Shown here: positions 1 to 64,000 of the stretch, piece by piece
Numbering within the stretch: the stretch's first letter is position 1
Layout of the letters: each line of letters starts with the position of its first letter
NCBI RefSeq assembly: GCF_023218175.1
Contig: NZ_JALPTH010000007.1
Span: 62,001 to 126,000 of the forward strand
Origin: Streptomyces lichenis
GTDB lineage: Bacteria > Actinomycetota > Actinomycetes > Streptomycetales > Streptomycetaceae
Length of the DNA stretch: 64,000 nt
Reading direction: 5' to 3'
Position numbers and translations under genes: made by a program
Notes under the pieces: generated by a model
The model's database searches: none
What the model saw: only the letters and a program-made list of their open reading frames with translations
What the model was told of the DNA's origin: nothing

Positions 1-78
1 GCAGCCGGAGGCGGTCAGCAGAAGGGCGGCGGCGGCCGGCAGCGCGGCGAGCCGGGGGGATCGGCGGTGGTGCGTCAT
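1..78 (-). CDS. ABC transporter substrate-binding lipoprotein, N-terminal fragment
   Basis: Only the first 26 codons lie in the window; the rest runs off the left edge. The start ATG is preceded by a GAGGAA ribosome site. The peptide is a classic lipoprotein signal: two Arg-rich patches, a hydrophobic Ala/Leu stretch and a lipobox ending in T-A-S-G-C with the Cys at the window edge. It is the last visible gene of the minus-strand importer operon, 28 nt after the second ATPase, so a peptide/nickel-type solute-binding protein is inferred from context. The ligand cannot be judged. Confidence 0.8.
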   Translation of the reverse strand, partial: MTHHRRSPRLAALPAAAALLLTASGC

Positions 79-106
79 GGCGGTTCCTCGATCGGGGTCG
101 TGGGTG

Positions 107-1186
107 TTACGGGGATGGGATGGTGTCGCCGGGAAGGGGCCGCCCGGAGGCGGCGGCCAGCAGGGCCCGGGTGTACGGGTGGGCGGGGGCGTCGAAGACC
201 CGGGCCGACGGCCCCTCCTCGACCACCCGGCCGTGCCGCAGCACCACCACCCGGTCGGCGATCCTGGCCACCACGGCCAGGTCATGGGTGATGAACAGAT
301 AGCCGAGGCCGGTCCGTTCGCGCAGCTCCACCAGCAGGTCCAGCACCCGGTCCCGGGTGTCCGGGTCCAGTGCGGAGGTCGGCTCGTCGCAGACCACCAG
401 CGCGGGGCCGGTGGCCAGGGCCCGGGCGATGGCCACCCGCTGGAGTTGCCCGCCGGACAGCCCGCTCGGCCGCCGCCGGGCCAGCCCCGGGGCGAGTCCG
501 ACCGAGTGCAGCAACTCGGCCACCCGGTCCCGTCGTTCGGCTCGCGGCACGCCGTGCGCCCGCAGGCTGAACGCGATCGCCTCGCCGGCCGGCAGCGCCG
601 GATTGAGCGAGCCGCCGGGGTGCTGCGGCACGAACTGGAGCCGCGCCCGCACCGCCCGCCCGCCCCGGCCGCGCAGCCGGTACGGATCGGCGCTCGCGAA
701 CCGGACGGTGCCGGTGTCCGGGGCCAGCAGCCCCAGCGCCAGCCGGGCCAGCGTGGACTTGCCCGAACCGGACTCGCCGACCAGCCCCACCGTCTCCCCG
801 GCCGCCACCCCGAGCGTCACCCCGTCCACGGCGGGCCCATGGGCGCCGAAGGACTTGGTGACCCGGTTGAGGTGGAGGAGCGCAGGGCTGTCGGACGGAT
901 GCGGTCCGGGCCCGGCGGAATGCTCCGGTACGGGGACGGGGACGGGGACGAGGGCGGGATGCGGTACGGGGGAGGAGGGCCGGTGCGGTACGCGCCCGGG
1001 GAGCCCGTCGTGTACGGGTACGGGGGCGCCGACCGGGTCGGACGCGGGGGCGCCGGGCGGGTCGGGCGCGGCGTTCCGATGCCGTACGGGCGCTGGGGCG
1101 CCGGGTACGGGGCCCCGACTCCGTACGGGCGCGGGTGCCCCGCCCTCGTACGGCAGCGGCTTGCCCCGGCTCGGGCTCGGGCTCAT
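107..1186 (-). CDS. Peptide/nickel ABC importer, second ATP-binding subunit (DppF/NikE-type)
   Basis: This 359-residue protein is the second nucleotide-binding subunit of the importer and powers uptake at the inner face of the membrane. Walker A (GESGSGKST), the Q-loop (FVPQHPGGSLNP), the signature LSGGQLQRVAIARA and Walker B (VVCDEPTSALD) are all intact. The ATG overlaps the stop of the upstream ATPase as ATGA, so the two are translationally coupled. The first 90 or so residues are odd: a low-complexity run rich in Pro, Val, Ala and Gly, with repeated APVP and PVPVP units, comes before the ATPase domain starts at ALLHLNRVTK. Family members normally start almost directly at the domain. Confidence 0.9.
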   Translation of the reverse strand: MSPSPSRGKPLPYEGGAPAPVRSRGPVPGAPAPVRHRNAAPDPPGAPASDPVGAPVPVHDGLPGRVPHRPSSPVPHPALVPVPVPVPEHSAGPGPHPSDSPALLHLNRVTKSFGAHGPAVDGVTLGVAAGETVGLVGESGSGKSTLARLALGLLAPDTGTVRFASADPYRLRGRGGRAVRARLQFVPQHPGGSLNPALPAGEAIAFSLRAHGVPRAERRDRVAELLHSVGLAPGLARRRPSGLSGGQLQRVAIARALATGPALVVCDEPTSALDPDTRDRVLDLLVELRERTGLGYLFITHDLAVVARIADRVVVLRHGRVVEEGPSARVFDAPAHPYTRALLAAASGRPLPGDTIPSP

Positions 1187-1400
1187 CGGGCCGCCTCCTT
1201 CGCGACGGGCGGGTCCTCGGCGTACGGGTCATGTGCTCCACGCCCGGCGGAGGAGGACGTGGCGGTGTACGGGCCCCCGGCGCCCGGGCCCTCGTGACGC
1301 GGGCCTCCGCCGCCCGGGCCCCCGCCTCCCGGCCCCCCGCCGCCCGGTCCCTCGACCCGTGGGCCCCCGCCGCCCTGGCCGCTCGTCGGCACATGCGGAA
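890..1400. repeat. GC-rich simple-repeat tract spanning the junction of two ATPase genes
   Basis: The DNA around the ATGA junction of the two ATPase genes is built of short tandem units, for example GGGGAC repeated four times near 930-955, TACGGGCG-like units at 1000-1150 and CGGGCCCCC-type units at 1300-1370. It encodes the low-complexity end of one protein and the start of the next. Such tracts can change length by replication slippage. The reading frames are intact here. Confidence 0.6.
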
Positions 1401-2142
1401 ACTCCGGGGCCGCGCCCAGCACCTGGCTCGCCGGGCCGGTCGTGGTGAGGCGGCCGGCGGAGAGTACCGCCACCTCGCCGCCCGCCCGGCGGGCCACGTC
1501 CAGGTCGTGGGTGACCAGCAGCAGGGCGGTGCCCTGGGTGTCCCGTAGCCGGGCGAACAGCTCCAGCACCCGGGCCCGCAGCAGGACGTCCAGCGCGGTG
1601 GTCGGCTCGTCGGCGACCAGCAGCGCGGGACGGCAGGCCACCGCGAGGGCGATGGCCGCCCGTTGCCGCTGCCCGCCGGAGAGCTGGTGCGGAAGGCTCG
1701 CCGCCACCCGCTCCGGATCGGCCACCCCGGCCGCCTCCAGCAGCGCGGGCACCGCCGCCCGGGCCGCCCGCCGCCCGGCCGCCTCGCCATGGCGCCGCAG
1801 CACCTCGGCGATCTGGCGGCCCACCGTACGCAGCGGATCCAGCGAGGCGGTGGGGTCCTGGGCGACGTAGCCGATCCGGCGGCCCCGGATCCGGCCGAGC
1901 GCCCGCTCCCCGGCGCCCACCAGCTCGGCACCCTCGAAGAGGACCGAACCGGAGGTCCGGGTGGCGCGCCGGGCCAGCCCCAGCACCGCGCGGGCCACCG
2001 TGCTCTTGCCGCTGCCGGACTCCCCGAGCAGCACCAGCGTCCCGGCCGCCGGCAGCGCGAGCGAGACCCCGTCCACCGCCCGGACCGTGCCGCCGGGCCC
2101 CTGGTGCTCCACCGTCAGACCGCTGATCCTCAGCAGGCTCAT
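1183..2142 (-). CDS. Peptide/nickel ABC importer, first ATP-binding subunit (DppD/NikD-type)
   Basis: A 319-residue ATPase with Walker A GESGSGKST, Q-loop VAQDPTASLDP, signature LSGGQRQRAAIALA and Walker B LVADEPTTALD. It pairs with the ATPase encoded immediately downstream. The start ATG overlaps the stop of the upstream permease (ATGA), and its own stop overlaps the next start. The C-terminal 65 or so residues are unusual: a Gly/Pro-rich tail of repeated PGGGGPGGGGP units takes the place of the usual conserved tail, which in oligopeptide ATPases often carries Cys residues. This mirrors the low-complexity head of the next gene. Confidence 0.9.
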   Translation of the reverse strand: MSLLRISGLTVEHQGPGGTVRAVDGVSLALPAAGTLVLLGESGSGKSTVARAVLGLARRATRTSGSVLFEGAELVGAGERALGRIRGRRIGYVAQDPTASLDPLRTVGRQIAEVLRRHGEAAGRRAARAAVPALLEAAGVADPERVAASLPHQLSGGQRQRAAIALAVACRPALLVADEPTTALDVLLRARVLELFARLRDTQGTALLLVTHDLDVARRAGGEVAVLSAGRLTTTGPASQVLGAAPEFPHVPTSGQGGGGPRVEGPGGGGPGGGGPGGGGPRHEGPGAGGPYTATSSSAGRGAHDPYAEDPPVAKEAAR

Positions 2143-3026
2143 CGCAGCTCCTCCCGTACCCCGACGCGCCGCCGCAGCGCCTCGCCGAGCGCGTTGAACA
2201 CCACCGAGACCGCGAGGATCGCCAGCGCGGGCAGCACCGCCAGCTCCGGCCGGGTCAGCAGCGCGGGCCGCAACTCGTCGAGCATCGCGCCCCATTCGGG
2301 GGCCGGCGGGGCGACGCCCAGACCGAGGAACGACAGCCCCGCCGCGTACACCACGGCCAGCCCCACCAGCGAGGAGGCGTAGGCGAGCACCACCGGCGCC
2401 ACCACCGGCAGCACCTGCCGCACCGCGACGGCGCCCCGCCCGGCGCCGCTCACCCGGGCCGCCTCCAGATACTCGGCGGCGCGGATCCGCCGCACCTCGG
2501 TGTGCGCCACCCGGGTGACCGCCGGGGTCAGCACCACCGACAGCGACAGCACGGTGGCGGTCAGCCCGGGCGTCAGCACGGTGGCCACCGCGATCGCCAG
2601 CAGGATGCCGGGGAACGCGTACAGCACGTCCAGCGAGCGCAACAGGGCCTGCTCGGTGGCCCGGCCGCCCAGCCCGGCGGCGATGCCCAGCGCCGTACCG
2701 AGGACGGTGGCCGCCAGCACCGGCAGCAGGCCGCCCACCAGCGACGGACGGGCGCCCAGCAGCAGCCGGCTGAGCAGGTCGCGCCCCTGGCCGTCGGTGC
2801 CCAGCGGGTGGCCGGGGGCGCCCGGGCCCAGCAGCCGCCCGGTCAGCGAGCCGTCCGCCGCCCCGTGGGGCGCGAGCAGCGGCGCCGCGGTGGCCACCAC
2901 CAGCAGCAGCACCGCCAGCGCGGCCGGCACCGCGAGCGCCGCGCCGGGCCACCGGACCGGTCGGCGGCGGGGCGTCACGGCCGGAACGGGGCGGTCGAGC
3001 GGGGGATCGAGGACAGGGACGGCCAT
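2139..3026 (-). CDS. Peptide/nickel ABC importer permease (DppC/NikC-type)
   Basis: A 295-residue inner-membrane permease. After a Pro/Arg-rich cytoplasmic head, a first membrane helix (AALAVLLLVVATAAPLLA) is followed by the family hallmark HPLGTDGQGRDLLSRLLLGA. Five more hydrophobic segments follow, and the EAA loop that docks the ATPase is visible as YLEAARVSGAGRGAV. It forms the heterodimeric pore with the upstream permease. The start ATG lies just after the upstream stop, and its own stop overlaps the next start. Substrate is unknown; DppC, OppC and NikC cannot be told apart by eye. Confidence 0.92.
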   Translation of the reverse strand: MAVPVLDPPLDRPVPAVTPRRRPVRWPGAALAVPAALAVLLLVVATAAPLLAPHGAADGSLTGRLLGPGAPGHPLGTDGQGRDLLSRLLLGARPSLVGGLLPVLAATVLGTALGIAAGLGGRATEQALLRSLDVLYAFPGILLAIAVATVLTPGLTATVLSLSVVLTPAVTRVAHTEVRRIRAAEYLEAARVSGAGRGAVAVRQVLPVVAPVVLAYASSLVGLAVVYAAGLSFLGLGVAPPAPEWGAMLDELRPALLTRPELAVLPALAILAVSVVFNALGEALRRRVGVREELR

Positions 3027-3027
3027 C

Positions 3028-4050
3028 TCAGCCCCGCACCCGGGGGTCGATCCAGGCGTGCGCGGTGTCCACCAGGATGTTGATGCCGACGAAGGCCACC
3101 GCCACCACCAGCACCCCGCCCTGCACCAGCGGCAGGTCCCGGGCGGCCAGCGCGTCGTACAGCAGCCGTCCCAGTCCCGGCCAGGCGAACAGGGTCTCCA
3201 CGAACACGACTCCTTCGAGCAGATAGGCCAGTTGCAGCCCGGCGATGGTCAGCAGCGCGGGCGAGGCGTTGTGCGCGCAGTGCCGCCACACGGCGAGCCG
3301 GCCCAGGCCCCGGGCGCGCAGCGCGTCCGCCAGCTCCCCGGCGAGCACCGAGGCCAGCGCGGCCCGGAACACCCGGGCGGTCAGCCCCAGCGGCACCAGC
3401 GCGGCCGCCACCGCGGGCAGCACCAGATGGGAGAGCAGATCACCCGGACCGCCCGCGCCGAACGCGGAGTGGGTGCCGCCCGCCGGGAACCAGCGCAGCT
3501 TCACCGCGAACACCGCGATGAGCAGCAGCGCCACCGAATACTGCGGCGCCGAGATCGACAGCGTGGACAGCGCCCCGCACAGCCGGCCGAGCGGGCTCTC
3601 CGGCCGGGTCGCGCCCGCCGCGCCCAGCAGCACCCCGGCGACCAGCACCAGGACGAACGCGGCCCCGGTCAGCAGCAGGGTCTGCCCCAGCGCCGGGGCC
3701 AGCAGCTCGGTCACCGGCCGCTGCCCGGCCACCGACACCCCCAGGTCGCCGGTGGCCGCGTGCCCCAGCCAGGTCAGATAGCGCACCGGCAACGGCTCGT
3801 CCAGGCCCAGCCGTTCGGCCAGCGCCGCCCGTGCCTCGGCGGGCGCCCCCGGCCCCAGGAACACGCTCACCGGGTCGCCCGGCACCAGGGCCACCGTGGC
3901 GTACACCACCGCCGTGACGCCCAGCAGCGTCGGCACCGCGAGCCCGAGCCGGCGCAGCAGGAACCGGCCGATGCCGCCCTCGCCGAGGGCCCGGGCGCTG
4001 ACCCGGGCGCCGGCGGGGCGGCGCACCGGCGGTGCGGTGGCGGCGGACAT
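3028..4050 (-). CDS. Peptide/nickel ABC importer permease (DppB/NikB-type)
   Basis: This 340-residue permease is the first gene of the importer operon. It opens with the DppB pattern: a positively charged segment (FLLRRLGLAVPTLLG), then a first membrane helix and VPGDPVSVFLG, typical of the first periplasmic loop. The C-terminus has the conserved EAA region, then WPGLGRLLYDALAARDLPLVQ and the final helix ending near DPRVRG. I place the start at the ATG with a GGAAGG site 9 nt upstream; an upstream in-frame extension exists but is Pro/Arg-rich and unlike the family. A conserved leader element lies about 280 nt upstream. Confidence 0.9.
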   Translation of the reverse strand: MSAATAPPVRRPAGARVSARALGEGGIGRFLLRRLGLAVPTLLGVTAVVYATVALVPGDPVSVFLGPGAPAEARAALAERLGLDEPLPVRYLTWLGHAATGDLGVSVAGQRPVTELLAPALGQTLLLTGAAFVLVLVAGVLLGAAGATRPESPLGRLCGALSTLSISAPQYSVALLLIAVFAVKLRWFPAGGTHSAFGAGGPGDLLSHLVLPAVAAALVPLGLTARVFRAALASVLAGELADALRARGLGRLAVWRHCAHNASPALLTIAGLQLAYLLEGVVFVETLFAWPGLGRLLYDALAARDLPLVQGGVLVVAVAFVGINILVDTAHAWIDPRVRG

Positions 4051-4321
4051 ACACGGTCCTTCCGGAGAGGGCGAGGGGGCGAGGGGGCGTTGGGCGGCCG
4101 GGTGGCGGCGATACGCACAGGGGCCGGGACGGGCGCCCGGCGCGGCGGAGGCCGACGGCGCCTCCGGGACCGGGCGGGCGGCCACCGGGTGAGGCACCGG
4201 GCGGCGGCCGGACCGCGACGGGGCCGCGGCAGGGCACCCGCCCGGTGCGTACCGGCCACGGGCCGCCCGGCGACGAGTGCGGCGGGCCGTGGGACGAAGA
4301 GTGCGGTCCCGGGGCCCGGTC

Positions 4322-4361
4322 CAGCCAGTCAGGCGTTGATGCTGATACTCCGGGTCATAGG
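4322..4361 (-). promoter_or_regulatory. Conserved leader element with 9-codon mini-ORF (M....SINA-stop)
   Basis: Read on the minus strand, ATG at 4358 opens a 9-codon frame MTRSISINA ending in TGA at 4329. The plus-strand block CAGGCGTTGATGCTG with its flanks (4322-4344) matches 13901-13923 at 22 of 23 positions. Both copies carry TCATAGG after exactly 10 variable nucleotides, which keeps the ATG in frame. The two copies precede different transporters (peptide-type ABC here, MFS at 13.7 kb). This suggests a cis-regulatory leader or attenuator. Whether the peptide or the nucleic acid is selected is open. Confidence 0.5.
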
Positions 4362-4680
4362 ACCGGCGCCACCGGGCAGCGCCGGACCCCCTCCCCGTAC
4401 GGGGAGGACCGTCTTGACCCCCTCAATGGCTCAAATTAGGCTGCTCATATGGCATATCGGCGGACCGACTTCACCCTGGTCGGGATCGGCGGCTCCTGGC
4501 ACCGCAGGTGCTTCGACGAGCTGTGTCTCCGCGCGCCGGGCGCCGAGTGACCGTCCGTCACCCGATGAGGTGACCGGAACAGCCGTCACCGGGCAGCGCC
4601 CCCTCTCCTCCACCACCCTGGCCGCCCAGCCCGCCCGCGCGCGCGGCGGCGGCACGCATTCCTCCGAGGGGAAACGCACC
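4362..4680. other. Intergenic promoter region between the divergent importer and LuxR-type gene
   Basis: No protein gene is convincing here. The segment 4425-4465 is markedly AT-richer than its surroundings (CTCAAATTAGGCTGCTCATA and a CATATGGCATATC motif), which fits promoters for the divergent operons. No assigned operator is recognised. Confidence 0.4.
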
Positions 4681-4737
4681 ATGCCGTACACCCGCCGTAC
4701 CCTCCGCCCGGCCGGAGGCGCCCCATGGGAGCGCTGA
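4681..4737 (+). CDS. Possible 18-residue leader peptide overlapping the LuxR-type gene start
   Basis: ATG is preceded by an AGGGGAA site at good spacing and opens the frame MPYTRRTLRPAGGAPWER, whose stop lies 13 nt inside the next gene, in a different frame. The GGAGG site of the following gene sits inside this frame, so translation of the peptide could couple to or occlude the regulator's start. No family is recognised and the frame is short enough to occur by chance. Confidence 0.3.
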   Translation: MPYTRRTLRPAGGAPWER

Positions 4738-5633
4738 CCGGACTGCCGGGCCATGGCACCGACCGGGCGAGACCCCAGCCCGGCCCGCCCGTCATCCGCA
4801 GGACCGCGGCGCCCGCCACCGTGCGCGCCCTGCACACCGAGATCGACAACCCGCTCGACCTGGTCGCCGGCCACCATCTGCTGCGCGAGCCCTGGGGAGC
4901 CGCCGCGACCCCGGCTCCGACCGCGCCCGCCCCCTGCCCCTGCGACCACCCGGTGTGCCGGACCGCCGCCCCGCAGAGCGACCCGGTCCGGGTCTTCCTG
5001 GTGCTCCGCCAGCGGGTCGCCGGGGCCGGGCTGCGCTCCCTGCTCGCCGCCGTCCCCGACTTCGCCGTGGTGGGCAGCGCCACCGAGCCGGACGGCGCGC
5101 TCGGCGCGGTCCGCCGGGTCCGGCCGGACGTCATCCTGCTCGGCACCGGCCCCGACCTCGGCACCGATCTCTCGGCCGTGACCCGGCTGCGCGCCCCGGG
5201 GGCCGCCCCGGGCGCCCGGGTGCTGCTGCTGCGCCGCGCCGAGTCCACCGCCGAGGCGGCCCGGATGCTGCTGGCCGGCGCGGGCGGCTGCTTCCCGCTC
5301 GACCTGGACGAGGACCAGATCGCCGGAGCGGTGGCGCTCGCCGCGGCCGGCGGCACCGTCTTCCTCCCCGCGCCGCCGCCGGCCCGGCTGCCCGCCGCCG
5401 GACTCGACCGGGAGGCCACCGAGCCGCAGCCCCAGCAGGCCGGGCTCACCGACCGCGAACGGCAGGTGCTCACCCAGCTCGGCCGGGGTCTCAGCAACGC
5501 CGAGATCGGGCGCGAACTCGCCCTCGCCGAGGCCACCGTGAAGAAGCACCTCACCCAGGCCATGCGCAAGACCGGCCAGCCCGACCGCCTCCGCGCCGCC
5601 CTCTACGCCGTCCGCCACGGCCTGGCCGGCTGA
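4725..5633 (+). CDS. LuxR-type regulator with degenerate receiver domain
   Basis: A 302-residue DNA-binding regulator. Residues 1-80 are a poorly conserved Pro/Ala-rich head; about 85-195 resemble a response-regulator receiver (VRVFLVLRQRVAGAGLRSLL, then PDVILLGTGPD); about 235-300 form a clear NarL/LuxR helix-turn-helix (LTDRERQVLTQLGRGLSNAE). The receiver lacks the acidic pair after its first strand, and the phosphorylated Asp of the PDVVLLD motif is replaced by Gly. It therefore probably responds to a ligand or to abundance rather than phosphorylation. There is no adjacent kinase. It precedes the five-gene operon at 5973 and is a candidate pathway regulator. Start set by a GGAGG site. Confidence 0.85.
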   Translation: MGALTGLPGHGTDRARPQPGPPVIRRTAAPATVRALHTEIDNPLDLVAGHHLLREPWGAAATPAPTAPAPCPCDHPVCRTAAPQSDPVRVFLVLRQRVAGAGLRSLLAAVPDFAVVGSATEPDGALGAVRRVRPDVILLGTGPDLGTDLSAVTRLRAPGAAPGARVLLLRRAESTAEAARMLLAGAGGCFPLDLDEDQIAGAVALAAAGGTVFLPAPPPARLPAAGLDREATEPQPQQAGLTDRERQVLTQLGRGLSNAEIGRELALAEATVKKHLTQAMRKTGQPDRLRAALYAVRHGLAG

Positions 5634-5651
5634 CCGCCGCACCCTCCGCGA

Positions 5652-5710
5652 ATCCACAGATCCGCAGATCCTCCGCAATTCCGCAGTTCCACAGATCCGC
5701 AGTCCCGCAG
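5652..5710 (+). repeat. Seven tandem 8-nt units, consensus ATCCGCAG
   Basis: Imperfect direct repeats ATCCACAG, ATCCGCAG, ATCCTCCGCA, ATTCCGCAG, TTCCACAG, ATCCGCAG, TCCCGCAG run without spacers just after the LuxR-type gene and directly abut a terminator hairpin. Base composition is lower in GC than the flanks. Probably slippage-born 3' UTR sequence; a protein-binding array is possible. Confidence 0.7.
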
Positions 5711-5737
5711 GGCGGGCCCCAGCATCGGGGCCCGCCC
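5710..5737 (+). terminator. Strong GC hairpin terminator after the LuxR-type gene
   Basis: GGGCGGGCCCC (5710-5720) and GGGGCCCGCCC (5727-5737) form a perfect 11-bp stem with a 6-nt loop, 76 nt downstream of the regulator's stop. There is no U-tract, which is normal for actinomycetes. The rest of 5738-5972 holds only the 5' region of the next operon, with a GAGGAG site before 5973. Confidence 0.75.
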
Positions 5738-5972
5738 CGTGCCGTCTCCGCGACCCGCCGCTGACCTGCGGGGGCGACCTTCGGAGCATCCGGGGGCGCT
5801 GTTCGTCGCCCCGGACGGCTCCGAACGGAGGTTCCGGGCCCGTACACCCGCTCCCTAGCGTGAACGCGAGAACCGGAAGCCGGAGCCGGAGCCGCCGCGG
5901 AGCGGCACCCCCGTACCGCGCCCCGGCCCCTCCCCACCACCACCCCGCGGAGCAGAGCCCCGAGGAGCTTCG

Positions 5973-6737
5973 ATGAGCGATGGGCACGACCCCTCCCAGC
6001 GGCCCCTTGCCGGGCCCCCGCGCACGGCCCTGCTGATGGCCCCGCCGACCGGGTGCGGCCCGGCCGCCTCCGCCCCGCCCAGATCCCCGTACCGGGCCAT
6101 GCCGCCCACCGAGCGGTCCGCCCTGTGGCGGCAGCGGCTGCACGAGGCCGAGGCGGGGCTCACCCGCTATCTGGTCTCCCGGGGCGACGAGGTCCGGCTG
6201 ACCGAGTGGTTCGCCCTGCAGGCCGAGATCTTCGCCGACCTCCCCGAGGACGGCGCCGGACCGGAAGCGTGGCAGCGGATCTTCTTCCGCGGCCAGGCCC
6301 TGATGGAGCGCTTCCTGGTCCACCGCTACGGCGAGGCCGTCCTCGCCGACTGGGCCCGCTCCAACGCCGAGGTGCACCGCGAGGTGGAACCCGACCACGG
6401 CCGGGGCGCCGCCGACACCGTGCACCGGATCGCCCGCCAGGCCGAACTGTACGGATCGGAGTACGAGTTCGACGACGAGCAGCCGCCCGCCGCCGACCGG
6501 GCCGCGGTCACCATCACCCACTGCGCCATCTGGGACTACCGCGAGCAGGCCCGCCGTACCGGGGTCCGGCTCACCCTCGCCTCCCCGTGCACCTACTGCA
6601 CCGAGGCGCTGTCGGCCAACATCCGCGCCAAGGGCTACACCCCGGCGCACCGGCTGATCGCCGGACCCACCGGGCACGGCTGCCGCTGGGAGGCCGCCGA
6701 CCCCGGTACCGGTGCCGACACCCCCGAGGAGGCCTGA
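5973..6737 (+). CDS. ATC-hydrolase-like (V4R-like) cysteine-motif protein, biosynthetic operon
   Basis: A 254-residue soluble protein, first of five overlapping genes. The C-terminal half resembles the L-2-amino-thiazoline-4-carboxylic acid hydrolase family: a strand VTITHCAIWDY with a Cys, then PCTYCTEALSANIRAKGY and a closing GHGCRWE, where that family has a C....YC....G..C-aromatic pattern. Residues 50-140 are charged and helical. The N-terminal 35 residues are Pro-rich and probably disordered. Members of this family appear in biosynthetic clusters with roles mostly undetermined. The assignment rests on motif resemblance, so function is open. The start ATG has GAGGAG 6 nt upstream. The stop is immediately followed by the asparagine synthase gene. 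Confidence 0.55.
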   Translation: MSDGHDPSQRPLAGPPRTALLMAPPTGCGPAASAPPRSPYRAMPPTERSALWRQRLHEAEAGLTRYLVSRGDEVRLTEWFALQAEIFADLPEDGAGPEAWQRIFFRGQALMERFLVHRYGEAVLADWARSNAEVHREVEPDHGRGAADTVHRIARQAELYGSEYEFDDEQPPAADRAAVTITHCAIWDYREQARRTGVRLTLASPCTYCTEALSANIRAKGYTPAHRLIAGPTGHGCRWEAADPGTGADTPEEA

Positions 6738-6738
6738 G

Positions 6739-8595
6739 ATGTGCGGGATCACCGGCTGGATCGACTTCACCCGCGACCTGCGCCAGGAGCACGCGACGGT
6801 ACGGGAGATGACCGCCACCCTGGCCTGCCGGGGCCCGGACTCCGACGGCGTCTGGCTCTCCCGGCGGGCCGCCCTCGGCCACCGGCGGCTCGCCGTGATC
6901 GACGTGGAGGGCGGCGCCCAGCCGCTCACCGGCGGGGACCCCGGCACCGACCGCGCCGCCGCCGACCGCGCCGCCGCCGTGCTCGCCTACAACGGCGAGC
7001 TCTACAACCACCAGGAGCTACGCGGCCGACTCACCGCCCTCGGGCACCGGTTCCGCACCCGCTCCGACACCGAGGTGGTGCTCCGCGCCCATCTGGAGTG
7101 GGGGAGCGAGGCGCCCCGGCGGTTCGACGGGATCTTCGCCTACGCCGTCTGGGACGAGCGTCAGGGCGAACTCACCCTGGTCCGCGACCATCTGGGCATC
7201 AAGCCGCTGTACTGGCACGCCTACCCGGGCGGTCTGCTGTTCGGCTCCGAGCCCAAGGCGCTGCTCGCCAACCCGCTGTTCCGGGCCGAGCTGGACGCCG
7301 AGGGGATCGCCGAGCTGTTCGCGCTGCCCGCCGCCCCCACCCCCGGGCACGGAGTGCTGTACGGGCTGCGCGAGGTGCGCCCCGGCCGGCTGCTGCGGGT
7401 CACGGCGGCCGGGCTCCGCGAGGAGCGCCACTGGACCCTGGAGTCCCGGCCGCACACCGACGACGAGGACACCACCCGCCGGACCGTGCGTACCCTGCTC
7501 GCCGAGGCGGTGGAACGCCAGCTGGTCAGCGACGTCCCGCTGTGCAGCCTGCTCTCCGGCGGCGTGGACTCCAGCGCCGTCACCGCGCTCGCCGCGCGGG
7601 CCCGCCAGCGCGCCGGGCAGGGCAAGGTGACCACGTACTCGGTGGACTTTCCCGGCAGTTCGGAGCGCGCGCCGGACGACTGGCGCACCGCCCATGACGC
7701 CCCGTTCGCCCGCGCCGCCGCCGACCACATCGGCACCCTGCACACCAGCGTCATCGTGCCCGACGACGATCTGCTGCCGGCCCGCGACGCCGTGCTGCGC
7801 GCCCGCGACCGGCCCGGCTGGGGCGAGATGGACGCCTCCCTGCACCTGCTCTTCCGCGAGGTGCGGCGCCGCTCCACGGTCGCCCTCTCCGGTGAGGCGG
7901 CCGACGAACTCTTCGGCGGCTACCCGTACTTCCACGACCCCGCCGCGCTCGCCGCGCCCGCCTTCCCCTGGCTGCACGGGCGCACCACCCCGGCCGCGCT
8001 GCTCCGCCCGGACGTCGCCGAGCGGGTCCGGCCCGAGGAGTACGCGGCCGACGCCTACACCACCGCGCTCGCCGAAACCCCCCGGCTGGACGGCGAGTCG
8101 GGGCACGACCGCCGCATCCGTGAGATCTTCCACCTGGCCCTGACCCGCTGGCTGCCGCCGCTGCTGGACCGGGTGGACCGGGTCAGCATGTCCGTGGGCC
8201 TGGAGGTCCGCGTACCGTTCTGCGACCCCCGGCTGGTCTCCTACCTGTGGAACGTGCCCTGGTCGCTGAAGGCGCCCGGCGGCCGGCCCAAGGGGCTGCT
8301 CCGGGACGCGGTACGCGATCTGCTGCCGCCCTCGGTGGCCGACCGGCCCAAGAGCGGCTACCCCTCCACCCCGGCGGTCCGCTACACCGAGGTGCTCACC
8401 GAGCGCGCCCACGCCCTGCTCGCCGACCCGGCCGCGCCCGTCTTCGACCTGGTCGACCGGACCGCGGTCCGCCGCGCCCTCGCCGAGGGCCGCCCGCTGC
8501 CCAGCCCGCGCACCGCCCCCAACCCGGTCGGCGGCCTGGACCACCTGGTCCAGCTCGACGAGTGGCTGCGCGCCTACCGCGTGGGCCTGCGATGA
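6739..8595 (+). CDS. asnB: Glutamine-dependent asparagine synthase, class B (AsnB-like)
   Basis: This 618-residue enzyme should transfer ammonia from glutamine to an ATP-activated carboxylate. The start is fixed by the family: ATG is followed directly by TGC, giving the N-terminal nucleophile MCGITGW. Residues 2-215 form the glutaminase (CRGPDSDG, GHRRLAVID, YNGELYN), and about 230-600 the synthetase, with the PP-loop LLSGGVDSSAVTAL and the later SGEAADELFGGYPY. Because the glutaminase Cys is intact, this is not a beta-lactam synthetase or lasso cyclase. In this operon the acceptor may be a pathway intermediate rather than aspartate; that is inference. The ribosome site GAGGAGG lies inside the upstream gene. 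Confidence 0.9.
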   Translation: MCGITGWIDFTRDLRQEHATVREMTATLACRGPDSDGVWLSRRAALGHRRLAVIDVEGGAQPLTGGDPGTDRAAADRAAAVLAYNGELYNHQELRGRLTALGHRFRTRSDTEVVLRAHLEWGSEAPRRFDGIFAYAVWDERQGELTLVRDHLGIKPLYWHAYPGGLLFGSEPKALLANPLFRAELDAEGIAELFALPAAPTPGHGVLYGLREVRPGRLLRVTAAGLREERHWTLESRPHTDDEDTTRRTVRTLLAEAVERQLVSDVPLCSLLSGGVDSSAVTALAARARQRAGQGKVTTYSVDFPGSSERAPDDWRTAHDAPFARAAADHIGTLHTSVIVPDDDLLPARDAVLRARDRPGWGEMDASLHLLFREVRRRSTVALSGEAADELFGGYPYFHDPAALAAPAFPWLHGRTTPAALLRPDVAERVRPEEYAADAYTTALAETPRLDGESGHDRRIREIFHLALTRWLPPLLDRVDRVSMSVGLEVRVPFCDPRLVSYLWNVPWSLKAPGGRPKGLLRDAVRDLLPPSVADRPKSGYPSTPAVRYTEVLTERAHALLADPAAPVFDLVDRTAVRRALAEGRPLPSPRTAPNPVGGLDHLVQLDEWLRAYRVGLR

Positions 8596-9167
8596 GCCCA
8601 GCCGCCGGCGCGCCCGGCCACCTCCCCGGCGCCCCCGGCCCGGACCTCTTCCGCCGCACCGCCCGGGCCTGGAGCACCGGGGTCGCGCTGCTCACCGCCG
8701 GGGAGGGCGAGGAGGTGTACGCCAAGACGGTGTCCTCGCTGGTCACGCTCTCCCTGGACCCGCCGCTGGTGAGCGTCGCCGTGGACCGGCGCAGCCCCCT
8801 GGCGGAGGCGGTGCGCCGCACCGGGCGGTACGCGGTGAGTGTGCTCGCCGCCCATCAGGAGCCGCTGGCCCGGCGGTTCGCCGCCCGGGGGGCCGGGCGG
8901 GCGCGGGGCTGCTTCCCCGGCGTACCGCTCACCCCACTGGCCACCGGCGCGCCGGTCCTCGCCGACTGCCCCGGCTGGTTCGACTGCCGGCTGGACGGCG
9001 TCCTCGGCGGCGGCGACCACCTGCTGCTGGTGGGCCGGGTCGCGGCGGCCGGCGGCGACGGGGGAGAGCCGCTGCTCTACCACGCCGGCCGCTACCGCAC
9101 CCTGCGCCCGGCCGCCCCCACGCCCCTGTCCGTTCCGACCACCACCGCTACGGGAGCCCGCGCATGA
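8592..9167 (+). CDS. NAD(P)H:flavin oxidoreductase, HpaC-like, partner of the adjacent monooxygenase
   Basis: A 191-residue flavin reductase of the split-barrel (HpaC) family, which supplies reduced flavin to a two-component monooxygenase. The pattern fits: RRTARAWSTGVALLTAG at the start, VYAKTVSSLVTLSLDPPLVS (flavin-binding, with S-L.PP), YAVSVLAAHQEPLARRF and the closing GGDHLLLVGRVAA followed by PLLYHAGRYRTL. Its ATG overlaps the asparagine synthase stop (ATGA), and its stop overlaps the HpaB-like start in the same way, so reductase and oxygenase are made together. The cofactor, FAD or FMN, cannot be told by eye; FAD is expected from the partner. Confidence 0.9.
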   Translation: MSPAAGAPGHLPGAPGPDLFRRTARAWSTGVALLTAGEGEEVYAKTVSSLVTLSLDPPLVSVAVDRRSPLAEAVRRTGRYAVSVLAAHQEPLARRFAARGAGRARGCFPGVPLTPLATGAPVLADCPGWFDCRLDGVLGGGDHLLLVGRVAAAGGDGGEPLLYHAGRYRTLRPAAPTPLSVPTTTATGARA

Positions 9168-10612
9168 CCCTGCTCACCGGTGACCGCTACCGGGCCTCGC
9201 TGGACGACGGCCGAGAGCTCTACCTCGACGGCGACCGCGTCACCGACCCGGCCCGCCACCCCGCCTTCGCCCCGGCCGCCCGCGAACTGGCCCGCCAACT
9301 CGACCTCCAGCACGACCCCGAGCACCGGGAGCTGCTCACCTGGAAGGACCCGGCCACCGGCCACCGCCTCGCCCGCGCCCACCAGCCCACCCGCACCCCG
9401 GAGGAGCTGAGGGTCCAGCGGCGCAGCGCCGAGTTCTGGCACGCCCAGTCCTTCGGCCAGCACGGCCGCTCACCCGCCTTCATGGCCTCCATCGCCCTCG
9501 GCGTGTACGACTTCCGGCACCGACTGGCTGCCGGCCGCCCCGAGTTCGGGGCCAACGCCGAGGCCTGGTACCGCCATGTCGCCGAGAACGACCTGGTCCT
9601 CTCGCACGCCCTGGGCGACCCGCAGGTCGACCGCTCCGCCGACCCGGTGGACGACCCCGACCTCGCCCTGCGGGTGCTCTCCGAGGACGACCGGGGCATC
9701 GTGGTGCGCGGCGCCAAGCAGCTCACCACCCTCGCCCCGCTCGCCCACGAGGTGCTGGTCTACCTCTCGGCCTCCTTCACCCAGGGCCGCGGGGAGCAGT
9801 TCGTCGTCTGGTTCGCGCTGCCGCTCAACGCCCCCGGGCTGATCACCCTGTGCCGCGAACCGCTCGGCAGCGAACCCTGGGGCCACGGCCATCCGCTCGG
9901 CGCCCGCTTCGACGAGCAGGACGCCATGCTCTTCTTCGACGACGTCCTCGTCCCCTGGGACCGGGTCTTCCTGCTGCGCGACGCCGACCTGGCCCGCGAG
10001 GGACTGGGCCGGATCAACGCCTGGAGCGCGTACATCGGCCACATCCGCTTCCGCGAACGGCTGCGCACCCTGCTGGCCACCGCCACCCTGGTCGCCGAGT
10101 CCATCGGCGTGGACGGCTTCCGCAACGTCCAGGAGGACCTGGGCCGGCTAGCCGGCTACGCGGAGATGGCCGAGTACTTCCTGGACGCCGCCGAGGCCCG
10201 GGCCCGCCGCACCGACAGCGGGCTGCTCGCCCCCGGCGACACCGCCGCCAGCCGCGTCTGGTCCGCCGAGGTGGCCGGGGAAGCGGTGGGGATCGTCCGC
10301 CGCATCGGCGCCTCCGGACTGCTGATGCAGCCCACCGAGAAGGATCTCGCCCACCCCCGGCTCCGCCCGCACCTGGACCGCTACATGCGCGGCCGAGGGG
10401 TGGACGCCGACTACAAGTCCCGGCTGTTCCGGCTCGCCTGGGAGCTGACCGGCGACGGCTTCGGGCAGCGCCAGGACCTCTACGAGTACGTCCACCGGGG
10501 CGACCTGACCCGCAACCGCATCAACGTCTTCAAGCGCTACGACAACAGCGAGGCCCGCGCCAGGCTCACCGGCCTCCTCGGCGGCGCCCCGCACGAGGAG
10601 GCAGCACGATGA
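9164..10612 (+). CDS. FADH2-dependent monooxygenase, HpaB/4-hydroxyphenylacetate 3-hydroxylase family
   Basis: A 482-residue protein with the acyl-CoA dehydrogenase-type fold of HpaB-like hydroxylases, which use free FADH2 to hydroxylate aromatic rings or amine groups. Recognisable stretches are SPAFMASIALGVYDF, VLSHALGDPQVDRS, VVRGAKQLTTLAPLA, DDVLVPWDRVFLLRD and the C-terminal NRINVFKRYDNSEARARL. The length matches the family (about 480-520). It is preceded by its own flavin reductase and followed by a methyltransferase with an ATGA overlap. Together these suggest hydroxylation followed by O-, N- or C-methylation. The substrate is not evident. Confidence 0.9.
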   Translation: MTLLTGDRYRASLDDGRELYLDGDRVTDPARHPAFAPAARELARQLDLQHDPEHRELLTWKDPATGHRLARAHQPTRTPEELRVQRRSAEFWHAQSFGQHGRSPAFMASIALGVYDFRHRLAAGRPEFGANAEAWYRHVAENDLVLSHALGDPQVDRSADPVDDPDLALRVLSEDDRGIVVRGAKQLTTLAPLAHEVLVYLSASFTQGRGEQFVVWFALPLNAPGLITLCREPLGSEPWGHGHPLGARFDEQDAMLFFDDVLVPWDRVFLLRDADLAREGLGRINAWSAYIGHIRFRERLRTLLATATLVAESIGVDGFRNVQEDLGRLAGYAEMAEYFLDAAEARARRTDSGLLAPGDTAASRVWSAEVAGEAVGIVRRIGASGLLMQPTEKDLAHPRLRPHLDRYMRGRGVDADYKSRLFRLAWELTGDGFGQRQDLYEYVHRGDLTRNRINVFKRYDNSEARARLTGLLGGAPHEEAAR

Positions 10613-11457
10613 CCGCCGCACCCGACGTCCAGACCCAGGCCCGGCGGCTGGCCGGATACGCCGACGCCAGCCGGCTGCGCCAGGAGCACGACCGCGACTG
10701 GGTGCTGGACCGGATACCCGGCGCACCGGCCACCCTGTTCGACCTCGGCAGCGGCATCGGCCAGCTGCTCGACACCGCCCTGGACCGCTTCCCCTCGCTC
10801 ACCCGCGCCGTCGGCCTGGAACGCTCCCCGCACCGGATCGCCGAGGCCGAGGAACGGCTCGCCCGGCACGGCGCCCGGGTCGAACTGCGCCCCACCGACC
10901 TCACCCGGCCCGCCCCGCTGCCCTACCGCGCGGACGTGGTCACCATGACCTCCGTACTGCACTGGCTCTACCCGGTGGAGGAGCGGATCCTCAGCTGGGT
11001 CGCCGAACACCTCGCTCCCCGGGGCCGGTTCCTGCTGACCACCTACCACCCGGACCGCGACGAGCACGGCTTCGGCGGCGAGGACGACATCGTCCGCGCG
11101 GCGCTCGGCGAACTGGGGCTGCGCCCCGGCACCGTACCCGGTCTCTTCCGGGCCGGCGGGGTGGTCCCGATCGGCACCCGGACCCGCACCACCGACGACC
11201 TCGGGCACCTGCTGGCCCGCCACTTCACCGTCGCCGCCGTGGACGAGCGGGACGCCGTGGTCACCGCCGACTCCGCCGAGCGCTACACCCACTTCCACGC
11301 GGCGACCTTCGGCGACTACTACGGCCGGCTGGTCGAACCCGCCCGCCGCCCCGACTTCTACCGGGCCGTCGGCGAGGTGGCCGCCCGCCGCCAGGAGCAG
11401 CGCGGGCACATCAGCTCCATGCCGGTGCGGCTCTGGCAGCTGGCCCCCGCCGACTGA
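10609..11457 (+). CDS. Class I SAM-dependent methyltransferase
   Basis: A 282-residue Rossmann-fold methyltransferase. Motif I is visible at about residue 43 (LFDLGSGIGQLLD) and the acidic ribose-binding position follows in VGLERSPHRIAEAEERL. Motif II/III are PYRADVVTMTSVLHWLYPV and LAPRGRFLLTTYHPD. It closes the five-gene operon with an ATGA overlap to the monooxygenase and is probably the tailoring step of the pathway. No strong terminator was seen in the 126 nt before the next gene. Confidence 0.88.
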   Translation: MTAAPDVQTQARRLAGYADASRLRQEHDRDWVLDRIPGAPATLFDLGSGIGQLLDTALDRFPSLTRAVGLERSPHRIAEAEERLARHGARVELRPTDLTRPAPLPYRADVVTMTSVLHWLYPVEERILSWVAEHLAPRGRFLLTTYHPDRDEHGFGGEDDIVRAALGELGLRPGTVPGLFRAGGVVPIGTRTRTTDDLGHLLARHFTVAAVDERDAVVTADSAERYTHFHAATFGDYYGRLVEPARRPDFYRAVGEVAARRQEQRGHISSMPVRLWQLAPAD

Positions 11458-11583
11458 ACCGGCCGCCTACGCTGAGGAGCCGAACGCCCGCGCCGGACCG
11501 GGGCACGGCGGCCGCATCCCACGGGGGCGGCCGCCGCCTCGCGGCCCGGGCCCCGCCCATTGCGCACCGAGGAGCCACCACCG

Positions 11584-12438
11584 ATGCCACCTCCCACCGC
11601 CGGCGCCGAACTCGGCGCCTTTCTGCGCGCCCACCGCGAACTGCTCAAGCCCGCCGACGTGGGCCTGGTGCCCACCGCCCGCCGGCGGACCCCCGGGCTG
11701 CGCCGCGAGGAGGTGGCCTCGCTCTCCGGGGTGGGCCTCGCCTGGTACACCTGGCTGGAGCAGGGCCGGGTCACCGCCTCCCGGCAGGTCCTGGAGGCGG
11801 TCGCCCGGGCGCTGCGGCTGGACGCCGCCGGACTGCGGCACGCCCTGCGGCTGGCCGGCTACCACGAGAGCGCCGCCACCGCCGGTGACGGCCACCGCTC
11901 GGCGCTGGCCGCCGCGGTCCGCCCGGTGCTGGACTCCTGGCCGGCCAGCCCCGCCGTGCTGGTGGACCGCTACTTCGACCTGCTCGCCTGGAACGCCCCC
12001 TGGACCGCGCTGTGGGGCGACCCGGACACGGTCCCCGCCGAACGCCGCAACCTGATGTGGCTGATGGCCGCCGACCGCCGGCTGCGCCGGGTGCTGCACG
12101 ACTGGGAGCCGCTGGCGATGAACGTCTTCCAGCACTTCCGCGCCCAGGCCGGGCCCGCCCTCGCCGACCCGCGCACCAGCGAGGTCTACCGCCACCTCGG
12201 CGAGGACGTGCCGGAGCTCAGCCACTGGTGGGGCTGCCACTCGGTGGCCGAGCTCACCGCCCGCGGCGTCACCGTGGAGCCGGACGAGGGCCGGCGCATC
12301 TCGCTGGCGCTCTCCTCCTTCCACCCGGTGGACGACCCCACCGCACTGGTGCTGCTGTTCACCCCCGGCACCGAGGAGGACCGCACGGCGATGGCCCGCC
12401 TCGCCCAGGGGGCGCCGCGGGCCGTGCCGGTGGGCTGA
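11584..12438 (+). CDS. XRE-family regulator with MmyB-like ligand-binding domain
   Basis: A 284-residue transcription regulator of the actinobacterial MmyB type. Residues 5-75 carry the helix-turn-helix with the hallmark RRRTPGLRREEVASLSGVGL and WYTWLEQGR; residues 105-275 form the C-terminal PAS-like domain of this family (RYFDLLAWNAPW, RNLMWLMAADRRLR, HHPVDDPTALVLLF-like ending). Such regulators often control nearby transporter or biosynthetic genes. It runs convergently to the MFS exporter, with only 12 nt between the stops. The start is the ATG with GAGGAG upstream; a TTG 24 nt earlier is possible. Confidence 0.88.
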   Translation: MPPPTAGAELGAFLRAHRELLKPADVGLVPTARRRTPGLRREEVASLSGVGLAWYTWLEQGRVTASRQVLEAVARALRLDAAGLRHALRLAGYHESAATAGDGHRSALAAAVRPVLDSWPASPAVLVDRYFDLLAWNAPWTALWGDPDTVPAERRNLMWLMAADRRLRRVLHDWEPLAMNVFQHFRAQAGPALADPRTSEVYRHLGEDVPELSHWWGCHSVAELTARGVTVEPDEGRRISLALSSFHPVDDPTALVLLFTPGTEEDRTAMARLAQGAPRAVPVG

Positions 12439-12450
12439 CCCCGCCCCCGG

Positions 12451-13752
12451 TCAGCCGGCCGCCGGATCGACGCCGCTCACCGGCTCCGGGCCGGTCGGCT
12501 CCGGGCCGGCGGCCGGGGCCGACCCGCGCCGCAGCCCGGTGCTGAGCAGCAGCCCGCCCAGCGCGGCGACCACCGCCAGGGCCACCCCGATCACCAGCGT
12601 GCCGGTGGCCACCGCGGTGAACGCGCCGACCGCCCAGGCGCCGACGCCGGTCCCCGCGTACATGGTGGAGGTCAGCCAGGCGCTGGAGGTGGCCCGCAGC
12701 TCCGGTGCCGCGGTCCCGGCCAGCGTCTGCTGGTCCGTCACGAAGCCGCCGCTGGCGACGAACCAGACGACCACCCCGGCCAGTGCCAGGACCAGCCCCG
12801 GCCCGGTGGCGGCCAGCGCCACGCCCACCGCGAGCAGCACCCCCCACACCGCGAGCAGCGGCAGGTCGGTCCGGCCGGCCGCCCTGGCCCGGTCGCCGAG
12901 CCGGCCGCCCAGCAGCGAACCCGCCACACTTCCGGCGCCCACCAGCACACCGACCAGCCCCAGCGCCTCCACCGACAGCCCGAACCGGGCCACCAGCAGC
13001 GCGCCCAGGAAGGTGTACGCGCCGAGGTTGGCCGCGTGGAAGGCGGTGTTCACCAGCAGGGCGTTGCGCAGCGACGGCACGCCCCAGGCGGCCACCACCC
13101 CCTTGACGGCGCCCGCCCCGCCGAAGCCTCCGGGCGCGGCCGCGGTGGGCGCCACCTGGCGCAGCAGCAGCGGTACGGCGGCCAGGGTGCCCAGCGCCAG
13201 CGCCCAGAACGCCGAGCGCCACCCGGCCGCCCCGGCCAGCAGCGCGCCCAGCGGCACCCCGATCACCTGGCCCAGCGAGAACAGCGCCATGCCCAGGCCC
13301 AGGGCCCGGCCGCGCACCCGGTCCGGGGCGGTCTCCGCGATATGCGCCCAGATCGCCGGACCGGCCGCCGCGGCCGCCAGGCCCGCCACCGCGCGGGACA
13401 CCACCAGCAGCGCCAGCCCGCCGGAGAGCGCGGCCGCCGCGTTGGACACCAGGAACAGCACGGTCCCGGCCAGCAGCGCCCGGCGCCGCCCGAACCGGTC
13501 GCTGAGCAGCCCGAGGAACGGCGCGGTCACCGCGTACGCCAGCACGTACGCGGTGACACTGGAGGCGGCGGCCGCCTCGCTCACCCCGATGTCATCGGAG
13601 ATGGTCGGCAGCAGCGGGGAGACCAGGAAGGTCTCGGTACCGAAGAGGAACAGCAGCGTGAACACGCCCGCATAGCGCAGCCGGTCCCACCCCTGCCGGG
13701 CCTCGGCCGGGGGGCCGGTCTGGTCGGCGGGGGCGTCGGAGATGCCGCTCAC
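12451..13752 (-). CDS. MFS transporter (drug:H+ antiporter type)
   Basis: A 433-residue major facilitator protein with about 12 hydrophobic segments. The loop 2-3 motif GLLSDRFGRRRALL is exact, and a helix-5 Gly/Pro-rich antiporter motif occurs around ALFSLGQVIGVPLGALL. It probably exports a small molecule, perhaps the product of the 5973-11457 operon; that link is only positional. I choose GTG at 13752, which has AGGTGG 8 nt upstream. GTG at 13761 or 13764 are alternatives, and the former overlaps the stop of a conserved leader frame as GTGA. Only 12 nt separate it from the convergent XRE gene. Confidence 0.88.
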   Translation of the reverse strand: MSGISDAPADQTGPPAEARQGWDRLRYAGVFTLLFLFGTETFLVSPLLPTISDDIGVSEAAAASSVTAYVLAYAVTAPFLGLLSDRFGRRRALLAGTVLFLVSNAAAALSGGLALLVVSRAVAGLAAAAAGPAIWAHIAETAPDRVRGRALGLGMALFSLGQVIGVPLGALLAGAAGWRSAFWALALGTLAAVPLLLRQVAPTAAAPGGFGGAGAVKGVVAAWGVPSLRNALLVNTAFHAANLGAYTFLGALLVARFGLSVEALGLVGVLVGAGSVAGSLLGGRLGDRARAAGRTDLPLLAVWGVLLAVGVALAATGPGLVLALAGVVVWFVASGGFVTDQQTLAGTAAPELRATSSAWLTSTMYAGTGVGAWAVGAFTAVATGTLVIGVALAVVAALGGLLLSTGLRRGSAPAAGPEPTGPEPVSGVDPAAG

Positions 13753-13757
13753 GCGGA

Positions 13758-13937
13758 TCACCACCTTGTCGAGCGTCGGGGAGCCGGAGACCGCCGTCCG
13801 CGCGGGAAGCCGCGGACCCGCCGGGCGGGAGCAGGTGGACGGCTCCGGCGGGAGGTCGGGGCCGCCCGGCCCGCCCAGCGTGGTCCCGGGCCGGGCGGGG
13901 CAGCCAGACAGGCGTTGATGCTGTGACCCCCGCTCAT
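13758..13937 (-). CDS. Leader frame (M....SINAC) preceding the MFS gene
   Basis: ATG at 13937 opens a 59-codon frame beginning MSGGHSINACLAAP; its stop overlaps a possible GTG start of the exporter gene (GTGA), a coupling layout. Only the first 13 codons match the second copy near 4.3 kb. The remainder is Arg/Pro-rich and looks like random GC-rich translation. A true product is uncertain. If translated, it would most likely act as a regulatory leader. Confidence 0.35.
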   Translation of the reverse strand: MSGGHSINACLAAPPGPGPRWAGRAAPTSRRSRPPAPARRVRGFPRGRRSPAPRRSTRW

Positions 13938-13940
13938 AGG
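13901..13940 (-). promoter_or_regulatory. Second copy of the conserved SINA leader element
   Basis: This block equals 4322-4361 in layout: a 23-nt core (22 of 23 identical, centred on CAGGCGTTGATGCTG), 10 variable nucleotides, then TCATAGG. The single core difference turns the stop codon of the first copy into TGT (Cys), and identity continues beyond that codon (CTGGCTG). It lies about 150-190 nt upstream of the MFS start, on the same strand. Confidence 0.5.
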
Positions 13941-14104
13941 GTCGGACCGGGCCCCGGTGCACGGCTCGACCACCCCGCACGGCAGGTCAGCCGGCGTACG
14001 GGGGAGCGCGGAGGACAGGCGCCGGGTCCCGTATGGCGAGACCGGGTGGTCCACCATGCGGATGACGGTTGTGGGGGAGGAGGCCTTCCGGCCAGGATGC
14101 GGCC

Positions 14105-14188
14105 ATGGCCTCCGCCCTTGTCTCCCGTCGCCACGTGGATCTGCTGCGTGTGTCGACGATGCTGTGTCGGGCCGCCCGAGCGATCTGA
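14105..14188 (+). CDS. Actinobacterial leader peptide (HVDLLRV type) of the sulfonate operon
   Basis: A 27-residue frame MASALVSRRHVDLLRVSTML then Cys-Arg and a short tail. It matches from memory the short 'putative leader peptide' family of actinomycetes, whose constant core is R-H-V-D-L-L-R-V with a downstream Cys and which typically lies ahead of sulfur-assimilation genes. It sits 157 nt before the sulfonate monooxygenase. A hairpin between the two (14295-14328) supports an attenuation or ribosome-stalling mechanism sensing cysteine supply; that mechanism is inferred. AGGA lies 8 nt upstream of the ATG. Confidence 0.8.
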   Translation: MASALVSRRHVDLLRVSTMLCRAARAI

Positions 14189-14294
14189 TCCGCTCCTGAC
14201 GGGCGGGCCGCCCGCTGTCCGCGCCGCCCGGTCACCCGTCTTCTCTCCCTCCTTCCCTGATCACCGCCGTCCCCGGTCCCGCCCGGGCGCCGCC

Positions 14295-14328
14295 GCGCGC
14301 CCTTTGGCCGGCCCGGGGCCGGGCGCGC
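14295..14328 (+). promoter_or_regulatory. GC hairpin between leader peptide and sulfonate genes (candidate attenuator)
   Basis: GCGCGCCC (14295-14302) pairs with GGGCGCGC (14321-14328), and an internal GGCC/GGCC pair extends the fold. It lies 17 nt before the ssuD-like ATG and close to its GAGGTG ribosome site. It could terminate transcription or restrict ribosome access, depending on leader translation. Confidence 0.5.
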
Positions 14329-14345
14329 CGCCCTGACGAGGTGTC

Positions 14346-15455
14346 ATGTCTGCATCCCCTCCGCTGCTCCACTGGTTCCTGCCCACCGGCGGAGACGGCC
14401 GCGACCCCGGCGGGGTCACCGCCGCCCAGGCCAGGACCTCCGCGGCCACCCGCCGCCCGGCCGGTCTGGACTACCTCGGCCAGGTGGCCCGCGCCGCCGA
14501 ACTCGCCGGATTCCACTCCCTGCTGACCCCGGTGGGCCTCGGCTGCGTCGACCCCTGGGTGCTCACCTCCGCGCTGGCCGCCCGTACCGAGCGGATCGGC
14601 TTCCTGGTCGCCTTCCGCGCCGGGCTGGCCGGGGCCACCCTGCTCGCCCAGCAGGCCGACACCTTCCGCCGGCTGCACGGCGGGCGGATCGCCCTCAACG
14701 TGGTCACCGGCGGCGACCCGGTGGAGCAGCGCGCCTACGGCGACCGGCTCGACCACGACCAGCGCTACGCCCGCACCGACGAGGTGATGGCCGTACTGCG
14801 CGACCTCCTCGACGGCCGGCGGGTCGACCACCACGGCGCCCATCTCGACATCGAGGGCGCCGAACTGCACCGGCCGGCCGTGGAGTCACCCGTGCCGCTC
14901 TACTTCGGCGGCGCCTCCCCGGCCGCTGAGGAGGTGGCCGCCCGCCGGGCCGACGTCCAGCTCTTCTGGGGCGAGCCCCCGGCCGCGATCGCCGAGCGGA
15001 TCGCCCGGCTGCGCTCCCGCGCCCCGCGACTGCGCTACGGCCTGCGGCTGCACATCATCAGCCGGGACACCGCCGAGGAGGCCTGGGCCGAGGCGGACCG
15101 GATCCTGGCCGGTCTCGACCCCGAGGCGGTCCGCGCCAGCCGGCGGCGGTTCGCCCGGATGGACTCCACCGGGCAGGCCAGGATGACCGCGCTGCACGGC
15201 GGCTCCACCGACGCCGCCGCGCTCACCGTCGCCCCCAACCTCTGGGCCGGGATCGGCCTGGTCCGCGAGGGCGCCGGCACCGCGCTGGTCGGCTCGCACG
15301 ACGAGGTCGCCCAGCGCCTTGAGGAGTACCGGGCCCTGGGGGTCGGTGAGTTCGTGCTCTCCGGCTACCCCCATCTGGAGGAGGCCTGGCGGGTCGGCGA
15401 GGAGGTCGCGCCCCGGCTGCGCGCCCTGGCCACCCGGAAGGCGGCGGCCGCGTGA
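14346..15455 (+). CDS. ssuD: FMNH2-dependent alkanesulfonate monooxygenase (SsuD-like)
   Basis: A 369-residue luciferase-like enzyme that cleaves the C-S bond of alkanesulfonates to an aldehyde and sulfite using reduced flavin. It begins LLHWFLPTGGDGRDPGGV, close to the SsuD pattern of F-PT-GD.R, and carries LGCVDPWVLTSALAA, RIALNVVTGGDP and LYFGGASPAAEEVAA. The C-terminal half has PNLWAGIGLVREGAGTALVG and FVLSGYPHLEEAWRVGE, the second being a strong SsuD signature. It is first in a four-gene transport and desulfonation operon behind a leader peptide. No dedicated flavin reductase is next to it; the reductase at 8.6 kb belongs to another operon. Confidence 0.9.
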   Translation: MSASPPLLHWFLPTGGDGRDPGGVTAAQARTSAATRRPAGLDYLGQVARAAELAGFHSLLTPVGLGCVDPWVLTSALAARTERIGFLVAFRAGLAGATLLAQQADTFRRLHGGRIALNVVTGGDPVEQRAYGDRLDHDQRYARTDEVMAVLRDLLDGRRVDHHGAHLDIEGAELHRPAVESPVPLYFGGASPAAEEVAARRADVQLFWGEPPAAIAERIARLRSRAPRLRYGLRLHIISRDTAEEAWAEADRILAGLDPEAVRASRRRFARMDSTGQARMTALHGGSTDAAALTVAPNLWAGIGLVREGAGTALVGSHDEVAQRLEEYRALGVGEFVLSGYPHLEEAWRVGEEVAPRLRALATRKAAAA

Positions 15456-16321
15456 GCGCCACCGCCACCCGTACGCCCGTCAAGGAACCACCTGCCGCGT
15501 CCGCCACGTCCCCGGCGAGGAAGCGGAGCCGGTGGCCGGTCGTACTGCGCCAGGCGGCGCTCCGGGCGCTGGCCCTCGCGGTGCTGCTGCTCGCCTGGCA
15601 GTGCGCGGTCTGGGCCGAGCTGTGGCCCCGGGTGCTGGTGCCCTCGCCCGGCGAGGTCTGGGCGGCGCTGCTGCGCACCTCCACCGTGCACGACGGCGTC
15701 CGCGGCCAGAGCGGCCATCTGCTGATCGAGCACCTGGGCACCAGCCTGCGCCGGATCGGCATCGGCACCGGGTACGCGGCTCTGGCGGGCATCCCGCTGG
15801 GGCTGCTGATCGGCGTGGTCAAGCCGCTCGCCGTCGTCCTGGAACCGGCCGTCTCCTTTCTCCGCACGCTTCCTCCGCTGGCCTATCTCTCCCTGCTGGT
15901 CATCTGGTTCGGCATCGACGAGTCGCCCAAGATCTGGCTGCTGGTCATCGCCGCCTGCCCGCCGATCGCCGCGGCCACCGCCGCCGCCGTCCGCACCGTG
16001 CCCGGCCAACTCCTGGAAGCGGCCCGGGCGCTGGGCGCCTCACCGCTCAACCTGCTGCTCGCCGTACGCCTCCCGGCGGCCCTGCCGGAGATCTTCACCG
16101 GTGTCCGGATCGCCGTCGGTATCGCCTACACCTCCGTCGTCGCCGCCGAGACCGTCAACGGCGTCCCCGGCATCGGCGGCATGATCCGCGACGCCCAGCG
16201 CTACAACCAGACCGATGTCGTCATCGTCGGCATCCTCGCCATCGGGCTCTCCGGAGTGCTGCTCGACACCGCCCTGCGCGCTCTGGAGCACGCGGCCGTG
16301 CCCTGGCGCGGCCGCGCCTGA
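15452..16321 (+). CDS. ssuC: Sulfonate ABC importer permease (SsuC-like)
   Basis: A 289-residue inner-membrane permease starting at a GTG that overlaps the monooxygenase stop (GTGA). After a 25-residue cytoplasmic head there are about six membrane segments, and the family core is clear: WPRVLVPSPGEVWAAL, PLGLLIGVVKPLAVVLEPAV with FLRTLPPLAYLSLLVIWFG, then the EAA-type loop LLEAARALGASPLNLLLAVR and a final GVPGIGGMIRDAQRY. It works with the binding protein and ATPase downstream to import sulfonates. Confidence 0.9.
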   Translation: MSATATRTPVKEPPAASATSPARKRSRWPVVLRQAALRALALAVLLLAWQCAVWAELWPRVLVPSPGEVWAALLRTSTVHDGVRGQSGHLLIEHLGTSLRRIGIGTGYAALAGIPLGLLIGVVKPLAVVLEPAVSFLRTLPPLAYLSLLVIWFGIDESPKIWLLVIAACPPIAAATAAAVRTVPGQLLEAARALGASPLNLLLAVRLPAALPEIFTGVRIAVGIAYTSVVAAETVNGVPGIGGMIRDAQRYNQTDVVIVGILAIGLSGVLLDTALRALEHAAVPWRGRA

Positions 16322-16371
16322 GCCCGCGCCCCCACCCTTCCCGTACCACCCCTGCTCACAGGAGTACCGCC

Positions 16372-17406
16372 ATGTCCGCACGTCCCCGCACCCTCCGGCT
16401 CGCCGCCGCCCTGGCCGCCCTCGCCCTGGCCGCCACGGCCTGCGCCGGCGGGTCCGCCGACGGCGACGGCTCCGGCAAGACCCGGGTCCGGATCGCCTAC
16501 CAGGCGATCCCCAACGCCGACCTGGTGGTCAAGAACCAGCGGCTGCTGGAGAAGGCCCTGCCGGACGCCGAGATCACCTGGACGAAGTTCGACTCCGGTG
16601 CCGACGTCAACACCGCCGTCATCGGCGGCGCCGTCGATCTGGGCCTGGCCGGCTCCAGCCCCGTCACCAAGGGGCTGTCCGCGCCGCTGGACATCCCCTA
16701 CCAGGTGCTCTGGATCCACGATGTGATCGGCGACAACGAGGCCCTGGCCGCCCGCAAGGAGATCACCTCCCTCGCCCAGCTCAAGGGGCGCAAGGTCGCC
16801 GCCCCGTTCGGCTCCACCGCCCACTACTCACTGCTCGCCGCCCTGGACAAGGCCGGGGTCGACCCCTCCTCGCTCACCCTGCTCGACCTCCAGCCGCCGG
16901 ACGCGCTGGCCGCCTGGCAGCGCGGCGACATCGACGCCGCCTATGTCTGGACGCCCTCGCTCACCGAACTCCTCAAGGACGGCCACCCGCTGACCACCAG
17001 CCGCCAGGTGGCCGCCGACGGCAAGCCCACCGCCGACCTCGGGGTGGTCACCGACGCCTTCGCCGCCAAGCACCCCGAGATCGTGGACGCCTGGGTGAAG
17101 GCGCAGGACACCGCCGTACGGCAGGCCAAGAGCGACCCGGAGAAGGCGGCGAAGTCCATCGGCGCCGAACTGAACCTCCCGCCCGCCGAGGCCCAGCGGC
17201 AGCTCGGCCAGCTGGTGCTGCTCACCGCCGAACAGCAGTCCGGCCCGGAGTACCTGGGCACCCCCGGCAAGCCCGGCGCCCTTGCCGGGAACCTGCGCGA
17301 CGCCGCCGTCTTCCTCAAGACCCAGCAGGCCGTGGACGCCGTCCCCGAACTCTCCGCCTTCCAGCAGGCCCTGGCCGTCGAGGAGCTGGCCCGTGCCGCG
17401 AAGTGA
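16372..17406 (+). CDS. ssuA: Sulfonate/taurine-binding lipoprotein (SsuA/TauA-like)
   Basis: A 344-residue extracellular binding protein anchored by lipid. The signal peptide (residues 1-22) ends in the lipobox L-A-A-T-A-C, cleaved before Cys23. The mature part follows the SsuA/TauA pattern: VRIAYQAIPNADLVVKNQRL, TWTKFDSGADVNTAVIGGAV and LGLAGSSPVTKGLS, then the ligand-pocket strand VAAPFGSTAHYSLLAAL. It should capture sulfonates outside the cell for the SsuC/SsuB transporter; taurine or aliphatic sulfonates cannot be resolved by eye. Start set by an AGGAG site 9 nt upstream of ATG. Confidence 0.9.
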   Translation: MSARPRTLRLAAALAALALAATACAGGSADGDGSGKTRVRIAYQAIPNADLVVKNQRLLEKALPDAEITWTKFDSGADVNTAVIGGAVDLGLAGSSPVTKGLSAPLDIPYQVLWIHDVIGDNEALAARKEITSLAQLKGRKVAAPFGSTAHYSLLAALDKAGVDPSSLTLLDLQPPDALAAWQRGDIDAAYVWTPSLTELLKDGHPLTTSRQVAADGKPTADLGVVTDAFAAKHPEIVDAWVKAQDTAVRQAKSDPEKAAKSIGAELNLPPAEAQRQLGQLVLLTAEQQSGPEYLGTPGKPGALAGNLRDAAVFLKTQQAVDAVPELSAFQQALAVEELARAAK

Positions 17407-18169
17407 GGACCAGCCGGCCGACATCGAACTGCATGGTGTACGAGTGGAGTACGGGCCGGTGGCCGCCGTGGACGGGGTCGATCTCACCGTCCCCGCCGGG
17501 GAGTTCACCGTGCTGACCGGCCCCTCCGGCTGCGGCAAGACCACCCTGCTGCGCACCGTCGCCGGCTTCGAGACCGCCACCGCCGGCACCGTTCGGGTGC
17601 GCCGCTCCACCGGAGTGGTCTTCCAGCAGCCCCGGCTCTTCCCCTGGCGCACCGCCCGTGGCAACGTCTCCTACGCACTGGCCCGCCACGGCGTCCCGCG
17701 CGCCGAACGGGCCGTCCGGGCCGACGCCCTGCTGGCCCGGGTGGGCCTGGCGGGGCTCGGCGACCGCCGCAGCTGGGAGCTGTCCGGCGGCCAGCAGCAG
17801 CGGGTGGCCATCGCCCGGGCACTGGCCACCGAACCGGAGATCCTGCTGATGGACGAGCCCTTCTCCGCGCTGGACGCCCTCACCCGGGAACGGCTCCAGG
17901 AGGAGGTACGCGAGCTGGCCGCCACCACCCGCACCACCGTCCTGTTCGTCACCCACTCCGCCGAGGAGGCCGTCCTGCTCGGCCACCGGGTCCTGGTGAT
18001 GGCCCCGGCGCCGGGCCGGGTGGTGGCCGAGGTCACCGTGCCGTTCCGGGACCTCGCCACCGAACAGCTGCGCACCGCACCGGAGTTCACCGCGCTGCGG
18101 GCCCGGGTCACCGAGCTGGTCCGCGCGGCCGGAGACCCGGCGCCCGCCGCCCGTACCCGTACCGCGTAG
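17393..18169 (+). CDS. ssuB: Sulfonate ABC importer ATPase (SsuB-like)
   Basis: A 258-residue ATPase with Walker A GPSGCGKTT, Q-loop VVFQQPRLFPWRT (the PW after the Q-loop is typical of the SsuB/TauB group), signature LSGGQQQRVAIARA, Walker B EILLMDEPFSALDAL and the switch His in FVTHSAEEA. I choose the GTG at 17393, which has GAGGAG 7 nt upstream and overlaps the binding-protein gene by 14 nt. It energises import through SsuC. The sulfatase gene follows after 21 nt and is probably co-transcribed. Confidence 0.92.
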   Translation: MPRSEDQPADIELHGVRVEYGPVAAVDGVDLTVPAGEFTVLTGPSGCGKTTLLRTVAGFETATAGTVRVRRSTGVVFQQPRLFPWRTARGNVSYALARHGVPRAERAVRADALLARVGLAGLGDRRSWELSGGQQQRVAIARALATEPEILLMDEPFSALDALTRERLQEEVRELAATTRTTVLFVTHSAEEAVLLGHRVLVMAPAPGRVVAEVTVPFRDLATEQLRTAPEFTALRARVTELVRAAGDPAPAARTRTA

Positions 18170-18190
18170 CGCCCCACAGAGGAGCCCGCC

Positions 18191-20401
18191 ATGCCCAGAC
18201 GACGCACCGTCCTCGCCGGTTCGGCCGCCGCGCTCGGCCTCACCGCCCTGCCCGACCAGCCCCCGGCCACCGCCACCACCCCGGCCTCCGCCGTCCGCCC
18301 GCCCAATGTGGTCCTCGTCCTCGCCGACGACCTCGGCTACGGCGAACTCGGCGCCTACGGGCAGAAGCTGATCGCCACCCCGCGCCTGGACCGGCTGGCC
18401 GCCGAGGGGCTGCGCTTCACCGACGCCTACTCCACCGCCGCGGTCTGCGCCCCCTCCCGCTGCTCCCTGCTGACCGGGCTGCACACCGGGCACGCCACCG
18501 TCCGGGCCAACCCCTCCGGCGCCCAGGGCGCGCTGACCGCCGAGGACACCACCTTCGCCCAGGTGCTGAAGGCCCGCGGCTACCGCACCGCCGTCATCGG
18601 CAAATGGGGCTTCGGCCCCGAGGCCCCCGGCCAGGCCAGCCACCCCACCGACCGGGGGTTCGAGGAGTTCTACGGCTACCTCACCCACGGCCACGCCCAC
18701 CAGTACTACCCCGAGTACCTCTGGCACAACGGCACCAGGGAGACCATCCCCGCCAACGCGGGCGGCAAGCAGGGCGCCTACGCCCCCGAGCTGTTCGCCC
18801 GCCGCGCCCTGGACTTCATCGACGCCCACCGCGCGGAGCCCTTCCTGCTGCTGCTCACCCCCAACACCCCGCACGCGCCCAGCGACAAGGTGCCCGGCTC
18901 CGAGGCCTACGCCGGACGGGGCTGGTCCGCCGCCAACCAGGGCCACGCCGCCCAGGTCACCTTCCTGGACACCCTCGTCGGCCGGGTCGTGGACCGGCTG
19001 CGCGCCCACGGCCTGGAGCGGGACACCGTGCTGCTGGTCACCAGCGACAACGGCCCGCACGAGGAGGGCGGCGCCGACCCGGAACTCTGCGACTCCAACG
19101 GCCCGTTGCGCGGCTACAAGCGCAACCTCTACGAGGGCGGCATCCGGGTCCCGCTGCTCGCCTGGGGCCCCGGCCGGGTCGCCGCGGGCACCACCGCCCG
19201 CCCCACCCCGCTCACCGATCTGCTGCCCACCCTCGCCGAACTCGGCGGCGCCCCCGCACCCGCCGACACCGACGGGCTCTCCGCCGCCCCGCTGCTGGCC
19301 GGCGGCGCGGACGCGGCCCGCCACGGCCACCTCTACTGGTTCCGCGACGAGAAGGGCGTGACCAGCCGGGCCGACAAGGAGGACCAGGGGCGGGCCACCT
19401 GGCTCGCCGAGGCGGTCCGCCGGGACAACTTCAAAGCCGTGCGCTTCGCCCCCGTACGCGACCACAACCTCCCCGACGAGCAGTGGCAGGTGGAGCTGTA
19501 CGACCTCGCCACCGACCCCGGCGAGCGCAGCGACGTGGCGGGGCGGCACCCCTCCACCGCGGCCGCCCTGGTGGCGCTGATGCGCTCCTCCTGGCAGGAC
19601 CAGTACCCCCGCGCCCCCTTCGGCACCCGGCTCACCGCCCCCGCCCTCGCCGTCCCCGGGCGGCCCGCCACCGTCACCGCCACCCTCGCCAACGGCTCCA
19701 CCCGGCCCTGGACCGGCGCCCGGCTCACCCTCGCCGCCCCGGCCGGCTGGACCGTCACCGCCACCGGACCGACCACCGCCGACCGGCTCGCCCCCGGCGG
19801 ACGGCTCACCGCGAGCTGGCAGGTCACCCCGCCGGCCGGCGCCGCCCCGGGCACCCGCTGGCCGCTCACCGCCACCGGCACCGCGACCGCCCCCGGCGGC
19901 CCCCTCACGTACACCGACCGCGCCACCGTCACCACCCCGCCGCCCGCCCCGACCCGGGACTCCTACCTCTCCGACCTTCTCTGGATCTCCGCCGCCAACG
20001 GCTGGGGCCCGGTCGAGAAGGACGCCTCCAACGGCAAGAACGCGGCCGGTGACGGCACCCCCATCGCCTTCGGCTCCACGGTGTACGCCAAGGGACTCGG
20101 CGTCCACGCGCCCAGCGACATCGCCTACCACCTGGGCGGCAAGGGCGGCCGGTTCACCGCCCTGGTCGGCATCGACGACTTCTCCGCCCGGCAGTCCGCC
20201 ACCGGTGCCACCCGCGCCCTGGTATACGGCGACGACCGGCCGCTCCACACCAGCCCGGTGCTCACCGCCGCCGGCGGCCCGGCCACCGTGGACCTGGACG
20301 TCCGCGGGGTGCGGGTGCTGCGCCTGGTGGTCTTGGACGCCAACGGCAACTCCGGCTTCGACCACACCTCCTGGGCACTGGCCCGGGTCACCGTGGTCTG
20401 A
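18191..20401 (+). CDS. Secreted Tat-dependent sulfatase with NEW3 and NPCBM domains
   Basis: A 736-residue type I sulfatase. MPRRRTVLAGSAAALGL is a twin-arginine export signal. The catalytic domain (about 38-440) has metal-ligand DD in VLADDLGYGE, and C86-A-P-S-R90, where the Cys is oxidised to formylglycine by FGE. The domain then shows TAVIGKWGFG and the DN pair in LLVTSDNGPHEE. Residues 470-585 look like a NEW3-type beta domain (VTATLANGSTRPW...LTLAAPAGW) and 595-736 like NPCBM (LSDLLWISAANGWGPVEKD ... YAKGLGVHAPSDIAYHL), both usual in glycan-active enzymes. So a sulfated polysaccharide substrate is likely. It follows the ssu genes after 21 nt. Its 3' end overlaps the convergent ECF gene by 14 nt. 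Confidence 0.9.
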   Translation: MPRRRTVLAGSAAALGLTALPDQPPATATTPASAVRPPNVVLVLADDLGYGELGAYGQKLIATPRLDRLAAEGLRFTDAYSTAAVCAPSRCSLLTGLHTGHATVRANPSGAQGALTAEDTTFAQVLKARGYRTAVIGKWGFGPEAPGQASHPTDRGFEEFYGYLTHGHAHQYYPEYLWHNGTRETIPANAGGKQGAYAPELFARRALDFIDAHRAEPFLLLLTPNTPHAPSDKVPGSEAYAGRGWSAANQGHAAQVTFLDTLVGRVVDRLRAHGLERDTVLLVTSDNGPHEEGGADPELCDSNGPLRGYKRNLYEGGIRVPLLAWGPGRVAAGTTARPTPLTDLLPTLAELGGAPAPADTDGLSAAPLLAGGADAARHGHLYWFRDEKGVTSRADKEDQGRATWLAEAVRRDNFKAVRFAPVRDHNLPDEQWQVELYDLATDPGERSDVAGRHPSTAAALVALMRSSWQDQYPRAPFGTRLTAPALAVPGRPATVTATLANGSTRPWTGARLTLAAPAGWTVTATGPTTADRLAPGGRLTASWQVTPPAGAAPGTRWPLTATGTATAPGGPLTYTDRATVTTPPPAPTRDSYLSDLLWISAANGWGPVEKDASNGKNAAGDGTPIAFGSTVYAKGLGVHAPSDIAYHLGGKGGRFTALVGIDDFSARQSATGATRALVYGDDRPLHTSPVLTAAGGPATVDLDVRGVRVLRLVVLDANGNSGFDHTSWALARVTVV

Positions 20402-21227
20402 TCTCCCCGTTCTCCGGAAGCTCCGGTGCGGGCGGCGGGGAGGGGCTGAACCGCACCGGGGCCTGGAAGCGGGCCTTGCGGGCCGCCCGCCGGAACACCG
20501 CCAGTACGGCCGGGCCGGCCAGCAGTACGCAGACGAAGTTGGTCACCGCCCGCCCGGTGTCCCAGCCCAGCGAGGTCGCCACATCGAAGGCGAGGTACCG
20601 CTGCCACTGCTCGGTGAACGGCAGCCCCGGCAGATAGGCGAGCGAACTGCCGGGGTCCACCGAGAACGGCCAGAACGACAGATTGAGCAGAAAGCCGAAG
20701 AGGTACCCGGACAGCGAGCCGTACACCGCGAGCATCAGCACCTCGCCCCGCCCGGTCGCCCGGGGCAGCAGCCCGGCGAGCATCCCCACGAAGGCGCAGC
20801 CGAACATCTGGTACGGCATCCAGGGCCCGACCCCGCCGGTGATCAGCGCCGAGGCGAACAGCGAGGTGCAGCCCAGGGTGAAGCCGAACCCCGGCCCGTA
20901 CACCCTCCCCGCCAGCACCAGCAGGAAGAACACCGTCTCGATGCCCGCGGTGCCCGCGCCCAGCGGCCGCAGCGCCGCGTTCACCGCCGACAGCACCCCC
21001 AGCATGGCCAGCGCCTTGGAGTCCACCCCGCCCTCGGCGATCTCCGACACCACCACGCAGAGCACCAGCACCAGCAGCACCCCGAAGATCAGCGGCGGCG
21101 CGTAGTTCGAGCCGAACGTGCCCGGGGCGACCACGAACGGCCAGAAGAAGGCGACCAGCCCGAGGAAGGAGGCCAGCACGATCACCACCCCCGCGCGCGG
21201 GCCGATCCGCACCGCCACGGTCCTCAC
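20388..21227 (-). CDS. ECF transporter substrate-binding membrane subunit (S component), probable cobalamin
   Basis: A 279-residue polytopic membrane protein with six or more hydrophobic segments, last gene of the riboswitch-controlled operon. The middle part (LGVLSAVNAALRPLGAG, then FVGMLAGLLPRATGRGE) has the Gly/Ala-rich helix pattern of ECF S components, and the next genes upstream are EcfA-type ATPases and an EcfT, completing an ECF module. It is longer than many S components (about 180-220), with a Pro-rich C-tail. GTG start overlaps the ATPase stop (GTGA). Cobalamin as ligand is inferred from the riboswitch upstream of the operon. The last 14 nt overlap the convergent sulfatase. Confidence 0.75.
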   Translation of the reverse strand: MRTVAVRIGPRAGVVIVLASFLGLVAFFWPFVVAPGTFGSNYAPPLIFGVLLVLVLCVVVSEIAEGGVDSKALAMLGVLSAVNAALRPLGAGTAGIETVFFLLVLAGRVYGPGFGFTLGCTSLFASALITGGVGPWMPYQMFGCAFVGMLAGLLPRATGRGEVLMLAVYGSLSGYLFGFLLNLSFWPFSVDPGSSLAYLPGLPFTEQWQRYLAFDVATSLGWDTGRAVTNFVCVLLAGPAVLAVFRRAARKARFQAPVRFSPSPPPAPELPENGEIRPR

Positions 21228-22879
21228 GCCGACCCACCGCCGTCCAGCACGGCCGACACCTGGCCGGTGGTGAGATACGGCAGCGGGGCGAGCACCTTCG
21301 CCACCTGCGGGGCGAACACCGGCGAGGCGGTGATCACCTCGCTGGTCGGCCCGTCCGCCACGATGTCCCCCTCCGCCATCACCACCACCCGGTCCGCCGC
21401 CCGGGCCGCGAACTCCACATCATGGGTGGAGACCACCACCGCCCGGCCCTCCGCCGCCAGCGCGTCCACGATCCCGATGAGCTGGGCCTTGGCCGTGTAG
21501 TCCAGGCCCCGGGTGGGCTCGTCCAGCAGCAGCACCCCGGGCGCCGCCGAGAGCTGCACCGCCAGTACCAGCGCCAGCTTCTGCCCCTCGGAGAGGTCCC
21601 GTGGATGGATCGCGTCCGGGATGCCGGGCGCCAGCCGGTCCAGGATCTCCCGGGCCGACGGACCGCCCGACTCGGCGCCCGGGACCGCGGCGTCCGCGTC
21701 CGCCTGCTCCAGCTCCTCCTTGACCGACTCCCGATAGAGCAGGTCCGTCGGGGTCTGCGGCACCAGCCCGACCAGCCGGCGCGCCCCGGCCGCCGGCAGC
21801 TCGCGCGGATCGGCCGTACCGCCCTCGGCGCCGGCCACCACCCGGACCCGCCCGGCCCGGCGCGGCCCCGAGCCCTGGAGCGCCCAGAGCAGCGAGGACT
21901 TGCCCGAGCCGTTGCGCCCCATCAGCGCGGTCACCTCACCGCCGCGCAGCTCCAGCCCCACTTCCCGTACCGCGGGCACCCCCTGGTAGGCGACCGACAC
22001 CCCGCGGGCGGTCAGCAGCACCGGACGCGGCCGCTCGGCGGGCGGCCGTACGGCGGGCACCTCCGCCCCCCGCAGCCTCTCCCGCAACGGGGCCGCCGAG
22101 CGGCGGGCGTCCCGGATGGACAGCGGCAGCGGCTCCCAGCCGGCCGCCCGGCCCAGCTCCACCACCGGCGGGGCGATGGCGGAGGTACGGAACACCTCGG
22201 CGGGCACCCCGGACTCGACCCGGCCGCCGCCGGGCAGATGGATCACCCGGTCCGCGTACTGCACCACCCGCTCCAGCCGGTGCTCGGCCAGCAGCACCGT
22301 CACCCCCAGGTCGTGCACCAGCCGGGTCACCGCCGACAGCACCTCCTCGGCCGCCGTCGGATCCAGCGCGGAGGTGGGCTCGTCCAGCACCAGTACCCGG
22401 GGGTGGGCGGTCAGCACCGAGCCGATCGCCACCCGCTGCTGCTGGCCGCCGGACAGCTCGTACAGGGCCCGATGGCGCAGATCGGCCAGCCCCAGCAGAT
22501 CGAGGGTCTCCTCCACCCGCTTGCGCATCACCGCCGGGGCCACCGCCAACTGCTCCATGGCGTAGGCCAGTTCCTCCTCGACGGTGTCGGTGACGAAACC
22601 GTCCAGCGGGTCCTGCCCCACCACCCCCACCACATCGGCGAGTTCGCGCGGCGGATGTGCGGCGGTGTCCCGGCCGTCCACGGTCACCCGCCCGTACAGG
22701 GTGCCGCCGGTGAAGTGCGGCACCAGTCCGTTCACCGCGCCGAGGAGGGTGGACTTGCCGACGCCCGTGTGCCCGACGACCAGGGCGAGTTCGCCCTCCT
22801 CGACGGTAAGGTCCACACCCTGAAGCACCGGCTCGGTGGCCCCGTCGTAGACGACACTCACCTGCTCGAAGACGATCAT
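21224..22879 (-). CDS. Fused double ATPase of an ECF vitamin importer (EcfA-EcfA')
   Basis: A 551-residue protein holding two complete ABC ATPase domains. Domain 1 (residues 1-235) has Walker A GHTGVGKST, signature ELSGGQQQRVAIGS and Walker B RVLVLDEPTSALDP. Domain 2 (about 285-530) has Walker A GRNGSGKSS, a divergent signature LSEGQKLALVLA and Walker B VLLLDEPTRGLDY, with STHDVEFAARAADR. In ECF importers two ATPases form a heterodimer; here they are fused. ATG overlaps the EcfT stop (ATGA), and the stop overlaps the S-component start. Confidence 0.92.
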   Translation of the reverse strand: MIVFEQVSVVYDGATEPVLQGVDLTVEEGELALVVGHTGVGKSTLLGAVNGLVPHFTGGTLYGRVTVDGRDTAAHPPRELADVVGVVGQDPLDGFVTDTVEEELAYAMEQLAVAPAVMRKRVEETLDLLGLADLRHRALYELSGGQQQRVAIGSVLTAHPRVLVLDEPTSALDPTAAEEVLSAVTRLVHDLGVTVLLAEHRLERVVQYADRVIHLPGGGRVESGVPAEVFRTSAIAPPVVELGRAAGWEPLPLSIRDARRSAAPLRERLRGAEVPAVRPPAERPRPVLLTARGVSVAYQGVPAVREVGLELRGGEVTALMGRNGSGKSSLLWALQGSGPRRAGRVRVVAGAEGGTADPRELPAAGARRLVGLVPQTPTDLLYRESVKEELEQADADAAVPGAESGGPSAREILDRLAPGIPDAIHPRDLSEGQKLALVLAVQLSAAPGVLLLDEPTRGLDYTAKAQLIGIVDALAAEGRAVVVSTHDVEFAARAADRVVVMAEGDIVADGPTSEVITASPVFAPQVAKVLAPLPYLTTGQVSAVLDGGGSA

Positions 22880-24057
22880 CCGCGGTCCCTGGTGGTTCGG
22901 TGGTGGTCCGGTACGGGGGCGGGGCGGTGCGCCCGGGGCGGCGGCGCGGCCAGTCCGGCGGCCCCCGCCAGCAGGATCGCGGCCGCCGGGACCGGTGGCA
23001 GCGCCGGCCAACCCAGCGGGTAGATCGACGGATTGAGGTCGGCCGCGTCGAAGCCGGTGCCGGCGAACAGCACCACCGCCGACACCACCCCGCATCCGGC
23101 CACCGCCCACTCCGCCGCCCGCCAGGGGTCCGGCCGGTAGGAGGTACGGGTCACCCGGCGGCCGCCCAGCCGCAGCCCGGCCACACAGAGCAGCGCCCCC
23201 GCGCCCAGCGCCGGGAAACCCAGCGGCGCGGGCGCCGTGGCGTCCAGCAGCCCGTACGCCCCGGCGCACAGCCCGCACATTCCGGACAGCATCAGCACCC
23301 CGGTCACCCGCCGGGAGCGTGCGGTCACCGTACCGGCCCGCCCGTACCCCCGCGAGTCCATCGCCGCCGCCAGCCGCAGCGACCGCTCCAGCGCGTCCTC
23401 CAGCACCGGGACCACGATCCCGCGCAGAGCGCGAAGTCCCTTGCTGCGACCGGCCCGCAGCCGCCGGGCCCGGTGCACCCGCTGCACGCTCTGCACCAGC
23501 TGCGGGGCCACGCTCAGCGAGACGGTGACCGCCACCCCCAGCTCGTACAGCGCCCCGGGCAGCACCCGCAGCGCCCGCTTGGGATTGGCCAGGGTGTTGG
23601 CCGCGCCGATGCAGCAGAGCATGCAGGCCAGCCGCAGCCCGTCGGTGGCGGCCGACAGCAGTGCCTCCAGCGACACCGGCCCGCCGAGCCGGATCCCGGC
23701 GTACCAGTCGGGGGTGGGGATACGCGGCAGGGCGAAGAGGAAGTGGTCGGTGGGGGTGGTCCCGGTGGCGAACACCGCCCGGAACACCACCCGGACCGCC
23801 ACCACCGCCAGCGCCAGCCACAGGTAGTAGCGGAACCCCCGGGCCCAGGGCGCCTCGGTGCGGCGGGCGGTGACCACGAAGCCGAGCACCGCCAGCACCA
23901 GGAAGAGCAGCAGCGGGTTGTTGGTGCGGCTGACCGCGGTGGCCAGCGCCAGCGCCCAGATCCACCAGGCCACCGGGTGCAGTTGGCGGGGCAGCCGGCG
24001 CCCCCGGGCGTCCGGGGCCGCAGTGGTACTTGGCGTGGCCGGGGTGGTACGGGACAC
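22876..24057 (-). CDS. ECF transporter transmembrane subunit EcfT
   Basis: A 393-residue membrane protein with a core of five to six hydrophobic segments and the EcfT coupling signature AAAMDSRGYGR, preceded by a long amphipathic stretch (RVHRARRLRAGRSKGLRALRG region) that contacts the ATPases. Early family marks are HPVAWWIWALALATAVSRTN. EcfT links the double ATPase to the S component. The start is a GTG with AGGCGG upstream, 8 nt past the preceding stop. The C-terminal 110 residues form extra membrane segments beyond the usual EcfT length of about 260. Confidence 0.88.
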   Translation of the reverse strand: MSRTTPATPSTTAAPDARGRRLPRQLHPVAWWIWALALATAVSRTNNPLLLFLVLAVLGFVVTARRTEAPWARGFRYYLWLALAVVAVRVVFRAVFATGTTPTDHFLFALPRIPTPDWYAGIRLGGPVSLEALLSAATDGLRLACMLCCIGAANTLANPKRALRVLPGALYELGVAVTVSLSVAPQLVQSVQRVHRARRLRAGRSKGLRALRGIVVPVLEDALERSLRLAAAMDSRGYGRAGTVTARSRRVTGVLMLSGMCGLCAGAYGLLDATAPAPLGFPALGAGALLCVAGLRLGGRRVTRTSYRPDPWRAAEWAVAGCGVVSAVVLFAGTGFDAADLNPSIYPLGWPALPPVPAAAILLAGAAGLAAPPPRAHRPAPVPDHHRTTRDRG

Positions 24058-24065
24058 CGGGCCGC

Positions 24066-25010
24066 CTACTCGGTACGGCGCCGGCGCCTGGCCGCGTACC
24101 CGGCACCGCCGCCGAGCACCAGCACCAGCGCGGCGGTCGCCACCACCGGCCACACCGACCCCGGATCGTGGGCCGCCTCGGCGGCCGGGGCCGCGTCCAC
24201 CACCTTCGCTCCGTCGGTCGGGGTCTTCTTCGGCGCGGTGGCGACCGAGGCGGACGGCGAGGGCGAGGCGGATGCCGAAGGCGACGCAGACGGGGTGGCC
24301 GTCGGCGCCGGCGTCTTCTCCGGCTGCTTCGGCTTCTCCGGCTTCTTCGGAGGTGTGGCGGCGGGGGTACGGGTGGCCGGGGGCCGGGCGGCCTGGTCCT
24401 GGCCGCCGCCGTCGGCAGGCCGGGGCGCGGGCGGCCGGGGCTGACTCCCGCCGGTGGGGCGCGTGTTGCGGGCGCGCAGCTGGTCCGGGGTGACGCTGGG
24501 GCGGCCCTCGGTGCCCTCGATGTCCGTCCCACCGAAGATCCACAGGTCCACGCTGCCCGGCTTGGGCCGGTAGGCCATGGCGCCGAGCCGGCTGTACTCC
24601 CACCTGTTCTCGCCCGGGTCGGCGTGCCAGTACGACCAGTAGGCGGTGGCCGGGGGAGTGAGGACGCAGTCCTCGTCGGCGGAGGTCGGGTACTGCCGCC
24701 CGCCCTGGTGCCCGCTGTAGCCGATCCGGCAGATGAACGCCGGACCGTCGTGCCCGGTGCCGGTGGTGCGCCAGCCGCCCTGGTTGAGCAGCTCGAAGCC
24801 GGTGGTGGGGGTGGTGCCGCAGGAGCGGTAGACCGGGCCGCCCCAGTGGCTGAAGTCCACCGCCAGCACCACCCCGGCGGAGGTGGTGCACGTCCCGATG
24901 GGCTGCGGGGCCGCCGAGGCGGGGGCCGCCGTCGCGGTGAGCGCCCCGGCGGTGACCGCCAGCGCGGCCGCGCCCCGGGCCAGCGCCCGGACGGTACGGG
25001 GGGAGCCCAT
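24066..25010 (-). CDS. Secreted, membrane-anchored protein with four-Cys transcobalamin-beta-like domain
   Basis: A 314-residue exported protein. A signal peptide (about 1-33) ends in A-S-A-A. Residues 37-165 form a domain with four Cys and the core VVLAVDFSHWGG, TTGFELLNQGGW, FICRIGY and YWSYWHADPGENRWEYSRLG, about half identical to the head of the 936-residue protein upstream. The order (hydrophobic strand, a tvl-DaL-like helix, a C-x-I-G strand, aromatic YWSYW hairpin) resembles DUF4430/transcobalamin beta domains. I recall such proteins being named SCO2322 family in S. coelicolor. Then come a Pro/Lys/Ser stalk, one membrane helix and an Arg-rich tail. The ATG overlaps the upstream stop; GTG at 25013 is an alternative. 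Confidence 0.75.
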   Translation of the reverse strand: MGSPRTVRALARGAAALAVTAGALTATAAPASAAPQPIGTCTTSAGVVLAVDFSHWGGPVYRSCGTTPTTGFELLNQGGWRTTGTGHDGPAFICRIGYSGHQGGRQYPTSADEDCVLTPPATAYWSYWHADPGENRWEYSRLGAMAYRPKPGSVDLWIFGGTDIEGTEGRPSVTPDQLRARNTRPTGGSQPRPPAPRPADGGGQDQAARPPATRTPAATPPKKPEKPKQPEKTPAPTATPSASPSASASPSPSASVATAPKKTPTDGAKVVDAAPAAEAAHDPGSVWPVVATAALVLVLGGGAGYAARRRRRTE

Positions 25011-27820
25011 CACCGCTCCCCGTGCGCCGTGCGCTGCCGGCGGGCGTACGCCACGGTCCACCAGCCGGCCAGCGACAGCAGCGCGGCCAGGGCGGCGAGC
25101 GCCCCGACCCGGACGCCGGTGGCGGCCAGGGAGCCGCTGCCGCCCTGGGCGGTGGCCCCGGTGCCGCCGCCCGTGGCCGCCGTACCCCCGGTGTCACCCG
25201 GGGTGACGATCACCGGGGCCGAGGCGGCGGTGGAGGGCGCCGGGCCGGGTGGCTGCTCGACGGTGCCGGTCAGGTCCCCGGTCAGGGTGGCGAAGGAGAT
25301 CCCCTCGGCGCCGCTGACCGCCTGGGCGGAGGCCCGGATGTCCGAACCGGGCTCCCCGGCGGCCACGGTGAACCCGCCGTCCTTGTTCTGCTGGCCGGCC
25401 AGGAACTTCCGCGCCTTGATGATCTGGTCCCGGTACTTCCCGGCGTCCAGGGCGAATCCCTGGATGGCGAGGGCGGTGGAGTTCACCGAGGAGCCGGTGT
25501 CCGAGGCGCCCAGGAAGCCGCCGTCCGACTGCTGCTTGCCCGCCAGGAAGGCGAGCGCCTTGTCCACCGCCCGCTCGGCCCGCTCGCCCCCGGCCAGGTC
25601 CACGGCCATCGCGGCCATCGCGGTGGAGTCCACGTCGGAGTTGCCGGTGCTGGGGATGATGCTGGGCCAGGCGCCGGTCTTCCGGTCCTGGATGCCGAGC
25701 AGATACGCCACCGGCGCCTCGGCTGCCTTCGTCTCACCCGCACGCAGCTGGGCCATGATCCCCAGCGACTGGCCGAAGACCGAGTCGACATAGGTGTAGG
25801 CGCCCGGGCCCGCGCACTTGCGGGGGTCGGACTCGATACGGGCCTCGCACACCAGCTTGCCGAGCCCGGCGATCAGGTCCTGCCCGCCGAAGTTCCGCGG
25901 GTCGCGGCCCACCACCTCGGCCAGCAGCGCCGTCTTTCCGGTCTTGCCGCTCATCGGGTACTCGGTGCCCAGACCGGTGTAGTTCCGGATGGTCTTCCCG
26001 TTGGGGTCCTTGCCGAGCCCGTCCAGGAAGTCCACGATGCGCCGCAGCGTCTGCGGGTCCTCGCCGGTGGCGGCGAGGGCGAAGGCGCCGTCGATGGTCA
26101 GGCCGTGGTCCGCCACGGTGCGCGAGATGTCGAAGTAGTAAACGCCCCGCTGGAGGTTGGCCGGCCTGGTCAGATAGGCCACGCCCCGGGCGAGGTCCGG
26201 CCCCTGCCCCGGGAGCGGGGCCGGCTTGGTGGGCTTGGGCCCGGGCGTGGTCGGCTTCGGGCCGGGCTTGGTGGGCTCGGGGCCCGGCTCGGTGGGCTTC
26301 GGTCCCGGGCCCGGCTTCCTCGCGGTCAGCTCGACCAGGCTGGTGCCGGCGTCCGCCAGCAGTACCGGAGCGGTGGCGTTGACCGTGGTGTCGGCCCCGT
26401 CCTCGAAGCCGAAGCCGCCCTCGGGGCGCTGCTGCCGGGAGAGCCAGGCCACCGCGGCCTCGGCCCTGGCCCTCTCACCGAGGGCGCGCAGCGCCTGCGC
26501 GGCCGCCGCGGTGACCGGCGAGCTGCCGCTCGGCGCCCCGGTCCAGCCCAGGTAGGAGCCGTCCGGCCGCTGCTCCTTCTTCAGATAGGCCAGTGCCTTG
26601 GCCACGGTGGCGTCCTGTCCGCCGGCCCGCTTCAGCACCAGGGCGGCCAGAGCGCTGGTGCCCGGGTCCGGGTCGCAGTTCTCGCCCTCCCGGATGAGGA
26701 CATAGGAGAAGCCGCCGTTGGGGCACTGCTGGGCCACCAGCCGCCGGACCGCCGGGGCGGGCGGCCGGACACCGGCCCGCTCCAGGGCGAGCAGGGCGTG
26801 GGCCTGGCCCTCGGCGGAGGAGGCGTTGACGAAGTCACCGGGGGCGGTGCAGCCCGCCCCGGGTCCGGTGGCGCACACCTGGGCGGACAGGGTGGCGATC
26901 AGGTCCTTGCCGCCGAAGGCCCGGGGGTCGCCGCCGGAGGTCTGGGCCACCAGGGCGAGCCGGGCCAGCGCGGCCGCGTTCGGCGGCTGGTCGGCGCCGT
27001 CCGGCCAGCCGTAGCCGGTGGTGGTGGCGGGCGAGGAGAGGAAGGCAGTGACCTTGCTCAGCTCGGGCGACTGGCTCTTGGCGGACGCCAGGGCGAAGGC
27101 CGCCTCGGTGGTGGCGTGCAGATTGGGGTCCTCGGCGTCCGGGTCGACGACCCGCTCGCCGTCGGTCAGCCGGCCGAGCAGCCAGCGGGCCGCCTTGGGC
27201 ACATCCACCCGGCCCGGCGGCACCTGCGGGTCGCCGCCGCCCGGGTCCGGCTCCTCGCCGCCCTTGGCCCGTACGTCGTCCGGGGTGAAGGTCGGCTTGC
27301 CGGTGGTGCCGGCGACATCGGTGCCGCCGAACACCCAGGCGTCCACCTCGCCCGGCTTCAACTCACGCGCCATGGCGCCCTTGTTGCTGTACGACCAGTG
27401 GTCCTGGCCGCGGGGCGCCACCCAGTAGGACCAGTAGGCGGTGGCCTGCGGGGTGAGGACGCACTTCTCCTTGTCCGGGGTCGGGTACCGCTTGCCGCCG
27501 TGGAAGCCCTGGTACCCGATCCGGCAGAGGAACCCGGGCCCGTCGTGCTGGGTGCCCTCGGTGCCGAACCCGGCCTCGCGCAGCAGCTCGTAGCCGGTGG
27601 TCGGGGTGGGGTCGCAGCCCCGCTCGACCTTGCCGCCGAAGGGCCCGAAGTCCACCGCGACGACCGCGCCCTTGACCGCGCTGCACTCCTCCACGGGTGC
27701 GGCGACCGCCTGCCCCGCCCCCGTCGCGTACGCCAGGCAGGCGCCGAAGGCGAGCAGCGCCGCCGACACCAGCGACAGCGGTCTCCGGGCGCGCCGCCCC
27801 GATCCGATTCCCGTCCCCAC
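25010..27820 (-). CDS. Large secreted wall-anchored protein: four-Cys domain plus two alpha-toroid domains, LAATG sorting motif
   Basis: A 936-residue surface protein, first in the operon behind a cobalamin riboswitch. Signal peptide about 1-41; 44-175 the four-Cys beta-like domain also found in the next gene; about 205-500 and 555-870 two prenyltransferase/squalene-cyclase-type repeat domains (units such as RPDGSYLGWTG, QRPEGGFGFEDGAD, QQSDGGFLGASDTGSSVNS, QQNKDGGFT), the fold used by the alpha domain of transcobalamin. A KPGPKPT-type repeat linker separates the toroids. The tail has LAATG at 898-902, a hydrophobic helix and an Arg-rich end, a class E sortase signal. I infer that it binds corrinoids at the wall; no ligand evidence exists. 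GTG start, GAGGGG upstream. Confidence 0.8.
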   Translation of the reverse strand: MGTGIGSGRRARRPLSLVSAALLAFGACLAYATGAGQAVAAPVEECSAVKGAVVAVDFGPFGGKVERGCDPTPTTGYELLREAGFGTEGTQHDGPGFLCRIGYQGFHGGKRYPTPDKEKCVLTPQATAYWSYWVAPRGQDHWSYSNKGAMARELKPGEVDAWVFGGTDVAGTTGKPTFTPDDVRAKGGEEPDPGGGDPQVPPGRVDVPKAARWLLGRLTDGERVVDPDAEDPNLHATTEAAFALASAKSQSPELSKVTAFLSSPATTTGYGWPDGADQPPNAAALARLALVAQTSGGDPRAFGGKDLIATLSAQVCATGPGAGCTAPGDFVNASSAEGQAHALLALERAGVRPPAPAVRRLVAQQCPNGGFSYVLIREGENCDPDPGTSALAALVLKRAGGQDATVAKALAYLKKEQRPDGSYLGWTGAPSGSSPVTAAAAQALRALGERARAEAAVAWLSRQQRPEGGFGFEDGADTTVNATAPVLLADAGTSLVELTARKPGPGPKPTEPGPEPTKPGPKPTTPGPKPTKPAPLPGQGPDLARGVAYLTRPANLQRGVYYFDISRTVADHGLTIDGAFALAATGEDPQTLRRIVDFLDGLGKDPNGKTIRNYTGLGTEYPMSGKTGKTALLAEVVGRDPRNFGGQDLIAGLGKLVCEARIESDPRKCAGPGAYTYVDSVFGQSLGIMAQLRAGETKAAEAPVAYLLGIQDRKTGAWPSIIPSTGNSDVDSTAMAAMAVDLAGGERAERAVDKALAFLAGKQQSDGGFLGASDTGSSVNSTALAIQGFALDAGKYRDQIIKARKFLAGQQNKDGGFTVAAGEPGSDIRASAQAVSGAEGISFATLTGDLTGTVEQPPGPAPSTAASAPVIVTPGDTGGTAATGGGTGATAQGGSGSLAATGVRVGALAALAALLSLAGWWTVAYARRQRTAHGER

Positions 27821-27961
27821 CCCGGCCCCTCAAGGTCGGCCGTGCGGTGTGGCGAACGTGGCAGGAGGCCCCGGGCGGCCGAAACGGGCACCGGGGCTGG
27901 TCGAACCACGCCGTAGTCCGCGACGGCGCTTCTCGCAACAGTGCTCTTCACGACACTGCTC

Positions 27962-28048
27962 CCAGCCCAGGCATTCCGGCTCGCCCGCGAAAGGACGCGG
28001 GCCTACGGTTGCGGGTCAGCGCCGGATTCCGACCGGCTTCCCCTGGTA
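27962..28048 (-). ncRNA. Cobalamin riboswitch ahead of the ECF/toroid operon
   Basis: Read on the minus strand, the core GGGGAAGCCGGTCGGAATCC, then GGCGCTGACCCGCAACCG, and further on GAGCCGGAATGCCTG is the classic B12-riboswitch order (GGGAA..GGT..GAATCC..CTG-CCCGCAACGGT..GAGCC-GAA-GCC). A GCCCGCG/CGCGGGC stem lies between. It ends about 140 nt before the GTG at 27820, leaving room for an expression platform. Confidence 0.9.
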
Positions 28049-28206
28049 CTGGCTGTTACTGGCTTACTGTCTGACTCTGTGACAGTCAGTCCAACTCCTC
28101 TGGCTGTCAGCCGGATTACACACGGCGGCGCGACGGCCGTCAAGGTGGCATGGCTCTCACCGCTCGCCCACCGGTCCCCGTGGCCAGGGCCGCGCTCCGG
28201 CGGTAC

Positions 28207-28314
28207 CGTCCCAGAGCTGCCACATGGGGGAACCCGGTGCGAATCCGGGGCTGACGCGCAGCGGTGTGGGGCGGCCGGAAGGCCGCACCGAGCCCGAATG
28301 CCCATGGGCGGTGC
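28207..28314 (+). ncRNA. Cobalamin riboswitch ahead of the toroid-DUF4430 gene
   Basis: Plus strand: ATGGGGGAACCCGGTGCGAA, then TCCGGGGCTGACGCGCAGCGGT, a GC stem, and GAGCCCGAATGCCCATGGG. The conserved blocks are in order; the CTGACGCGCAGCGGT block departs slightly from the usual CTG-CCCGCAACGGT. The CATGGG/CCCATG ends can pair as the closing stem. It ends about 107 nt before the ATG at 28421. Confidence 0.88.
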
Positions 28315-28420
28315 ACCACCAGGAAGCCGTACCTCGCGCTCGGACGGCGGCCCACCCGTGCCCGGCCGCCCACGGCGGCGACGGCACGCCCGGCCGGCGT
28401 CCCCCACCAAGGAGCAGGCC

Positions 28421-29851
28421 ATGTCCCGTCCGCACCCCGCGTCCCGTCCCCGCGCCGCCAGACGCCTGGCGTTCGCACTGCCCGCCGCCCTCGGCGCCTT
28501 CGCGCTGACCGTGCTGCCGGCCGCCGCGACCTCCACCCCGGCGCAGATCGCCACCTCCAAGGCCAACGGGGTCGCCTACCTCAAGACCCTCCAGGCCGCC
28601 GACGGCTCCTACGCCGGCTCCGGACTGTCCAACGAGTGGGCGTTCAGCGCCTTCGCCGCCGCGGGCACCGCCGCGGTGGACGTCACCCCGGGCGGTGACA
28701 CCAGCAAGAACGCCCGCACCGTCTACCGCAACCTGCTCTCCACCGCCGGCTGGCCGTCCGGCTCCCCGGTGGTCACCGACTACGAGCGGGCCGCCCTCAA
28801 CGCGTACGCGGCCGGGATCGACCCGGCCCGGGTCAGCGCCTCGCGCAATCTGATCGCCCATATCTACGGCTACTGGCAGACCGCCGAGGCCGGCTACTTC
28901 GGCCCGTCCGCCACCTACAACGGCACCGTCTTCGCCGCCCTGGCGCTGCGCGGCGCCAAGACCCAGTCCGGGACCGTCCGCGTCCCGCAGGCGCTCACCG
29001 ACAAGATGGTCACCCGCATCCGGGCCAACCAGCACAACGACGGCGGCTGGAACCACAGCAAGGCCGAGGGCGACCCCACCGCCCTGAACCAGCCCGGCGA
29101 CATCGACATGACCGGCGCCTCGATGGCCGCGCTCTGCGTCTCCGGGGTGCCGAACACCGACACCGACATCGTCCAGGCGAAGAACTTCCTCAAGTCCAAG
29201 CTGGTCAACAACACCGGTGCGTTCAACGCCATGTTCGGAGTCAACACCAGCTCCAACGCCTGGGCCGTCTCCGGGCTGAACGCCTGCGGCATCAACCCGC
29301 AGACCGGGGACTTCCTCACCCCGGCCGGCAAGACCCCGATCGACTTCCTGCGCGCCCAGCAGCTCACCCCCGGCGGCGGCTTCAAGTACCTGCCCACCGA
29401 CACCTCGCCGTCCGCCTACTCGTCCATCGACGCGTTGCGCGCGGTGGCCGCCGGCGGCTTCACCGCGGCCCCGCCGGTGCCGGTCACCTCCGGCGCCCCG
29501 CAGTGGGCCGCCACCAGCGCCTTCACCGCCGGGACTGCCACCAAGCTGGGGCTCACCGTGGACGACGGCACCGGCAACCTCAGGGTCTGCTCGGTGTCGA
29601 TCACCCCGACCGGGACCACCACCACCCTCGGGGACGTGCTGAACGCGGCCACCACCGCGGCCACCCCCGCCGGCTGCGTCACCAGCGTGATCCCGTCCTC
29701 CGGCACCGGCACCGTCACCGCCGTCAACGGGACCGCGAACAGCGGCTCCTCCACCTGGAAGGTCAGCGTGGACGGCTCCGCCTTCGCCGCCGCCGCCCGC
29801 AACAAGGTGATCAACGCCGGAGACACCATCGCCCTGCGCTACGGCTCCTGA
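28421..29851 (+). CDS. Secreted transcobalamin-like protein: alpha-toroid plus C-terminal DUF4430-like domain
   Basis: A 476-residue exported protein directly controlled by a cobalamin riboswitch. Signal peptide about 1-36 (ends A-A-A). Residues 45-350 are alpha/alpha-toroid repeats (VAYLKTLQAADGSYAGSGLS, NQHNDGGWNHSKAEGDPTAL, AQQLTPGGGFKYLPTD). Residues 375-476 form a DUF4430-like beta domain: TATKLGLTVDDG, TTLGDVLNAATTAATPAGC, STWKVSVDGSAFAAAARNKV and AGDTIALRYGS. An alpha toroid followed by this beta domain is the architecture of animal transcobalamin and intrinsic factor. Unlike its neighbours it has no wall anchor and may be released. ATG with AAGGAG 9 nt upstream. Confidence 0.82.
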   Translation: MSRPHPASRPRAARRLAFALPAALGAFALTVLPAAATSTPAQIATSKANGVAYLKTLQAADGSYAGSGLSNEWAFSAFAAAGTAAVDVTPGGDTSKNARTVYRNLLSTAGWPSGSPVVTDYERAALNAYAAGIDPARVSASRNLIAHIYGYWQTAEAGYFGPSATYNGTVFAALALRGAKTQSGTVRVPQALTDKMVTRIRANQHNDGGWNHSKAEGDPTALNQPGDIDMTGASMAALCVSGVPNTDTDIVQAKNFLKSKLVNNTGAFNAMFGVNTSSNAWAVSGLNACGINPQTGDFLTPAGKTPIDFLRAQQLTPGGGFKYLPTDTSPSAYSSIDALRAVAAGGFTAAPPVPVTSGAPQWAATSAFTAGTATKLGLTVDDGTGNLRVCSVSITPTGTTTTLGDVLNAATTAATPAGCVTSVIPSSGTGTVTAVNGTANSGSSTWKVSVDGSAFAAAARNKVINAGDTIALRYGS

Positions 29852-29865
29852 ACCGGCGGCCGTCC

Positions 29866-29893
29866 GGGGGCCGGGCACCCGCGCCCGGCCCCC
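29866..29893. terminator. Bidirectional hairpin terminator between convergent DUF4430 genes
   Basis: GGGGGCCGGGC (29866-29876) and GCCCGGCCCCC (29883-29893) form a perfect 11-bp stem with a 6-nt loop, between the convergent stops at 29851 and 29916. It can serve both strands. Confidence 0.8.
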
Positions 29894-29915
29894 CAAGCCC
29901 TACGGCTGGATACGG

Positions 29916-30404
29916 CTAGAAGGAGGTCCAGGTGAAGGCCACCTGGTCACCGGCCTTCAGCTGGAACTGGCAGCCGCCGACCGGGGTGGACACCCCGTTG
30001 ACCGAGATGTTCCAGTACGCCGAGGCCCCGCCGCTCACGTTCTTGATGGTGTCCACCGAGAAGTCGTCAAAGGACGGATACCAGGTCCCGTCCCAGGTGA
30101 AGTGGCGCTTGCGGGCCGCGTCGTCCAGCGCCGCCGTGGGTGTGGGCACCGCCGACGGGTGGGCGCCGCCGTTGGTGCCGTCGCACTTGTGGGTGCCGCC
30201 GGTGGCGGTGGTGACCTCATGGCCCTTGGTTCTGATCCGGCCCGTGAACAGGGTGCCGTCCGGCCCCTGCACGGTGAGGCTCACCTTGATCGGGGCGTTG
30301 GTCCTCGGGGCGGGCTTGGCGTGCGCAGTGGCGGGCGCGCCGGTGAGGGCGAGACCGAGCACGGCGGACGGTATGACGGCGCGGCGGACGAGAGCGGTGC
30401 GCAT
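29916..30404 (-). CDS. Secreted DUF4430 (transcobalamin beta-like) protein
   Basis: A 162-residue exported protein: signal peptide about 1-33 (LGLALTGAPATAHA), then a single DUF4430-type domain, with KVSLTVQGPDGTLFTGRI strands, TKGHEVTTATGGTHKCDG, a variable loop, and the diagnostic SAYWNISVNGVSTPVGGCQF and LKAGDQVAFTW. Two Cys could pair. It lies convergent to the toroid-DUF4430 gene. No cobalamin riboswitch motif was seen in its own upstream region, but a CCCTCCGG/CCGGAGGG hairpin (30436-30455) sits about 30 nt before the ATG. Start set by a GGAGG site; a longer upstream frame is Arg/Cys-rich and unlikely. Role in B12 handling is inferred from domain and neighbours. Confidence 0.75.
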   Translation of the reverse strand: MRTALVRRAVIPSAVLGLALTGAPATAHAKPAPRTNAPIKVSLTVQGPDGTLFTGRIRTKGHEVTTATGGTHKCDGTNGGAHPSAVPTPTAALDDAARKRHFTWDGTWYPSFDDFSVDTIKNVSGGASAYWNISVNGVSTPVGGCQFQLKAGDQVAFTWTSF

Positions 30405-30621
30405 GGCGGAACCTCCGGAAGCTGATGACGGTGGCCCCTCCGGCGGACCGGAGGGTTCGGGTCGGGCGCCCGAGCGGCTGCATCCTAAGCAGAACGCCCT
30501 TACGCACAAGCGAAGTTCGGGCAAGCGGGTACGGATACGGGGCGGGCCGCGGTCTCTCCGGCCGCGCACCGCCCCGTACCGTCCTCGTGTCCGGCGGCCC
30601 CTCAGCCACCGGGCAGCAGCG

Positions 30622-30663
30622 GCCGGTCCCTCGACCGGCGCCCACCGGGCCCCTCAGCCCGGT
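30622..30663 (-). terminator. Paired hairpins downstream of malate synthase
   Basis: ACCGGGC/GCCCGGT (30644-30663, 6-nt loop) and GCCGGTC/GACCGGC (30622-30639, 4-nt loop) lie in tandem just after the malate synthase stop. They are likely terminators for that minus-strand gene. The rest of 30405-30621 shows nothing assignable beyond the 5' hairpin of the DUF4430 gene. Confidence 0.55.
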
Positions 30664-30667
30664 CGTC

Positions 30668-32224
30668 TCAGTCCACGTCAGGGTGGAGCACCAGGTGCTC
30701 GCGGTACGCCCCCGGTGTGAAGAACAGCGGCAACTCCTGCGCGAGAGCCGTCCGTGCGAACAGCTGTCGGGCCTCGGCCACCGGGGCCGACGGGTCCTCG
30801 GCGAGCAGTGCCGCCGCCTCCGCGTCCAGCAGCCGGACCACCTCGGCCCGCTCCACCACCCGGTGGCGCAGCCACTGCCAGACCTGGGTGCGGGCGATCT
30901 CCGCGGTCGCCGCGTCCTCCATCAGGCCGTCCAGCACCACCGCGCCCCGCCCGCCGATCCAGGCGGCGTAGTAGCGCAGCGCCACCGCGATGTCGGAGCG
31001 CACCCCCTCCGGGGTGGGCCGTCCACTGATCCGGCGCACCGACAGCAGGTCCCGGGCACTGACCTCCACATCCTCCCGGGTGCGGCCCAGCTGGTGCGGG
31101 TCGCCGCCGAGGACGGTGCCGAACGCCTCCCGGCAGACTGGTACCAGCTCCGGGGAGGCGACCCAGGAGCCGTCGAAGCCGTCCTCCGCCTCGCGCTCCT
31201 TGTCGCGCCGCACGGCGGCCGACGCGGCCTCCCGGGCGGCCGGATCGGAGCCCGGCACCTCGGCCGACATCGCCCCGATGGCGTGCGCCCCGCGCCGGTG
31301 GCAGGTGCGCACCAGCAGCTCGGTGTAGGCGCGCATGAACGGGGCGGTCATGGTGACCCGGTCCCGGTCCGGCAGCAGGAAGTCGGTGCGGTGCCCGAAG
31401 GTCTTGATCAGGCTGAACAGGTAGTCCCAGCGGCCCGCGTTGAGCCCGGCGGCGTGCTCGCGCAGCTCATACAGGATTTCCTCCATCTCGAAGGCGGCGG
31501 TGACGGTCTCGATCAGCACGGTGGCGCGCACGGTGCCGCGCGGGATGTCCAGCAGCCGCTGGGCCAGGAGGAAGACGTCGTTCCAGAGCCGGGCCTCGTA
31601 GCGGTTCTCCAGCTTGGGGAGGTAGAAGTACGGTCCCTGCCCGGCCCCGATCTGCCGCCGGGCGCAGTGGAAGAAGTACAGCCCGAAGTCGGCCAGCGCG
31701 GCCGGCACCGGACGGCCGTCGAACTCCAGGTGCTCCTCGTCCAGATGCCAGCCGCGCGGCCGGACCATCAGGGTGGGCCGGCCGCCCGGGGCCGCTGCCC
31801 GGCCGGTCACATCGCGCAGGCAGAGCTGCCCGGCGACGATGTTCTCCCAGGTCGGCGCGGTGGCGTCCTCGAAGTCCGCCATCCAGACATCGGCCCCGGA
31901 GGCCGCCGCCCGCTCGGCCGTGCCGGGCGTCGGCGGGCCGGTGATCTCCACCCGCCGGTCCACCAGTCCCGGCGCGGGCGGCGCCACCCGCCAGGAGGCG
32001 TCCGCGCGCACTGCCCGGGTGGCGAGCGGGAAGTCCAGCGGGGAGCCCGCCGCCAGCCGGATCGCCTGCCGCCGGCGCTCCTTGAGCAGTTCGCGGCGGC
32101 GCTCGGCGAAGGCGGCGGCCAGCCGGCCGACGAAGTCCAGGGCGGCCGGGGTGAGGATCTCGTCATGGCGGTCGCCCGGAGCCGCGAGGACGCGGACGCG
32201 GCTGTCCAGTGCGCTGAGGGTCAT
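30668..32224 (-). CDS. aceB: Malate synthase A
   Basis: A 518-residue cytoplasmic enzyme of the glyoxylate shunt, condensing glyoxylate and acetyl-CoA to malate. Marks of the short (A-type) form are VWMADFEDATAPTWENIVAG, LMVRPRGWHLDEEHL, PYFYLPKLENRYEARLWNDV, ATVLIETVTAAFEMEEILYE with catalytic-region RWDYLFSLIKTF, and AIGAMSAEVPGSDP. Length fits MSA. It is 31 nt downstream of isocitrate lyase on the same strand, so the two shunt enzymes form an operon. The RamB-like regulator is divergent to them. Confidence 0.96.
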   Translation of the reverse strand: MTLSALDSRVRVLAAPGDRHDEILTPAALDFVGRLAAAFAERRRELLKERRRQAIRLAAGSPLDFPLATRAVRADASWRVAPPAPGLVDRRVEITGPPTPGTAERAAASGADVWMADFEDATAPTWENIVAGQLCLRDVTGRAAAPGGRPTLMVRPRGWHLDEEHLEFDGRPVPAALADFGLYFFHCARRQIGAGQGPYFYLPKLENRYEARLWNDVFLLAQRLLDIPRGTVRATVLIETVTAAFEMEEILYELREHAAGLNAGRWDYLFSLIKTFGHRTDFLLPDRDRVTMTAPFMRAYTELLVRTCHRRGAHAIGAMSAEVPGSDPAAREAASAAVRRDKEREAEDGFDGSWVASPELVPVCREAFGTVLGGDPHQLGRTREDVEVSARDLLSVRRISGRPTPEGVRSDIAVALRYYAAWIGGRGAVVLDGLMEDAATAEIARTQVWQWLRHRVVERAEVVRLLDAEAAALLAEDPSAPVAEARQLFARTALAQELPLFFTPGAYREHLVLHPDVD

Positions 32225-32255
32225 CGGTCTCTCCTACGGGGTGGGGGCGGCCGGC

Positions 32256-33539
32256 CTAGTGGAACTGCTCCTCCTCGGTGGAGCCGGTCAGCGCCGTGGT
32301 GGAGGAGTTCGGGTTGACGGCGGTGGAGACCAGGTCGAAGTACCCGGTGCCGACCTCCCGTTGGTGCCTCACGGCGGTGAAGCCGTCCTTCTGGGCGGCG
32401 AACTCCCGCTCCTGGAGCTCGACATAGGCGGTCATCCCGTGCTCGGCGTAGCCCTTGGCCAGGTCGAACATGCCGTGGTTGAGCGAGTGGAAGCCGGCCA
32501 GGGTGATGAACTGGAAGCGGTAGCCCATCGCGCCCAGCTCCCGCTGGAATGTGGCGATCTGGTCGTCGTCCAGCGCGGCCTTCCAGTTGAAGGACGGCGA
32601 GCAGTTGTAGGCCAGCATCTGGTCCGGGTACCGCGCGTGGATCGCCTCGGCGAACTCACGGGCCTGCGCCAGGTCCGGGGTGCCGGTCTCGACCCAGATG
32701 AGGTCCGCGTACGGGGCGTAGGCCAGGCCGCGGGCGATGACCGGGCCCATCCCGTTGCGCACCCGGTAGAAGCCCTCCGCGGTGCGTTCGCCGGTGACGA
32801 ACTCGGCGTCCCGCTCGTCCACGTCGCTGGTCAGCAGGGTGGCGGCGAGCGCGTCGGTGCGGGCGATGACCACCGTGGGCACATCGGCGATGTCGGCCGC
32901 CAGCCGGGCCGCGTTGAGGGTGCGGATGTGCTGGGAGGTGGGCACCAGCACCTTGCCGCCGAGGTGGCCGCACTTCTTCTCGGAGGCCAGCTGGTCCTCG
33001 TAGTGGATCCCGGCCGCGCCCGCCGCGATCATGGCCTTGGTCAGCTCGAAGGCGTTGAGCGGGCCGCCGAACCCGGCCTCGGCGTCGGCGACGATCGGCG
33101 CCAGCCAGTCGGTGGTGTCGCCATCGCCCTCGGAGGTGGCGATCTGGTCGGCGCGCAGCAGCGCGTTGTTGATCCGGCGTACTACCTGCGGCACCGAGTT
33201 GGCCGGGTAGAGGCTCTGGTCGGGGTAGGTGTGCCCGGCCTGGTTGGCGTCGGCGGCCACCTGCCAGCCGGACAGGTAGATCGCCTGGAGCCCGGCCTTC
33301 ACCTGCTGGACGGCCTGTCCGCCGGTGAGCGCGCCCAGCGCGTGGACGTAGTCGCGCTCGTGCAGCAGGCGCCAGAGCCGTTCCGCTCCGCGCCGGGCGA
33401 GGGTGTGCTCCTCGCGGACGCTGCCGGACAGCCGCAGCACCTCCTCCGGGCCGTAGGTGCGCTCGATGCCCTGCCACCGGGGGTCGGTGGCCCAGCGCCG
33501 CGCCAGTTCCCCGGCCGCCGTCGTCTTCGCCTCTGCCAT
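32256..33539 (-). CDS. aceA: Isocitrate lyase
   Basis: A 427-residue enzyme splitting isocitrate into succinate and glyoxylate. The catalytic motif KKCGHLGG is present, with [20 protein letters not shown] (metal site), [27 protein letters not shown] and [14 protein letters not shown]. Length is standard for the bacterial short form. ATG is preferred; an in-frame GTG 9 nt upstream is possible, because a GAGGAG site sits close to both. Upstream lie candidate operators for the RamB-like regulator, consistent with induction on acetate or fatty acids. Confidence 0.97.
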
Positions 33540-33934
33540 GGCCTTCACCGTCTCCTCGGGTATCCCTGATGCCAACCTCGCGGCTGCTGTCCGCGAAGGT
33601 GGCACTCCGTGTCGCAATCTCCCTGCGCGGCCCGCCGCACCCCCACCGGATGAGCTGAGCAATGCTGCCCGGACCGGCACCTCGCAGGACCCCGGATCCC
33701 CGACGTCAGGGCATGAATCGCGCCCGGTGTCCCGCCCTTGCCGCCGGAGGTCCGGCGGGCCGTGAGACGACTGTGGCACTGGCACTGAGTGCCATCAACT
33801 ATGGACACCTGCCAACTTCTGTGAATCTTTCCGTCCCGATCTGCCAACTTTGCCAAGGCTCCGACGCCCCTTACGGCCCGTACGCTGACAGCCGACGGCG
33901 AGGGACGGACGCACGGCCACGGAGGAGCGCGACA
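33540..33934. other. Divergent promoter region between isocitrate lyase and the RamB-like gene
   Basis: This 395-nt region has no gene. The stretch 33780-33860 is AT-richer than the rest and holds the operator-like repeats listed separately. A second TGGCACTCCGTGTC motif at about 33600 resembles the palindrome at 33780-33794. Confidence 0.6.
33780..33856. promoter_or_regulatory. Candidate RamB-type operators and palindrome
   Basis: TGGCACTGAGTGCCA (33780-33794) is a perfect palindrome around TGA. TGCCAACTT occurs twice, at 33810-33818 and 33842-33850, 32 nt apart (about three helical turns); the second reads TTGGCAAAGTTGGCA on the minus strand, close to the AAAGTTTGC core I recall for RamB of Corynebacterium. 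These lie between aceA and the regulator and could control both. Confidence 0.5.
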
Positions 33935-35362
33935 GTGGGCAGGACATACGCGGGGGCGCGGCTGCGCCGGCTGCGCGAGGAGCGCCGGATGAGCCAGGCC
34001 GAGCTGGCCCGCGCCCTGGCCATCTCGCCCAGCTACCTGAACCAGATGGAGCACGACTCCCGCCCGCTCACCGTGCCGGTGCTGCTCCGGCTCACCGAGA
34101 CCTTCGGCGTGGACCCGGGCTTCTTCTCCGAGCGGGACACCACCCGGCTGGTCGCCGATCTGCGCGAGGCCCTGGCCGGGGAGCTCGCCGAGGCCCGGGT
34201 GGCCCCCTCCGACCTCGCCGAGCTCGCCTCGAAGATGCCCGCCGTGGCCCGGGTGCTGGTCGACCTCGGCCGCCGCAACCAGGCGCTGGCCGAGCGGGTG
34301 TCCGGCACCGCCGACGGCCGGGAGCGGGGGCCCGGCCGGAGCGCCGGGCCGCCCCGCTCCCCGCACGAGGAGATCCGCGACTTCTTCTACCGCCGCCAGA
34401 ACTACCTGGACGCCACCGACCTGGCCGCCGAGGAGCTGGCCGCGACCATCGGCATCCGGCCCGGCGAGGTCGTCGGCGCGCTCAGCGCCCGGCTCGCCGA
34501 CGCCCACGGCGTGCGGCTCTCCACGGACACCGGCGAGCACCTCCACCACTACGACGGTTCCACCCGCACCCTGCACCTCTCCAGCCGGCTCCGCCCCGGC
34601 CAGCGGGCCTTCCGGATGGCCACCCAGCTCGCCCTGCTGGAGTACGGCGACGGGCTCGACCAGGAGGCGGGCGGCGACTTCGCCCCCGGCACCGCCGCGC
34701 ACGCCCTGGCTCGCATCGGCGTCGCCAACTACTTCGCCGCGGCGCTGATCCTCCCGTACCGGGCCTTCCACACCGCCGCCGAGGAGGTCCGCTACGACAT
34801 CGAGCGGCTCACCGACCGCTACGGCGTCGGCTACGAGACGGTCTGCCACCGCCTCAGCACCCTCCAGCGCCCCCGGCTGCGCGGGGTGCCGTTCTCCTTC
34901 GTCCGGGTCGACCGGGCCGGCAACATGTCCAAGCGGCAGTCCGCCACCGGCTTCCACTTCTCCCGGGGCGGCGGCACCTGCCCGCTGTGGAACGTCTACG
35001 AGGCCTTCGCCTCACCCGGCCGGATCGACGTCCAGGTCGCCGAGATGCCGGACCGGCAGCGCTACCTCTGGATCGCCCGGACCATCACCCGCCACCGCGG
35101 CGGCTGGGGCGAGCCGGGCAAGACCTACGCCGTCGGCCTCGGCTGCGAGCTGCGCCACGCCGGACGGCTGGTCTACTCCGACGGCCTGGACCTGGGCAGC
35201 GGATCCGCCGCCACCCCGATCGGCATGGGCTGCCGGGTCTGCGAGCGGCTGGACTGCCCCCAGCGCGCCGCACCCGCCCTCGGCCACCGCCTCGACGTCG
35301 ACGAGAACCGCAGCACCTTCGTCCCCTACCCGGTGGCGCCCGACCCGGCCGACCGCCCCTGA
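33935..35362 (+). CDS. ramB: RamB-like XRE regulator (short-chain fatty acyl/acetate metabolism)
   Basis: A 475-residue regulator. Residues 1-65 are an XRE helix-turn-helix (RLRRLREERRMSQAELARAL, SYLNQMEHDSRPL). A central domain of the IrrE/ImmA peptidase-like type follows (RAFRMATQLALLEYGDGLDQ, ARIGVANYFAAALILPYRAF), and the C-terminal domain of ScfR/RamB proteins has GFHFSRGGGTCPLWNVYEAF, GLGCELRHAGRLVYSDGLDL and a Cys pair in GCRVCERLDCPQR. Family members repress glyoxylate genes according to acetyl- or propionyl-CoA status. It is divergent from aceA-aceB. GTG start with GGAGGAG 9 nt upstream. Confidence 0.9.
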   Translation: MGRTYAGARLRRLREERRMSQAELARALAISPSYLNQMEHDSRPLTVPVLLRLTETFGVDPGFFSERDTTRLVADLREALAGELAEARVAPSDLAELASKMPAVARVLVDLGRRNQALAERVSGTADGRERGPGRSAGPPRSPHEEIRDFFYRRQNYLDATDLAAEELAATIGIRPGEVVGALSARLADAHGVRLSTDTGEHLHHYDGSTRTLHLSSRLRPGQRAFRMATQLALLEYGDGLDQEAGGDFAPGTAAHALARIGVANYFAAALILPYRAFHTAAEEVRYDIERLTDRYGVGYETVCHRLSTLQRPRLRGVPFSFVRVDRAGNMSKRQSATGFHFSRGGGTCPLWNVYEAFASPGRIDVQVAEMPDRQRYLWIARTITRHRGGWGEPGKTYAVGLGCELRHAGRLVYSDGLDLGSGSAATPIGMGCRVCERLDCPQRAAPALGHRLDVDENRSTFVPYPVAPDPADRP

Positions 35363-35372
35363 CCACCCGCGG

Positions 35373-35406
35373 GCCCCGCCGGGGCATGGGACCGGCCCGG
35401 CGGGGC
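35373..35406 (+). terminator. Hairpin terminator after the RamB-like gene
   Basis: GCCCCGCCGGG (35373-35383) pairs perfectly with CCCGGCGGGGC (35396-35406), leaving a 12-nt loop, 11 nt after the stop. It ends just before the small sigma-like gene. Confidence 0.75.
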
Positions 35407-35417
35407 AGTCGGCCGCT

Positions 35418-35684
35418 GTGACGAACGAGGACAGCGCCCGCACCGCTCCGGGCCGACTGGACGAGCTGCTGGTACGGGTGGGCCGCGGCGACCGCACCGC
35501 CTTCGGCCACCTCTACGACCGCCTCACCCCGCTGCTGCTCAGCCGCCGCCGCGCCCGCGGCGCCACCCCCGAGGAGGCCGAGGCCCAGGTCACCGCCGGG
35601 CTGGTCCGGCTCTGGCGGGACGCCCCCGGCTACCGCCCCGGCTCCGGCGCGATGGCCTTCATCTGGCACCACAGCCACCCCTGA
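35418..35684 (+). pseudogene. Truncated sigma-70-family (SigK-like) fragment
   Basis: An 88-codon frame with the start of an ECF/SigK-like sigma factor: LDELLVRVGRGDRTAFGHLY, DRLTPLLL, EEAEAQVTAGLVRLWRDAP and GSGAMAFIWHHSH, which corresponds to region 2.1-2.3. The usual -10-recognition segment after the H.R.D pattern and all of region 4 are missing; the stop falls right after HHSHP. It could not act as a full sigma factor. It is the first of three damaged genes in a row. GTG start; no clear ribosome site because a terminator ends 11 nt before. Confidence 0.6.
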
Positions 35685-35723
35685 GCACCCCGCGCCCCGC
35701 AGCGTTCATCGGCCTGAGCGAAT

Positions 35724-35744
35724 CTGGTCCAACCAGTTGACCAG
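35724..35744. promoter_or_regulatory. Palindromic FadR/GntR-type operator
   Basis: The 21-nt site begins CTGGTC and ends GACCAG, with an inner AACCAGTT; the left part reads TGGTCCAACCA, fitting the TGGT-N3-ACCA box of FadR-type GntR regulators. It is 29 nt upstream of the GntR-family gene start, the usual place for autoregulation. Confidence 0.65.
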
Positions 35745-35772
35745 TGGCACCCCGGGCCCCAGTCTGTCCGCC

Positions 35773-36518
35773 GTGACCGGACCACCCCTCCGTCGTGAGA
35801 CGGTCTCCGACCAGCTGTACGCGCGGCTGCGCGACCGCATCCTCGGCGGGGTGCTGCCCGCGGGCTCCGCCCTGACCGCCGAACGCGAGAGGCCCGCCGC
35901 GTACGGCGTCAACCGGCACGCCGTCCGGGAGGCCGTCAAACGCCTCCAGCAGGCCCGGCTGGTGGAGGTCAGCCACGGCGGCCGCACCCTCGTCCTGGAC
36001 TGGCGGCACACCGCGGGGCTGGATCTGGCGGTGGGCCTCGCCGAGTCCGGGCAGGGCTTCGGCCTGCCGCAACTGGCCCGGACGCCATGGAGATGCGCGC
36101 CTGCGTCGGCGCCGACGCGGCCCGGCTGTGCGCTGCCCGCGGCTCGGACGCCGCCGCCCGGGCCGTGCTGGCGGCCGCCGAGCGGTACGCCGCCGCCGGC
36201 CCCGACCTCACCGCCCTGGGCGCCGCCGACGTGGCCTGGTGGCGGCTGATCGTGGAGGGCTCCGGCAACCTCGCCTATCTGCTGGCCTTCAACACCCTGG
36301 TGGGCGGCACCCCCGCCACCGCCGAGGTGCCGATGAGCCTGCGCACCGCCGAACTCCTCGACGTACCGGCCCATCTGCGGCTGGCCGCGCACATCGCGGA
36401 CCGCGAGCCGGAGGCGGCCGAGCGGCTGGCCCGCGAACTGCTCTCCCGCAGCATCCCCCCGTCCGCCGAGGGCACCCCGGCGGCCGAACGCCCCGAGAGG
36501 CCGGTGAACCGACCGTGA
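35773..36518 (+). pseudogene. GntR/FadR-family regulator split by a frameshift
   Basis: Two adjacent frames together make one FadR-type regulator. Frame 1 (from GTG 35773 to about 36081) has the winged helix: LRRETVSDQLYARLRDRILG, YGVNRHAVREAVKRLQQARL. The FCD ligand domain then continues in another frame (from about 36079) with AMEMRACVGADAARLCAARG and FNTLVGGTPATAE to the stop at 36518. One missing G in CCCGGAC at 36077-36083 would restore LARDAMEMRAC. It is either a real mutation or a sequencing error; the palindromic operator upstream is intact. The 3' end overlaps the desaturase start. Confidence 0.75.
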
Positions 36519-37192
36519 TCCCCGCCGTGATGTACGCCATACCCGCGTTCGTGCTGCTCGTCGCCGTCGAGGCGCTGTCCTACCGCTTCGCCCCCGACGA
36601 CGAGGAGCGGGGCTACGAACTGCGGGACACCGCCACCAGCATGACCATGGGCGCCGGCAGCCAGGTCGTCGGACTGCCCTGGAGGGCCATCGCCCTGCTC
36701 GCCTACGCCGGCCTGTACACCCTCGCCCCCGTGCGGCTGTCAGCGGCCTCGGTGGGGACCTGGGTGCTGCTGTTCCTCGCCGACGACCTGGCGTACTACG
36801 CCTTCCACCGCGCCCACCACCGGGTGCGGGTGCTCTGGGCGAGCCATGTGGTGCACCACTCCAGCGTCCGGTTCAACCTCTCCACCGCGCTGCGGCAGAG
36901 CTGGACCCCGATGACCACCCTGCCGTTCTGGCTGCCGCTGGCGCTGCTCGGCATCCCGCCCTGGATGATCCTGCTCCAGCAGTCGGTCAGCCTGGTCTAC
37001 CAGTTCTTCCTGCACACCGAACGGGTCGGAACCCTGTGGAAGCCGGTCGAGTGGGTCTTCAACACCCCGTCCCACCACCGCGTCCACCACGGCTCCAACC
37101 AGGTCTACCTGGACCGCAACTACGGCTTCGGCCCGCCCGGATGGGCCCCCGCGGCGGACCGGGCAGGCCTGACCGCCCGGGCGGAGGCGTAG
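36515..37192 (+). CDS. Sterol desaturase/fatty acid hydroxylase family protein, C-terminally truncated
   Basis: A 225-residue integral membrane di-iron protein of the sterol desaturase superfamily. The His clusters are present: AFHRAHHRVRVLWASH, VVHHSSVRFN and SHHRVHHGSN, with four or more membrane helices between. After QVYLDRNYG the family continues with a conserved block (IL.IWD..FGTF) and 50-80 more residues. Here the sequence instead diverges to FGPPGWAPAADRAG and stops, so the C-terminus is lost. Activity is doubtful. The GTG overlaps the stop of the GntR pseudogene (GTGA), suggesting a former operon. Confidence 0.75.
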   Translation: MIPAVMYAIPAFVLLVAVEALSYRFAPDDEERGYELRDTATSMTMGAGSQVVGLPWRAIALLAYAGLYTLAPVRLSAASVGTWVLLFLADDLAYYAFHRAHHRVRVLWASHVVHHSSVRFNLSTALRQSWTPMTTLPFWLPLALLGIPPWMILLQQSVSLVYQFFLHTERVGTLWKPVEWVFNTPSHHRVHHGSNQVYLDRNYGFGPPGWAPAADRAGLTARAEA

Positions 37193-37216
37193 GGCGCCTC
37201 CCCGCCCGGCGGGCGG

Positions 37217-37648
37217 CTACTGCCGGGGCAGCTTGGTGGTGGTGTCCAGGTAGAACGCGTCGATGCTCTGCACCGCCCGCTCGAAGTCCTCCAGGTTCAC
37301 CGGCTTGGTGACATAGGCGTTGGCGTGCTGCCGGTAGGCGCCGGTCACGTCGTCGGGAGCCGAGGAGGTGGTGAGCACCACCACCGGGATGGTGCGCAGC
37401 TTCTCGTCGGCCTTGAGCACCGCCAGCAGCTCCCGGCCGTTCATCCGGGGCATGTTGAGGTCCAGCACGATCAGGTCGGGCCGGGTGCTCTCCGGGTCGC
37501 GCAGGTACTCCAGGGCCGCGACCCCGTCGTCGACCTGGGTGAGGTTGCGGGTTCCGCGCTCGGTCAGGGCGTCCTGGATGAGCATGGCGTCCGCGACGTC
37601 GTCCTCGACCAGCAGGACGTCATAGGGCCGAGCGGGGGCGGTCATCAT
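37217..37648 (-). CDS. Single-domain response regulator, Rcp1-like
   Basis: A receiver domain alone, 143 residues. It has the acidic pair in VLLVEDDVADAMLIQDAL, the phosphorylated Asp in LIVLDLNMPRMNGRELL, the Thr in PVVVLTTSSAPDD and the Lys in YVTKPVNLEDF. The pattern resembles Rcp1-type regulators paired with phytochrome-like kinases, which pass phosphate onward rather than bind DNA. The upstream gene overlaps its start. The divergent kinase at 38133 is the likely partner. Start chosen at the first ATG of GTG-ATG-ATG, 6 nt after GGAG. Confidence 0.9.
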   Translation of the reverse strand: MMTAPARPYDVLLVEDDVADAMLIQDALTERGTRNLTQVDDGVAALEYLRDPESTRPDLIVLDLNMPRMNGRELLAVLKADEKLRTIPVVVLTTSSAPDDVTGAYRQHANAYVTKPVNLEDFERAVQSIDAFYLDTTTKLPRQ

Positions 37649-38009
37649 CACTGGCTCCGGTGGTGTGGTCGGCTTGGTTCGGTGAAGGGTTGCTGATCAG
37701 TCCCGGCCAGCGGTTCCGGGCACCCTGCCTGGTCATGCTGGAGGCCCGGCCGATCTGCGGGTAGCCGGCGCCCGCGTCCGCCGCGTCCTGGGCGGCCTGC
37801 TCCTCCAGGCGCTCGATCGCGCCCTTCAGATGGAAGAGCATATGCAGCGTGGCCAGTGCCTCGGTCTGGGCCTCGGCCCGTTCACCGTTCGACGGCAGGG
37901 GCTGGAAGGCGCGCAGCACGAGGCGGCGGACGAGGTCGTCGACCGCGCCGGTCGCCAGCGCGGCGATCTCCTCCTCACTCATACGCAGCGAGAAGTGAAT
38001 GCCAGGCAT
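37620..38009 (-). CDS. Hypothetical protein upstream of the response regulator
   Basis: A 129-residue protein of no recognised family. Residues 1-85 look helical and folded (HFSLRMSEEEIAALATGAVD, DLVRRLVLRAFQPLPSNGER, ALATLHMLFHLKGAIERLEE), while the last 45 are polar and probably disordered. Its 3' end overlaps the response-regulator gene by 29 nt, so the two are co-transcribed, and it is divergent from the histidine kinase; a role in that signalling set is likely. The start is uncertain (ATG 38009 or GTG a few codons earlier), with weak ribosome sites. Confidence 0.6.
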   Translation of the reverse strand: MPGIHFSLRMSEEEIAALATGAVDDLVRRLVLRAFQPLPSNGERAEAQTEALATLHMLFHLKGAIERLEEQAAQDAADAGAGYPQIGRASSMTRQGARNRWPGLISNPSPNQADHTTGASDDDRPRSAL

Positions 38010-38132
38010 GCGCACCACTGTAGGCAATCCCACTGCCGATCGACAACACGGCTTGTCGAAAGGCGGCTACAGTATCTTCGCCGCGCGCCCGGAGCGGGCG
38101 GCTGGGACGCACACCCGAGGAGCACACCACCC

Positions 38133-39752
38133 ATGGCAACCGACCGTACGCCGACGCCGTCCAGGAGCCCGCTGGCGAACTGGACCACCCGGCGCTGGCT
38201 GCGCGTGGGGGTGACCGTGTCCCTGGCCGTGCTGGCCGTGCTCGGCGGTGTCGGCGTCTGGACCCTGAGCCGGGCCGCCACCATCACCGACGAGCTGGTG
38301 AACCGGCGCAGCCCCGCGCTCAACAGCGCCGTCCGCCTGGAGACCGCCCTGGTCAACCAGGAGACCGGGATCCGCGGCTACGGCCTCTCCGGCGAGGAGG
38401 TGTTCCTCCAGCCGTACCGGGAGGGGCTGACCCAGGAGAAGGCGGCCGTCGGCGAGCTGCGCCGGCTGCTTCCGGACACCGGCCGGGAGCGCGGCGACCT
38501 CGGCACCGTCCTCGCCAAGGCGGAGGCCTGGCAGGGCGACATCGCCAAGCCCGTCGCGGCCGCACCGCCCGGTGACGCCGTGCCGCAGGCCGCCCAGCGG
38601 GCCGCCGACGGCAAGGCCGCCTTCGACGCCCTGCGCGCGGCGATGGACGCCCAGCAGGACCACCTGCTTCAGGCCCGGGTCGCCGCGGTGGACGACCTGG
38701 ACGGCGCCACCCGGCTGCGGGACGGGGTGCTCGCGACGATCGCCGTACTGATCGTGCTGCTCGCCGCGCTGGTCTTCGAAGGGCTGCGCCGGGGCATCAC
38801 CGTCCCGCTGGCCCGGCTCGGCGCCGACGCCCGCCAGGTGGCCGGCGGCACCTTCACCCACGAGGTCGCCGCCACCGGCCCCGCCGACCTGCGCCGGCTC
38901 GGCGACGACGTGGACGCCATGCGCCGGCGGCTGCTGGACGAGCTCGCCTTCACCGAGCGGGCCCGCCGGCAGCTGGACGAGCAGGCGGCCGAGCTGCGCC
39001 GCTCCAACTCCGAGCTGGAGCAGTTCGCCTATGTCGCCTCGCACGACCTCCAGGAGCCGCTGCGCAAGGTCTCCAGCTTCACCCAGCTGCTCCAGCGCCG
39101 CTACGCCGGCCAGCTGGACGCCCGCGCCGACCAGTACATCGGCTTCGCGGTGGACGGCGCCAACCGGATGCAGGTCCTCATCAACGACCTGCTCAACTTC
39201 TCCCGGGTCGGCCGCGTCCACAACGAACACCGCGCCGTGGACCTCGGCACGGTGGTCGACCAGACCGTGGACGCGCTGAGCGTCGCCATCGAGGAGTCCG
39301 GGACGACCGTCGTCCACGACCCGCTGCCCACGATCGTCGGCGACACCACCCAGCTCGGCATCCTCTGGCAGAACCTCATCTCCAACGCGGTGAAGTTCCG
39401 CCACCCCGACCGGACGCCCGAGATCCGGATCGAGGCGGCCCGCGAGGGCGAGCGGTGGCGGTTCGCGGTCAGCGACAACGGCATCGGCATCGCCCCGGAG
39501 TTCGCCGAGAAGGTCTTCGTCATCTTCCAGCGCCTGCACACCAAGGAGGCCTACCCGGGCAGCGGTATCGGGCTGGCCATGTGCAAGAAGATCGTGGAGT
39601 TCCACGGCGGCACCATCACCATCGACCCGGACCACTCCCCGGGCACCCGCTTCGTCTTCACCCTCGCGGCCGGCAAGCCCGCCGAGCCGGAGGCGGAGGC
39701 GGTCGCGGAGACGAGCGCGGCCGGCGCCGGCCGGGCCGGGGCCAGATCATGA
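38133..39752 (+). CDS. Membrane histidine kinase with CHASE3-like and HAMP domains
   Basis: A 539-residue sensor kinase. First membrane helix about 25-47, then an extracellular CHASE3-like helical domain (SAVRLETALVNQETGIRGYG, then FLQPYREGL) to about 200, a second helix (VLATIAVLIVLLAALVFEGL), HAMP, a coiled coil, and the kinase core: HisKA with His in FAYVASHDLQEPLRKV, N-box LISNAVKF, G1 SDNGIGIAPEFAEKVF and G2 GSGIGLAMCKKIV. The DLQEPLRKV form of the H-box is that of phytochrome-type kinases, but no chromophore domain is present. Stop overlaps the next gene (ATGA). Confidence 0.92.
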   Translation: MATDRTPTPSRSPLANWTTRRWLRVGVTVSLAVLAVLGGVGVWTLSRAATITDELVNRRSPALNSAVRLETALVNQETGIRGYGLSGEEVFLQPYREGLTQEKAAVGELRRLLPDTGRERGDLGTVLAKAEAWQGDIAKPVAAAPPGDAVPQAAQRAADGKAAFDALRAAMDAQQDHLLQARVAAVDDLDGATRLRDGVLATIAVLIVLLAALVFEGLRRGITVPLARLGADARQVAGGTFTHEVAATGPADLRRLGDDVDAMRRRLLDELAFTERARRQLDEQAAELRRSNSELEQFAYVASHDLQEPLRKVSSFTQLLQRRYAGQLDARADQYIGFAVDGANRMQVLINDLLNFSRVGRVHNEHRAVDLGTVVDQTVDALSVAIEESGTTVVHDPLPTIVGDTTQLGILWQNLISNAVKFRHPDRTPEIRIEAAREGERWRFAVSDNGIGIAPEFAEKVFVIFQRLHTKEAYPGSGIGLAMCKKIVEFHGGTITIDPDHSPGTRFVFTLAAGKPAEPEAEAVAETSAAGAGRAGARS

Positions 39753-40954
39753 CCACCGCCGCCGAACCGCAGTACCGGATCGTCCTGGTCGAGGACGACG
39801 ACGGTGACGCGCTGCTCGTCGACGAGCTGCTGATCGACACCGGGCTGCGCTACGAGCTGACCCGCTGCACCACCCTGGCCGAGGCCCGCGCCGAGCTGAC
39901 CGTCCACCCGGCCGACTGCGTCCTGCTGGACCTGCACCTGCCCGACGCCATGGGCATCGGAGCGGTGGACGCCATCCAGGAGGCGGCCCCGCACGCGGCG
40001 ATCATCGTGCTCACCGGTCTCGCGGAGTCCCAGGCGGGGATCGACGCGGTGGCCGCGGGCGCCCAGGACTACCTGGTCAAGGGCCGGGTCGAGCCGGACC
40101 TGCTGCACCGCGCCGTGCGCTACGCCGCCCAGCGGAAGCAGGCCGAGCGGGTCAGCGCGGCCATCCAGGCTGGCCAGCTGCGCGCCGAGGAGAACGCCCG
40201 GCTGGAGCGCGGTCTGCTGCCGCAGCCGATGCTCGGCGCCTCCCGGATCTCGGCCGCCAGCCGCTACTTCCCGGGCCGGGAACGCGCCCTGCTCGGCGGC
40301 GACTTCCTCGATGTGGTGCACACCCCCGACGGGCTGCTGCACGCCATCGTCGGCGACGTCAGCGGCCACGGCCCGGACGCGGCGGCCCTCGGGGTCTGCC
40401 TGCGCATCGCCTGGCGCGCCCTCACCCTGGGCGGCCACCGCGGCCGAGAACTGCTCGGGCTGCTGGAGCGGATGCTGGTGGCCGAGCGCACCCACGCCGA
40501 CCTGTTCGCCACCGTCACTTTGGTCTGCCTGGACCAGGCCGGGCGGCGGGCCACCGTCTACCTCGCCGGGCACCACGCCCCGCTGCTCACCGGCGGCGGC
40601 TCCGCCCGCGAGGTGCGGGCCTCGCACGGCATCGCGCTCGGTATCGCGCCCGGGCTGGCCAACTGGCACCCCAGCGAGGTCGAACTGCCCGCCAACGGGG
40701 CGCTGATGATCTACACGGACGGCCTGATCGAGGGCCACCAGGGCGACGAGGACGAACGGCTCGGGGTGGAGGGGCTGATCCAGCTGGTGGACCGCATCCC
40801 GGCCGCCGACGCCGACAGCCATCTGGACGAGCTGATCACCGAGGTGCGCAAGCTCAACGCCGACCGGCACACCGACGACCTGGCCATCCTCCGGCTGGAG
40901 TGGAGCGGACTGGGGGCGGAGCCGCACCCGGCCGGCCGCGTCGGCCACCGCTGA
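39749..40954 (+). CDS. Receiver-PP2C (RsbU-like) protein phosphatase
   Basis: A 401-residue two-domain protein. Residues 10-125 are a receiver with acidic pair (VLVEDDDGDALL), Asp in CVLLDLHLPDAMG, Thr in IVLTGLAES and Lys in DYLVKGRVE. A short helical linker leads to a PPM/SpoIIE phosphatase domain (165-385): GGDFLDVVHTPDGLLHAIVG, DVSGHGPDAAALG, AGHHAPLLTGGG and LMIYTDGLIEGH with metal-binding Asp residues. Such proteins dephosphorylate anti-sigma-factor antagonists. The kinase gene overlaps its start, so phosphorylation by that kinase probably switches the phosphatase. Confidence 0.92.
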   Translation: MTTAAEPQYRIVLVEDDDGDALLVDELLIDTGLRYELTRCTTLAEARAELTVHPADCVLLDLHLPDAMGIGAVDAIQEAAPHAAIIVLTGLAESQAGIDAVAAGAQDYLVKGRVEPDLLHRAVRYAAQRKQAERVSAAIQAGQLRAEENARLERGLLPQPMLGASRISAASRYFPGRERALLGGDFLDVVHTPDGLLHAIVGDVSGHGPDAAALGVCLRIAWRALTLGGHRGRELLGLLERMLVAERTHADLFATVTLVCLDQAGRRATVYLAGHHAPLLTGGGSAREVRASHGIALGIAPGLANWHPSEVELPANGALMIYTDGLIEGHQGDEDERLGVEGLIQLVDRIPAADADSHLDELITEVRKLNADRHTDDLAILRLEWSGLGAEPHPAGRVGHR

Positions 40955-41052
40955 CCCGCCCGCCCCGCCGCCCCGCCGCCACGGCGGTGCTCCGCCGGGC
41001 AGGCGGTGCGGCAGCGGCCTCGGCCCGTCGGCCCCCTTCCGTACGGCGGCGC

Positions 41053-41223
41053 TCAGTCCTCCGGGCGCAGCAGGCCCCGCTCGTACGCCCGCCGCAGGTG
41101 CTGCGGTACGAGGAGGGTCCGGCCGTCCACGGTGACCGGGACCAGCGCCGGGGTGCTCGCCTTCCACTGGGCGCGGCGGTGGCGGGTGTTGCTGCGGGAC
41201 ATCTTCCGCTTGGGGACGGCCAT
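41053..41223 (-). CDS. rpmF: Zinc-free paralogue of ribosomal protein L32 (C-minus type)
   Basis: A 56-residue protein starting [20 protein letters not shown], the invariant L32 head. The second half lacks all four Cys of the normal zinc ribbon and reads [20 protein letters not shown] instead. Such C-minus ribosomal proteins replace the zinc-binding form during zinc starvation and are normally repressed by Zur. A Zur-box-like palindrome lies 46-63 nt upstream. The start is fixed by the family. Confidence 0.93.
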
Positions 41224-41268
41224 GACGGACTCCAGGGGTCGCGGGATCGGAACGCCCGCCACCCTACA

Positions 41269-41286
41269 TGAAAACGATTCCCGTTA
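41269..41286 (-). promoter_or_regulatory. Zur-box-like site upstream of the L32 paralogue
   Basis: TGAAAACGATTCCCGTTA resembles the actinobacterial Zur box (TGAAAATNATTTTCA) and contains AACG/CGTT half-sites. The TGAAAACG part is the best match; the right arm is degraded. Confidence 0.55.
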
Positions 41287-41348
41287 AGCGGGCCGTCCCC
41301 TTCCGGCCGCCGGCCGGCCCGTTCCGACGGGGAGCCGGTGGCGGTGCC

Positions 41349-42878
41349 TCAGGGCGGGCCGTCGTCCACCTCCTCGTACCGCCGGCGCACCTCGTCCAGG
41401 TCGCCCAGCCGGTCCAGGCCCCGCACCGGCCGCGCGGTGCGCTGGTTGCGCTCCAGCCGGGCCCGGTGCCGGTCCATGAAGACCCAGTAGCCGACCGTGT
41501 ACGGGCAGGCCCGGTCGCCGGTGCGGTCGCCCGGGCGGTAGGCGCACGGCCTGCACAGGTCGCTCATCCGGTTCACATACGCCCCGCCGGAGGTGTACGG
41601 CTTGGTGGTCATCCGGCCGCCGTCCGCGTACTGCGACATGCCCACCACATTGGGCAGCATCACCCAGTCGTAGCCGTCCACGAAGCTGCGGTGGAACCAG
41701 TCGGTCAGCGCCGCCGGGTCCCAGCCGCGCTGGAGCGCGTACCCGCCCAGCACCATCAGCCGGGGGATGTGGTGGGTCCAGCCGGTGTCCCGCACCTGCG
41801 CCAGCACCGTGGACAGGCAGCGGGCGCGGACGTCGACGGCGTCCAGCTCGTCCCACCACTCCGGCACCGGGGCGGTGTGCCCGAGCGCGTTGGAGCCCCG
41901 GTACTCCTCGCCGAAGTACCAGTACAGCTGCCAGACGTACTCCCGCCAGCCGGCGATCTGCCGGACGAACCCCTCCACGCTGTTCAGCGGCGCGGCCCCG
42001 GCCCGCCAGGCGGCCTCGGCCCGCTCCACGCACTCCGCCGGGTCCAGCAGGCCCAGGTTGAGCGAGGAGGACAGCAGGCTGTGGCTCATCACCGGGTCCC
42101 CGGCGAGCATGGCGTCCTCGTACGGCCCGAAGGACGCCAGCCGGTGCTCGGTGAACCGCTTCAGCGCGGCCAGCGCCTCCTTGCGGGTGGCCGGGAAGAG
42201 CCGGGGGCCGTCCCGGCCCACGAAGGAGACGTCCCCGTCCTTCTCCCAGCGGTCCAGGTCCCGGCGGACCTCCTCGTCGACGGAGTCCTCGCGCGGCCGG
42301 TAGGGCCGGTCCACCTCCAGGGCGTCCGCCCCGCGCGGCGGCGGCTCCCGGTTGTCGTGGTCCAGGTTCCACTTCCCGCCGGCCGGCCGGTCGCCGTCCA
42401 TCAGCAGCTCATGGGTGCGCCGCACCCAGCGGTAGAAGTCCTCCTGGCGCAGCCTCGCCCCGCCGCCGTGGCCGTCCGCCCAGGCGGTGAAGTCGGCCGG
42501 GTCTACCAGGAAGCCGCGCGGCGGGCCCACCTCCACCCGCTCCAGCGACGTGACCAGTCCCAGCGCCGCCCGCGAGGTCGGGTGGTGCACGGTGACCCGG
42601 TCCCGCTTGCCGACCGCCTTCGCCAGCCCCTCCCGGTAGGTGTCGGCCTTGATGTACCGCACCCGGTCGCCCAGTTCGGCGGCCCGGTGCCGCATGGCGG
42701 AGAGCACCAAGTGGGCCTTGGCCCGGTGGAAGCGCCGCCGGCGGAACACCGAGCGGGCCTCGATCATCACCAGCGGGGTGTCCCGGCCGGGCCCGCGTCC
42801 GCCGTCCGGGTCGAGGAAGTGCGGGCCGAGCTGGTCCCCGAACAGCCAGTGGTACGCGGTGCCCTGTCCGGTCGCCAT
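41349..42878 (-). CDS. FeS-containing cryptochrome/(6-4) photolyase (PhrB/CryPro type)
   Basis: A 509-residue flavoprotein of the FeS-BCP class, repairing (6-4) photoproducts or acting as a cryptochrome. It begins WLFGDQLGPHF, as family members do. The four iron-sulfur ligands are C354, C442, C445 and C458 (ARC, LCRPC and RACPY contexts). From memory, those of Agrobacterium PhrB are C350, C438, C441 and C454, giving the same spacing. FAD-site segments such as VEGFVRQIAGWREYVWQLYW and MLPNVVGMSQYADGG are intact. It follows the class I photolyase after 2 nt, probably in one transcript. GTG at 42884 overlapping the upstream stop is an alternative start. Confidence 0.92.
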   Translation of the reverse strand: MATGQGTAYHWLFGDQLGPHFLDPDGGRGPGRDTPLVMIEARSVFRRRRFHRAKAHLVLSAMRHRAAELGDRVRYIKADTYREGLAKAVGKRDRVTVHHPTSRAALGLVTSLERVEVGPPRGFLVDPADFTAWADGHGGGARLRQEDFYRWVRRTHELLMDGDRPAGGKWNLDHDNREPPPRGADALEVDRPYRPREDSVDEEVRRDLDRWEKDGDVSFVGRDGPRLFPATRKEALAALKRFTEHRLASFGPYEDAMLAGDPVMSHSLLSSSLNLGLLDPAECVERAEAAWRAGAAPLNSVEGFVRQIAGWREYVWQLYWYFGEEYRGSNALGHTAPVPEWWDELDAVDVRARCLSTVLAQVRDTGWTHHIPRLMVLGGYALQRGWDPAALTDWFHRSFVDGYDWVMLPNVVGMSQYADGGRMTTKPYTSGGAYVNRMSDLCRPCAYRPGDRTGDRACPYTVGYWVFMDRHRARLERNQRTARPVRGLDRLGDLDEVRRRYEEVDDGPP

Positions 42879-42880
42879 GG

Positions 42881-44257
42881 TCACTCCCTGCCCCGGGCCT
42901 GCTTGAACCGCCGCAGCCCCTCGTCCAGATCCACGATCGGCTCCGGGTAGTCCAGCTCCGCGCGCCGCTCGGCCGGCAGCCGCCAGGGCTCGTGCACCTT
43001 CCGTCCGGCGACCTCCCGCAGCTCCGGGACGTACCGGCGGACGTACGCGCCCTCCGGGTCGAACCGCCGGGCCTGCACCAGCGGGTTGAGCACCCGGTGC
43101 GGACGGGTGTCGGTGCCGGTGCCGGCCACCCACTGCCAGTTCATCTGGTTGTTCACCAGGTCCCCGTCGACCAGCAGGTCCAGGAAGTGCCGGGCCCCCA
43201 CCCGCCAGTCCACGTACAGCGTCTTGGCCAGGAAGCTCGCCACCAGCAGCCGGGCCCGGTTGTGCATCCAGCCCTCGGCGCGCAGCTGGCGCATCGCCGC
43301 GTCCACGATCGGATAGCCGGTGCGGCCCTCCTTCCAGGCGGCCACGTCCTCCTCCGCCTCCTTCGACCGCCGCCAGGAGTCGTGCCGGGTGCGGTAGTCC
43401 TTCTCCGCCGACTCCGGCCGGGCGGCCAGCACCTGGTGGTGGAAGTCCCGCCAGGCCAGCTGCCGGACGAAGGCCTCCGCCCCGGGGCCGCCCCGCTCGC
43501 GTGCCAGATGCACCAGCTCGCCGGAGGACAGCGCGCCGAAGTGGAGGTACGGCGAGAGCCGCGAGGTGGCGTCGCCCGCCAGATCGTCGTGCCGCTCCTC
43601 GTAGGCGTCCAGACCGTCCCGCCGCCAGCGCCCGAACAGCCGCCGCCCGGCCTCCTCGCCGCCCCGGGGGACATCGGAGGAGACGCCCTCCACCTCGGAG
43701 CGGGCCGGCAGTGGCTCGGACTCCACCGCCTCCGGCACCCGCACCTTCCGCGGCGGGCCGAGCGGTTCGCGCAGGCGCAGATCGGACCAGCGGCGGAAGT
43801 ACGGGGTGAACACCGCGAAGTGGTGCCCGCCGCCGGACGGCGCCACCGCCCCGGGCGCCACCGCCGTCACCACCGCGTCATGCACCCGCAGCTCCACCCC
43901 ATGGTGCTCCAGCTCCTCGCGCAGCCGCTCCTCGCGGTGGTGGGCGTACCGGCTCACCCCGGCCGAGAGGTGCACCTCGGACGCCCCGCACTGCCGGGCG
44001 ACGGCCACCACCTCCCGTACCACCGGCCCGGAGCGCACCACCAGCCGCCCGCCCCGCTTGCGCAGCCCGGCGTCCAGCGAGGCCAGGCAGTCGAAGAGGA
44101 AGGCCGAGCGGTTGGGCGCGTCGAACCCGGCCGCGTGCACCCCGCTGTCCCGGACGAACAGCGGCACCACCTCGTCCGCCGCGTCCAGGGCCGCCCGCAG
44201 CGGTGGATGGTCGTGCAGACGCAGGTCCGCGGTGAACAGGACGACCGCTGCGGTCAT
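42881..44257 (-). CDS. phr: Class I deoxyribodipyrimidine photolyase (CPD)
   Basis: A 458-residue DNA-repair flavoenzyme that splits cyclobutane dimers with blue light. N-terminal antenna domain: VVLFTADLRLHDHPPLRAAL, then SAFLFDCLASLDAGLRKRGG. The C-terminal FAD domain has SRLSPYLHFGALSSGELVHL, FVRQLAWRDFHHQVLAARPE, GYPIVDAAMRQLRAEGWMHN, RARLLVASFLAKTLYVDW and NQMNWQWVAGTGTDTRPHRV, the class I signature. Length is normal. ATG with GGGAG upstream. The second photolyase follows immediately. Confidence 0.95.
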   Translation of the reverse strand: MTAAVVLFTADLRLHDHPPLRAALDAADEVVPLFVRDSGVHAAGFDAPNRSAFLFDCLASLDAGLRKRGGRLVVRSGPVVREVVAVARQCGASEVHLSAGVSRYAHHREERLREELEHHGVELRVHDAVVTAVAPGAVAPSGGGHHFAVFTPYFRRWSDLRLREPLGPPRKVRVPEAVESEPLPARSEVEGVSSDVPRGGEEAGRRLFGRWRRDGLDAYEERHDDLAGDATSRLSPYLHFGALSSGELVHLARERGGPGAEAFVRQLAWRDFHHQVLAARPESAEKDYRTRHDSWRRSKEAEEDVAAWKEGRTGYPIVDAAMRQLRAEGWMHNRARLLVASFLAKTLYVDWRVGARHFLDLLVDGDLVNNQMNWQWVAGTGTDTRPHRVLNPLVQARRFDPEGAYVRRYVPELREVAGRKVHEPWRLPAERRAELDYPEPIVDLDEGLRRFKQARGRE

Positions 44258-44379
44258 GGTGGTGCTCCCGGGCTGTGCTGGTGGTGCTGGTGGTCGGTGC
44301 GGGGCGGGCCCCGGCAGGAGTTCGGCCCCGGTGGGCCGCCGGATGGGTGTCGTACGGGTGAGGCGGCCCGGTGGAAGGG

Positions 44380-45999
44380 TCAGCCGGGGGTGCTCCTCTC
44401 GTACCGAGGCTCCCGCGGCTCCCGCGGCCCGCCGGCTCCGGGCGCGGGCGGGTCGCCGGGCCGGGCGGCCATGCCCTTCGCGGCGGCCTGGGTGATGTTG
44501 CGGGCCATCCCGCCGAACACCACCGCGTGGAACGGCGAGACCGACCACCAGTAGGCGTGCCCGAACAGCCCGCGCGGATGGAACAGCGCCCGCTGCCGGT
44601 AGCGCACCGGCCCGCCGTCGTCCTGCTCGGCGTGCATCTCCAGCCAGGCCAGCCCCGGCAGCCGCATCTCGGCCCGCAGCCGCAGCAGCCGGCCCGGCTC
44701 GATCTCCTCCACCCGCCAGAAGTCCAGCGAGTCGCCCACCCGCAGCCGCTCGGCGTCCCGGCGGCCCCGGCGCAGCCCCACCCCGCCGACGAACCGGTCC
44801 AGCCAGCCCCGTACCGCCCAGGCCAGCGGGAAGGAGTACCAGCCGTTGTCGCCGCCGATGCCCTCGATCACCCGCCACAGCGCATCCCGGGTGGCCGGCA
44901 CCTCCAGCTCCCGCTCGTCCTCGTAGAGGCTGCCGCCCGCCCAGTCCGGGTCGGTGGGCAGCGGATCGCTCGGCGCGCCGGGCAGCGCGGCCGAGGACCA
45001 GCGGGTGGCGACCTCCGCGTCCCGCACCTTGCGCAGGGCGAGCCGCACCGCCTCGGCGTAGGGCAGCGGCTGCCCGGGCCCGTCCGGGATGTAGCGGGTG
45101 ATGTCGTGCTCCCGGCAGATCACCTCATGGCGCAGCGACTCGGTGAGCGGGCGGGCGATGGAGGCCGGGACGGGTGTCACCAGCCCCACCCAGTGGCTGG
45201 ACAGCGTGGGCGTGAGCACCGGCACCGGCAGGATCAGCCGCTTGCGCAGCCCGGCCACCCGGGCGTAGCCCAGCATCATGTCCTGGTAGGTCAGCACATC
45301 GGGGCCGCCGACGTCGAAGGTCCGGTTCACGTCCTCGGGCATCGCGGCCGAGCCCACCAGGTAGCGCAGCACATCGCGGACCCCGATCGGCTGGATCCGG
45401 GTGTGCACCCAGCTCGGGGTCACCATCACCGGCAGCCGCTCGGTCAGATAGCGCAGCATCTCGAAGGAGGCCGAGCCCGAACCGATGATCACCGCCGCCC
45501 GGAGCACGGTGGCGGGCACCGGGCCGTTGACGAAGATCCGGCCCACCTCGGCGCGCGAGCGCAGATGCGGCGACAGCTCCCGCTCGGGCACCGCCGAGGG
45601 GGTGAGCCCGCCGAGGTAGACGATTCGTTTCACCCCGGCCGCGTGCGCCTGCTGGGCGAAGATCCGGGCCGCCCGGCGGTCCGTCTCCTCGAAGCCGCTG
45701 CCGGTGCCCAGGGCGTGCACCAGGTAGTACGCCACCTCCACGCCCCGCATCGCCTCGGCCACCGAGGCCTCGTCGGTGGCGTCGCCCCGGACCGTCTCGA
45801 CGTCCCCCGCCCAGGGCTGGTCCCGGAGCTTGCTCGGGGTGCGGGCCAGGCAGCGCACCCGGTGGCCCGCCTTCAGCAGCTCGGGCACCAGCCGGCCGCC
45901 GATGTACCCGGTCGCCCCGGTCACCAGGCACAGCGGCCCCTCCCCGGCCCGTTCCCTCCGGTCGTCCGGCTTCCGCCCGTCCGCGTTCCGCTCGCTCAC
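44380..45999 (-). CDS. NAD(P)-binding Rossmann protein with DUF2867 domain
   Basis: A 539-residue protein. Residues 20-330 form an NmrA/extended-SDR-like Rossmann domain (CLVTGATGYIGGRLVPELLK, then YYLVHALGTGSGFEETDRRA and VKRIVYLGGLTP). Residues 345-510 form the DUF2867 domain, an SRPBCC-like ligand pocket (EVPATRDALWRVIEGIGGDN, FRVEEIEPGRLLRLRAEMRL, YRQRALFHPRGLFGHAYWWS). Family members are annotated as SDR/DUF2867 proteins with no proven reaction. It sits in a minus-strand run of stress genes (photolyases, SDR, Dps). GTG start preceded by GGGAGG. Confidence 0.85.
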   Translation of the reverse strand: MSERNADGRKPDDRRERAGEGPLCLVTGATGYIGGRLVPELLKAGHRVRCLARTPSKLRDQPWAGDVETVRGDATDEASVAEAMRGVEVAYYLVHALGTGSGFEETDRRAARIFAQQAHAAGVKRIVYLGGLTPSAVPERELSPHLRSRAEVGRIFVNGPVPATVLRAAVIIGSGSASFEMLRYLTERLPVMVTPSWVHTRIQPIGVRDVLRYLVGSAAMPEDVNRTFDVGGPDVLTYQDMMLGYARVAGLRKRLILPVPVLTPTLSSHWVGLVTPVPASIARPLTESLRHEVICREHDITRYIPDGPGQPLPYAEAVRLALRKVRDAEVATRWSSAALPGAPSDPLPTDPDWAGGSLYEDERELEVPATRDALWRVIEGIGGDNGWYSFPLAWAVRGWLDRFVGGVGLRRGRRDAERLRVGDSLDFWRVEEIEPGRLLRLRAEMRLPGLAWLEMHAEQDDGGPVRYRQRALFHPRGLFGHAYWWSVSPFHAVVFGGMARNITQAAAKGMAARPGDPPAPGAGGPREPREPRYERSTPG

Positions 46000-46126
46000 C
46001 AGGGCCTCCCATCGCTGCGGCGCGTACGCCGTCCGTCCATGCCGCGTCCCGACCGGGTTCCACCGTCCGGGGGCCGCAATCCGCCGGCCACCCGGACGGC
46101 CCGTGCCCCTCTCGCCCCGTGCCCGG

Positions 46127-47014
46127 TCACCGCGGGGCCGCGTCGCTCACCGCGGCGGCCCGGCCGCCCGCGCCCAGCAGCCCGGTCGCCCGGAACGGCT
46201 CCGCGGCGGCCAGCCGGGGCAGCTCCCGCCGGCACACCGCGGTCACCACCGGCGGCATCGCCGCCCGCACCAGCTGGGTCGCCCGCAGCCAGGACGGCAG
46301 ATAGACCGCCGGCCGGCGCCGCTCCACCGCCCGGACCATCCGCTCCGCCACCACCCCGACCGGATAGACCTTCCGCGCCGGCCGCGGCATATGGCCGCGC
46401 AGCTCCCGCAGCACCGCGTACCGGTCGGCGTCCCGGATCATGTCGGTGTCCGTCCAGTTGATGTACGCGATGCCCACGCCGACGCCCTCGTGGGCGTACT
46501 CGGCCCGCAGCGCGTGCGCGAAGGACTCCACCCCGGCCTTGGAGGCGCAGTAGGCGCTCATCATCGGCGAGGCGCCGATCGCGGCCAGCGAGGCGATCTG
46601 GAGGAAGTAGCCGCGCCTGGCCAGCAGCGCGGGCAGGAAGGACCGCGCGGTGATCGCGCTGCCCACCAGGTTGACCTCGACCACCCGGCGCCACACCGCC
46701 GGGTCCGAGGTGCCGAACGGACCGCCCTCGGCGATCCCGGCGTTGGCCACCACCACCGACGGCGGTCCCATCGACTCACCCACCTCGGCCGCCACCCGCG
46801 CCATCCCGGCGTCGTCGGTGATGTCCACCTCCCAGCAGCGGGCCTCGCCGGGCAGGACGTCCCGCACCCGGGCGAGCGTCGCCTCCTCGCGGCCGAGCAG
46901 CGCGAGGCGGGCGCCGCGCTCGGAGAGCGTCCGGGCCATCGCCGCGCCCAGGCCGCGGGCGGCGCCGGTCACCACCGCGGTACGGCCGTACAGGGGACTG
47001 GGCTCGGTCGCCAT
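46127..47014 (-). CDS. Short-chain dehydrogenase/reductase
   Basis: A 295-residue classical SDR: cofactor motif TGAARGLGAAMA, then VVANAGIAEGG, catalytic Ser in QIASLAAIGAS and the YxxxK motif in AYCASKAGVESFAHAL. Extra C-terminal helices (PAVYLPSWLRATQLVRAAMP) are typical of membrane-associated SDRs of lipid metabolism. It lies between the DUF2867 protein and Dps, same strand, with gaps of about 90-130 nt. Substrate is unknown. Confidence 0.92.
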   Translation of the reverse strand: MATEPSPLYGRTAVVTGAARGLGAAMARTLSERGARLALLGREEATLARVRDVLPGEARCWEVDITDDAGMARVAAEVGESMGPPSVVVANAGIAEGGPFGTSDPAVWRRVVEVNLVGSAITARSFLPALLARRGYFLQIASLAAIGASPMMSAYCASKAGVESFAHALRAEYAHEGVGVGIAYINWTDTDMIRDADRYAVLRELRGHMPRPARKVYPVGVVAERMVRAVERRRPAVYLPSWLRATQLVRAAMPPVVTAVCRRELPRLAAAEPFRATGLLGAGGRAAAVSDAAPR

Positions 47015-47105
47015 GTCGGGCTCCTCTCGGGGAAGGCGTCAGCACCGGCGTGCGGTACGGGCACGGCCGGTGCTGACGCCCGGGGACAGCCGGGGGCGGG
47101 ACGGC

Positions 47106-47684
47106 TCAGGGCTGCTTCCTGGCCTGGTCGGCGGCGGCGCTCGCGGCGGCCTTCTCCGAGGAGGCGCCGGCCGTGCTCAACCGCCCGCCGCTGGACTCCA
47201 GATGGGCCCGGACGAACCACTGGAACAGCTCCAGGCTGCGCAGCTGCTCGATCAGCATGTCCTGGGTGACCGGGTCCAGCTCCTCGGTGGCCTGCATCGC
47301 GGCCCGGTGGTCCTCGATCAGCGAGGTGTACACCAGGTCCAGCGCGCCGAGGTGCTCGATCGCCTCCGCCCGCCCGATGGAGTAGTCGTTCCAGGCGCGG
47401 TCGGCCACCAGCGACCCCGGGGTGCCCTTGGGCTCCCCGCCCAGGGTGGAGATCCGCTCGGCCAGGTCGTCGGTCATCGCCCGGACCTGGTCCACCTGCG
47501 GGTCGATCATCTCGTGCACCGCGATGAAGTGCGGCCCGACCACGTTCCAGTGGATGTGCTTCAGCGTCAGATGCAGGTCGTTGAGCGAGTGCAGACGCAT
47601 CTGCAGCAGGCCGATGATCTCGGCGCCCGTCTCGGTGGACAGACCGGGGATGGTGTACGAGAGGGAGGGTTTCTGCGATGCCAC
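47106..47684 (-). CDS. dps: Dps-family DNA-protecting ferritin
   Basis: A 192-residue ferritin-like protein protecting DNA from peroxide by oxidising iron. Key Dps residues are seen in LKHIHWNVVGPHFIAVHEMI and VDQVRAMTDDLAERISTLGG, forming the intersubunit ferroxidase site, and in DLVYTSLIEDHRAAMQATEE and LEQLRSLELFQWFVRAHLES-like helices. The Ser/Ala/Lys-rich C-tail (SEKAAASAAADQARKQ) could bind DNA. GTG start with TAGGAG 8 nt upstream. Confidence 0.93.
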   Translation of the reverse strand: MASQKPSLSYTIPGLSTETGAEIIGLLQMRLHSLNDLHLTLKHIHWNVVGPHFIAVHEMIDPQVDQVRAMTDDLAERISTLGGEPKGTPGSLVADRAWNDYSIGRAEAIEHLGALDLVYTSLIEDHRAAMQATEELDPVTQDMLIEQLRSLELFQWFVRAHLESSGGRLSTAGASSEKAAASAAADQARKQP

Positions 47685-47796
47685 GTGGTGCTCCTAGCGT
47701 GAGGCTGCGCGGGTTTCAGGTAATCACCGGGTCGGTCCGCCCGCCCCTCGGGCGACACCCGTACGGGCCGGGGGGCCCGGATCGCCCCGCGCGGGA

Positions 47797-48357
47797 TCAG
47801 CGGGTGCCGTGGGCCATCCGGCGGCGCAGCAGCAGCACGCCCCCGGCGGCGCCGGCCGCGGCGAGTGAGCCGCCGGCCACCATCTCGACCGTGGTGGGGC
47901 CCTGGCTGCCGCCGAGGCCGCCGGTGGTGCCGCCGCTGGGCGTACGGGGATCGACGGTCACCGTGCCGCGGAAGCGGCTGCCGTTCCCGCAGTCGCCGTC
48001 CACGCTGTACGGGGTGCGCTGCCCGGTGCCGCTCCCGGTGACGAAGGTGGACCGCGGGGCGATCCGGGCGGTGCCGGTGTAGCGGGTGCCGCCGGGGGCG
48101 GCGCCCGAGGAGCTGGTGAGGGTGGTCCGCCCGCCCTCGAAGGCCCGCGAGGAGGCCGTGATGCCGCGGCTGCCGCCCGAGTTCCGGGTGAACGGGCAGG
48201 TCACATTGACGGTGACGGTGGCCCCGGGGGCGACGCTGGACGGGGAGACGGTCACCGTCGCGGTCTGCGTGGTGCTGCCGCCCGCCCACGCCAGGGGCGC
48301 GGCGGCCAGGCACAGCGCGCCGGCGAGGGCGCCGGCCGGCAGGGATATGGAACGCAT
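47797..48357 (-). CDS. Secreted, membrane-anchored hypothetical protein
   Basis: A 186-residue exported protein of no recognised family. Signal peptide 1-25 (LCLAAAPLAWA), then a Thr/Ser/Gly-rich beta-type domain (TATVTVSPSSVAPGATVTVN, YTGTARIAPRSTFVTG) with two Cys likely to pair, resembling Ig-like actinomycete surface proteins. A Gly/Thr linker precedes a membrane helix and an Arg-rich tail (LLLRRRMAHG). The LAAAG before the helix is not a sortase motif. It seems to be a single gene. Confidence 0.7.
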   Translation of the reverse strand: MRSISLPAGALAGALCLAAAPLAWAGGSTTQTATVTVSPSSVAPGATVTVNVTCPFTRNSGGSRGITASSRAFEGGRTTLTSSSGAAPGGTRYTGTARIAPRSTFVTGSGTGQRTPYSVDGDCGNGSRFRGTVTVDPRTPSGGTTGGLGGSQGPTTVEMVAGGSLAAAGAAGGVLLLRRRMAHGTR

Positions 48358-48512
48358 GGGGTCCTTCTCTCGCGTCGGGGTGCGGCCGCCCGCTTCGGCG
48401 GCACCGGAGACCGGCGAGCACGGCTCGGCCCGTGGCACTCCGTCAGCGTGAAGCTATGCGCGCCCCGCGCCCCCCACCAGCCGGGACGGTCTGAACGGAC
48501 CACCCGCGGCCC

Positions 48513-49850
48513 TCAGCCGGCTCCGGCCGGCGCCCTCCCGGGGACGACCTGCATCAGGGGCCGGCCGGTGACCAGCAGCCAGGCGGGCAGCGCCGCCACG
48601 CACAGCAGCGGCAGCAGGGCGATGTCGGAGCCGACCACGGCGGCCATGAACAGGCTCAGCCAGCCCTGCCGGGTGGTGGCCAGCAGCACCCCGAGCACCG
48701 CGGCGGGGACCGCCAGCGCCAACGGCACCGACCCCGCCACCGCGTGCGCCAGCATGCCCAGCGCCACCCCGATGAACACCGCCGGGAAGATCCGGCCGCC
48801 CTGGAACCCGCAGGACGCCGCCACCACCAGGGCCACCAGCTTCACCGCCACGATCAGCGCCAGCCCGGCGGCCGTGTACGCCGCCGGGTCGCCGGTCAGC
48901 TCCCGCATCTGCTCCGAGCCCTTGAACAGGGTGATCCGCCCGCCCAGCACCCCGAGCAGTCCCAGCACCAGCCCCCCGCAGGCCGGCACCGCCACCGGGT
49001 GCCGCAGCCGGTGGAAGAGCCGGTGGCTGTACGGGAGGAGGGCGACCGCCACCAGTCCCACCAGCGCGCACACCGAGGCGACGGCCATCGCGGTGAGCCC
49101 GTCCACCGGGCGGAGGTCCGGCCGCGGCCCCAGGTCCAGCGCGAAGGTGGGCGCGGCGGCCAGCACCGTGGTCAGGGCGCCCGCCCCGGCCGCCACCAGC
49201 GGGGCGAACAGCCGGTCCCACAGCGGGCGCGGATCGGGTGGGCCGGCGACCTCCGAGAGCAGCAGCGCGGCGGCGACCGGGGTGCCGAACATGGCCCCCA
49301 CCGTCCCGGCCGCGGCGAGCGCGGCCCAGGCCGTGCCGGGCACCTTGGGCAGCGCCCGCATCCCCAGCGCCACCGCCAGGGCCACGTTCACGCTGGTGAT
49401 CGGGTTCTCCGGGCCGAGGCTCACCCCGCTCGCGAGCCCGATCACCGCGGCGACGAGCACCCCGGGGAGCACGGAGGGCGGCAGCGGCGGGTCCACCAGG
49501 CCCCGGGTGGCCGGATCGGGGCCGGTGCCGCCCGGGAAGCGCCACACCGCCAGCCCCACCGCCAGCCCGGCGGCGGTGAGCACCGCCACCGTCCAGCCGC
49601 CGGAGGTGCCGGAGAGGCCGAGGGCGCGGGGGACGGTGGACCAGAGCACCCCCTCCAGCCGGTCGGCGACCCAGGTGACCGCCAGCAGCACCAGGCTGCC
49701 GGCGGCCCCGATGAGCAGCGCCGGCAGCACCAGCGGCAGCAGCAGCCGGGCCGGTCGCGGCAGCCATCCGTGCCAGGGGCCGGGCGGCGGCCCCCCGGGG
49801 CCCTCGGGCCTCGGGGGGACTCCGTCGTCGGGGGGAGGGGGCGGCGTCAT
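48513..49850 (-). CDS. CLC-family chloride channel/transporter
   Basis: A 445-residue polytopic protein with 10 or more hydrophobic segments. CLC marks are ASGVSLGPENPITSVNVALA (equivalent to the GREGP filter stretch, altered to GPENP), AAGTVGAMFGTPVAAALLLS (the GAVFGTPL-like stretch) and SCGFQGGRIFPAVFIGVALG (the GGxFxPxLxxG motif), with LATTRQGWLSLFM near the end. The altered filter makes ion selectivity uncertain. Start at ATG with GGAG upstream, before a Pro-rich cytoplasmic head. Confidence 0.85.
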   Translation of the reverse strand: MTPPPPPDDGVPPRPEGPGGPPPGPWHGWLPRPARLLLPLVLPALLIGAAGSLVLLAVTWVADRLEGVLWSTVPRALGLSGTSGGWTVAVLTAAGLAVGLAVWRFPGGTGPDPATRGLVDPPLPPSVLPGVLVAAVIGLASGVSLGPENPITSVNVALAVALGMRALPKVPGTAWAALAAAGTVGAMFGTPVAAALLLSEVAGPPDPRPLWDRLFAPLVAAGAGALTTVLAAAPTFALDLGPRPDLRPVDGLTAMAVASVCALVGLVAVALLPYSHRLFHRLRHPVAVPACGGLVLGLLGVLGGRITLFKGSEQMRELTGDPAAYTAAGLALIVAVKLVALVVAASCGFQGGRIFPAVFIGVALGMLAHAVAGSVPLALAVPAAVLGVLLATTRQGWLSLFMAAVVGSDIALLPLLCVAALPAWLLVTGRPLMQVVPGRAPAGAG

Positions 49851-50011
49851 GGCGGCTCCGGCGGTGGGGGAGGGGTGGCCGCCGGGGAGCCGGGGCCGTC
49901 CGGGTACGGCCGTCAAAGACCGCACGGCCCACCGATCATCCCTGACCGGAGGCCGCCGTTCCGGAACCCCGCGCGCCGGTGTCGCGGCCGTCGGCACACC
50001 CCCCGTCCGGC

Positions 50012-50605
50012 TCAGGACGCGGGGGCGATCCCGGCGAGCAGCACCTCCAGGGCCAGGTCCAGCGCCTCGTCCAGCGGGGTGTCGTCCAGCAGGCCGCCCA
50101 GGGAGAGGGTGGCCAGCCCGTGCAGGGTGGAGAAGGCCACCTGGGCGAGGCGGGCCGGGTCGCCGGGGCGGGCGGTGCCCGCCGCCTGGGCCTCGGCGAT
50201 CAGCCCGGCGGCGACCCCCAGACCCGCGTGCCCCAGCTCGCGCAGCTCCGCGCTGGAGTCCTCGGCGTGCTTGGCCGTGAACATCAGCGCCAGCAGCGGG
50301 GGATGGGTCACCGCGAACTCCACATAGGCCCGGCCCAGCGCGGTCAGCCGGGCGGACGGCGGGCCGGGTGCCGCGGCCGCGCCGCGCAGAGCGGCGTTGA
50401 GCCGGGTGAAGCCGCTGACCGCCAGGGCGTCCAGCAGGGCCTGGCGGTCGCGGAAGTGGCGGGCCGGAGCGGCATGGCTGACCCCCAGGTCGCGGGCGAG
50501 GGCGCGCAGCGAGAGCCCGTCGGCCCCGGACTGGGCCAGCACGCTCTCCGCGCGCTCCAGCAGGGCGGTCCGGAGATGGCCGTGGTGGTATGGGCTGTCG
50601 GTCAC
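50012..50605 (-). CDS. TetR-family repressor
   Basis: A 197-residue regulator: residues 5-55 the TetR helix-turn-helix (LRTALLERAESVLAQSGADG, LSLRALARDLGVSHAAPARH, FRDRQALLDALAVSGF), then an all-helical ligand domain of the WHG/TetR-C33 type (VEFAVTHPPLLALMFTAKHA). It is divergent from the SDR at 50705, and a direct repeat between them is a likely operator, so it probably controls that SDR and itself. GTG start with AGGAG upstream; ATG 50635 is a longer alternative. Confidence 0.9.
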   Translation of the reverse strand: MTDSPYHHGHLRTALLERAESVLAQSGADGLSLRALARDLGVSHAAPARHFRDRQALLDALAVSGFTRLNAALRGAAAAPGPPSARLTALGRAYVEFAVTHPPLLALMFTAKHAEDSSAELRELGHAGLGVAAGLIAEAQAAGTARPGDPARLAQVAFSTLHGLATLSLGGLLDDTPLDEALDLALEVLLAGIAPAS

Positions 50606-50629
50606 GGTGTCCGTACTCCTAAGTGATGT

Positions 50630-50661
50630 TGGCATTGACTACAAAGGTGGCAGTGTCTACA
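50630..50661. promoter_or_regulatory. Direct-repeat operator between tetR-like gene and SDR
   Basis: TGGCATTGACTACA (50630-50643) and TGGCAGTGTCTACA (50648-50661) match at 12 of 14 positions with an 18-nt period. The first copy contains a TTGACT -35-like hexamer for the SDR gene. Confidence 0.55.
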
Positions 50662-50704
50662 TTCGAGGGTGCCAGTCCGTGTACGGAGAGGAAAGCAGGC
50701 GGCC

Positions 50705-51493
50705 ATGACGATGACCTACCGGGGCACCACGGCCCTGATCACCGGGGCCAGCTCCGGCCTCGGCACCGAGTTCGCCCGCCAGTGGGCCCAGCGCGGCGCC
50801 GACCTGGTGCTGGTGGCCCGGCGCAAGGACCGGCTGGAGGAGCTCGCGGAGAAGCTGGAGCAGCGGTACGGGGTCAGCGCCCGGGTGATCGCCAAGGACC
50901 TCGGCAAGCCCGGCGCGGCGGCGGCACTCCGCGCCGAACTGGACGGCCTGGGCACCACCGTGCAGACGCTGGTCAACAACGCCGGCTTCGGCAGCCACGG
51001 CCCGCTCGCCGAGGCGGACCCGGCGCGGGTCAGCGAGATGGTCCAGCTCAACGTCATGGCCGTCACCGAGCTCACCCGGGCGTTCCTGCCCGACCTGGTC
51101 GCCGACGGCCGGGGCGCCCTGGTCAACATCGCCAGCGCCGCCGCCTACCAGCCCACCCCCGCCATGGCGGTCTACGGCGCCACCAAGGCGTTCGTCCTCA
51201 ACTTCACCGAGGCCGTCGGCTACGAGGTGCGCGGCTCGGCCCTCACGGTGCTGGCCGTCTCGCCGGGTCCGGTGCGCACCGAGTTCTTCGACGTCGTCGG
51301 CACCCGGGACGCGGCCGTCGGCTCCATGGCCACCGCCGAGCAGGTGGTCACCGCCGCCCGGCGCGCACTGGAGCGCCGCACCACCCCGCCCAGCATCGTC
51401 ATCGGCCTGGGCAACCGGATCTCCTCCATTGCCTCCACCCTCTCCCCGCGCCGCGTCACCCTCGCCATCTCGGGCCGCGTCCTCAAGGCCTGA
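50705..51493 (+). CDS. Short-chain dehydrogenase/reductase
   Basis: A 262-residue SDR with cofactor motif TGASSGLGTEFARQWAQRGA, the NADPH-favouring LVLVARRKDRL, NNAGFGSHGPLAE, catalytic Ser in LVNIASAAAYQ and YxxxK in AVYGATKAFVLNFTEAVGYE. The layout resembles the DltE/acyl-reductase-like SDRs of actinomycetes; the substrate is not known. It is divergent from a TetR repressor with a shared operator region and is presumably induced by that regulator's ligand. ATG at 50711 is also possible. Confidence 0.9.
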   Translation: MTMTYRGTTALITGASSGLGTEFARQWAQRGADLVLVARRKDRLEELAEKLEQRYGVSARVIAKDLGKPGAAAALRAELDGLGTTVQTLVNNAGFGSHGPLAEADPARVSEMVQLNVMAVTELTRAFLPDLVADGRGALVNIASAAAYQPTPAMAVYGATKAFVLNFTEAVGYEVRGSALTVLAVSPGPVRTEFFDVVGTRDAAVGSMATAEQVVTAARRALERRTTPPSIVIGLGNRISSIASTLSPRRVTLAISGRVLKA

Positions 51494-51515
51494 CCCGCCG
51501 CCGGTACCCCGCCCG

Positions 51516-52340
51516 CTACCGGCCGAGGTACCGGTGCAGCGACCCTTTCAGCGCCGCGGTGAACCGCTCCCGCACCGCCGGGTCCACCCGGTCCAGCGAG
51601 AGATAGGGGTTGAGGTCCTCCAGCTCCACCAGCAGCAGCCGGCCGTCCCGGGTGCGGCAGGCGTCCACCCGCTGCACCCCGTGCTCCAGGGTGTTCCACG
51701 CGACGAACCGGCGGGCGAACTCCACATCGGCCGCCGACGCCCGGTACGGCTCCAGCTCCCAGCGGCGCTCCGGGTCCGGCGCGTACACCGCGTACTGGAA
51801 GGCGTCGTCCACGAACACGAACGACACCTCGTAGCGGAAGTCGATCCTCGGCTGGACCAGCACCCCGTCCCACGCCACCTCGCCGAGCCGCTCGGCGGGC
51901 CGGAACTCCAGACCGATCGAGTCCGCCCCGGCCACCGGCTTCACCGCGTACCACGCGCTGTCCGGCAGCGCACCGAGGTCCTCGGGCCCGGCCGCGGTGG
52001 GGATCACCGGCAGCCCGGCCGCGGTCAGCTCGGTCAGATACCCCTTGCCCGCCATGTCCCCGCGCCCGGTCAGCGGGTTGTACACCGGTACGCCCAGCTC
52101 CACCGCGCGGGACCGGTAGGCGTCGTACGCGTCGCGGTGGTGCAGCACCGGGCCGCTGTTGCGGACCACCACCGCGTCGAAACCGTCCAGCAGCGCGGCC
52201 GCGTCGCCCGGCGGGCAGAGCGCCACCGCGAACTCGTCGCGCAGGGCGGCGGTGAGCGCCATGTCCTCGTCGCCGTACCGCCGGCCGCGGGCCGGGTAGA
52301 GGAGATCGGAGACATACAGCAGACGGGGGCGGGCGGACAC
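51516..52340 (-). CDS. ATP-grasp domain protein
   Basis: A 274-residue enzyme of the ATP-grasp superfamily, which joins a carboxylate to an amine or thiol using ATP. After a Rossmann-like head (RLLYVSDLLYPARGRRYGDE, VVVRNSGPV) come the grasp parts: MAGKGYLTELTAAGLPVIPT, YAVKPVAGADSIGLEF, VLVQPRIDFRYEVSFVFVDD and the metal-binding end LLLVELEDLNPYLSL. It resembles the glutathione-synthetase/RimK-like group, but no partner gene reveals the substrate. GTG start with GAGGAG upstream. It is divergent from the FusB-like gene. Confidence 0.82.
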   Translation of the reverse strand: MSARPRLLYVSDLLYPARGRRYGDEDMALTAALRDEFAVALCPPGDAAALLDGFDAVVVRNSGPVLHHRDAYDAYRSRAVELGVPVYNPLTGRGDMAGKGYLTELTAAGLPVIPTAAGPEDLGALPDSAWYAVKPVAGADSIGLEFRPAERLGEVAWDGVLVQPRIDFRYEVSFVFVDDAFQYAVYAPDPERRWELEPYRASAADVEFARRFVAWNTLEHGVQRVDACRTRDGRLLLVELEDLNPYLSLDRVDPAVRERFTAALKGSLHRYLGR

Positions 52341-52461
52341 CGGGACTCCTCGCGGTCGGGGCGTCCAACCTACCCCCACCTGCGAAAACGACGGCAGTGG
52401 GGACCGATCCGCCCCGGAAAACCGGGCGACGCGGGACCGGGCCACCGGTTACCGTGCGGTC

Positions 52462-52959
52462 ATGAACCCGCTCGACGAGAAGGCGATCCGCGCCTCCTTC
52501 GTGAACTGCTCCAAGGGCGAGGCCGGCCGCCTCCACCTCCCGCGCGACCTGGCCGAACGGCCCTGGCCGGACCTGGACTTCCTCGGCTGGCGCGACCCCG
52601 GCGCCCCCGACCGGGCCTATCTCGTCGCCGAGCGCGCCGGACGCCCCACCGGGGTGGTGCTGCGCGCCCCGCAGCACCGCAACCGCAGCTTCACCAAGAC
52701 CACCCTGTGCAACCTCTGCCTGACCGGCCACCCCAGCTCCGGCGCGGCCCTGCTGGCCGCGCCCAAGGCGGGCCCGGCCGGCCGGCAGGGCAACACCGTC
52801 GGCGCCTATATGTGCGCCGATCTGGCCTGCTCGCTCTATGTGCGCGGCAAGCGCGACCCGGGCCGCTCCCGCTACGAGGAGAGCCTCACCGAGGAGCAGC
52901 GGATAGCCCGGCTGCTGGCCAACCTGGAGTCCTTCCTCACCCAGGTGACCGCGGGCTGA
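52462..52959 (+). CDS. FBP (FusB/EF-G-binding) zinc-finger protein
   Basis: A 165-residue protein with the FBP C-terminal treble-clef domain, known in FusB, which binds elongation factor G and frees ribosomes stalled by fusidic acid. The zinc ligands are C-x2-C in KTTLCNLCLTG and a second pair in YMCADLACSLYVRGK. The pattern MNPLDEKAIRASFVNCSKGE at the start is standard for actinomycete members. A translation-recycling role is inferred. No ribosome site is apparent, so the transcript may be leaderless. Confidence 0.85.
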   Translation: MNPLDEKAIRASFVNCSKGEAGRLHLPRDLAERPWPDLDFLGWRDPGAPDRAYLVAERAGRPTGVVLRAPQHRNRSFTKTTLCNLCLTGHPSSGAALLAAPKAGPAGRQGNTVGAYMCADLACSLYVRGKRDPGRSRYEESLTEEQRIARLLANLESFLTQVTAG

Positions 52960-53067
52960 CGCCCGGGGGCCGCCGTGCGGCGGGTGAGCGCGGCGCGTGC
53001 GGGGGTACCCGGGGCGCGGCCCGGCCCCCTCGGGGGCACCGACGCGCGAGCGACGAGGAGGCAGAGC

Positions 53068-53532
53068 GTGAGCACCGTCAAGGAGACGATCGAGGTGGAC
53101 GTCCCTGTCCACACGGCCTACAACCAGTGGACGATGTTCGAGGAGTTCCCCCGGTTCATGGAGGGCGTCGACGAGATCCGCCAGATCGACGACCGCCACA
53201 ACCACTGGAAGACCAGCATCGGCGGGGTGCACCGCGAGTTCGACACCGAGATCGTGGACCAGCTGCCCGACGAGCGGGTCGCCTGGCGCACCGTCGCCGG
53301 CGACACCCGGCAGAAGGGCGTGGTCACCTTCCGGAAGGTGGACGAGCGCCACACCCGGGTGGAGCTGGTGATGGACGTCGAGCCGAGCGGCATGGCCGAG
53401 AAGGCCGCCGACGCCGTCGGCATCCTCGACCGGCGGGTCAAGGGCGACATGCGGCGGTTCAAGGACTACATCGAGACCCAGAGCGGCGAGTCCGGCGGCT
53501 GGCGTGGCCGCATCCGCCCCGGCGCCAGCTGA
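53068..53532 (+). CDS. SRPBCC (polyketide cyclase/START-like) protein
   Basis: A 154-residue ligand-pocket protein: VKETIEVDVPVHTAYNQWTM, FEEFPRFMEGVDEIRQID, HREFDTEIVDQLPDERVAWR and a C-terminal helix with RRVKGDMRRFKDYIE. These are the hallmarks of the small SRPBCC/COG5637-type proteins common in actinomycetes. Such proteins bind hydrophobic ligands but their targets are mostly unknown. No biosynthetic neighbours indicate polyketide cyclisation. GTG start after GAGGAGG. Confidence 0.88.
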   Translation: MSTVKETIEVDVPVHTAYNQWTMFEEFPRFMEGVDEIRQIDDRHNHWKTSIGGVHREFDTEIVDQLPDERVAWRTVAGDTRQKGVVTFRKVDERHTRVELVMDVEPSGMAEKAADAVGILDRRVKGDMRRFKDYIETQSGESGGWRGRIRPGAS

Positions 53533-53625
53533 GCCGCACGGCCGACCCGGCCCCCGGCCGGCTGGACCGCCCCGGCCTGGAGCTCTTCGAGTTCCAGGCC
53601 CGGGCTTCGTAACCGACCCACCGTC

Positions 53626-55893
53626 TCACTCCGCCCGAGAGGCTGGCGTCCGGCCGTGACCGCCCTCGGCGCCGCCGCCCTCCGCGTCCACGCGGGGCAG
53701 CAGCCGCTCCAGCCAGTGCGGCGTCCACCAGGCCGCCCTGCCCAGCAGGGTCATCGCGGCCGGCACCAGCAGCAGCCGCACCACCGTGGCGTCGATCAGC
53801 ACGCTCGCCGCCAGCCCCAGGCCCAGCATCTTGACCACGATCTGGTCGCTCAGCACGAAGGCCGCGAAGACGCTGACCATGATGAGCGCCGCACAGGCGA
53901 TCACCCGCGCGGTGATCTCCAGCGCGTGCGCCACGCTCGCCTTGGGGTCGCCGGTGCGCAGCCAGGCCTCGTGCACCCGCGACAGCAGGAAGATCTCGTA
54001 GTCCATGCTCAGCCCGAAGACGATGGCGAACATCATCATCGGCACATAGCTCTCGATCGGCACCTCGCCCGAGACACCGAGCGCCGGACCGCCCCAGCCC
54101 CACTGGAAGACCGCCACCACCACCCCGTACGAGGCGGCGATCGACAGCACGTTGAGCACCGCCGCTTTCACCGCCACCAGCACCCCGTGGAACACCACCA
54201 GGATCACCAGGAACGCCAGCCCCACCACCACCGCGATGATCAGCAGCAGCCGGCTGGAGACGATGTCCAGGAAGTCCACCTGGGCGGCGGTCGTCCCGGT
54301 CACATAGGTGCGTGCCCCGGTCCCGGCCACCGCCTCCGGCAGCACATCGTCCACCAACCGGTTCACCAGGTCGGTGGTCCCCTGGTCCTGCGGGGCGCTC
54401 GCGGAGTACGCGGTCGCCAGCAGCACCTCCCCGTCCTGGGTCGGCGTCAGCGGGGTGACCTTCACCGCCCCCGGGACCTTCGCCAGCGCCCCGTTCACCG
54501 AGGAGGCCAGCGCCGAGCGGTCCGCCTGCGGGACCGCCGACTGGTCCACCACCAGGGTCAGCGGCCCGTTGGAACCGGGGCCGAACGCCTCGGTCATCAG
54601 ATCGTAGGCGCGCCGGTCGGTGAACGACTCCGGATCGGCCCCGTCCCCGATGTGCCCCAGCCGGATGAACAGCAGCGGGACCGCGAGCACCGCCAGCAGC
54701 ACCACCCCGGGCACCAGGAACCACCACGGCCGCCGCTCCACCCGCAGCGCGTACCGGTGCCACATCCCGTGCGCCTCCGCGCCCGGCTCGGCGGCCGTCT
54801 CGGCCACCGGGCGGCGCACCCTCAGCCGGTCGATGTGCCGCCCGATCAGCCCCAGCAGCGCCGGCACCAGGGTCACCGCGCCCAGCACGGCCGTCACCAC
54901 GGTGACCGCGGCCGCCAGACCCAGTTTGCCGATGAAGGAGATGCCCGAGGCCCACAGCCCGGACAGCGCGATGATCACCGTGCAGCCGGAGACCAGCACC
55001 GCCTTGCCGCTGGTCGCCGTCGCCCGCCCGGCCGCCACCGCCGGCTCCACCCCGTCCAACAGCAGCTGGCGGTGGCGGGTGACCAGGAAGAGCGCGTAGT
55101 CGATGCCCACCCCCAGGCCGATCATCGTGGCGAGGGTGGGGGAGACGGTGGCGAAGGTGGCGGCCGCCGCCAGCAGCCCCAGCAGCGCCAGCCCGCAGAC
55201 CACCGCGATCAGCGCGGTGACCAGCGGCAGCACCGCCGCGACCACACTGCCGAAACCGATCAGCAGCACCACGATCGCCACCGCGAAGCCGATCGCCTCG
55301 CTGGTGCGGTCGCCGGTGTGGGGCCGGTCCAGCTCACCGAGCGGACCGCCGTACTCCACCTGCACCCCGGCCGCCCGCAGCGGCTCCACCGCCTGGTCCA
55401 CCCCGTCCAGATAGGACTCACCGAGGGTGGAGGGCTGCACGTCGAACCGCACGGTGATGTAGCCGGTGCGGCCGTCGGAGGAGAGCGGGCCGGTGTTCGG
55501 CCCGGAGCCGGCCGGCGGCGGGGTCGTACCGGGCGGCGGCAGCGGACTCTGCGCGCTGAGCACATGCGGCAGCTTCCCCAGGTCGCTCACGGCGGTGTTC
55601 AGCTGCCCGCCGACTGAATTGAGCGGCGCCTTGCCGTCTCTGAGCACGATCTGTGCGCCATAACCCCCGGCCGCCGGATCGTGCGACCGCAGGACCGCGA
55701 GACCGTCGTCCGACTGCGAGCCGGGCAGCGTGAAGTCGTCCGAGTAGTCGCCCCCGTAGGCCCGATCCAGCACCTGCACCCCGACCAGCGCGGCCAGCCA
55801 GAGCACGATCACCAGGACGCTGTGCCGGGCGCACCACTCGCCGGTGCGTCGCAGCGCGGTCCGGCGGGGAGCGGGCGGCGGGGTCGCGGTCAT
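53626..55893 (-). CDS. MMPL-family RND transporter
   Basis: A 755-residue membrane exporter with about 12 helices in two pseudo-repeats, as in mycobacterial MmpL proteins that move lipids. First helix at 24-42, then a large extracytoplasmic loop (45-185), helices 190-385 with the family motif [20 protein letters not shown], a second loop (440-575) and helices 580-730 with the matching [20 protein letters not shown]. The Asp-Tyr pairs in both motifs carry protons. It seems to be a single gene; the TetR of the region is not adjacent. ATG with GGAGG upstream. Confidence 0.92.
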
Positions 55894-56122
55894 GGAGCCT
55901 CCGGGCAACCACGGGCACGAGTGCCGTCGGCCCCGAGCCGCACCGAACCGGCCCCGGGCAGGACGGCACCGGACTTCCGCCATTGAAGGCCGGACCCGGA
56001 TGTACGGCACCCCGGACGGCGAGAACGGGTGACCTGCCCGCCCGAGGCGACCACGTACCTCCGGCGGCGAGTGACCCCGCCCGAGCGTGCCCCCGGTCCC
56101 GGCCCCGGCAGCCCCGCCGCCG

Positions 56123-57541
56123 CTAGGCCGTCCGCTGCAGCGCCAGGGCCTGGCCGATGAGCCGGGCGCCCTCCGGGAAGGCGCCCGGGTCGGGACCGGC
56201 GTAGTTGAGGCGGAGGTGGACCCCGGCGGGCTCGGCCGGAAACCAGGCGTCTCCCGAGGCGACGGCCACCCCGGCGGCCTCGCAGTCCCGGACCAGCCGC
56301 TCCGGGTCGGTGCCGTCCGGCAGCCGGGCCCACAGGTTGAGCCCGCCCCGGGGCACCGCCTCCAGCCGCGCCTCCGGTACGTGCTCGGCGAGTGCCCCGG
56401 CCAGCAGGTTGCGGCGGGCGGCCAGTCGGCGGCCCAGGCCCCGCAGATGGGTGCGCCAGCCGGGCTGGGTGACCACGTCCAGCGCCACCGCCTGCAGCAG
56501 ACCGCTGACGTACATCGACTCCGCCTGCGCACCGGCCAGGATCCTCGCGCGGGCCGGGCCGCGGGCCACCACCCCGGCGATCCGGACCGCCGGGGAGACG
56601 CTCTTGGTGAGCGACCGCAGATAGACGACATGGCCGCCCTCGTCCCGCGCGGCCAGCGGCACCGAGGCCGCCTCGATCCCGAAGTCATGCGCCCAGTCGT
56701 CCTCCACCAGGAACGCCCCGTGCGCGCGTACGGTGTCCAGCACCCGGTCGGCCCGCTCGGGCGCCCAGTGGGCGCCGGTGGGGTTGGCGAAGCTCGGCTG
56801 CGCGTAGAACACCCGCGCCCCGCTCTGCCGGAAGGCCCGCTCCAGCGCCTCCGGGTCCGGTCCGTCCGCGCCGCTGGGCACCGGCACCAGCCGCACCCCC
56901 GCCTGCGCGGCGGCCAGCAGCGCGCCCCAGTACGTGGGCGACTCCACCAGCACGGCCCGGCCCGCTCCCACCAGGGTGCGGAAGATCGTGCCCAGCGCGC
57001 TCTGACTGCCCGGCAGCACCAGCACATCGCTCGGGGCCGGAGGCTGCGCGCCCAGCGGGGTCACCGCGCCGAGCTCGGTCGCGAACCACGCCTGGAGCTC
57101 CGGCAGTCCCGCCACCGGCGGCCGGGCCACCGCGGCCTCCGCGCGGGCCGCCCGGGCGAAGGCGGCCCGCACCAGCCGCTCGGGCAGCAACTCCCGGTCC
57201 GGGTAGCCCGAGTGGAGGGCGATCACCTCGTTCGGCACGGTCCGCAGCGCCGCGGACACCGCCGGGCCCCGCTCCCGGGGCGAGCCGAGCGCCGCCGTCT
57301 GCCAGCCGTAGTCATGCGGCCGGGGCGCCGACCGGGCCGCGCGGACGAAGGTCCCCACCCCCGGGCGGCTCTCCACCAGGCCCTGCGCCGCCAGGGTCCG
57401 CAGCGCCTTCTGCACGGTGACCGGACTCGCCGCGTACTCGGCCACCAGCGCCCGGGTGGCCGGCAGCCGGGCCCCGGGCGCGGCCCGCGCGATCCACTCC
57501 CGCAACCCTCCGACGATCCGACCACTGCTATCGTTGTCCAT
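56123..57541 (-). CDS. MocR-type regulator (GntR helix-turn-helix fused to aminotransferase-like domain)
   Basis: A 472-residue PLP-dependent transcription factor. Residues 8-75 are the winged helix ([40 protein letters not shown]), and about 105-470 an aminotransferase class I fold: [55 protein letters not shown] and [15 protein letters not shown] with the PLP-binding Lys. Such proteins control vitamin B6 or amine pathways. It faces the EamA transporter: both ATGs share the CATG at 57539-57542, so it is probably leaderless and likely regulates the transporter. Confidence 0.9.
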
Positions 57542-57563
57542 GACGATACATAGTAGCGCTACT
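57529..57563. promoter_or_regulatory. Overlapping divergent start codons with inverted repeats (MocR operator candidate)
   Basis: CATG (57539-57542) carries start codons on both strands. TATCGT/ACGATA (57529-57548) flank it as an inverted repeat, and AGTAGCGCTACT (57552-57563) is a perfect 12-nt palindrome. Candidate -10 boxes lie 8 nt ahead of each ATG: TGCTAT on the plus strand and TACTAT on the minus, the spacing expected of leaderless genes. Confidence 0.55.
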
Positions 57564-58604
57564 CACTCCGTCGCCCCGGTGCTACCGGAGGCGTCCGCCC
57601 CGGTGGCCGCCCGCTCCGGGATCGGCTGGGGACTGCTGGGGGTCACGGCCTTCTCCTTCACCGTCCCCTGCACCCGGATCGCCGTGGAGGGCGGCGCGAT
57701 GTCGCCCCTCTTCGTCGGCGCCGGCCGCGCCGTGGTCGCCGCGCTGCTCGCCGCCGTCGCCCTGGCCGCCACCCGGCAGCGGCTGCCGCGCGGGACCCAG
57801 TGGGCCCGGCTCGCGGTGGTGGCCGCCGGGGTGGTCGCCGGTTTCCCGCTGCTGACCTCCTACGCGCTCACCACCGCCTCGGCCGGGCACGCCGCCGTGG
57901 TGATCGCCCTGCTGCCGGCCGTGACCGCGGTCCTGGCGGTGCTGCGCACCCGGGAGCGGCCACCGAGGGCCTTCTGGTTCACCGCGGCCGCCGGAGCCGT
58001 CGCCGCCGTCGGCTTCGCCTCGTTCCAGGGCGGCGGGGCGAGCGGCCCGGCCTGGTCGGACCTGCTGCTGCTCGGCGCGGTGCTGGCGGCCGGCGTCGGC
58101 TACGCCGAGGGCGGGCTGCTCGCCCGGGAACTGGGCGCCTGGCAGACCATCTCCTGGGCCCTGGTGCTCTCCGCGCCGCCGATGGCCGCGCTCACCGCCG
58201 TGGCGGCCGCCCGGCACACCCCGACCGGGACACCGGCCGAGTGGGCGGCCTTCGGCTACCTCGGCGTGGTCAGCATGTTCCTCGGCTTCTTCGCCTGGTA
58301 CCGCGGACTGGCGATCGGCCCGATGGCGCGGGTCAGCCAGATCCAGCTGGTGCAGCCGGTGCTCGGCATCGGCTGGGCCGCCCTGCTGCTGCGTGAGCCG
58401 ATCACCTGGGCCACCGTGCTCGGCGGCCTCGCCGTGGTCGGCTGCGCCGGCACCGCGGTGCGCAGCCGGTCCCGGACCGGTCCTAAGGCGGTAGCGGAGC
58501 CCCGCCCCGGGACGCGGCCGCGCTACTCGAAGGCCGCCGCAGCCTCCCGTAGCGCCGCCGCCACCACCTCCGGCGCGTCGGGACCCGGCTCACCCGGCCG
58601 GTAG
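57540..58604 (+). CDS. EamA-family (DMT superfamily) transporter
   Basis: A 354-residue membrane protein with ten predicted helices in two EamA repeats (LLGVTAFSFTVPCTRIAVEG, then GAVLAAGVGYAEGGLLAREL and YLGVVSMFLGFFAWYRGLAI, SQIQLVQPVLGIGWAALLLR). It probably exports amino acids or related metabolites, under the facing MocR regulator. GTG at 57602, behind a CGGAGG site, is an alternative start that would leave room for a promoter. The last 35 residues are low-complexity and run 82 nt into the convergent sulfatase gene, as if an earlier stop had been lost. Confidence 0.85.
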   Translation: MTIHSSATHSVAPVLPEASAPVAARSGIGWGLLGVTAFSFTVPCTRIAVEGGAMSPLFVGAGRAVVAALLAAVALAATRQRLPRGTQWARLAVVAAGVVAGFPLLTSYALTTASAGHAAVVIALLPAVTAVLAVLRTRERPPRAFWFTAAAGAVAAVGFASFQGGGASGPAWSDLLLLGAVLAAGVGYAEGGLLARELGAWQTISWALVLSAPPMAALTAVAAARHTPTGTPAEWAAFGYLGVVSMFLGFFAWYRGLAIGPMARVSQIQLVQPVLGIGWAALLLREPITWATVLGGLAVVGCAGTAVRSRSRTGPKAVAEPRPGTRPRYSKAAAASRSAAATTSGASGPGSPGR

Positions 58605-60856
58605 GTGACCGAGGCCAGCTCCCCGGAGTAGCGGAAGACCCCGTGCCGCAGGTGCACCGGCCAGGACACCGGCGACTTGCGGTCCAGGCCCACGCTGATC
58701 CCCTGGAACGGGGCCATCCCGATCAGCTGGTGCACACTCCCCGGCAGCGCGGGCCGCTCCTCGCCGTCCACCCGTACCGCGAACCGCCAGCGCAGCCCCG
58801 GCTCGGCGGCCGCCGACAGCTCCACCGTCCGGGCCCCGGCCGGCAGCGGCCCGGCGTCCGCCTCGTGCAGGGCGCCGTACTCGTTGTAGGCCAGGCGCAG
58901 CCGGCCCTCCTCCACGTACAGGCTGTAGCCGCCGCCCTGGTCGCCGTGCGAGACCAGCACCCCCTGATCGCCGGCCCCGTGCCGGGCCAGCTCCACGGTG
59001 ACGGTGAACGAGCGGAAGGCGGTCAGCCGCGAGGAGCGGTAGCGCTCCAGCTCCGGGGTGCCCGGCAGCAGGGTCACCGGCCGTTCCAGCCGGTCCTCGC
59101 CGGGGCCCCGGCGCACCATCGCGCCGCCCGGACCGGGCAGCGGGAAGACGCCGTTGCGCCAGGCCGCCTCCTCCCAGGCCGCCGCCAGCTCCTTGACCAC
59201 CTCCGGCCGCGCCGCCGCCAGGTCGCGCACCTCGGTGGGGTCGGTGCGGATGTCGTACAGCGCCCACTCGGAGTCGTCGTACGGCGCACCGGGCCGGTGC
59301 ACGGTGACGATCTTGTGCCCGTCTCGGTAGTAGCTGCGGTTCCCGGTCATCTCGCAGTACTGCTCGGGATGGGTGCTCGCCGCCGCCGGGTCGCGCAGCA
59401 CCGATACGAAGGCGGTGCCGTCCTCCTCCTGCACGGCCCGCCCGTGGAGCTCGGCCGGCCGCGCCACCCCGGCCAGCTCAAGGAGGGTGGGCGCCAGGTC
59501 GGTCACGTACTGGTAGGCGTGCCGCAGTCCGCCGTCGCCCTCCGTCCGGGGCAGCCCGCGCGGCCAGGACAGCAGGAACGGCACCCGCACCCCGCCCGCG
59601 TAGGTGTGCCGCTTGTACAGCCGGAAGGGCGTGTTGGAGGCCATCGCCCAGCCGCGCGGATAGTGGACCATGCTGCGCGGCCCGCCGATCAGCTCCGGGT
59701 CGCGCTCCACATCCGGCCGCCAGTCCTCCGGCAGCCGCGGATGGTGGGCGAACCGGCTGAAGTAGCTGCGGGTGCCCTCCGCCCCGCCCTCGCCGCTGCC
59801 GCCGTTGTCCGAGGTGAACACCACGATGGTGTTGTCCAGTTCGCCGTACGCCTCGATCACCGCCAGCAGCCGGCCCAGGTTCTCGTCGATGTTGGCCACC
59901 ATCGCCGCGTACACCTCCATATAGCGGGCGGCCAGCTCCCGCTGCTCCGGGGGCAGTTGCTCGAAGGCGTCCACCTCCTCCCCGGCCTCCCGGTTGCGCG
60001 GCGGCAGCGCGGTGCCCTCGGGGAACAGCCCGTCGGCCAGCTGCCGGGCGAACCGGCGCCGCCGCACCTCGTCCCAGCCGTCCGCGTACCGCCCGCGCTG
60101 CCGGTCGATGTCCGCCGGCTTCGCCTGGAGCGGGGCGTGCACCGCGTTGTGCGCCAGATAGAGGAAGAACGGCTTGTCCGCGTCGTGCGCCCGCAGCCCC
60201 TTGACCATGCCGATCGCCTGGTCGGTGATGTCGTCCGTGTAGTAGTAGCCCTCCGGGAAGGCGTCGATGTCCAGCGGGCTGTTGTCCCGCACCAGTTGGT
60301 GCGGGTGGAAGAGGTTGGTCAGCCCCTCCAGCACCCCGTAGTACTGGTCGAAGCCCTTCTGCAGCGGCCAGTTGCGGCGGTCGTCGGCCGCGTTGGACGA
60401 GGAGTCCCGGGCCAGGTGCCACTTGCCGACCGCGTAGGTGGCGTACCCGGCGCCGTGCAGGGTCTCGGCCAGGGTGGGGATGTCCTCGGCGATCTCCATC
60501 CCGTAGCCGGGGAAGCCGGGATCGGCGTTGGCGACCATGGCGTAACCCACCCGGTGCGGGTTGAGCCCGGTCAGCAGGGCGGCCCGGGCCGGTGAACAGA
60601 GCGGCATGGTGTGGTAGTTGGTCAGCCGCACCCCGCTCTCGGCGACCGAGTCCAGCACCGGGGTGGCGATCTCCGCGCCGAACGGCCCGATGTCGCTGTA
60701 GCCCATGTCGTCCACCAGCACGACGACGATGTTGGGCGCGCCGTCGGCGGCCCGCCGCTCGGCCGGCCAGGCCGGACGGGAGTCGGCGAAGGTCCGCCCG
60801 ACGCTCCCCTGGAAGCCGTCGTAGGGGTCGCGGCGGGCGGCGGGTGTCTGGGTCAT
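58523..60856 (-). CDS. Cytoplasmic arylsulfatase, FGE-dependent
   Basis: A 777-residue type I sulfatase hydrolysing sulfate esters. Metal-binding DD in VVLVDDMGYSDIGPFG; formylglycine motif C87-S-P-A-R91 in PLCSPARAALLTGL; YAVGKWHLARD; LAHNAVHAPLQAKP; FTSDNGGSGEGG. The length, the LYKRHTYAGGVRVPFLLSWP region and the C-terminal beta domain resemble Pseudomonas AtsA-like enzymes of about 530 residues with extensions. There is no signal peptide or twin-Arg motif, so it acts inside the cell on imported substrates. The ATG overlaps the stop of the formylglycine enzyme (ATGA). Confidence 0.92.
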   Translation of the reverse strand: MTQTPAARRDPYDGFQGSVGRTFADSRPAWPAERRAADGAPNIVVVLVDDMGYSDIGPFGAEIATPVLDSVAESGVRLTNYHTMPLCSPARAALLTGLNPHRVGYAMVANADPGFPGYGMEIAEDIPTLAETLHGAGYATYAVGKWHLARDSSSNAADDRRNWPLQKGFDQYYGVLEGLTNLFHPHQLVRDNSPLDIDAFPEGYYYTDDITDQAIGMVKGLRAHDADKPFFLYLAHNAVHAPLQAKPADIDRQRGRYADGWDEVRRRRFARQLADGLFPEGTALPPRNREAGEEVDAFEQLPPEQRELAARYMEVYAAMVANIDENLGRLLAVIEAYGELDNTIVVFTSDNGGSGEGGAEGTRSYFSRFAHHPRLPEDWRPDVERDPELIGGPRSMVHYPRGWAMASNTPFRLYKRHTYAGGVRVPFLLSWPRGLPRTEGDGGLRHAYQYVTDLAPTLLELAGVARPAELHGRAVQEEDGTAFVSVLRDPAAASTHPEQYCEMTGNRSYYRDGHKIVTVHRPGAPYDDSEWALYDIRTDPTEVRDLAAARPEVVKELAAAWEEAAWRNGVFPLPGPGGAMVRRGPGEDRLERPVTLLPGTPELERYRSSRLTAFRSFTVTVELARHGAGDQGVLVSHGDQGGGYSLYVEEGRLRLAYNEYGALHEADAGPLPAGARTVELSAAAEPGLRWRFAVRVDGEERPALPGSVHQLIGMAPFQGISVGLDRKSPVSWPVHLRHGVFRYSGELASVTYRPGEPGPDAPEVVAAALREAAAAFE

Positions 60857-61806
60857 CCGGGTTCGCTTTCCTGGAAGGTGCGGGGCAGGTCGCGGGCGCA
60901 GCGGAAGCCGCCGTGACCGGTGGAGGAGTCGGGGGTGTTGTGCGACCGGGCGGCGACCCGGTAGCGGTTGCAGTACGAGGAGTGGCAGAGGTACGAGCCT
61001 CCGCGGATGACCCGCTCGCCCGACCCCGGCTGCCAGGGGTCGGCGCACCACTCCCAGACGTTGCCGCAGGTGTTGAGCAGCCCGAAGCCGTTCGGCCGGT
61101 ACGCGGTGACCGGCACCGTCCCGGTCCGGCCGCCGGGCCGCTCCGAGCGCACCGGGAAGTCACCGGTGAAGGTGTTGCACATCTCCCGTCCGCCGGGCGC
61201 GAGTTCGTCACCCCAGGGGTAGCGCGCGCCCTCACGACCGCCCCGGGCCGCGTACTCCCACTCGGCCTCGGTGGGCAGCCGCAGCCCCGCCCAGGCGCAG
61301 TACGCCTCCGCGTCCCGGTGCGAGACATGGGTGACCGGGTGGTCCGCGCGGTCCCCGACGTCCGAGCCGGGCCCCTCGGGGCGGTGCCAGGCCGCCCCGG
61401 TGACCGCCAACCACCAGGGCGCCCCGGCCACCCGGCCGAGCACCCGGAACCGCGCCCCGGGGTGCAGCAGGAGCTGGAAGACATAGGAGCTGCCGAACCG
61501 CTCGGCGTCGGTGACATAGCCGGTGGCGGAGGCGAACGCGGCGAACTGCCCGTTGCTGACGGCGGTGGTGTCGATGGCGAACGGCGCCACCACCACCTCC
61601 CGCACCGGCCCCTCGCGGTCCTCGGGCACGCCCTCCCCGAAGGGGTCGCCCATTAGGAAGGCCCCGCCGGGCAGTTCGGCCATCCGGTGGCCCGGCGCCC
61701 CGGTGGGCCGGGCGACCGGGGAGGGGACGACGGCGGTACCCGTCCCCGTACGCCCCGGGGCGCAGCACGATCGCCCGGAGGCCCGCGGCAGTCCGTTCCC
61801 CGTCAC
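60853..61806 (-). CDS. Formylglycine-generating enzyme (sulfatase-modifying factor)
   Basis: A 317-residue copper-dependent oxidase converting the Cys of C-x-P-x-R sulfatase motifs to formylglycine. The family's signature is exact: GGSYLCHSSYCNRYRVAARS with the active pair C274 and C279, followed by NTPDSSTGHGGFRCAR. Other marks are GGAFLMGD, LRLPTEAEWEYAARGG and NVWEWCADPW. By contrast with look-alike C-type lectin proteins, both Cys are present. GTG overlaps the ATPase stop, and its own stop overlaps the sulfatase start, so maturase and target are co-made. It could also mature the exported sulfatase at 18.2 kb before Tat export. Confidence 0.95.
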   Translation of the reverse strand: MTGNGLPRASGRSCCAPGRTGTGTAVVPSPVARPTGAPGHRMAELPGGAFLMGDPFGEGVPEDREGPVREVVVAPFAIDTTAVSNGQFAAFASATGYVTDAERFGSSYVFQLLLHPGARFRVLGRVAGAPWWLAVTGAAWHRPEGPGSDVGDRADHPVTHVSHRDAEAYCAWAGLRLPTEAEWEYAARGGREGARYPWGDELAPGGREMCNTFTGDFPVRSERPGGRTGTVPVTAYRPNGFGLLNTCGNVWEWCADPWQPGSGERVIRGGSYLCHSSYCNRYRVAARSHNTPDSSTGHGGFRCARDLPRTFQESEPG

Positions 61807-63689
61807 ACGCCCACCCCGCTCGCCAAGGTCTCCCGCGCCGGCGGCGCTCCCGTCGGCACCGGCGAGGGTACGGCGGCCAGCAGCGCCCGGGTATAGGCGT
61901 GTCGGGGCCGCTCGCACACCTCGTCGGCGGGGCCGCTCTCCACGATCCGCCCCTGGTGCATGACCGCGATCCGGTGGCTGACCTGGCGTACCACCGCCAG
62001 ATCGTGCGCGATGAAGACCAGCGCCAGGCCCAGCTCCCGCTGGAGGTCGGTGAGCAGCGTGGTGATCTGGGCCTGCACCGACACATCCAGGGCGGACACC
62101 GGCTCGTCGCAGATCAGCACCGACGGCTCGGGCGCCAGCGCCCGGGCGATGCCGATCCGCTGCCGCTGGCCCCCGGAGAAGGAGCGGGGCAGCCGGCCGG
62201 CCGCCGCCGGGTCGAGCCCGACCTGCCGCAGCAGCCCGGCGACCCGCCGCTCCCGGGCCGTACGGTCGCCCAGACCGAAGGCGAGCAGCGGCTCGGCCAC
62301 GATCTCGCCCACCGTCATCCGGGGGTTGAGCGAGGCGTAGGGATCCTGGAACACCATCTGCACCTGCCGCCGCACCCCGTTCAGGGCCGCGCGGGAGGGC
62401 CGGGTGACATCCTCGCCGCGCAGCCGCAGGGTGCCGGAGTCCGCCGGGTGGGCGTGCGCCAGCACCCGGGCCAGGGTGGACTTCCCCGAGCCCGACTCGC
62501 CCACCAGGCCCAGGGTCTCCCCGGCCGCCAGGGTCAGCGACACCCCGTCCAGCGCGGGCCGCGCCGGGCCGCGACGCCGGGACCGGTAGCCCTTCACCAG
62601 GTCCACCGCCTCCAGCACCACCGGCCCGGGCGTCGGCCGGTCCAGCGGAACGGGCGGCGCCGGATCGTACAGCGGCCCTTCCAGCGCGGTCGCCGGGGCG
62701 CAAGCCGTACGCACCCCGTGCCCGGCCGGCAGCAGCACCGGCACGCTCTCCCGGCAGACCTCCAGCGCCCGGGAGCAGCGGTCGGCGAAGGCGCAGCCGT
62801 CACCGAGCAGCGCCAGGTCCGGCGGGGCGCCGGGGATACCGGTCAGCCGGGTGCCGGACGGCGAGGACAGCCGCGGCACCGCGGCCAGCAGCCCGGCGGT
62901 GTAGGGATGGGAGGGCCGGGTGAGCACCCGGGCGGTCGGGCCGTCCTCCACCACCGATCCGCCGTACATCACCAGCACCCGCTCGCAGGAGCGGGCCACC
63001 ACCCCCATGTTGTGGGTGATCACCACCACCGCGGTGCCGGTCTCCCGGCCGACGTCGGCGAGGAGGGTGAGGATCCGGTCCTGCACGGTGGCGTCCAGCG
63101 CGGTGGTCGGCTCGTCGGCGAGCAGCAGGTCCGGCCCGCCCGCCAGCGCCATCGCGATCAGCACCCGCTGGCGCTGCCCGCCGGAGAACTGGTGCGGATG
63201 GTCGGCCAGCCGGCGCCGCGGGTCCGGGACGCCGACCAGGTCGAGCAGTTTCGCGGCCCGCTCGGTACGGGCCCGCCGGCCGCCGGCGCCGTGCGCCCGC
63301 AGCACCTCGTCCAACTGGCGGCCCACCGTGAGCACCGGGTTGAGCGCGGTCATCGGGTCCTGGAACACCATCCCGATCCGGCCGCCGCGCACCGCGCGCA
63401 GCGCCGCCGGACCGGCGGTGACCAGGTCCTCGCCGTCCAGCAGCACCTGACCGGAGGCGATCCGCCCGGTGCCGGGCAGCATCCCCAGCACCGCCAGCGC
63501 GGTGGTGGACTTCCCCGAGCCGGACTCGCCGACCACGGCCAGTGTCTCGCCCCGGCGCAGGGTGAACGACACCTCCCGTACGGCCCGCAGCGCCCCGCCG
63601 CCGGGCGCGGCGAACTCCACGGACAGGTCGCGGACCTCCAGCAGCGGCGGCCCGGTGGGCTGCCCGTCGGTCGTCTGCGTCGTCGTCAT
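61803..63689 (-). CDS. Fused double ATPase of a peptide/nickel-type ABC importer (DppD-DppF fusion)
   Basis: A 628-residue protein with two full ATPase domains of the oligopeptide group. Domain 1 (about 18-270): GESGSGKST, FSGGQRQRVLIAMALA, LLLADEPTTALDA, then the Cys-bearing tail GDGCAFADRCSRALEVCRES, which in some oligopeptide ATPases binds a [4Fe-4S] cluster. Domain 2 (about 360-600): GESGSGKST, FSGGQRQRIGIARALA, VLICDEPVSALDVS. It energises uptake through the permease just upstream. Its ATG overlaps that permease's stop, and its stop overlaps the FGE start, so imported organosulfates are the probable cargo. Confidence 0.92.
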   Translation of the reverse strand: MTTTQTTDGQPTGPPLLEVRDLSVEFAAPGGGALRAVREVSFTLRRGETLAVVGESGSGKSTTALAVLGMLPGTGRIASGQVLLDGEDLVTAGPAALRAVRGGRIGMVFQDPMTALNPVLTVGRQLDEVLRAHGAGGRRARTERAAKLLDLVGVPDPRRRLADHPHQFSGGQRQRVLIAMALAGGPDLLLADEPTTALDATVQDRILTLLADVGRETGTAVVVITHNMGVVARSCERVLVMYGGSVVEDGPTARVLTRPSHPYTAGLLAAVPRLSSPSGTRLTGIPGAPPDLALLGDGCAFADRCSRALEVCRESVPVLLPAGHGVRTACAPATALEGPLYDPAPPVPLDRPTPGPVVLEAVDLVKGYRSRRRGPARPALDGVSLTLAAGETLGLVGESGSGKSTLARVLAHAHPADSGTLRLRGEDVTRPSRAALNGVRRQVQMVFQDPYASLNPRMTVGEIVAEPLLAFGLGDRTARERRVAGLLRQVGLDPAAAGRLPRSFSGGQRQRIGIARALAPEPSVLICDEPVSALDVSVQAQITTLLTDLQRELGLALVFIAHDLAVVRQVSHRIAVMHQGRIVESGPADEVCERPRHAYTRALLAAVPSPVPTGAPPARETLASGVGV

Positions 63690-64000
63690 CGGCGTATCTC
63701 CCGGTTGAGGGCGTCGGCGAGCAGGGACAGCCCGGCCACCAGCGCGGTGATGACCACCAGCGGTCCGGCCGCCACATGCGGGGACTGGGCCAGATACGGC
63801 ATCGCCTGGGCCAGCACGTTGCCGAGGGTCGGCTCCGGGGGCCGCACGCCCACCCCGAGGAAGCTCATCGCCCCTTCCAGGAACACCGCGACCGTCAGCG
63901 ACACCGCGAACTGCACGATCAGCGGCTCGGCGGCGTTGGGCAGGATGTGGCGGACCAGCAGCCGGGTGCGGGAGGTCCCGCCGACGCGGGCGGCGGTCAC
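63686..64000 (-). CDS. Peptide/nickel-type ABC importer permease (DppC-like), C-terminal fragment
   Basis: The last 104 codons of a permease; the rest lies beyond the right edge, so its start is not visible. It holds the family's C-terminal pattern: RLLVRHILPNAAEPLIVQFA after the EAA loop, AVFLEGAMSFLGVGVRPPEP, LGNVLAQAMPYL and a final helix ending NREIRR. It overlaps the double ATPase gene (ATGA). Confidence 0.9.
   Translation of the reverse strand: MTAARVGGTSRTRLLVRHILPNAAEPLIVQFAVSLTVAVFLEGAMSFLGVGVRPPEPTLGNVLAQAMPYLAQSPHVAAGPLVVITALVAGLSLLADALNREIRR

Follow-up and report, generated by a model that had tools for sequence, protein, structure and literature searches.

A cobalamin riboswitch-controlled locus of Streptomyces lichenis encoding transcobalamin-like exported proteins and an ECF importer

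Gene content and riboswitches of the locus

The window, which is the whole stretch of 64,000 nucleotides of S. lichenis DNA analysed here, contains a divergent gene block (Table 1). The minus-strand operon encodes a putatively wall-anchored protein (P0004), a putatively membrane-anchored protein with a four-cysteine (4-Cys) domain, EcfT, a fused EcfA-EcfA and an S component (P0007). Divergent from it lies the gene of a secreted protein with a toroid and a DUF4430-like domain (P0005), to which the gene of a stand-alone DUF4430 protein (P0006) is convergent, as was described in the initial annotation.

Table 1 Features of the locus, with positions in the window
Feature	Position	Strand	Evidence or remark
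ECF S component (P0007), 279 aa, putatively corrinoid-specific	20388..21227	-	PF12822, 31.4 bits (cut-off 30.7)
Two fused EcfA ATPases (EcfA-EcfA), start codon read	21224..22879	-	ABC_tran matched in two stretches; ECF_ATPase models scored under their cut-offs
EcfT transmembrane coupling protein, start codon inferred	22876..24057	-	CbiQ PF02361, E 2.2e-12
Secreted, C-terminally membrane-anchored protein, 314 aa, one 4-Cys transcobalamin-beta-like domain, no toroid	24066..25010	-	Export signal and anchor by eye
Putatively wall-anchored protein (P0004), 936 aa: 4-Cys beta-like domain ~42-170, toroid 1 ~199-493, toroid 2 ~534-841	25010..27820	-	AlphaFold2 pLDDT 84.2; VIA-align toroid ranges
Sortase-type motif LAATG, then a hydrophobic stretch and a basic tail	25115..25129	-	Sequence
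Cobalamin riboswitch core, 149 nt upstream of the minus-strand operon	27970..28042	-	RF00174, 29.6 bits, just below cut-off 31.5
Cobalamin riboswitch core, 117 nt upstream of the toroid-DUF4430 gene	28227..28303	+	RF00174, 34.6 bits, over cut-off 31.5
Secreted toroid + DUF4430-like protein (P0005), 476 aa, transcobalamin domain order	28421..29851	+	AlphaFold2 pLDDT 89.8; Foldseek
Secreted stand-alone DUF4430 protein (P0006), convergent	29916..30404	-	PF14478, 29.6 bits, over cut-off 23.8

Two back-to-back cobalamin riboswitches had been proposed for the divergent gap. In the covariance search the plus-strand element passed the gathering cut-off of RF00174 and thus belongs to the cobalamin riboswitch class, whereas the minus-strand element fell just short of it, with an E value of 1.8e-5 in a search of 1 kb and 0.0012 in a search of the whole window. 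The two elements were the sole Rfam matches at E ≤ 1 in the whole-window search, and both are real cobalamin riboswitches. At other loci (e.g. L117, L119, L126 and L173), elements upstream of the 4-Cys/toroid operon scored over the RF00174 cut-off.

The gene neighbourhood was found to be kept in sets of 20 and 63 loci, the latter mostly from Streptomyces, with nine outside the genus. A 4-Cys/toroid gene was divergent from, and within 1.5 kb of, a relative of the plus-strand gene in 60 of the 63 loci. With one mismatch allowed, 59 of the 63 loci had riboswitch-core motifs on both strands within 1.5 kb upstream, compared with 3.4 % of 679 other windows from the same loci, and together these two counts indicate that the arrangement is more than chance. 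RF00174 matched the equivalent divergent gap in all 11 loci scanned from the set of 20, on both strands in five of them, and in all eight scanned of the nine non-Streptomyces loci, i.e. cobalamin riboswitches are kept in this gap across genera. The riboswitch-controlled block observed earlier is thereby confirmed; the interpretation attached to it is partly supported, as described below.

With two EcfA domains, EcfT and an S component in a single operon, the minus-strand genes encode an ECF transporter with a dedicated module, and Pfam matches bore out the fused EcfA pair, the EcfT and the S component proposed previously. P0007 matched only PF12822 in Pfam and is not a CbiM-type S component as in CbiMNQO transporters. 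Searching its sequence against PDB chains gave no match.

Domains of the exported proteins

The transcobalamin architecture suggested earlier for P0005 was recovered by structure prediction. When the confident AlphaFold2 model was compared with 350,542 PDB chains using Foldseek, ranks 1-14 were all transcobalamin, intrinsic factor or haptocorrin, and these 14 alignments spanned both the toroid and the beta domain. P0005 thus has the secreted N-terminal alpha-toroid and C-terminal beta-grasp of the transcobalamin/intrinsic factor family. The TM-scores to these 14 chains were low (0.35-0.46, rmsd 18.7-20.1 Å) because the two domains are placed differently in the model than in transcobalamin. Among the matches listed by VIA-align, only the toroid part of P0005 was aligned, and with the toroid alone terpene cyclases outscored intrinsic factor (Z 24.2 vs 19.5). 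Sequence searches of the PDB with P0004, P0005, the P0005 alignment and P0007 returned mostly toroid enzymes and farther rows at chance level, or nothing. A signal peptide was recognized by eye in P0005, and no anchor was seen.

The P0005 protein scored 21.3 bits against PF14478, just below the cut-off of 23.8, and its DNA stretch scored 24.7; the model matched eight of 45 P0005 relatives at E ≤ 0.01. The stand-alone DUF4430 gene was present in eight loci of the set of 20. No separate riboswitch for it was found in the whole-window Rfam search, whereas three of eight scanned related loci carrying this gene had one.

P0004 has a C-terminal LAATG motif with a hydrophobic stretch and basic tail, the pattern of sortase-anchored proteins, and is predicted to be anchored to the wall. 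LAxTG is a Streptomyces sortase motif, and among 53 homologues the motif was LAxTG in 50, MAxTG in one and PVTG in two. Neither the two toroids nor the LAATG tail of P0004 had figured in the initial annotation. Among the matches listed in the fold search with the P0004 model, all were to the toroids and transcobalamin was absent; the N-terminal 4-Cys domain was modelled with only moderate confidence. Its secondary structure order according to DSSP, b b a b b b b, agrees with the SLBB formula, S1 S2 H (hairpin) S3 S4 S5 (PMC1949818).

The four-Cys beta-like domain had also been noted earlier in both minus-strand exported proteins. No Pfam family matched the 314-aa protein, and 26 members of the 4-Cys domain gave nothing relevant in Pfam, none being reported to match DUF4430 at E ≤ 10. 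Profile comparison with hhalign gave a probability of 71 % between the 4-Cys domain and a broad DUF4430 profile of 30 rows, or 79 % when a mis-extracted row (L239) was dropped; the alignment began at the helix and covered 73-78 columns, and 60 column-shuffled controls reached at most 1.3 %. Only the broad profile matched: with narrow DUF4430 profiles nothing was significant (P0006-like 4.7 %, P0005-like 0.2 %, mixed 1.1 %). There is thus moderate evidence that the 4-Cys domain, which is absent from Pfam annotation, is related to DUF4430.

A sister family and the cobalamin genes of host and class

The genome contains a second riboswitch-ECF operon with clear members of the SCO2321 and SCO2322 families (NCBIfam NF053823 and NF040672; 513 and 224 bits), to which NCBIfam gives no function name. 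The S component and EcfT of the window are each 50 % identical to their counterparts in this operon. A search of open-licence PubMed Central found no paper on SCO2322-SCO2326 and one on SCO2321, concerning a delivery peptide.

In its native order the SCO2322 profile gave two partial hhalign matches to the 4-Cys profile (40 and 59 columns) whose order was exchanged. When it was rotated by 48-72 columns, in a scan of 20 rotations, these were replaced by a single match over 101-102 of 120 columns (E 2.8e-22); the permuted profile had 33 rows, of which 32 were distinct (L048 and L070 being the same gene). Halves that are swapped natively and align end to end on rotation are those of a circular permutation, and in a protein of genome G013 the two halves of the SCO2322 profile matched within one frame with their order exchanged. 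Pairwise alignment (BLAST, Smith-Waterman) backed one half (z 6.0), the other being no better than shuffles (z -0.2), so that the claim rests on the profiles. Against the DUF4430 profile including L239, SCO2322 gave a probability of 11.7 % rotated and 7.8 % native; with L239 left out, the rotated profile reached 76 % (75 columns) and the native one 69 % (44 columns). As the native order also reached 69 % and L239 changes the scores, this comparison, taken by itself, proves little about a permutation. Judged from the profiles, the SCO2322 family is a circular permutation of the 4-Cys domain, the 4-Cys domains of the window being the unpermuted counterpart, and the domain so permuted is probably of the transcobalamin type.

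Outside the genus, the beta gene directly preceded the EcfT gene in 17 of 19 loci of the unpermuted and 17 of 19 of the permuted type (34/38). The order toroid-beta-EcfT was found in 17 of 30 short loci and, in the wider loci from outside the genus, in 13 of 19 of the unpermuted and 6 of 19 of the permuted type; in 11 of the 19 permuted-type loci no toroid match preceded the beta gene. These counts were obtained by tblastn with the proteins of this genome, and divergent toroids may be missed. A cobalamin riboswitch lay upstream on the same strand in 14 of these 19 permuted-type loci and, at the curated cut-off, in only 7 of the 19 unpermuted-type loci.

The ECF system had been thought to replace BtuF/BtuCD, and this was ruled out. 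The same genome encodes a BtuF-like protein, a FecCD permease and an ATPase directly downstream of their own cobalamin riboswitch, together with cobN, cobQ and cobA, and the host can probably make B12 itself. The binding protein and ATPase scored below every NCBIfam cut-off shown, so the assignment of this set to B12 rests on the riboswitch. A CbiM gene elsewhere in the genome is likewise behind a cobalamin riboswitch.

Among 197 genomes of the class, cobQ was missing from 67 of the 101 that carry one form or the other and from 20 of the 96 that carry neither (Fisher p 1.3e-10, uncorrected for kinship), which fits scavenging. For SCO2322, only matches that passed its cut-off were included (68 of the 197 genomes, compared with 80 at E ≤ 1e-4). 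The unpermuted set was reduced from 48 genomes to 36 by dropping 12 with an SCO2322 match in which only the half shared with SCO2322 was matched. In the class sample cobQ was kept in 16 of 16 genomes of the host's genus, including this one, and the link between carriage and auxotrophy is therefore not applicable to the host.

A candidate system of corrinoid capture

The locus is likely to encode transcobalamin-like capture of corrinoids at the cell surface which feeds a dedicated ECF importer, as a scavenging system repressed by cobalamin. When cobalamin is scarce, both riboswitches would permit expression, and the secreted toroid-DUF4430 protein would bind a corrinoid outside the cell. The wall-anchored double-toroid protein and its membrane-anchored partner, each with a 4-Cys domain, would bind or receive it at the surface. 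Since the minus-strand operon encodes two toroids and two beta-like domains, one of the beta domains may close over a toroid on a different chain. The corrinoid would then be handed over to, and imported by, the S component and EcfT/EcfA-EcfA that this operon also encodes. For S. lichenis this would be a further route alongside the BtuFCD-like transporter and B12 synthesis.

That the ECF module instead imports cobalt ions for B12 synthesis, in the manner of CbiMNQO, with exported proteins that are unrelated or regulatory, appears very improbable. The match of EcfT to the Pfam 'cobalt transport protein' CbiQ and the riboswitch in front of CbiM would agree with cobalt import, but CbiM is already provided elsewhere, the S component matches ECF_trnsprt rather than CbiM, large toroid and beta-grasp proteins suit a bulky ligand rather than an ion, and most relatives in the class sample belong to genomes without cobQ. 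We also regard as rather unlikely that the ligand is another riboswitch-linked metabolite, such as an incomplete corrinoid or a lower-ligand base. A riboswitch of this class does not prescribe which species is transported, and Burroughs et al. 2007 (PMC1796856), in the part of the text consulted, likewise allowed B12 precursors; yet the domain order is that of transcobalamin, intrinsic factor and haptocorrin, and part of the listed structures hold cobalamin.

The exported proteins could mainly hoard corrinoids or withhold them from competitors, or act as sensors outside the cell, with the ECF importer operating in their absence, as a plus-strand protein with a signal peptide and no visible anchor, in a host that probably makes its own B12, might suggest. 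This is quite unlikely, given that two exported proteins with predicted wall or membrane anchors share the operon with the ECF genes, and that the beta gene is adjacent to EcfT in nearly all the loci outside the genus.

The proposed system can be compared with several known ones. The animal carriers transcobalamin, intrinsic factor and haptocorrin are, like P0005, secreted and composed of an N-terminal alpha-toroid followed by a C-terminal beta-grasp domain (DUF4430-like in P0005), with 11-15 % identity to it, but the bacterial system is controlled by riboswitches and adjoins an ECF importer instead of a receptor, and in its minus-strand proteins the beta-like domain stands before two toroids or alone. 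To our knowledge, the ECF importer CbrT lacks extracellular binding proteins. ECF-CbrT is, from the portion of its description consulted (PMC5997447), likewise an ECF-type B12 importer; the sequence of P0007 matched no PDB chain and so gave no sign of kinship with CbrT. In gut Bacteroides, surface lipoproteins with BtuB likewise capture B12 for an importer, according to the sections seen of PMC10404256 and PMC6143338; these systems are Gram-negative with outer-membrane transporters and are likened to the present one by description, not by fold.

Closest are the bacterial systems of Burroughs et al. 2007. As far as the excerpts consulted describe them (PMC1796856), these have secreted or anchored SLBB proteins, including paralogous ones, with a toroid before or after the SLBB domain, in CbiO/CbiQ operons; they were predicted to scavenge B12 or its precursors, usually in genomes without B12 synthesis, and the transcobalamin clade was assigned to low-GC Gram-positives, planctomycetes and some euryarchaea. 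The words 'Streptomyces' and 'riboswitch' occur 0 times in the text. The present system shares with them the secreted or anchored beta-like domains, toroids, paralogous beta proteins and CbiO/CbiQ-type neighbours, and differs from them, as seen in those excerpts, in its actinobacterial 4-Cys branch outside Pfam, twin riboswitches, LAxTG anchor, two toroids, S component and permuted sister form. The general idea was thus predicted in 2007 for other Gram-positives; the apparent kinship of the 4-Cys domain with DUF4430 and the circular permutation seen in SCO2322 are new.

More tentatively, Actinobacteria might possess a 'split transcobalamin', in which toroid and beta-grasp halves on separate anchored chains would enclose a corrinoid between them and hand it on to a dedicated S component of the ECF type, the beta half being permuted in the SCO2322 branch. 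In either of its two forms, the module might be the main B12 entry for many actinomycetes that are auxotrophic for B12, some of them from lineages with small genomes. We hold this to be possible rather than probable, in part because a toroid match ahead of the beta gene is lacking in 11 of the 19 permuted-type loci.

The proposed capture system would give a testable function to two actinobacterial families without one, SCO2321 and SCO2322, and to an unannotated 4-Cys domain. It offers a concrete candidate for B12 acquisition by actinomycetes that lack cobQ, and would broaden the bacterial side of the family of animal B12 carriers to a genus amenable to genetics.

Layout and conservation of the locus

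A covariance search of the whole window against Rfam (E ≤ 1) returned two RNA elements only, both cobalamin riboswitches and arranged back to back as the initial annotation had proposed; the one on the plus strand exceeds the Rfam cut-off of 31.5 bits and the one on the minus strand lies slightly below it. The former is followed after 117 nt by the gene of a secreted protein of 476 amino acids, and the latter after 149 nt by a run of five genes. The same search found no riboswitch belonging to the stand-alone DUF4430 gene in the window; such a riboswitch is present in three of eight scanned loci having that gene (L111, L114, L119).

Features of the window and of a second riboswitch-ECF operon in the same 7.1 Mb genome
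Feature	Position	Strand	Remarks
Sulfatase-like protein	18191-20401	+	By eye; beside substrate-binding protein and ATPase of a nitrate/sulfonate-type importer
Five-gene run	20388-27820	-	In order: 936-aa protein, 314-aa protein, EcfT, fused EcfA-EcfA, S component
Cobalamin riboswitch	27970-28042	-	29.6 bits
Cobalamin riboswitch	28227-28303	+	34.6 bits
Secreted 476-aa protein	28421-29851	+
Stand-alone DUF4430 protein	29916-30404	-	Convergent with the 476-aa protein gene
Malate synthase-like and isocitrate lyase-like genes (glyoxylate bypass)	30668-33785	-	By eye; regulator-like gene on the opposite strand
Second operon (L017)	C33:14000-26000, L017 positions 1043-6948	-	SCO2321 and SCO2322
Riboswitch of second operon	C33:20932-21019	-

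Of 295 genomes sampled in the genus, 29, among them the host, have a relative of the 476-aa protein, which is full length in 27. Among 20 loci fetched within the genus, a divergent gene encoding a four-cysteine (4-Cys) domain and toroids was present in all, the whole minus-strand operon in 19, a strict riboswitch core on both strands in 18, and the stand-alone DUF4430 gene, inside the fetched stretch, in eight. A wider scan for relatives of the 476-aa protein gave 63 loci, mostly of Streptomyces, with others from Kitasatospora, Actinacidiphila, Micromonospora rubida, Dactylosporangium siamense and one other actinomycete. The divergent gene lay within 1.5 kb in 60 of these, all six minus-side elements were found in 47 (several contigs end early) and the DUF4430-alone gene in 23. 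With one mismatch allowed, riboswitch core motifs occurred on both strands in 59/63 loci, compared with 3.4 % of 679 control windows from the same loci. At the Rfam cut-off, the gap contained a cobalamin riboswitch in all 11 loci scanned of the 20 (both strands in five) and in all eight scanned of the nine loci outside Streptomyces. The ninth (L180, Actinacidiphila epipremni) has the plus-strand gene without the minus operon, and a stand-alone DUF4430 gene upstream instead.

Five loci (L177, L181, L182, L183, L192) carry an extra, more distant 4-Cys and toroid pair (36-39 % and 31-37 % identical) downstream of the toroid-DUF4430 gene and on the opposite strand to it. The matches to the block are split over several frames in L174, L188 and L193, reflecting decayed genes or poor assembly.

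Domain architecture of the exported proteins

The 476-aa protein consists of an alpha-toroid followed by a DUF4430-like domain, and its AlphaFold2 model (45 sequences) had a pLDDT of 89.8 and a pTM of 0.90. The transcobalamin architecture claimed for it was borne out: among 350,542 PDB chains, Foldseek ranks 1-14 were transcobalamin (12), intrinsic factor (1) and haptocorrin (1), with alignments of 465-488 columns spanning both domains, and rank 15 was a toroid enzyme. Identity to these chains was 11-15 %, and TM was low (0.35-0.46, rmsd about 19 Å) owing to a different placement of the two domains in the model. The toroid alone was closer to terpene cyclases (VIA Z 24.2) than to intrinsic factor (Z 19.5). 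The case for transcobalamin likeness rests on the domain combination and not on the toroid.

The minus operon had been described as encoding two secreted four-Cys proteins. The 4-Cys domains were confirmed, and the description proved incomplete, since the model of the 936-aa protein also shows two distinct toroids (approximately model residues 159-453 and 494-801, with a VIA-align Z of about 22-25 to toroid enzymes), and the protein has a C-terminal LAATG followed by a hydrophobic stretch and a basic tail, a putative sortase-type anchor. This AlphaFold2 model, from 42 sequences, had a pLDDT of 84.2 and a pTM of 0.53. LAxTG is kept in 50 of 53 homologues, and the four cysteines, compared within the first 110 residues, in all 53. 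A single 4-Cys domain, sharing 57 % identity with that of the 936-aa protein, is present in the 314-aa protein, which also has a conserved hydrophobic segment with a basic tail at its C-terminus. The minus operon therefore encodes two toroids and two beta-like domains.

The 4-Cys domain, SCO2322 and a probable link to DUF4430

The second operon, L017, encodes clear members of NCBIfam families SCO2321 (toroid, 513 bits) and SCO2322 (224 bits), and its S component and EcfT are about 50 % identical to those of the window. Judged from sequence profiles, SCO2322 corresponds to a 4-Cys domain whose halves have traded places: the W-rich part comes first and the V-V-D / C / L / C-x-I-G part second. 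When a profile of 27 unpermuted rows was compared by hhalign with one of 33 permuted rows (from 32 distinct genes), the native order gave two partial, swapped matches of 40 and 59 columns; rotation of the permuted profile by 48-72 columns gave a single match over 101-102 of 120 columns (E 2.8e-22). By inspection, the four cysteines occupy corresponding places in both alignments. Independent support came from one protein of genome G013, in which a match to the C-terminal part of the SCO2322 profile precedes, in a single frame, the match to its N-terminal part. Plain pairwise alignment backs one of the two halves only. In L148 (Streptomyces misionensis, 2-15761) both systems lie close together, the unpermuted operon and secreted protein being followed a few kb downstream by a permuted SCO2321/2322-EcfT-EcfA set.

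No Pfam family was found for the 4-Cys domain. When it was compared with a broad profile of DUF4430 domains, taken from 30 loci in the phylum, the alignment ran from the helix through to the end, and its hhalign probability was 71 %, or 79 % once one mis-extracted row was removed; recognised DUF4430 sequences of this locus reached 83 % and 62 %, and reversed and 60 column-shuffled controls at most 1.3 %. Narrower DUF4430 profiles gave no significant match. The order of secondary-structure elements in the prediction, b b a b b b b, fits the published transcobalamin-type SLBB formula. Kinship with DUF4430 and the transcobalamin-type beta domain is moderately supported, not proven.

Distribution and proposed role

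Across 197 genomes sampled evenly from the class, 36 were counted as having the unpermuted form and 68, over the cut-off, as having the permuted one. Outside the genus (181 genomes) 33 had the unpermuted form, 52 the permuted form and none both (Fisher p 7e-6), a pattern expected of alternatives; in the genus itself, the permuted form was present in 16/16 and the unpermuted in 3/16.

The gene for either beta form lay directly before EcfT in 17 of 19 wider loci of each type sampled outside the genus, with a toroid also before it in 13 unpermuted-type and six permuted-type loci. tblastn gave no toroid match there in 11 of the 19 permuted-type loci, including small genomes with a riboswitch just before the beta gene (L197, L202, L205, L209). 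The slot before EcfT is common to both forms, and the toroid neighbour is frequent and not universal, or too divergent for tblastn. In L026, L031, L035, L037 and L043 (and L214, L224, L228) a 4-Cys gene immediately precedes EcfT/EcfA-like genes, and no toroid was matched in the vicinity; these perhaps represent an ECF system for another ligand.

Corrinoid uptake is favoured by the absence of cobQ and by upstream riboswitches. cobQ was missing from 67 of 101 genomes with either form vs 20 of 96 with neither (p 1.3e-10, a statistic that ignores kinship and includes some incomplete genomes); for the unpermuted form alone the link was weak (22/36, p 0.027). A same-strand cobalamin-clan riboswitch lay upstream in 14/19 permuted-type and 7/19 unpermuted-type loci. 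Some small-genome actinomycetes of family f25 (1.2-1.5 Mb; for example G025, G044, G062, G091, G125, G155), without a cobQ match, have the permuted gene (G025, G044, G062, G091 and others) or the unpermuted one (G125, G155) and are likely test cases for B12 auxotrophy.

The proposal that the system replaces BtuF/BtuCD did not hold: the host genome has a BtuF-like protein, FecCD permease and ATPase behind a further riboswitch, as well as cobN, cobQ and cobA, and the system is therefore an addition.

The riboswitch elements, operon, domain order, permutation and distribution were established by computation. In the proposed mechanism, low B12 would relieve both riboswitches and the secreted protein would pick up corrinoid; clefts between toroids and beta domains may be formed or shared by the 936-aa wall protein and the membrane-anchored 314-aa protein, and the S component would take over the corrinoid for import by the ECF module. 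The equal numbers of toroids and beta domains (2:2 for the minus operon, 1:1 for both the SCO2321/2322 pair of the genome and the 476-aa protein) suggest that one ligand can be enclosed by separate chains, a "split transcobalamin"; the permuted loci in which no toroid was seen argue against extending this to a general rule.

Passages of Burroughs et al. 2007 (PMC1796856) propose a role in scavenging B12 or its precursors for secreted SLBB proteins, which frequently carry a fused toroid and have CbiO/CbiQ genes alongside, and assign the clade mainly to low-GC Gram-positives; on these passages, the kind of system was already known as a prediction. The PubMed Central literature searched contained neither the actinobacterial form and its riboswitch pair nor the SCO2321/SCO2322 function or the circular permutation. 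The proposed capture system is rated as of a kind predicted before, its actinobacterial variant with riboswitch pair and permutation being apparently new.
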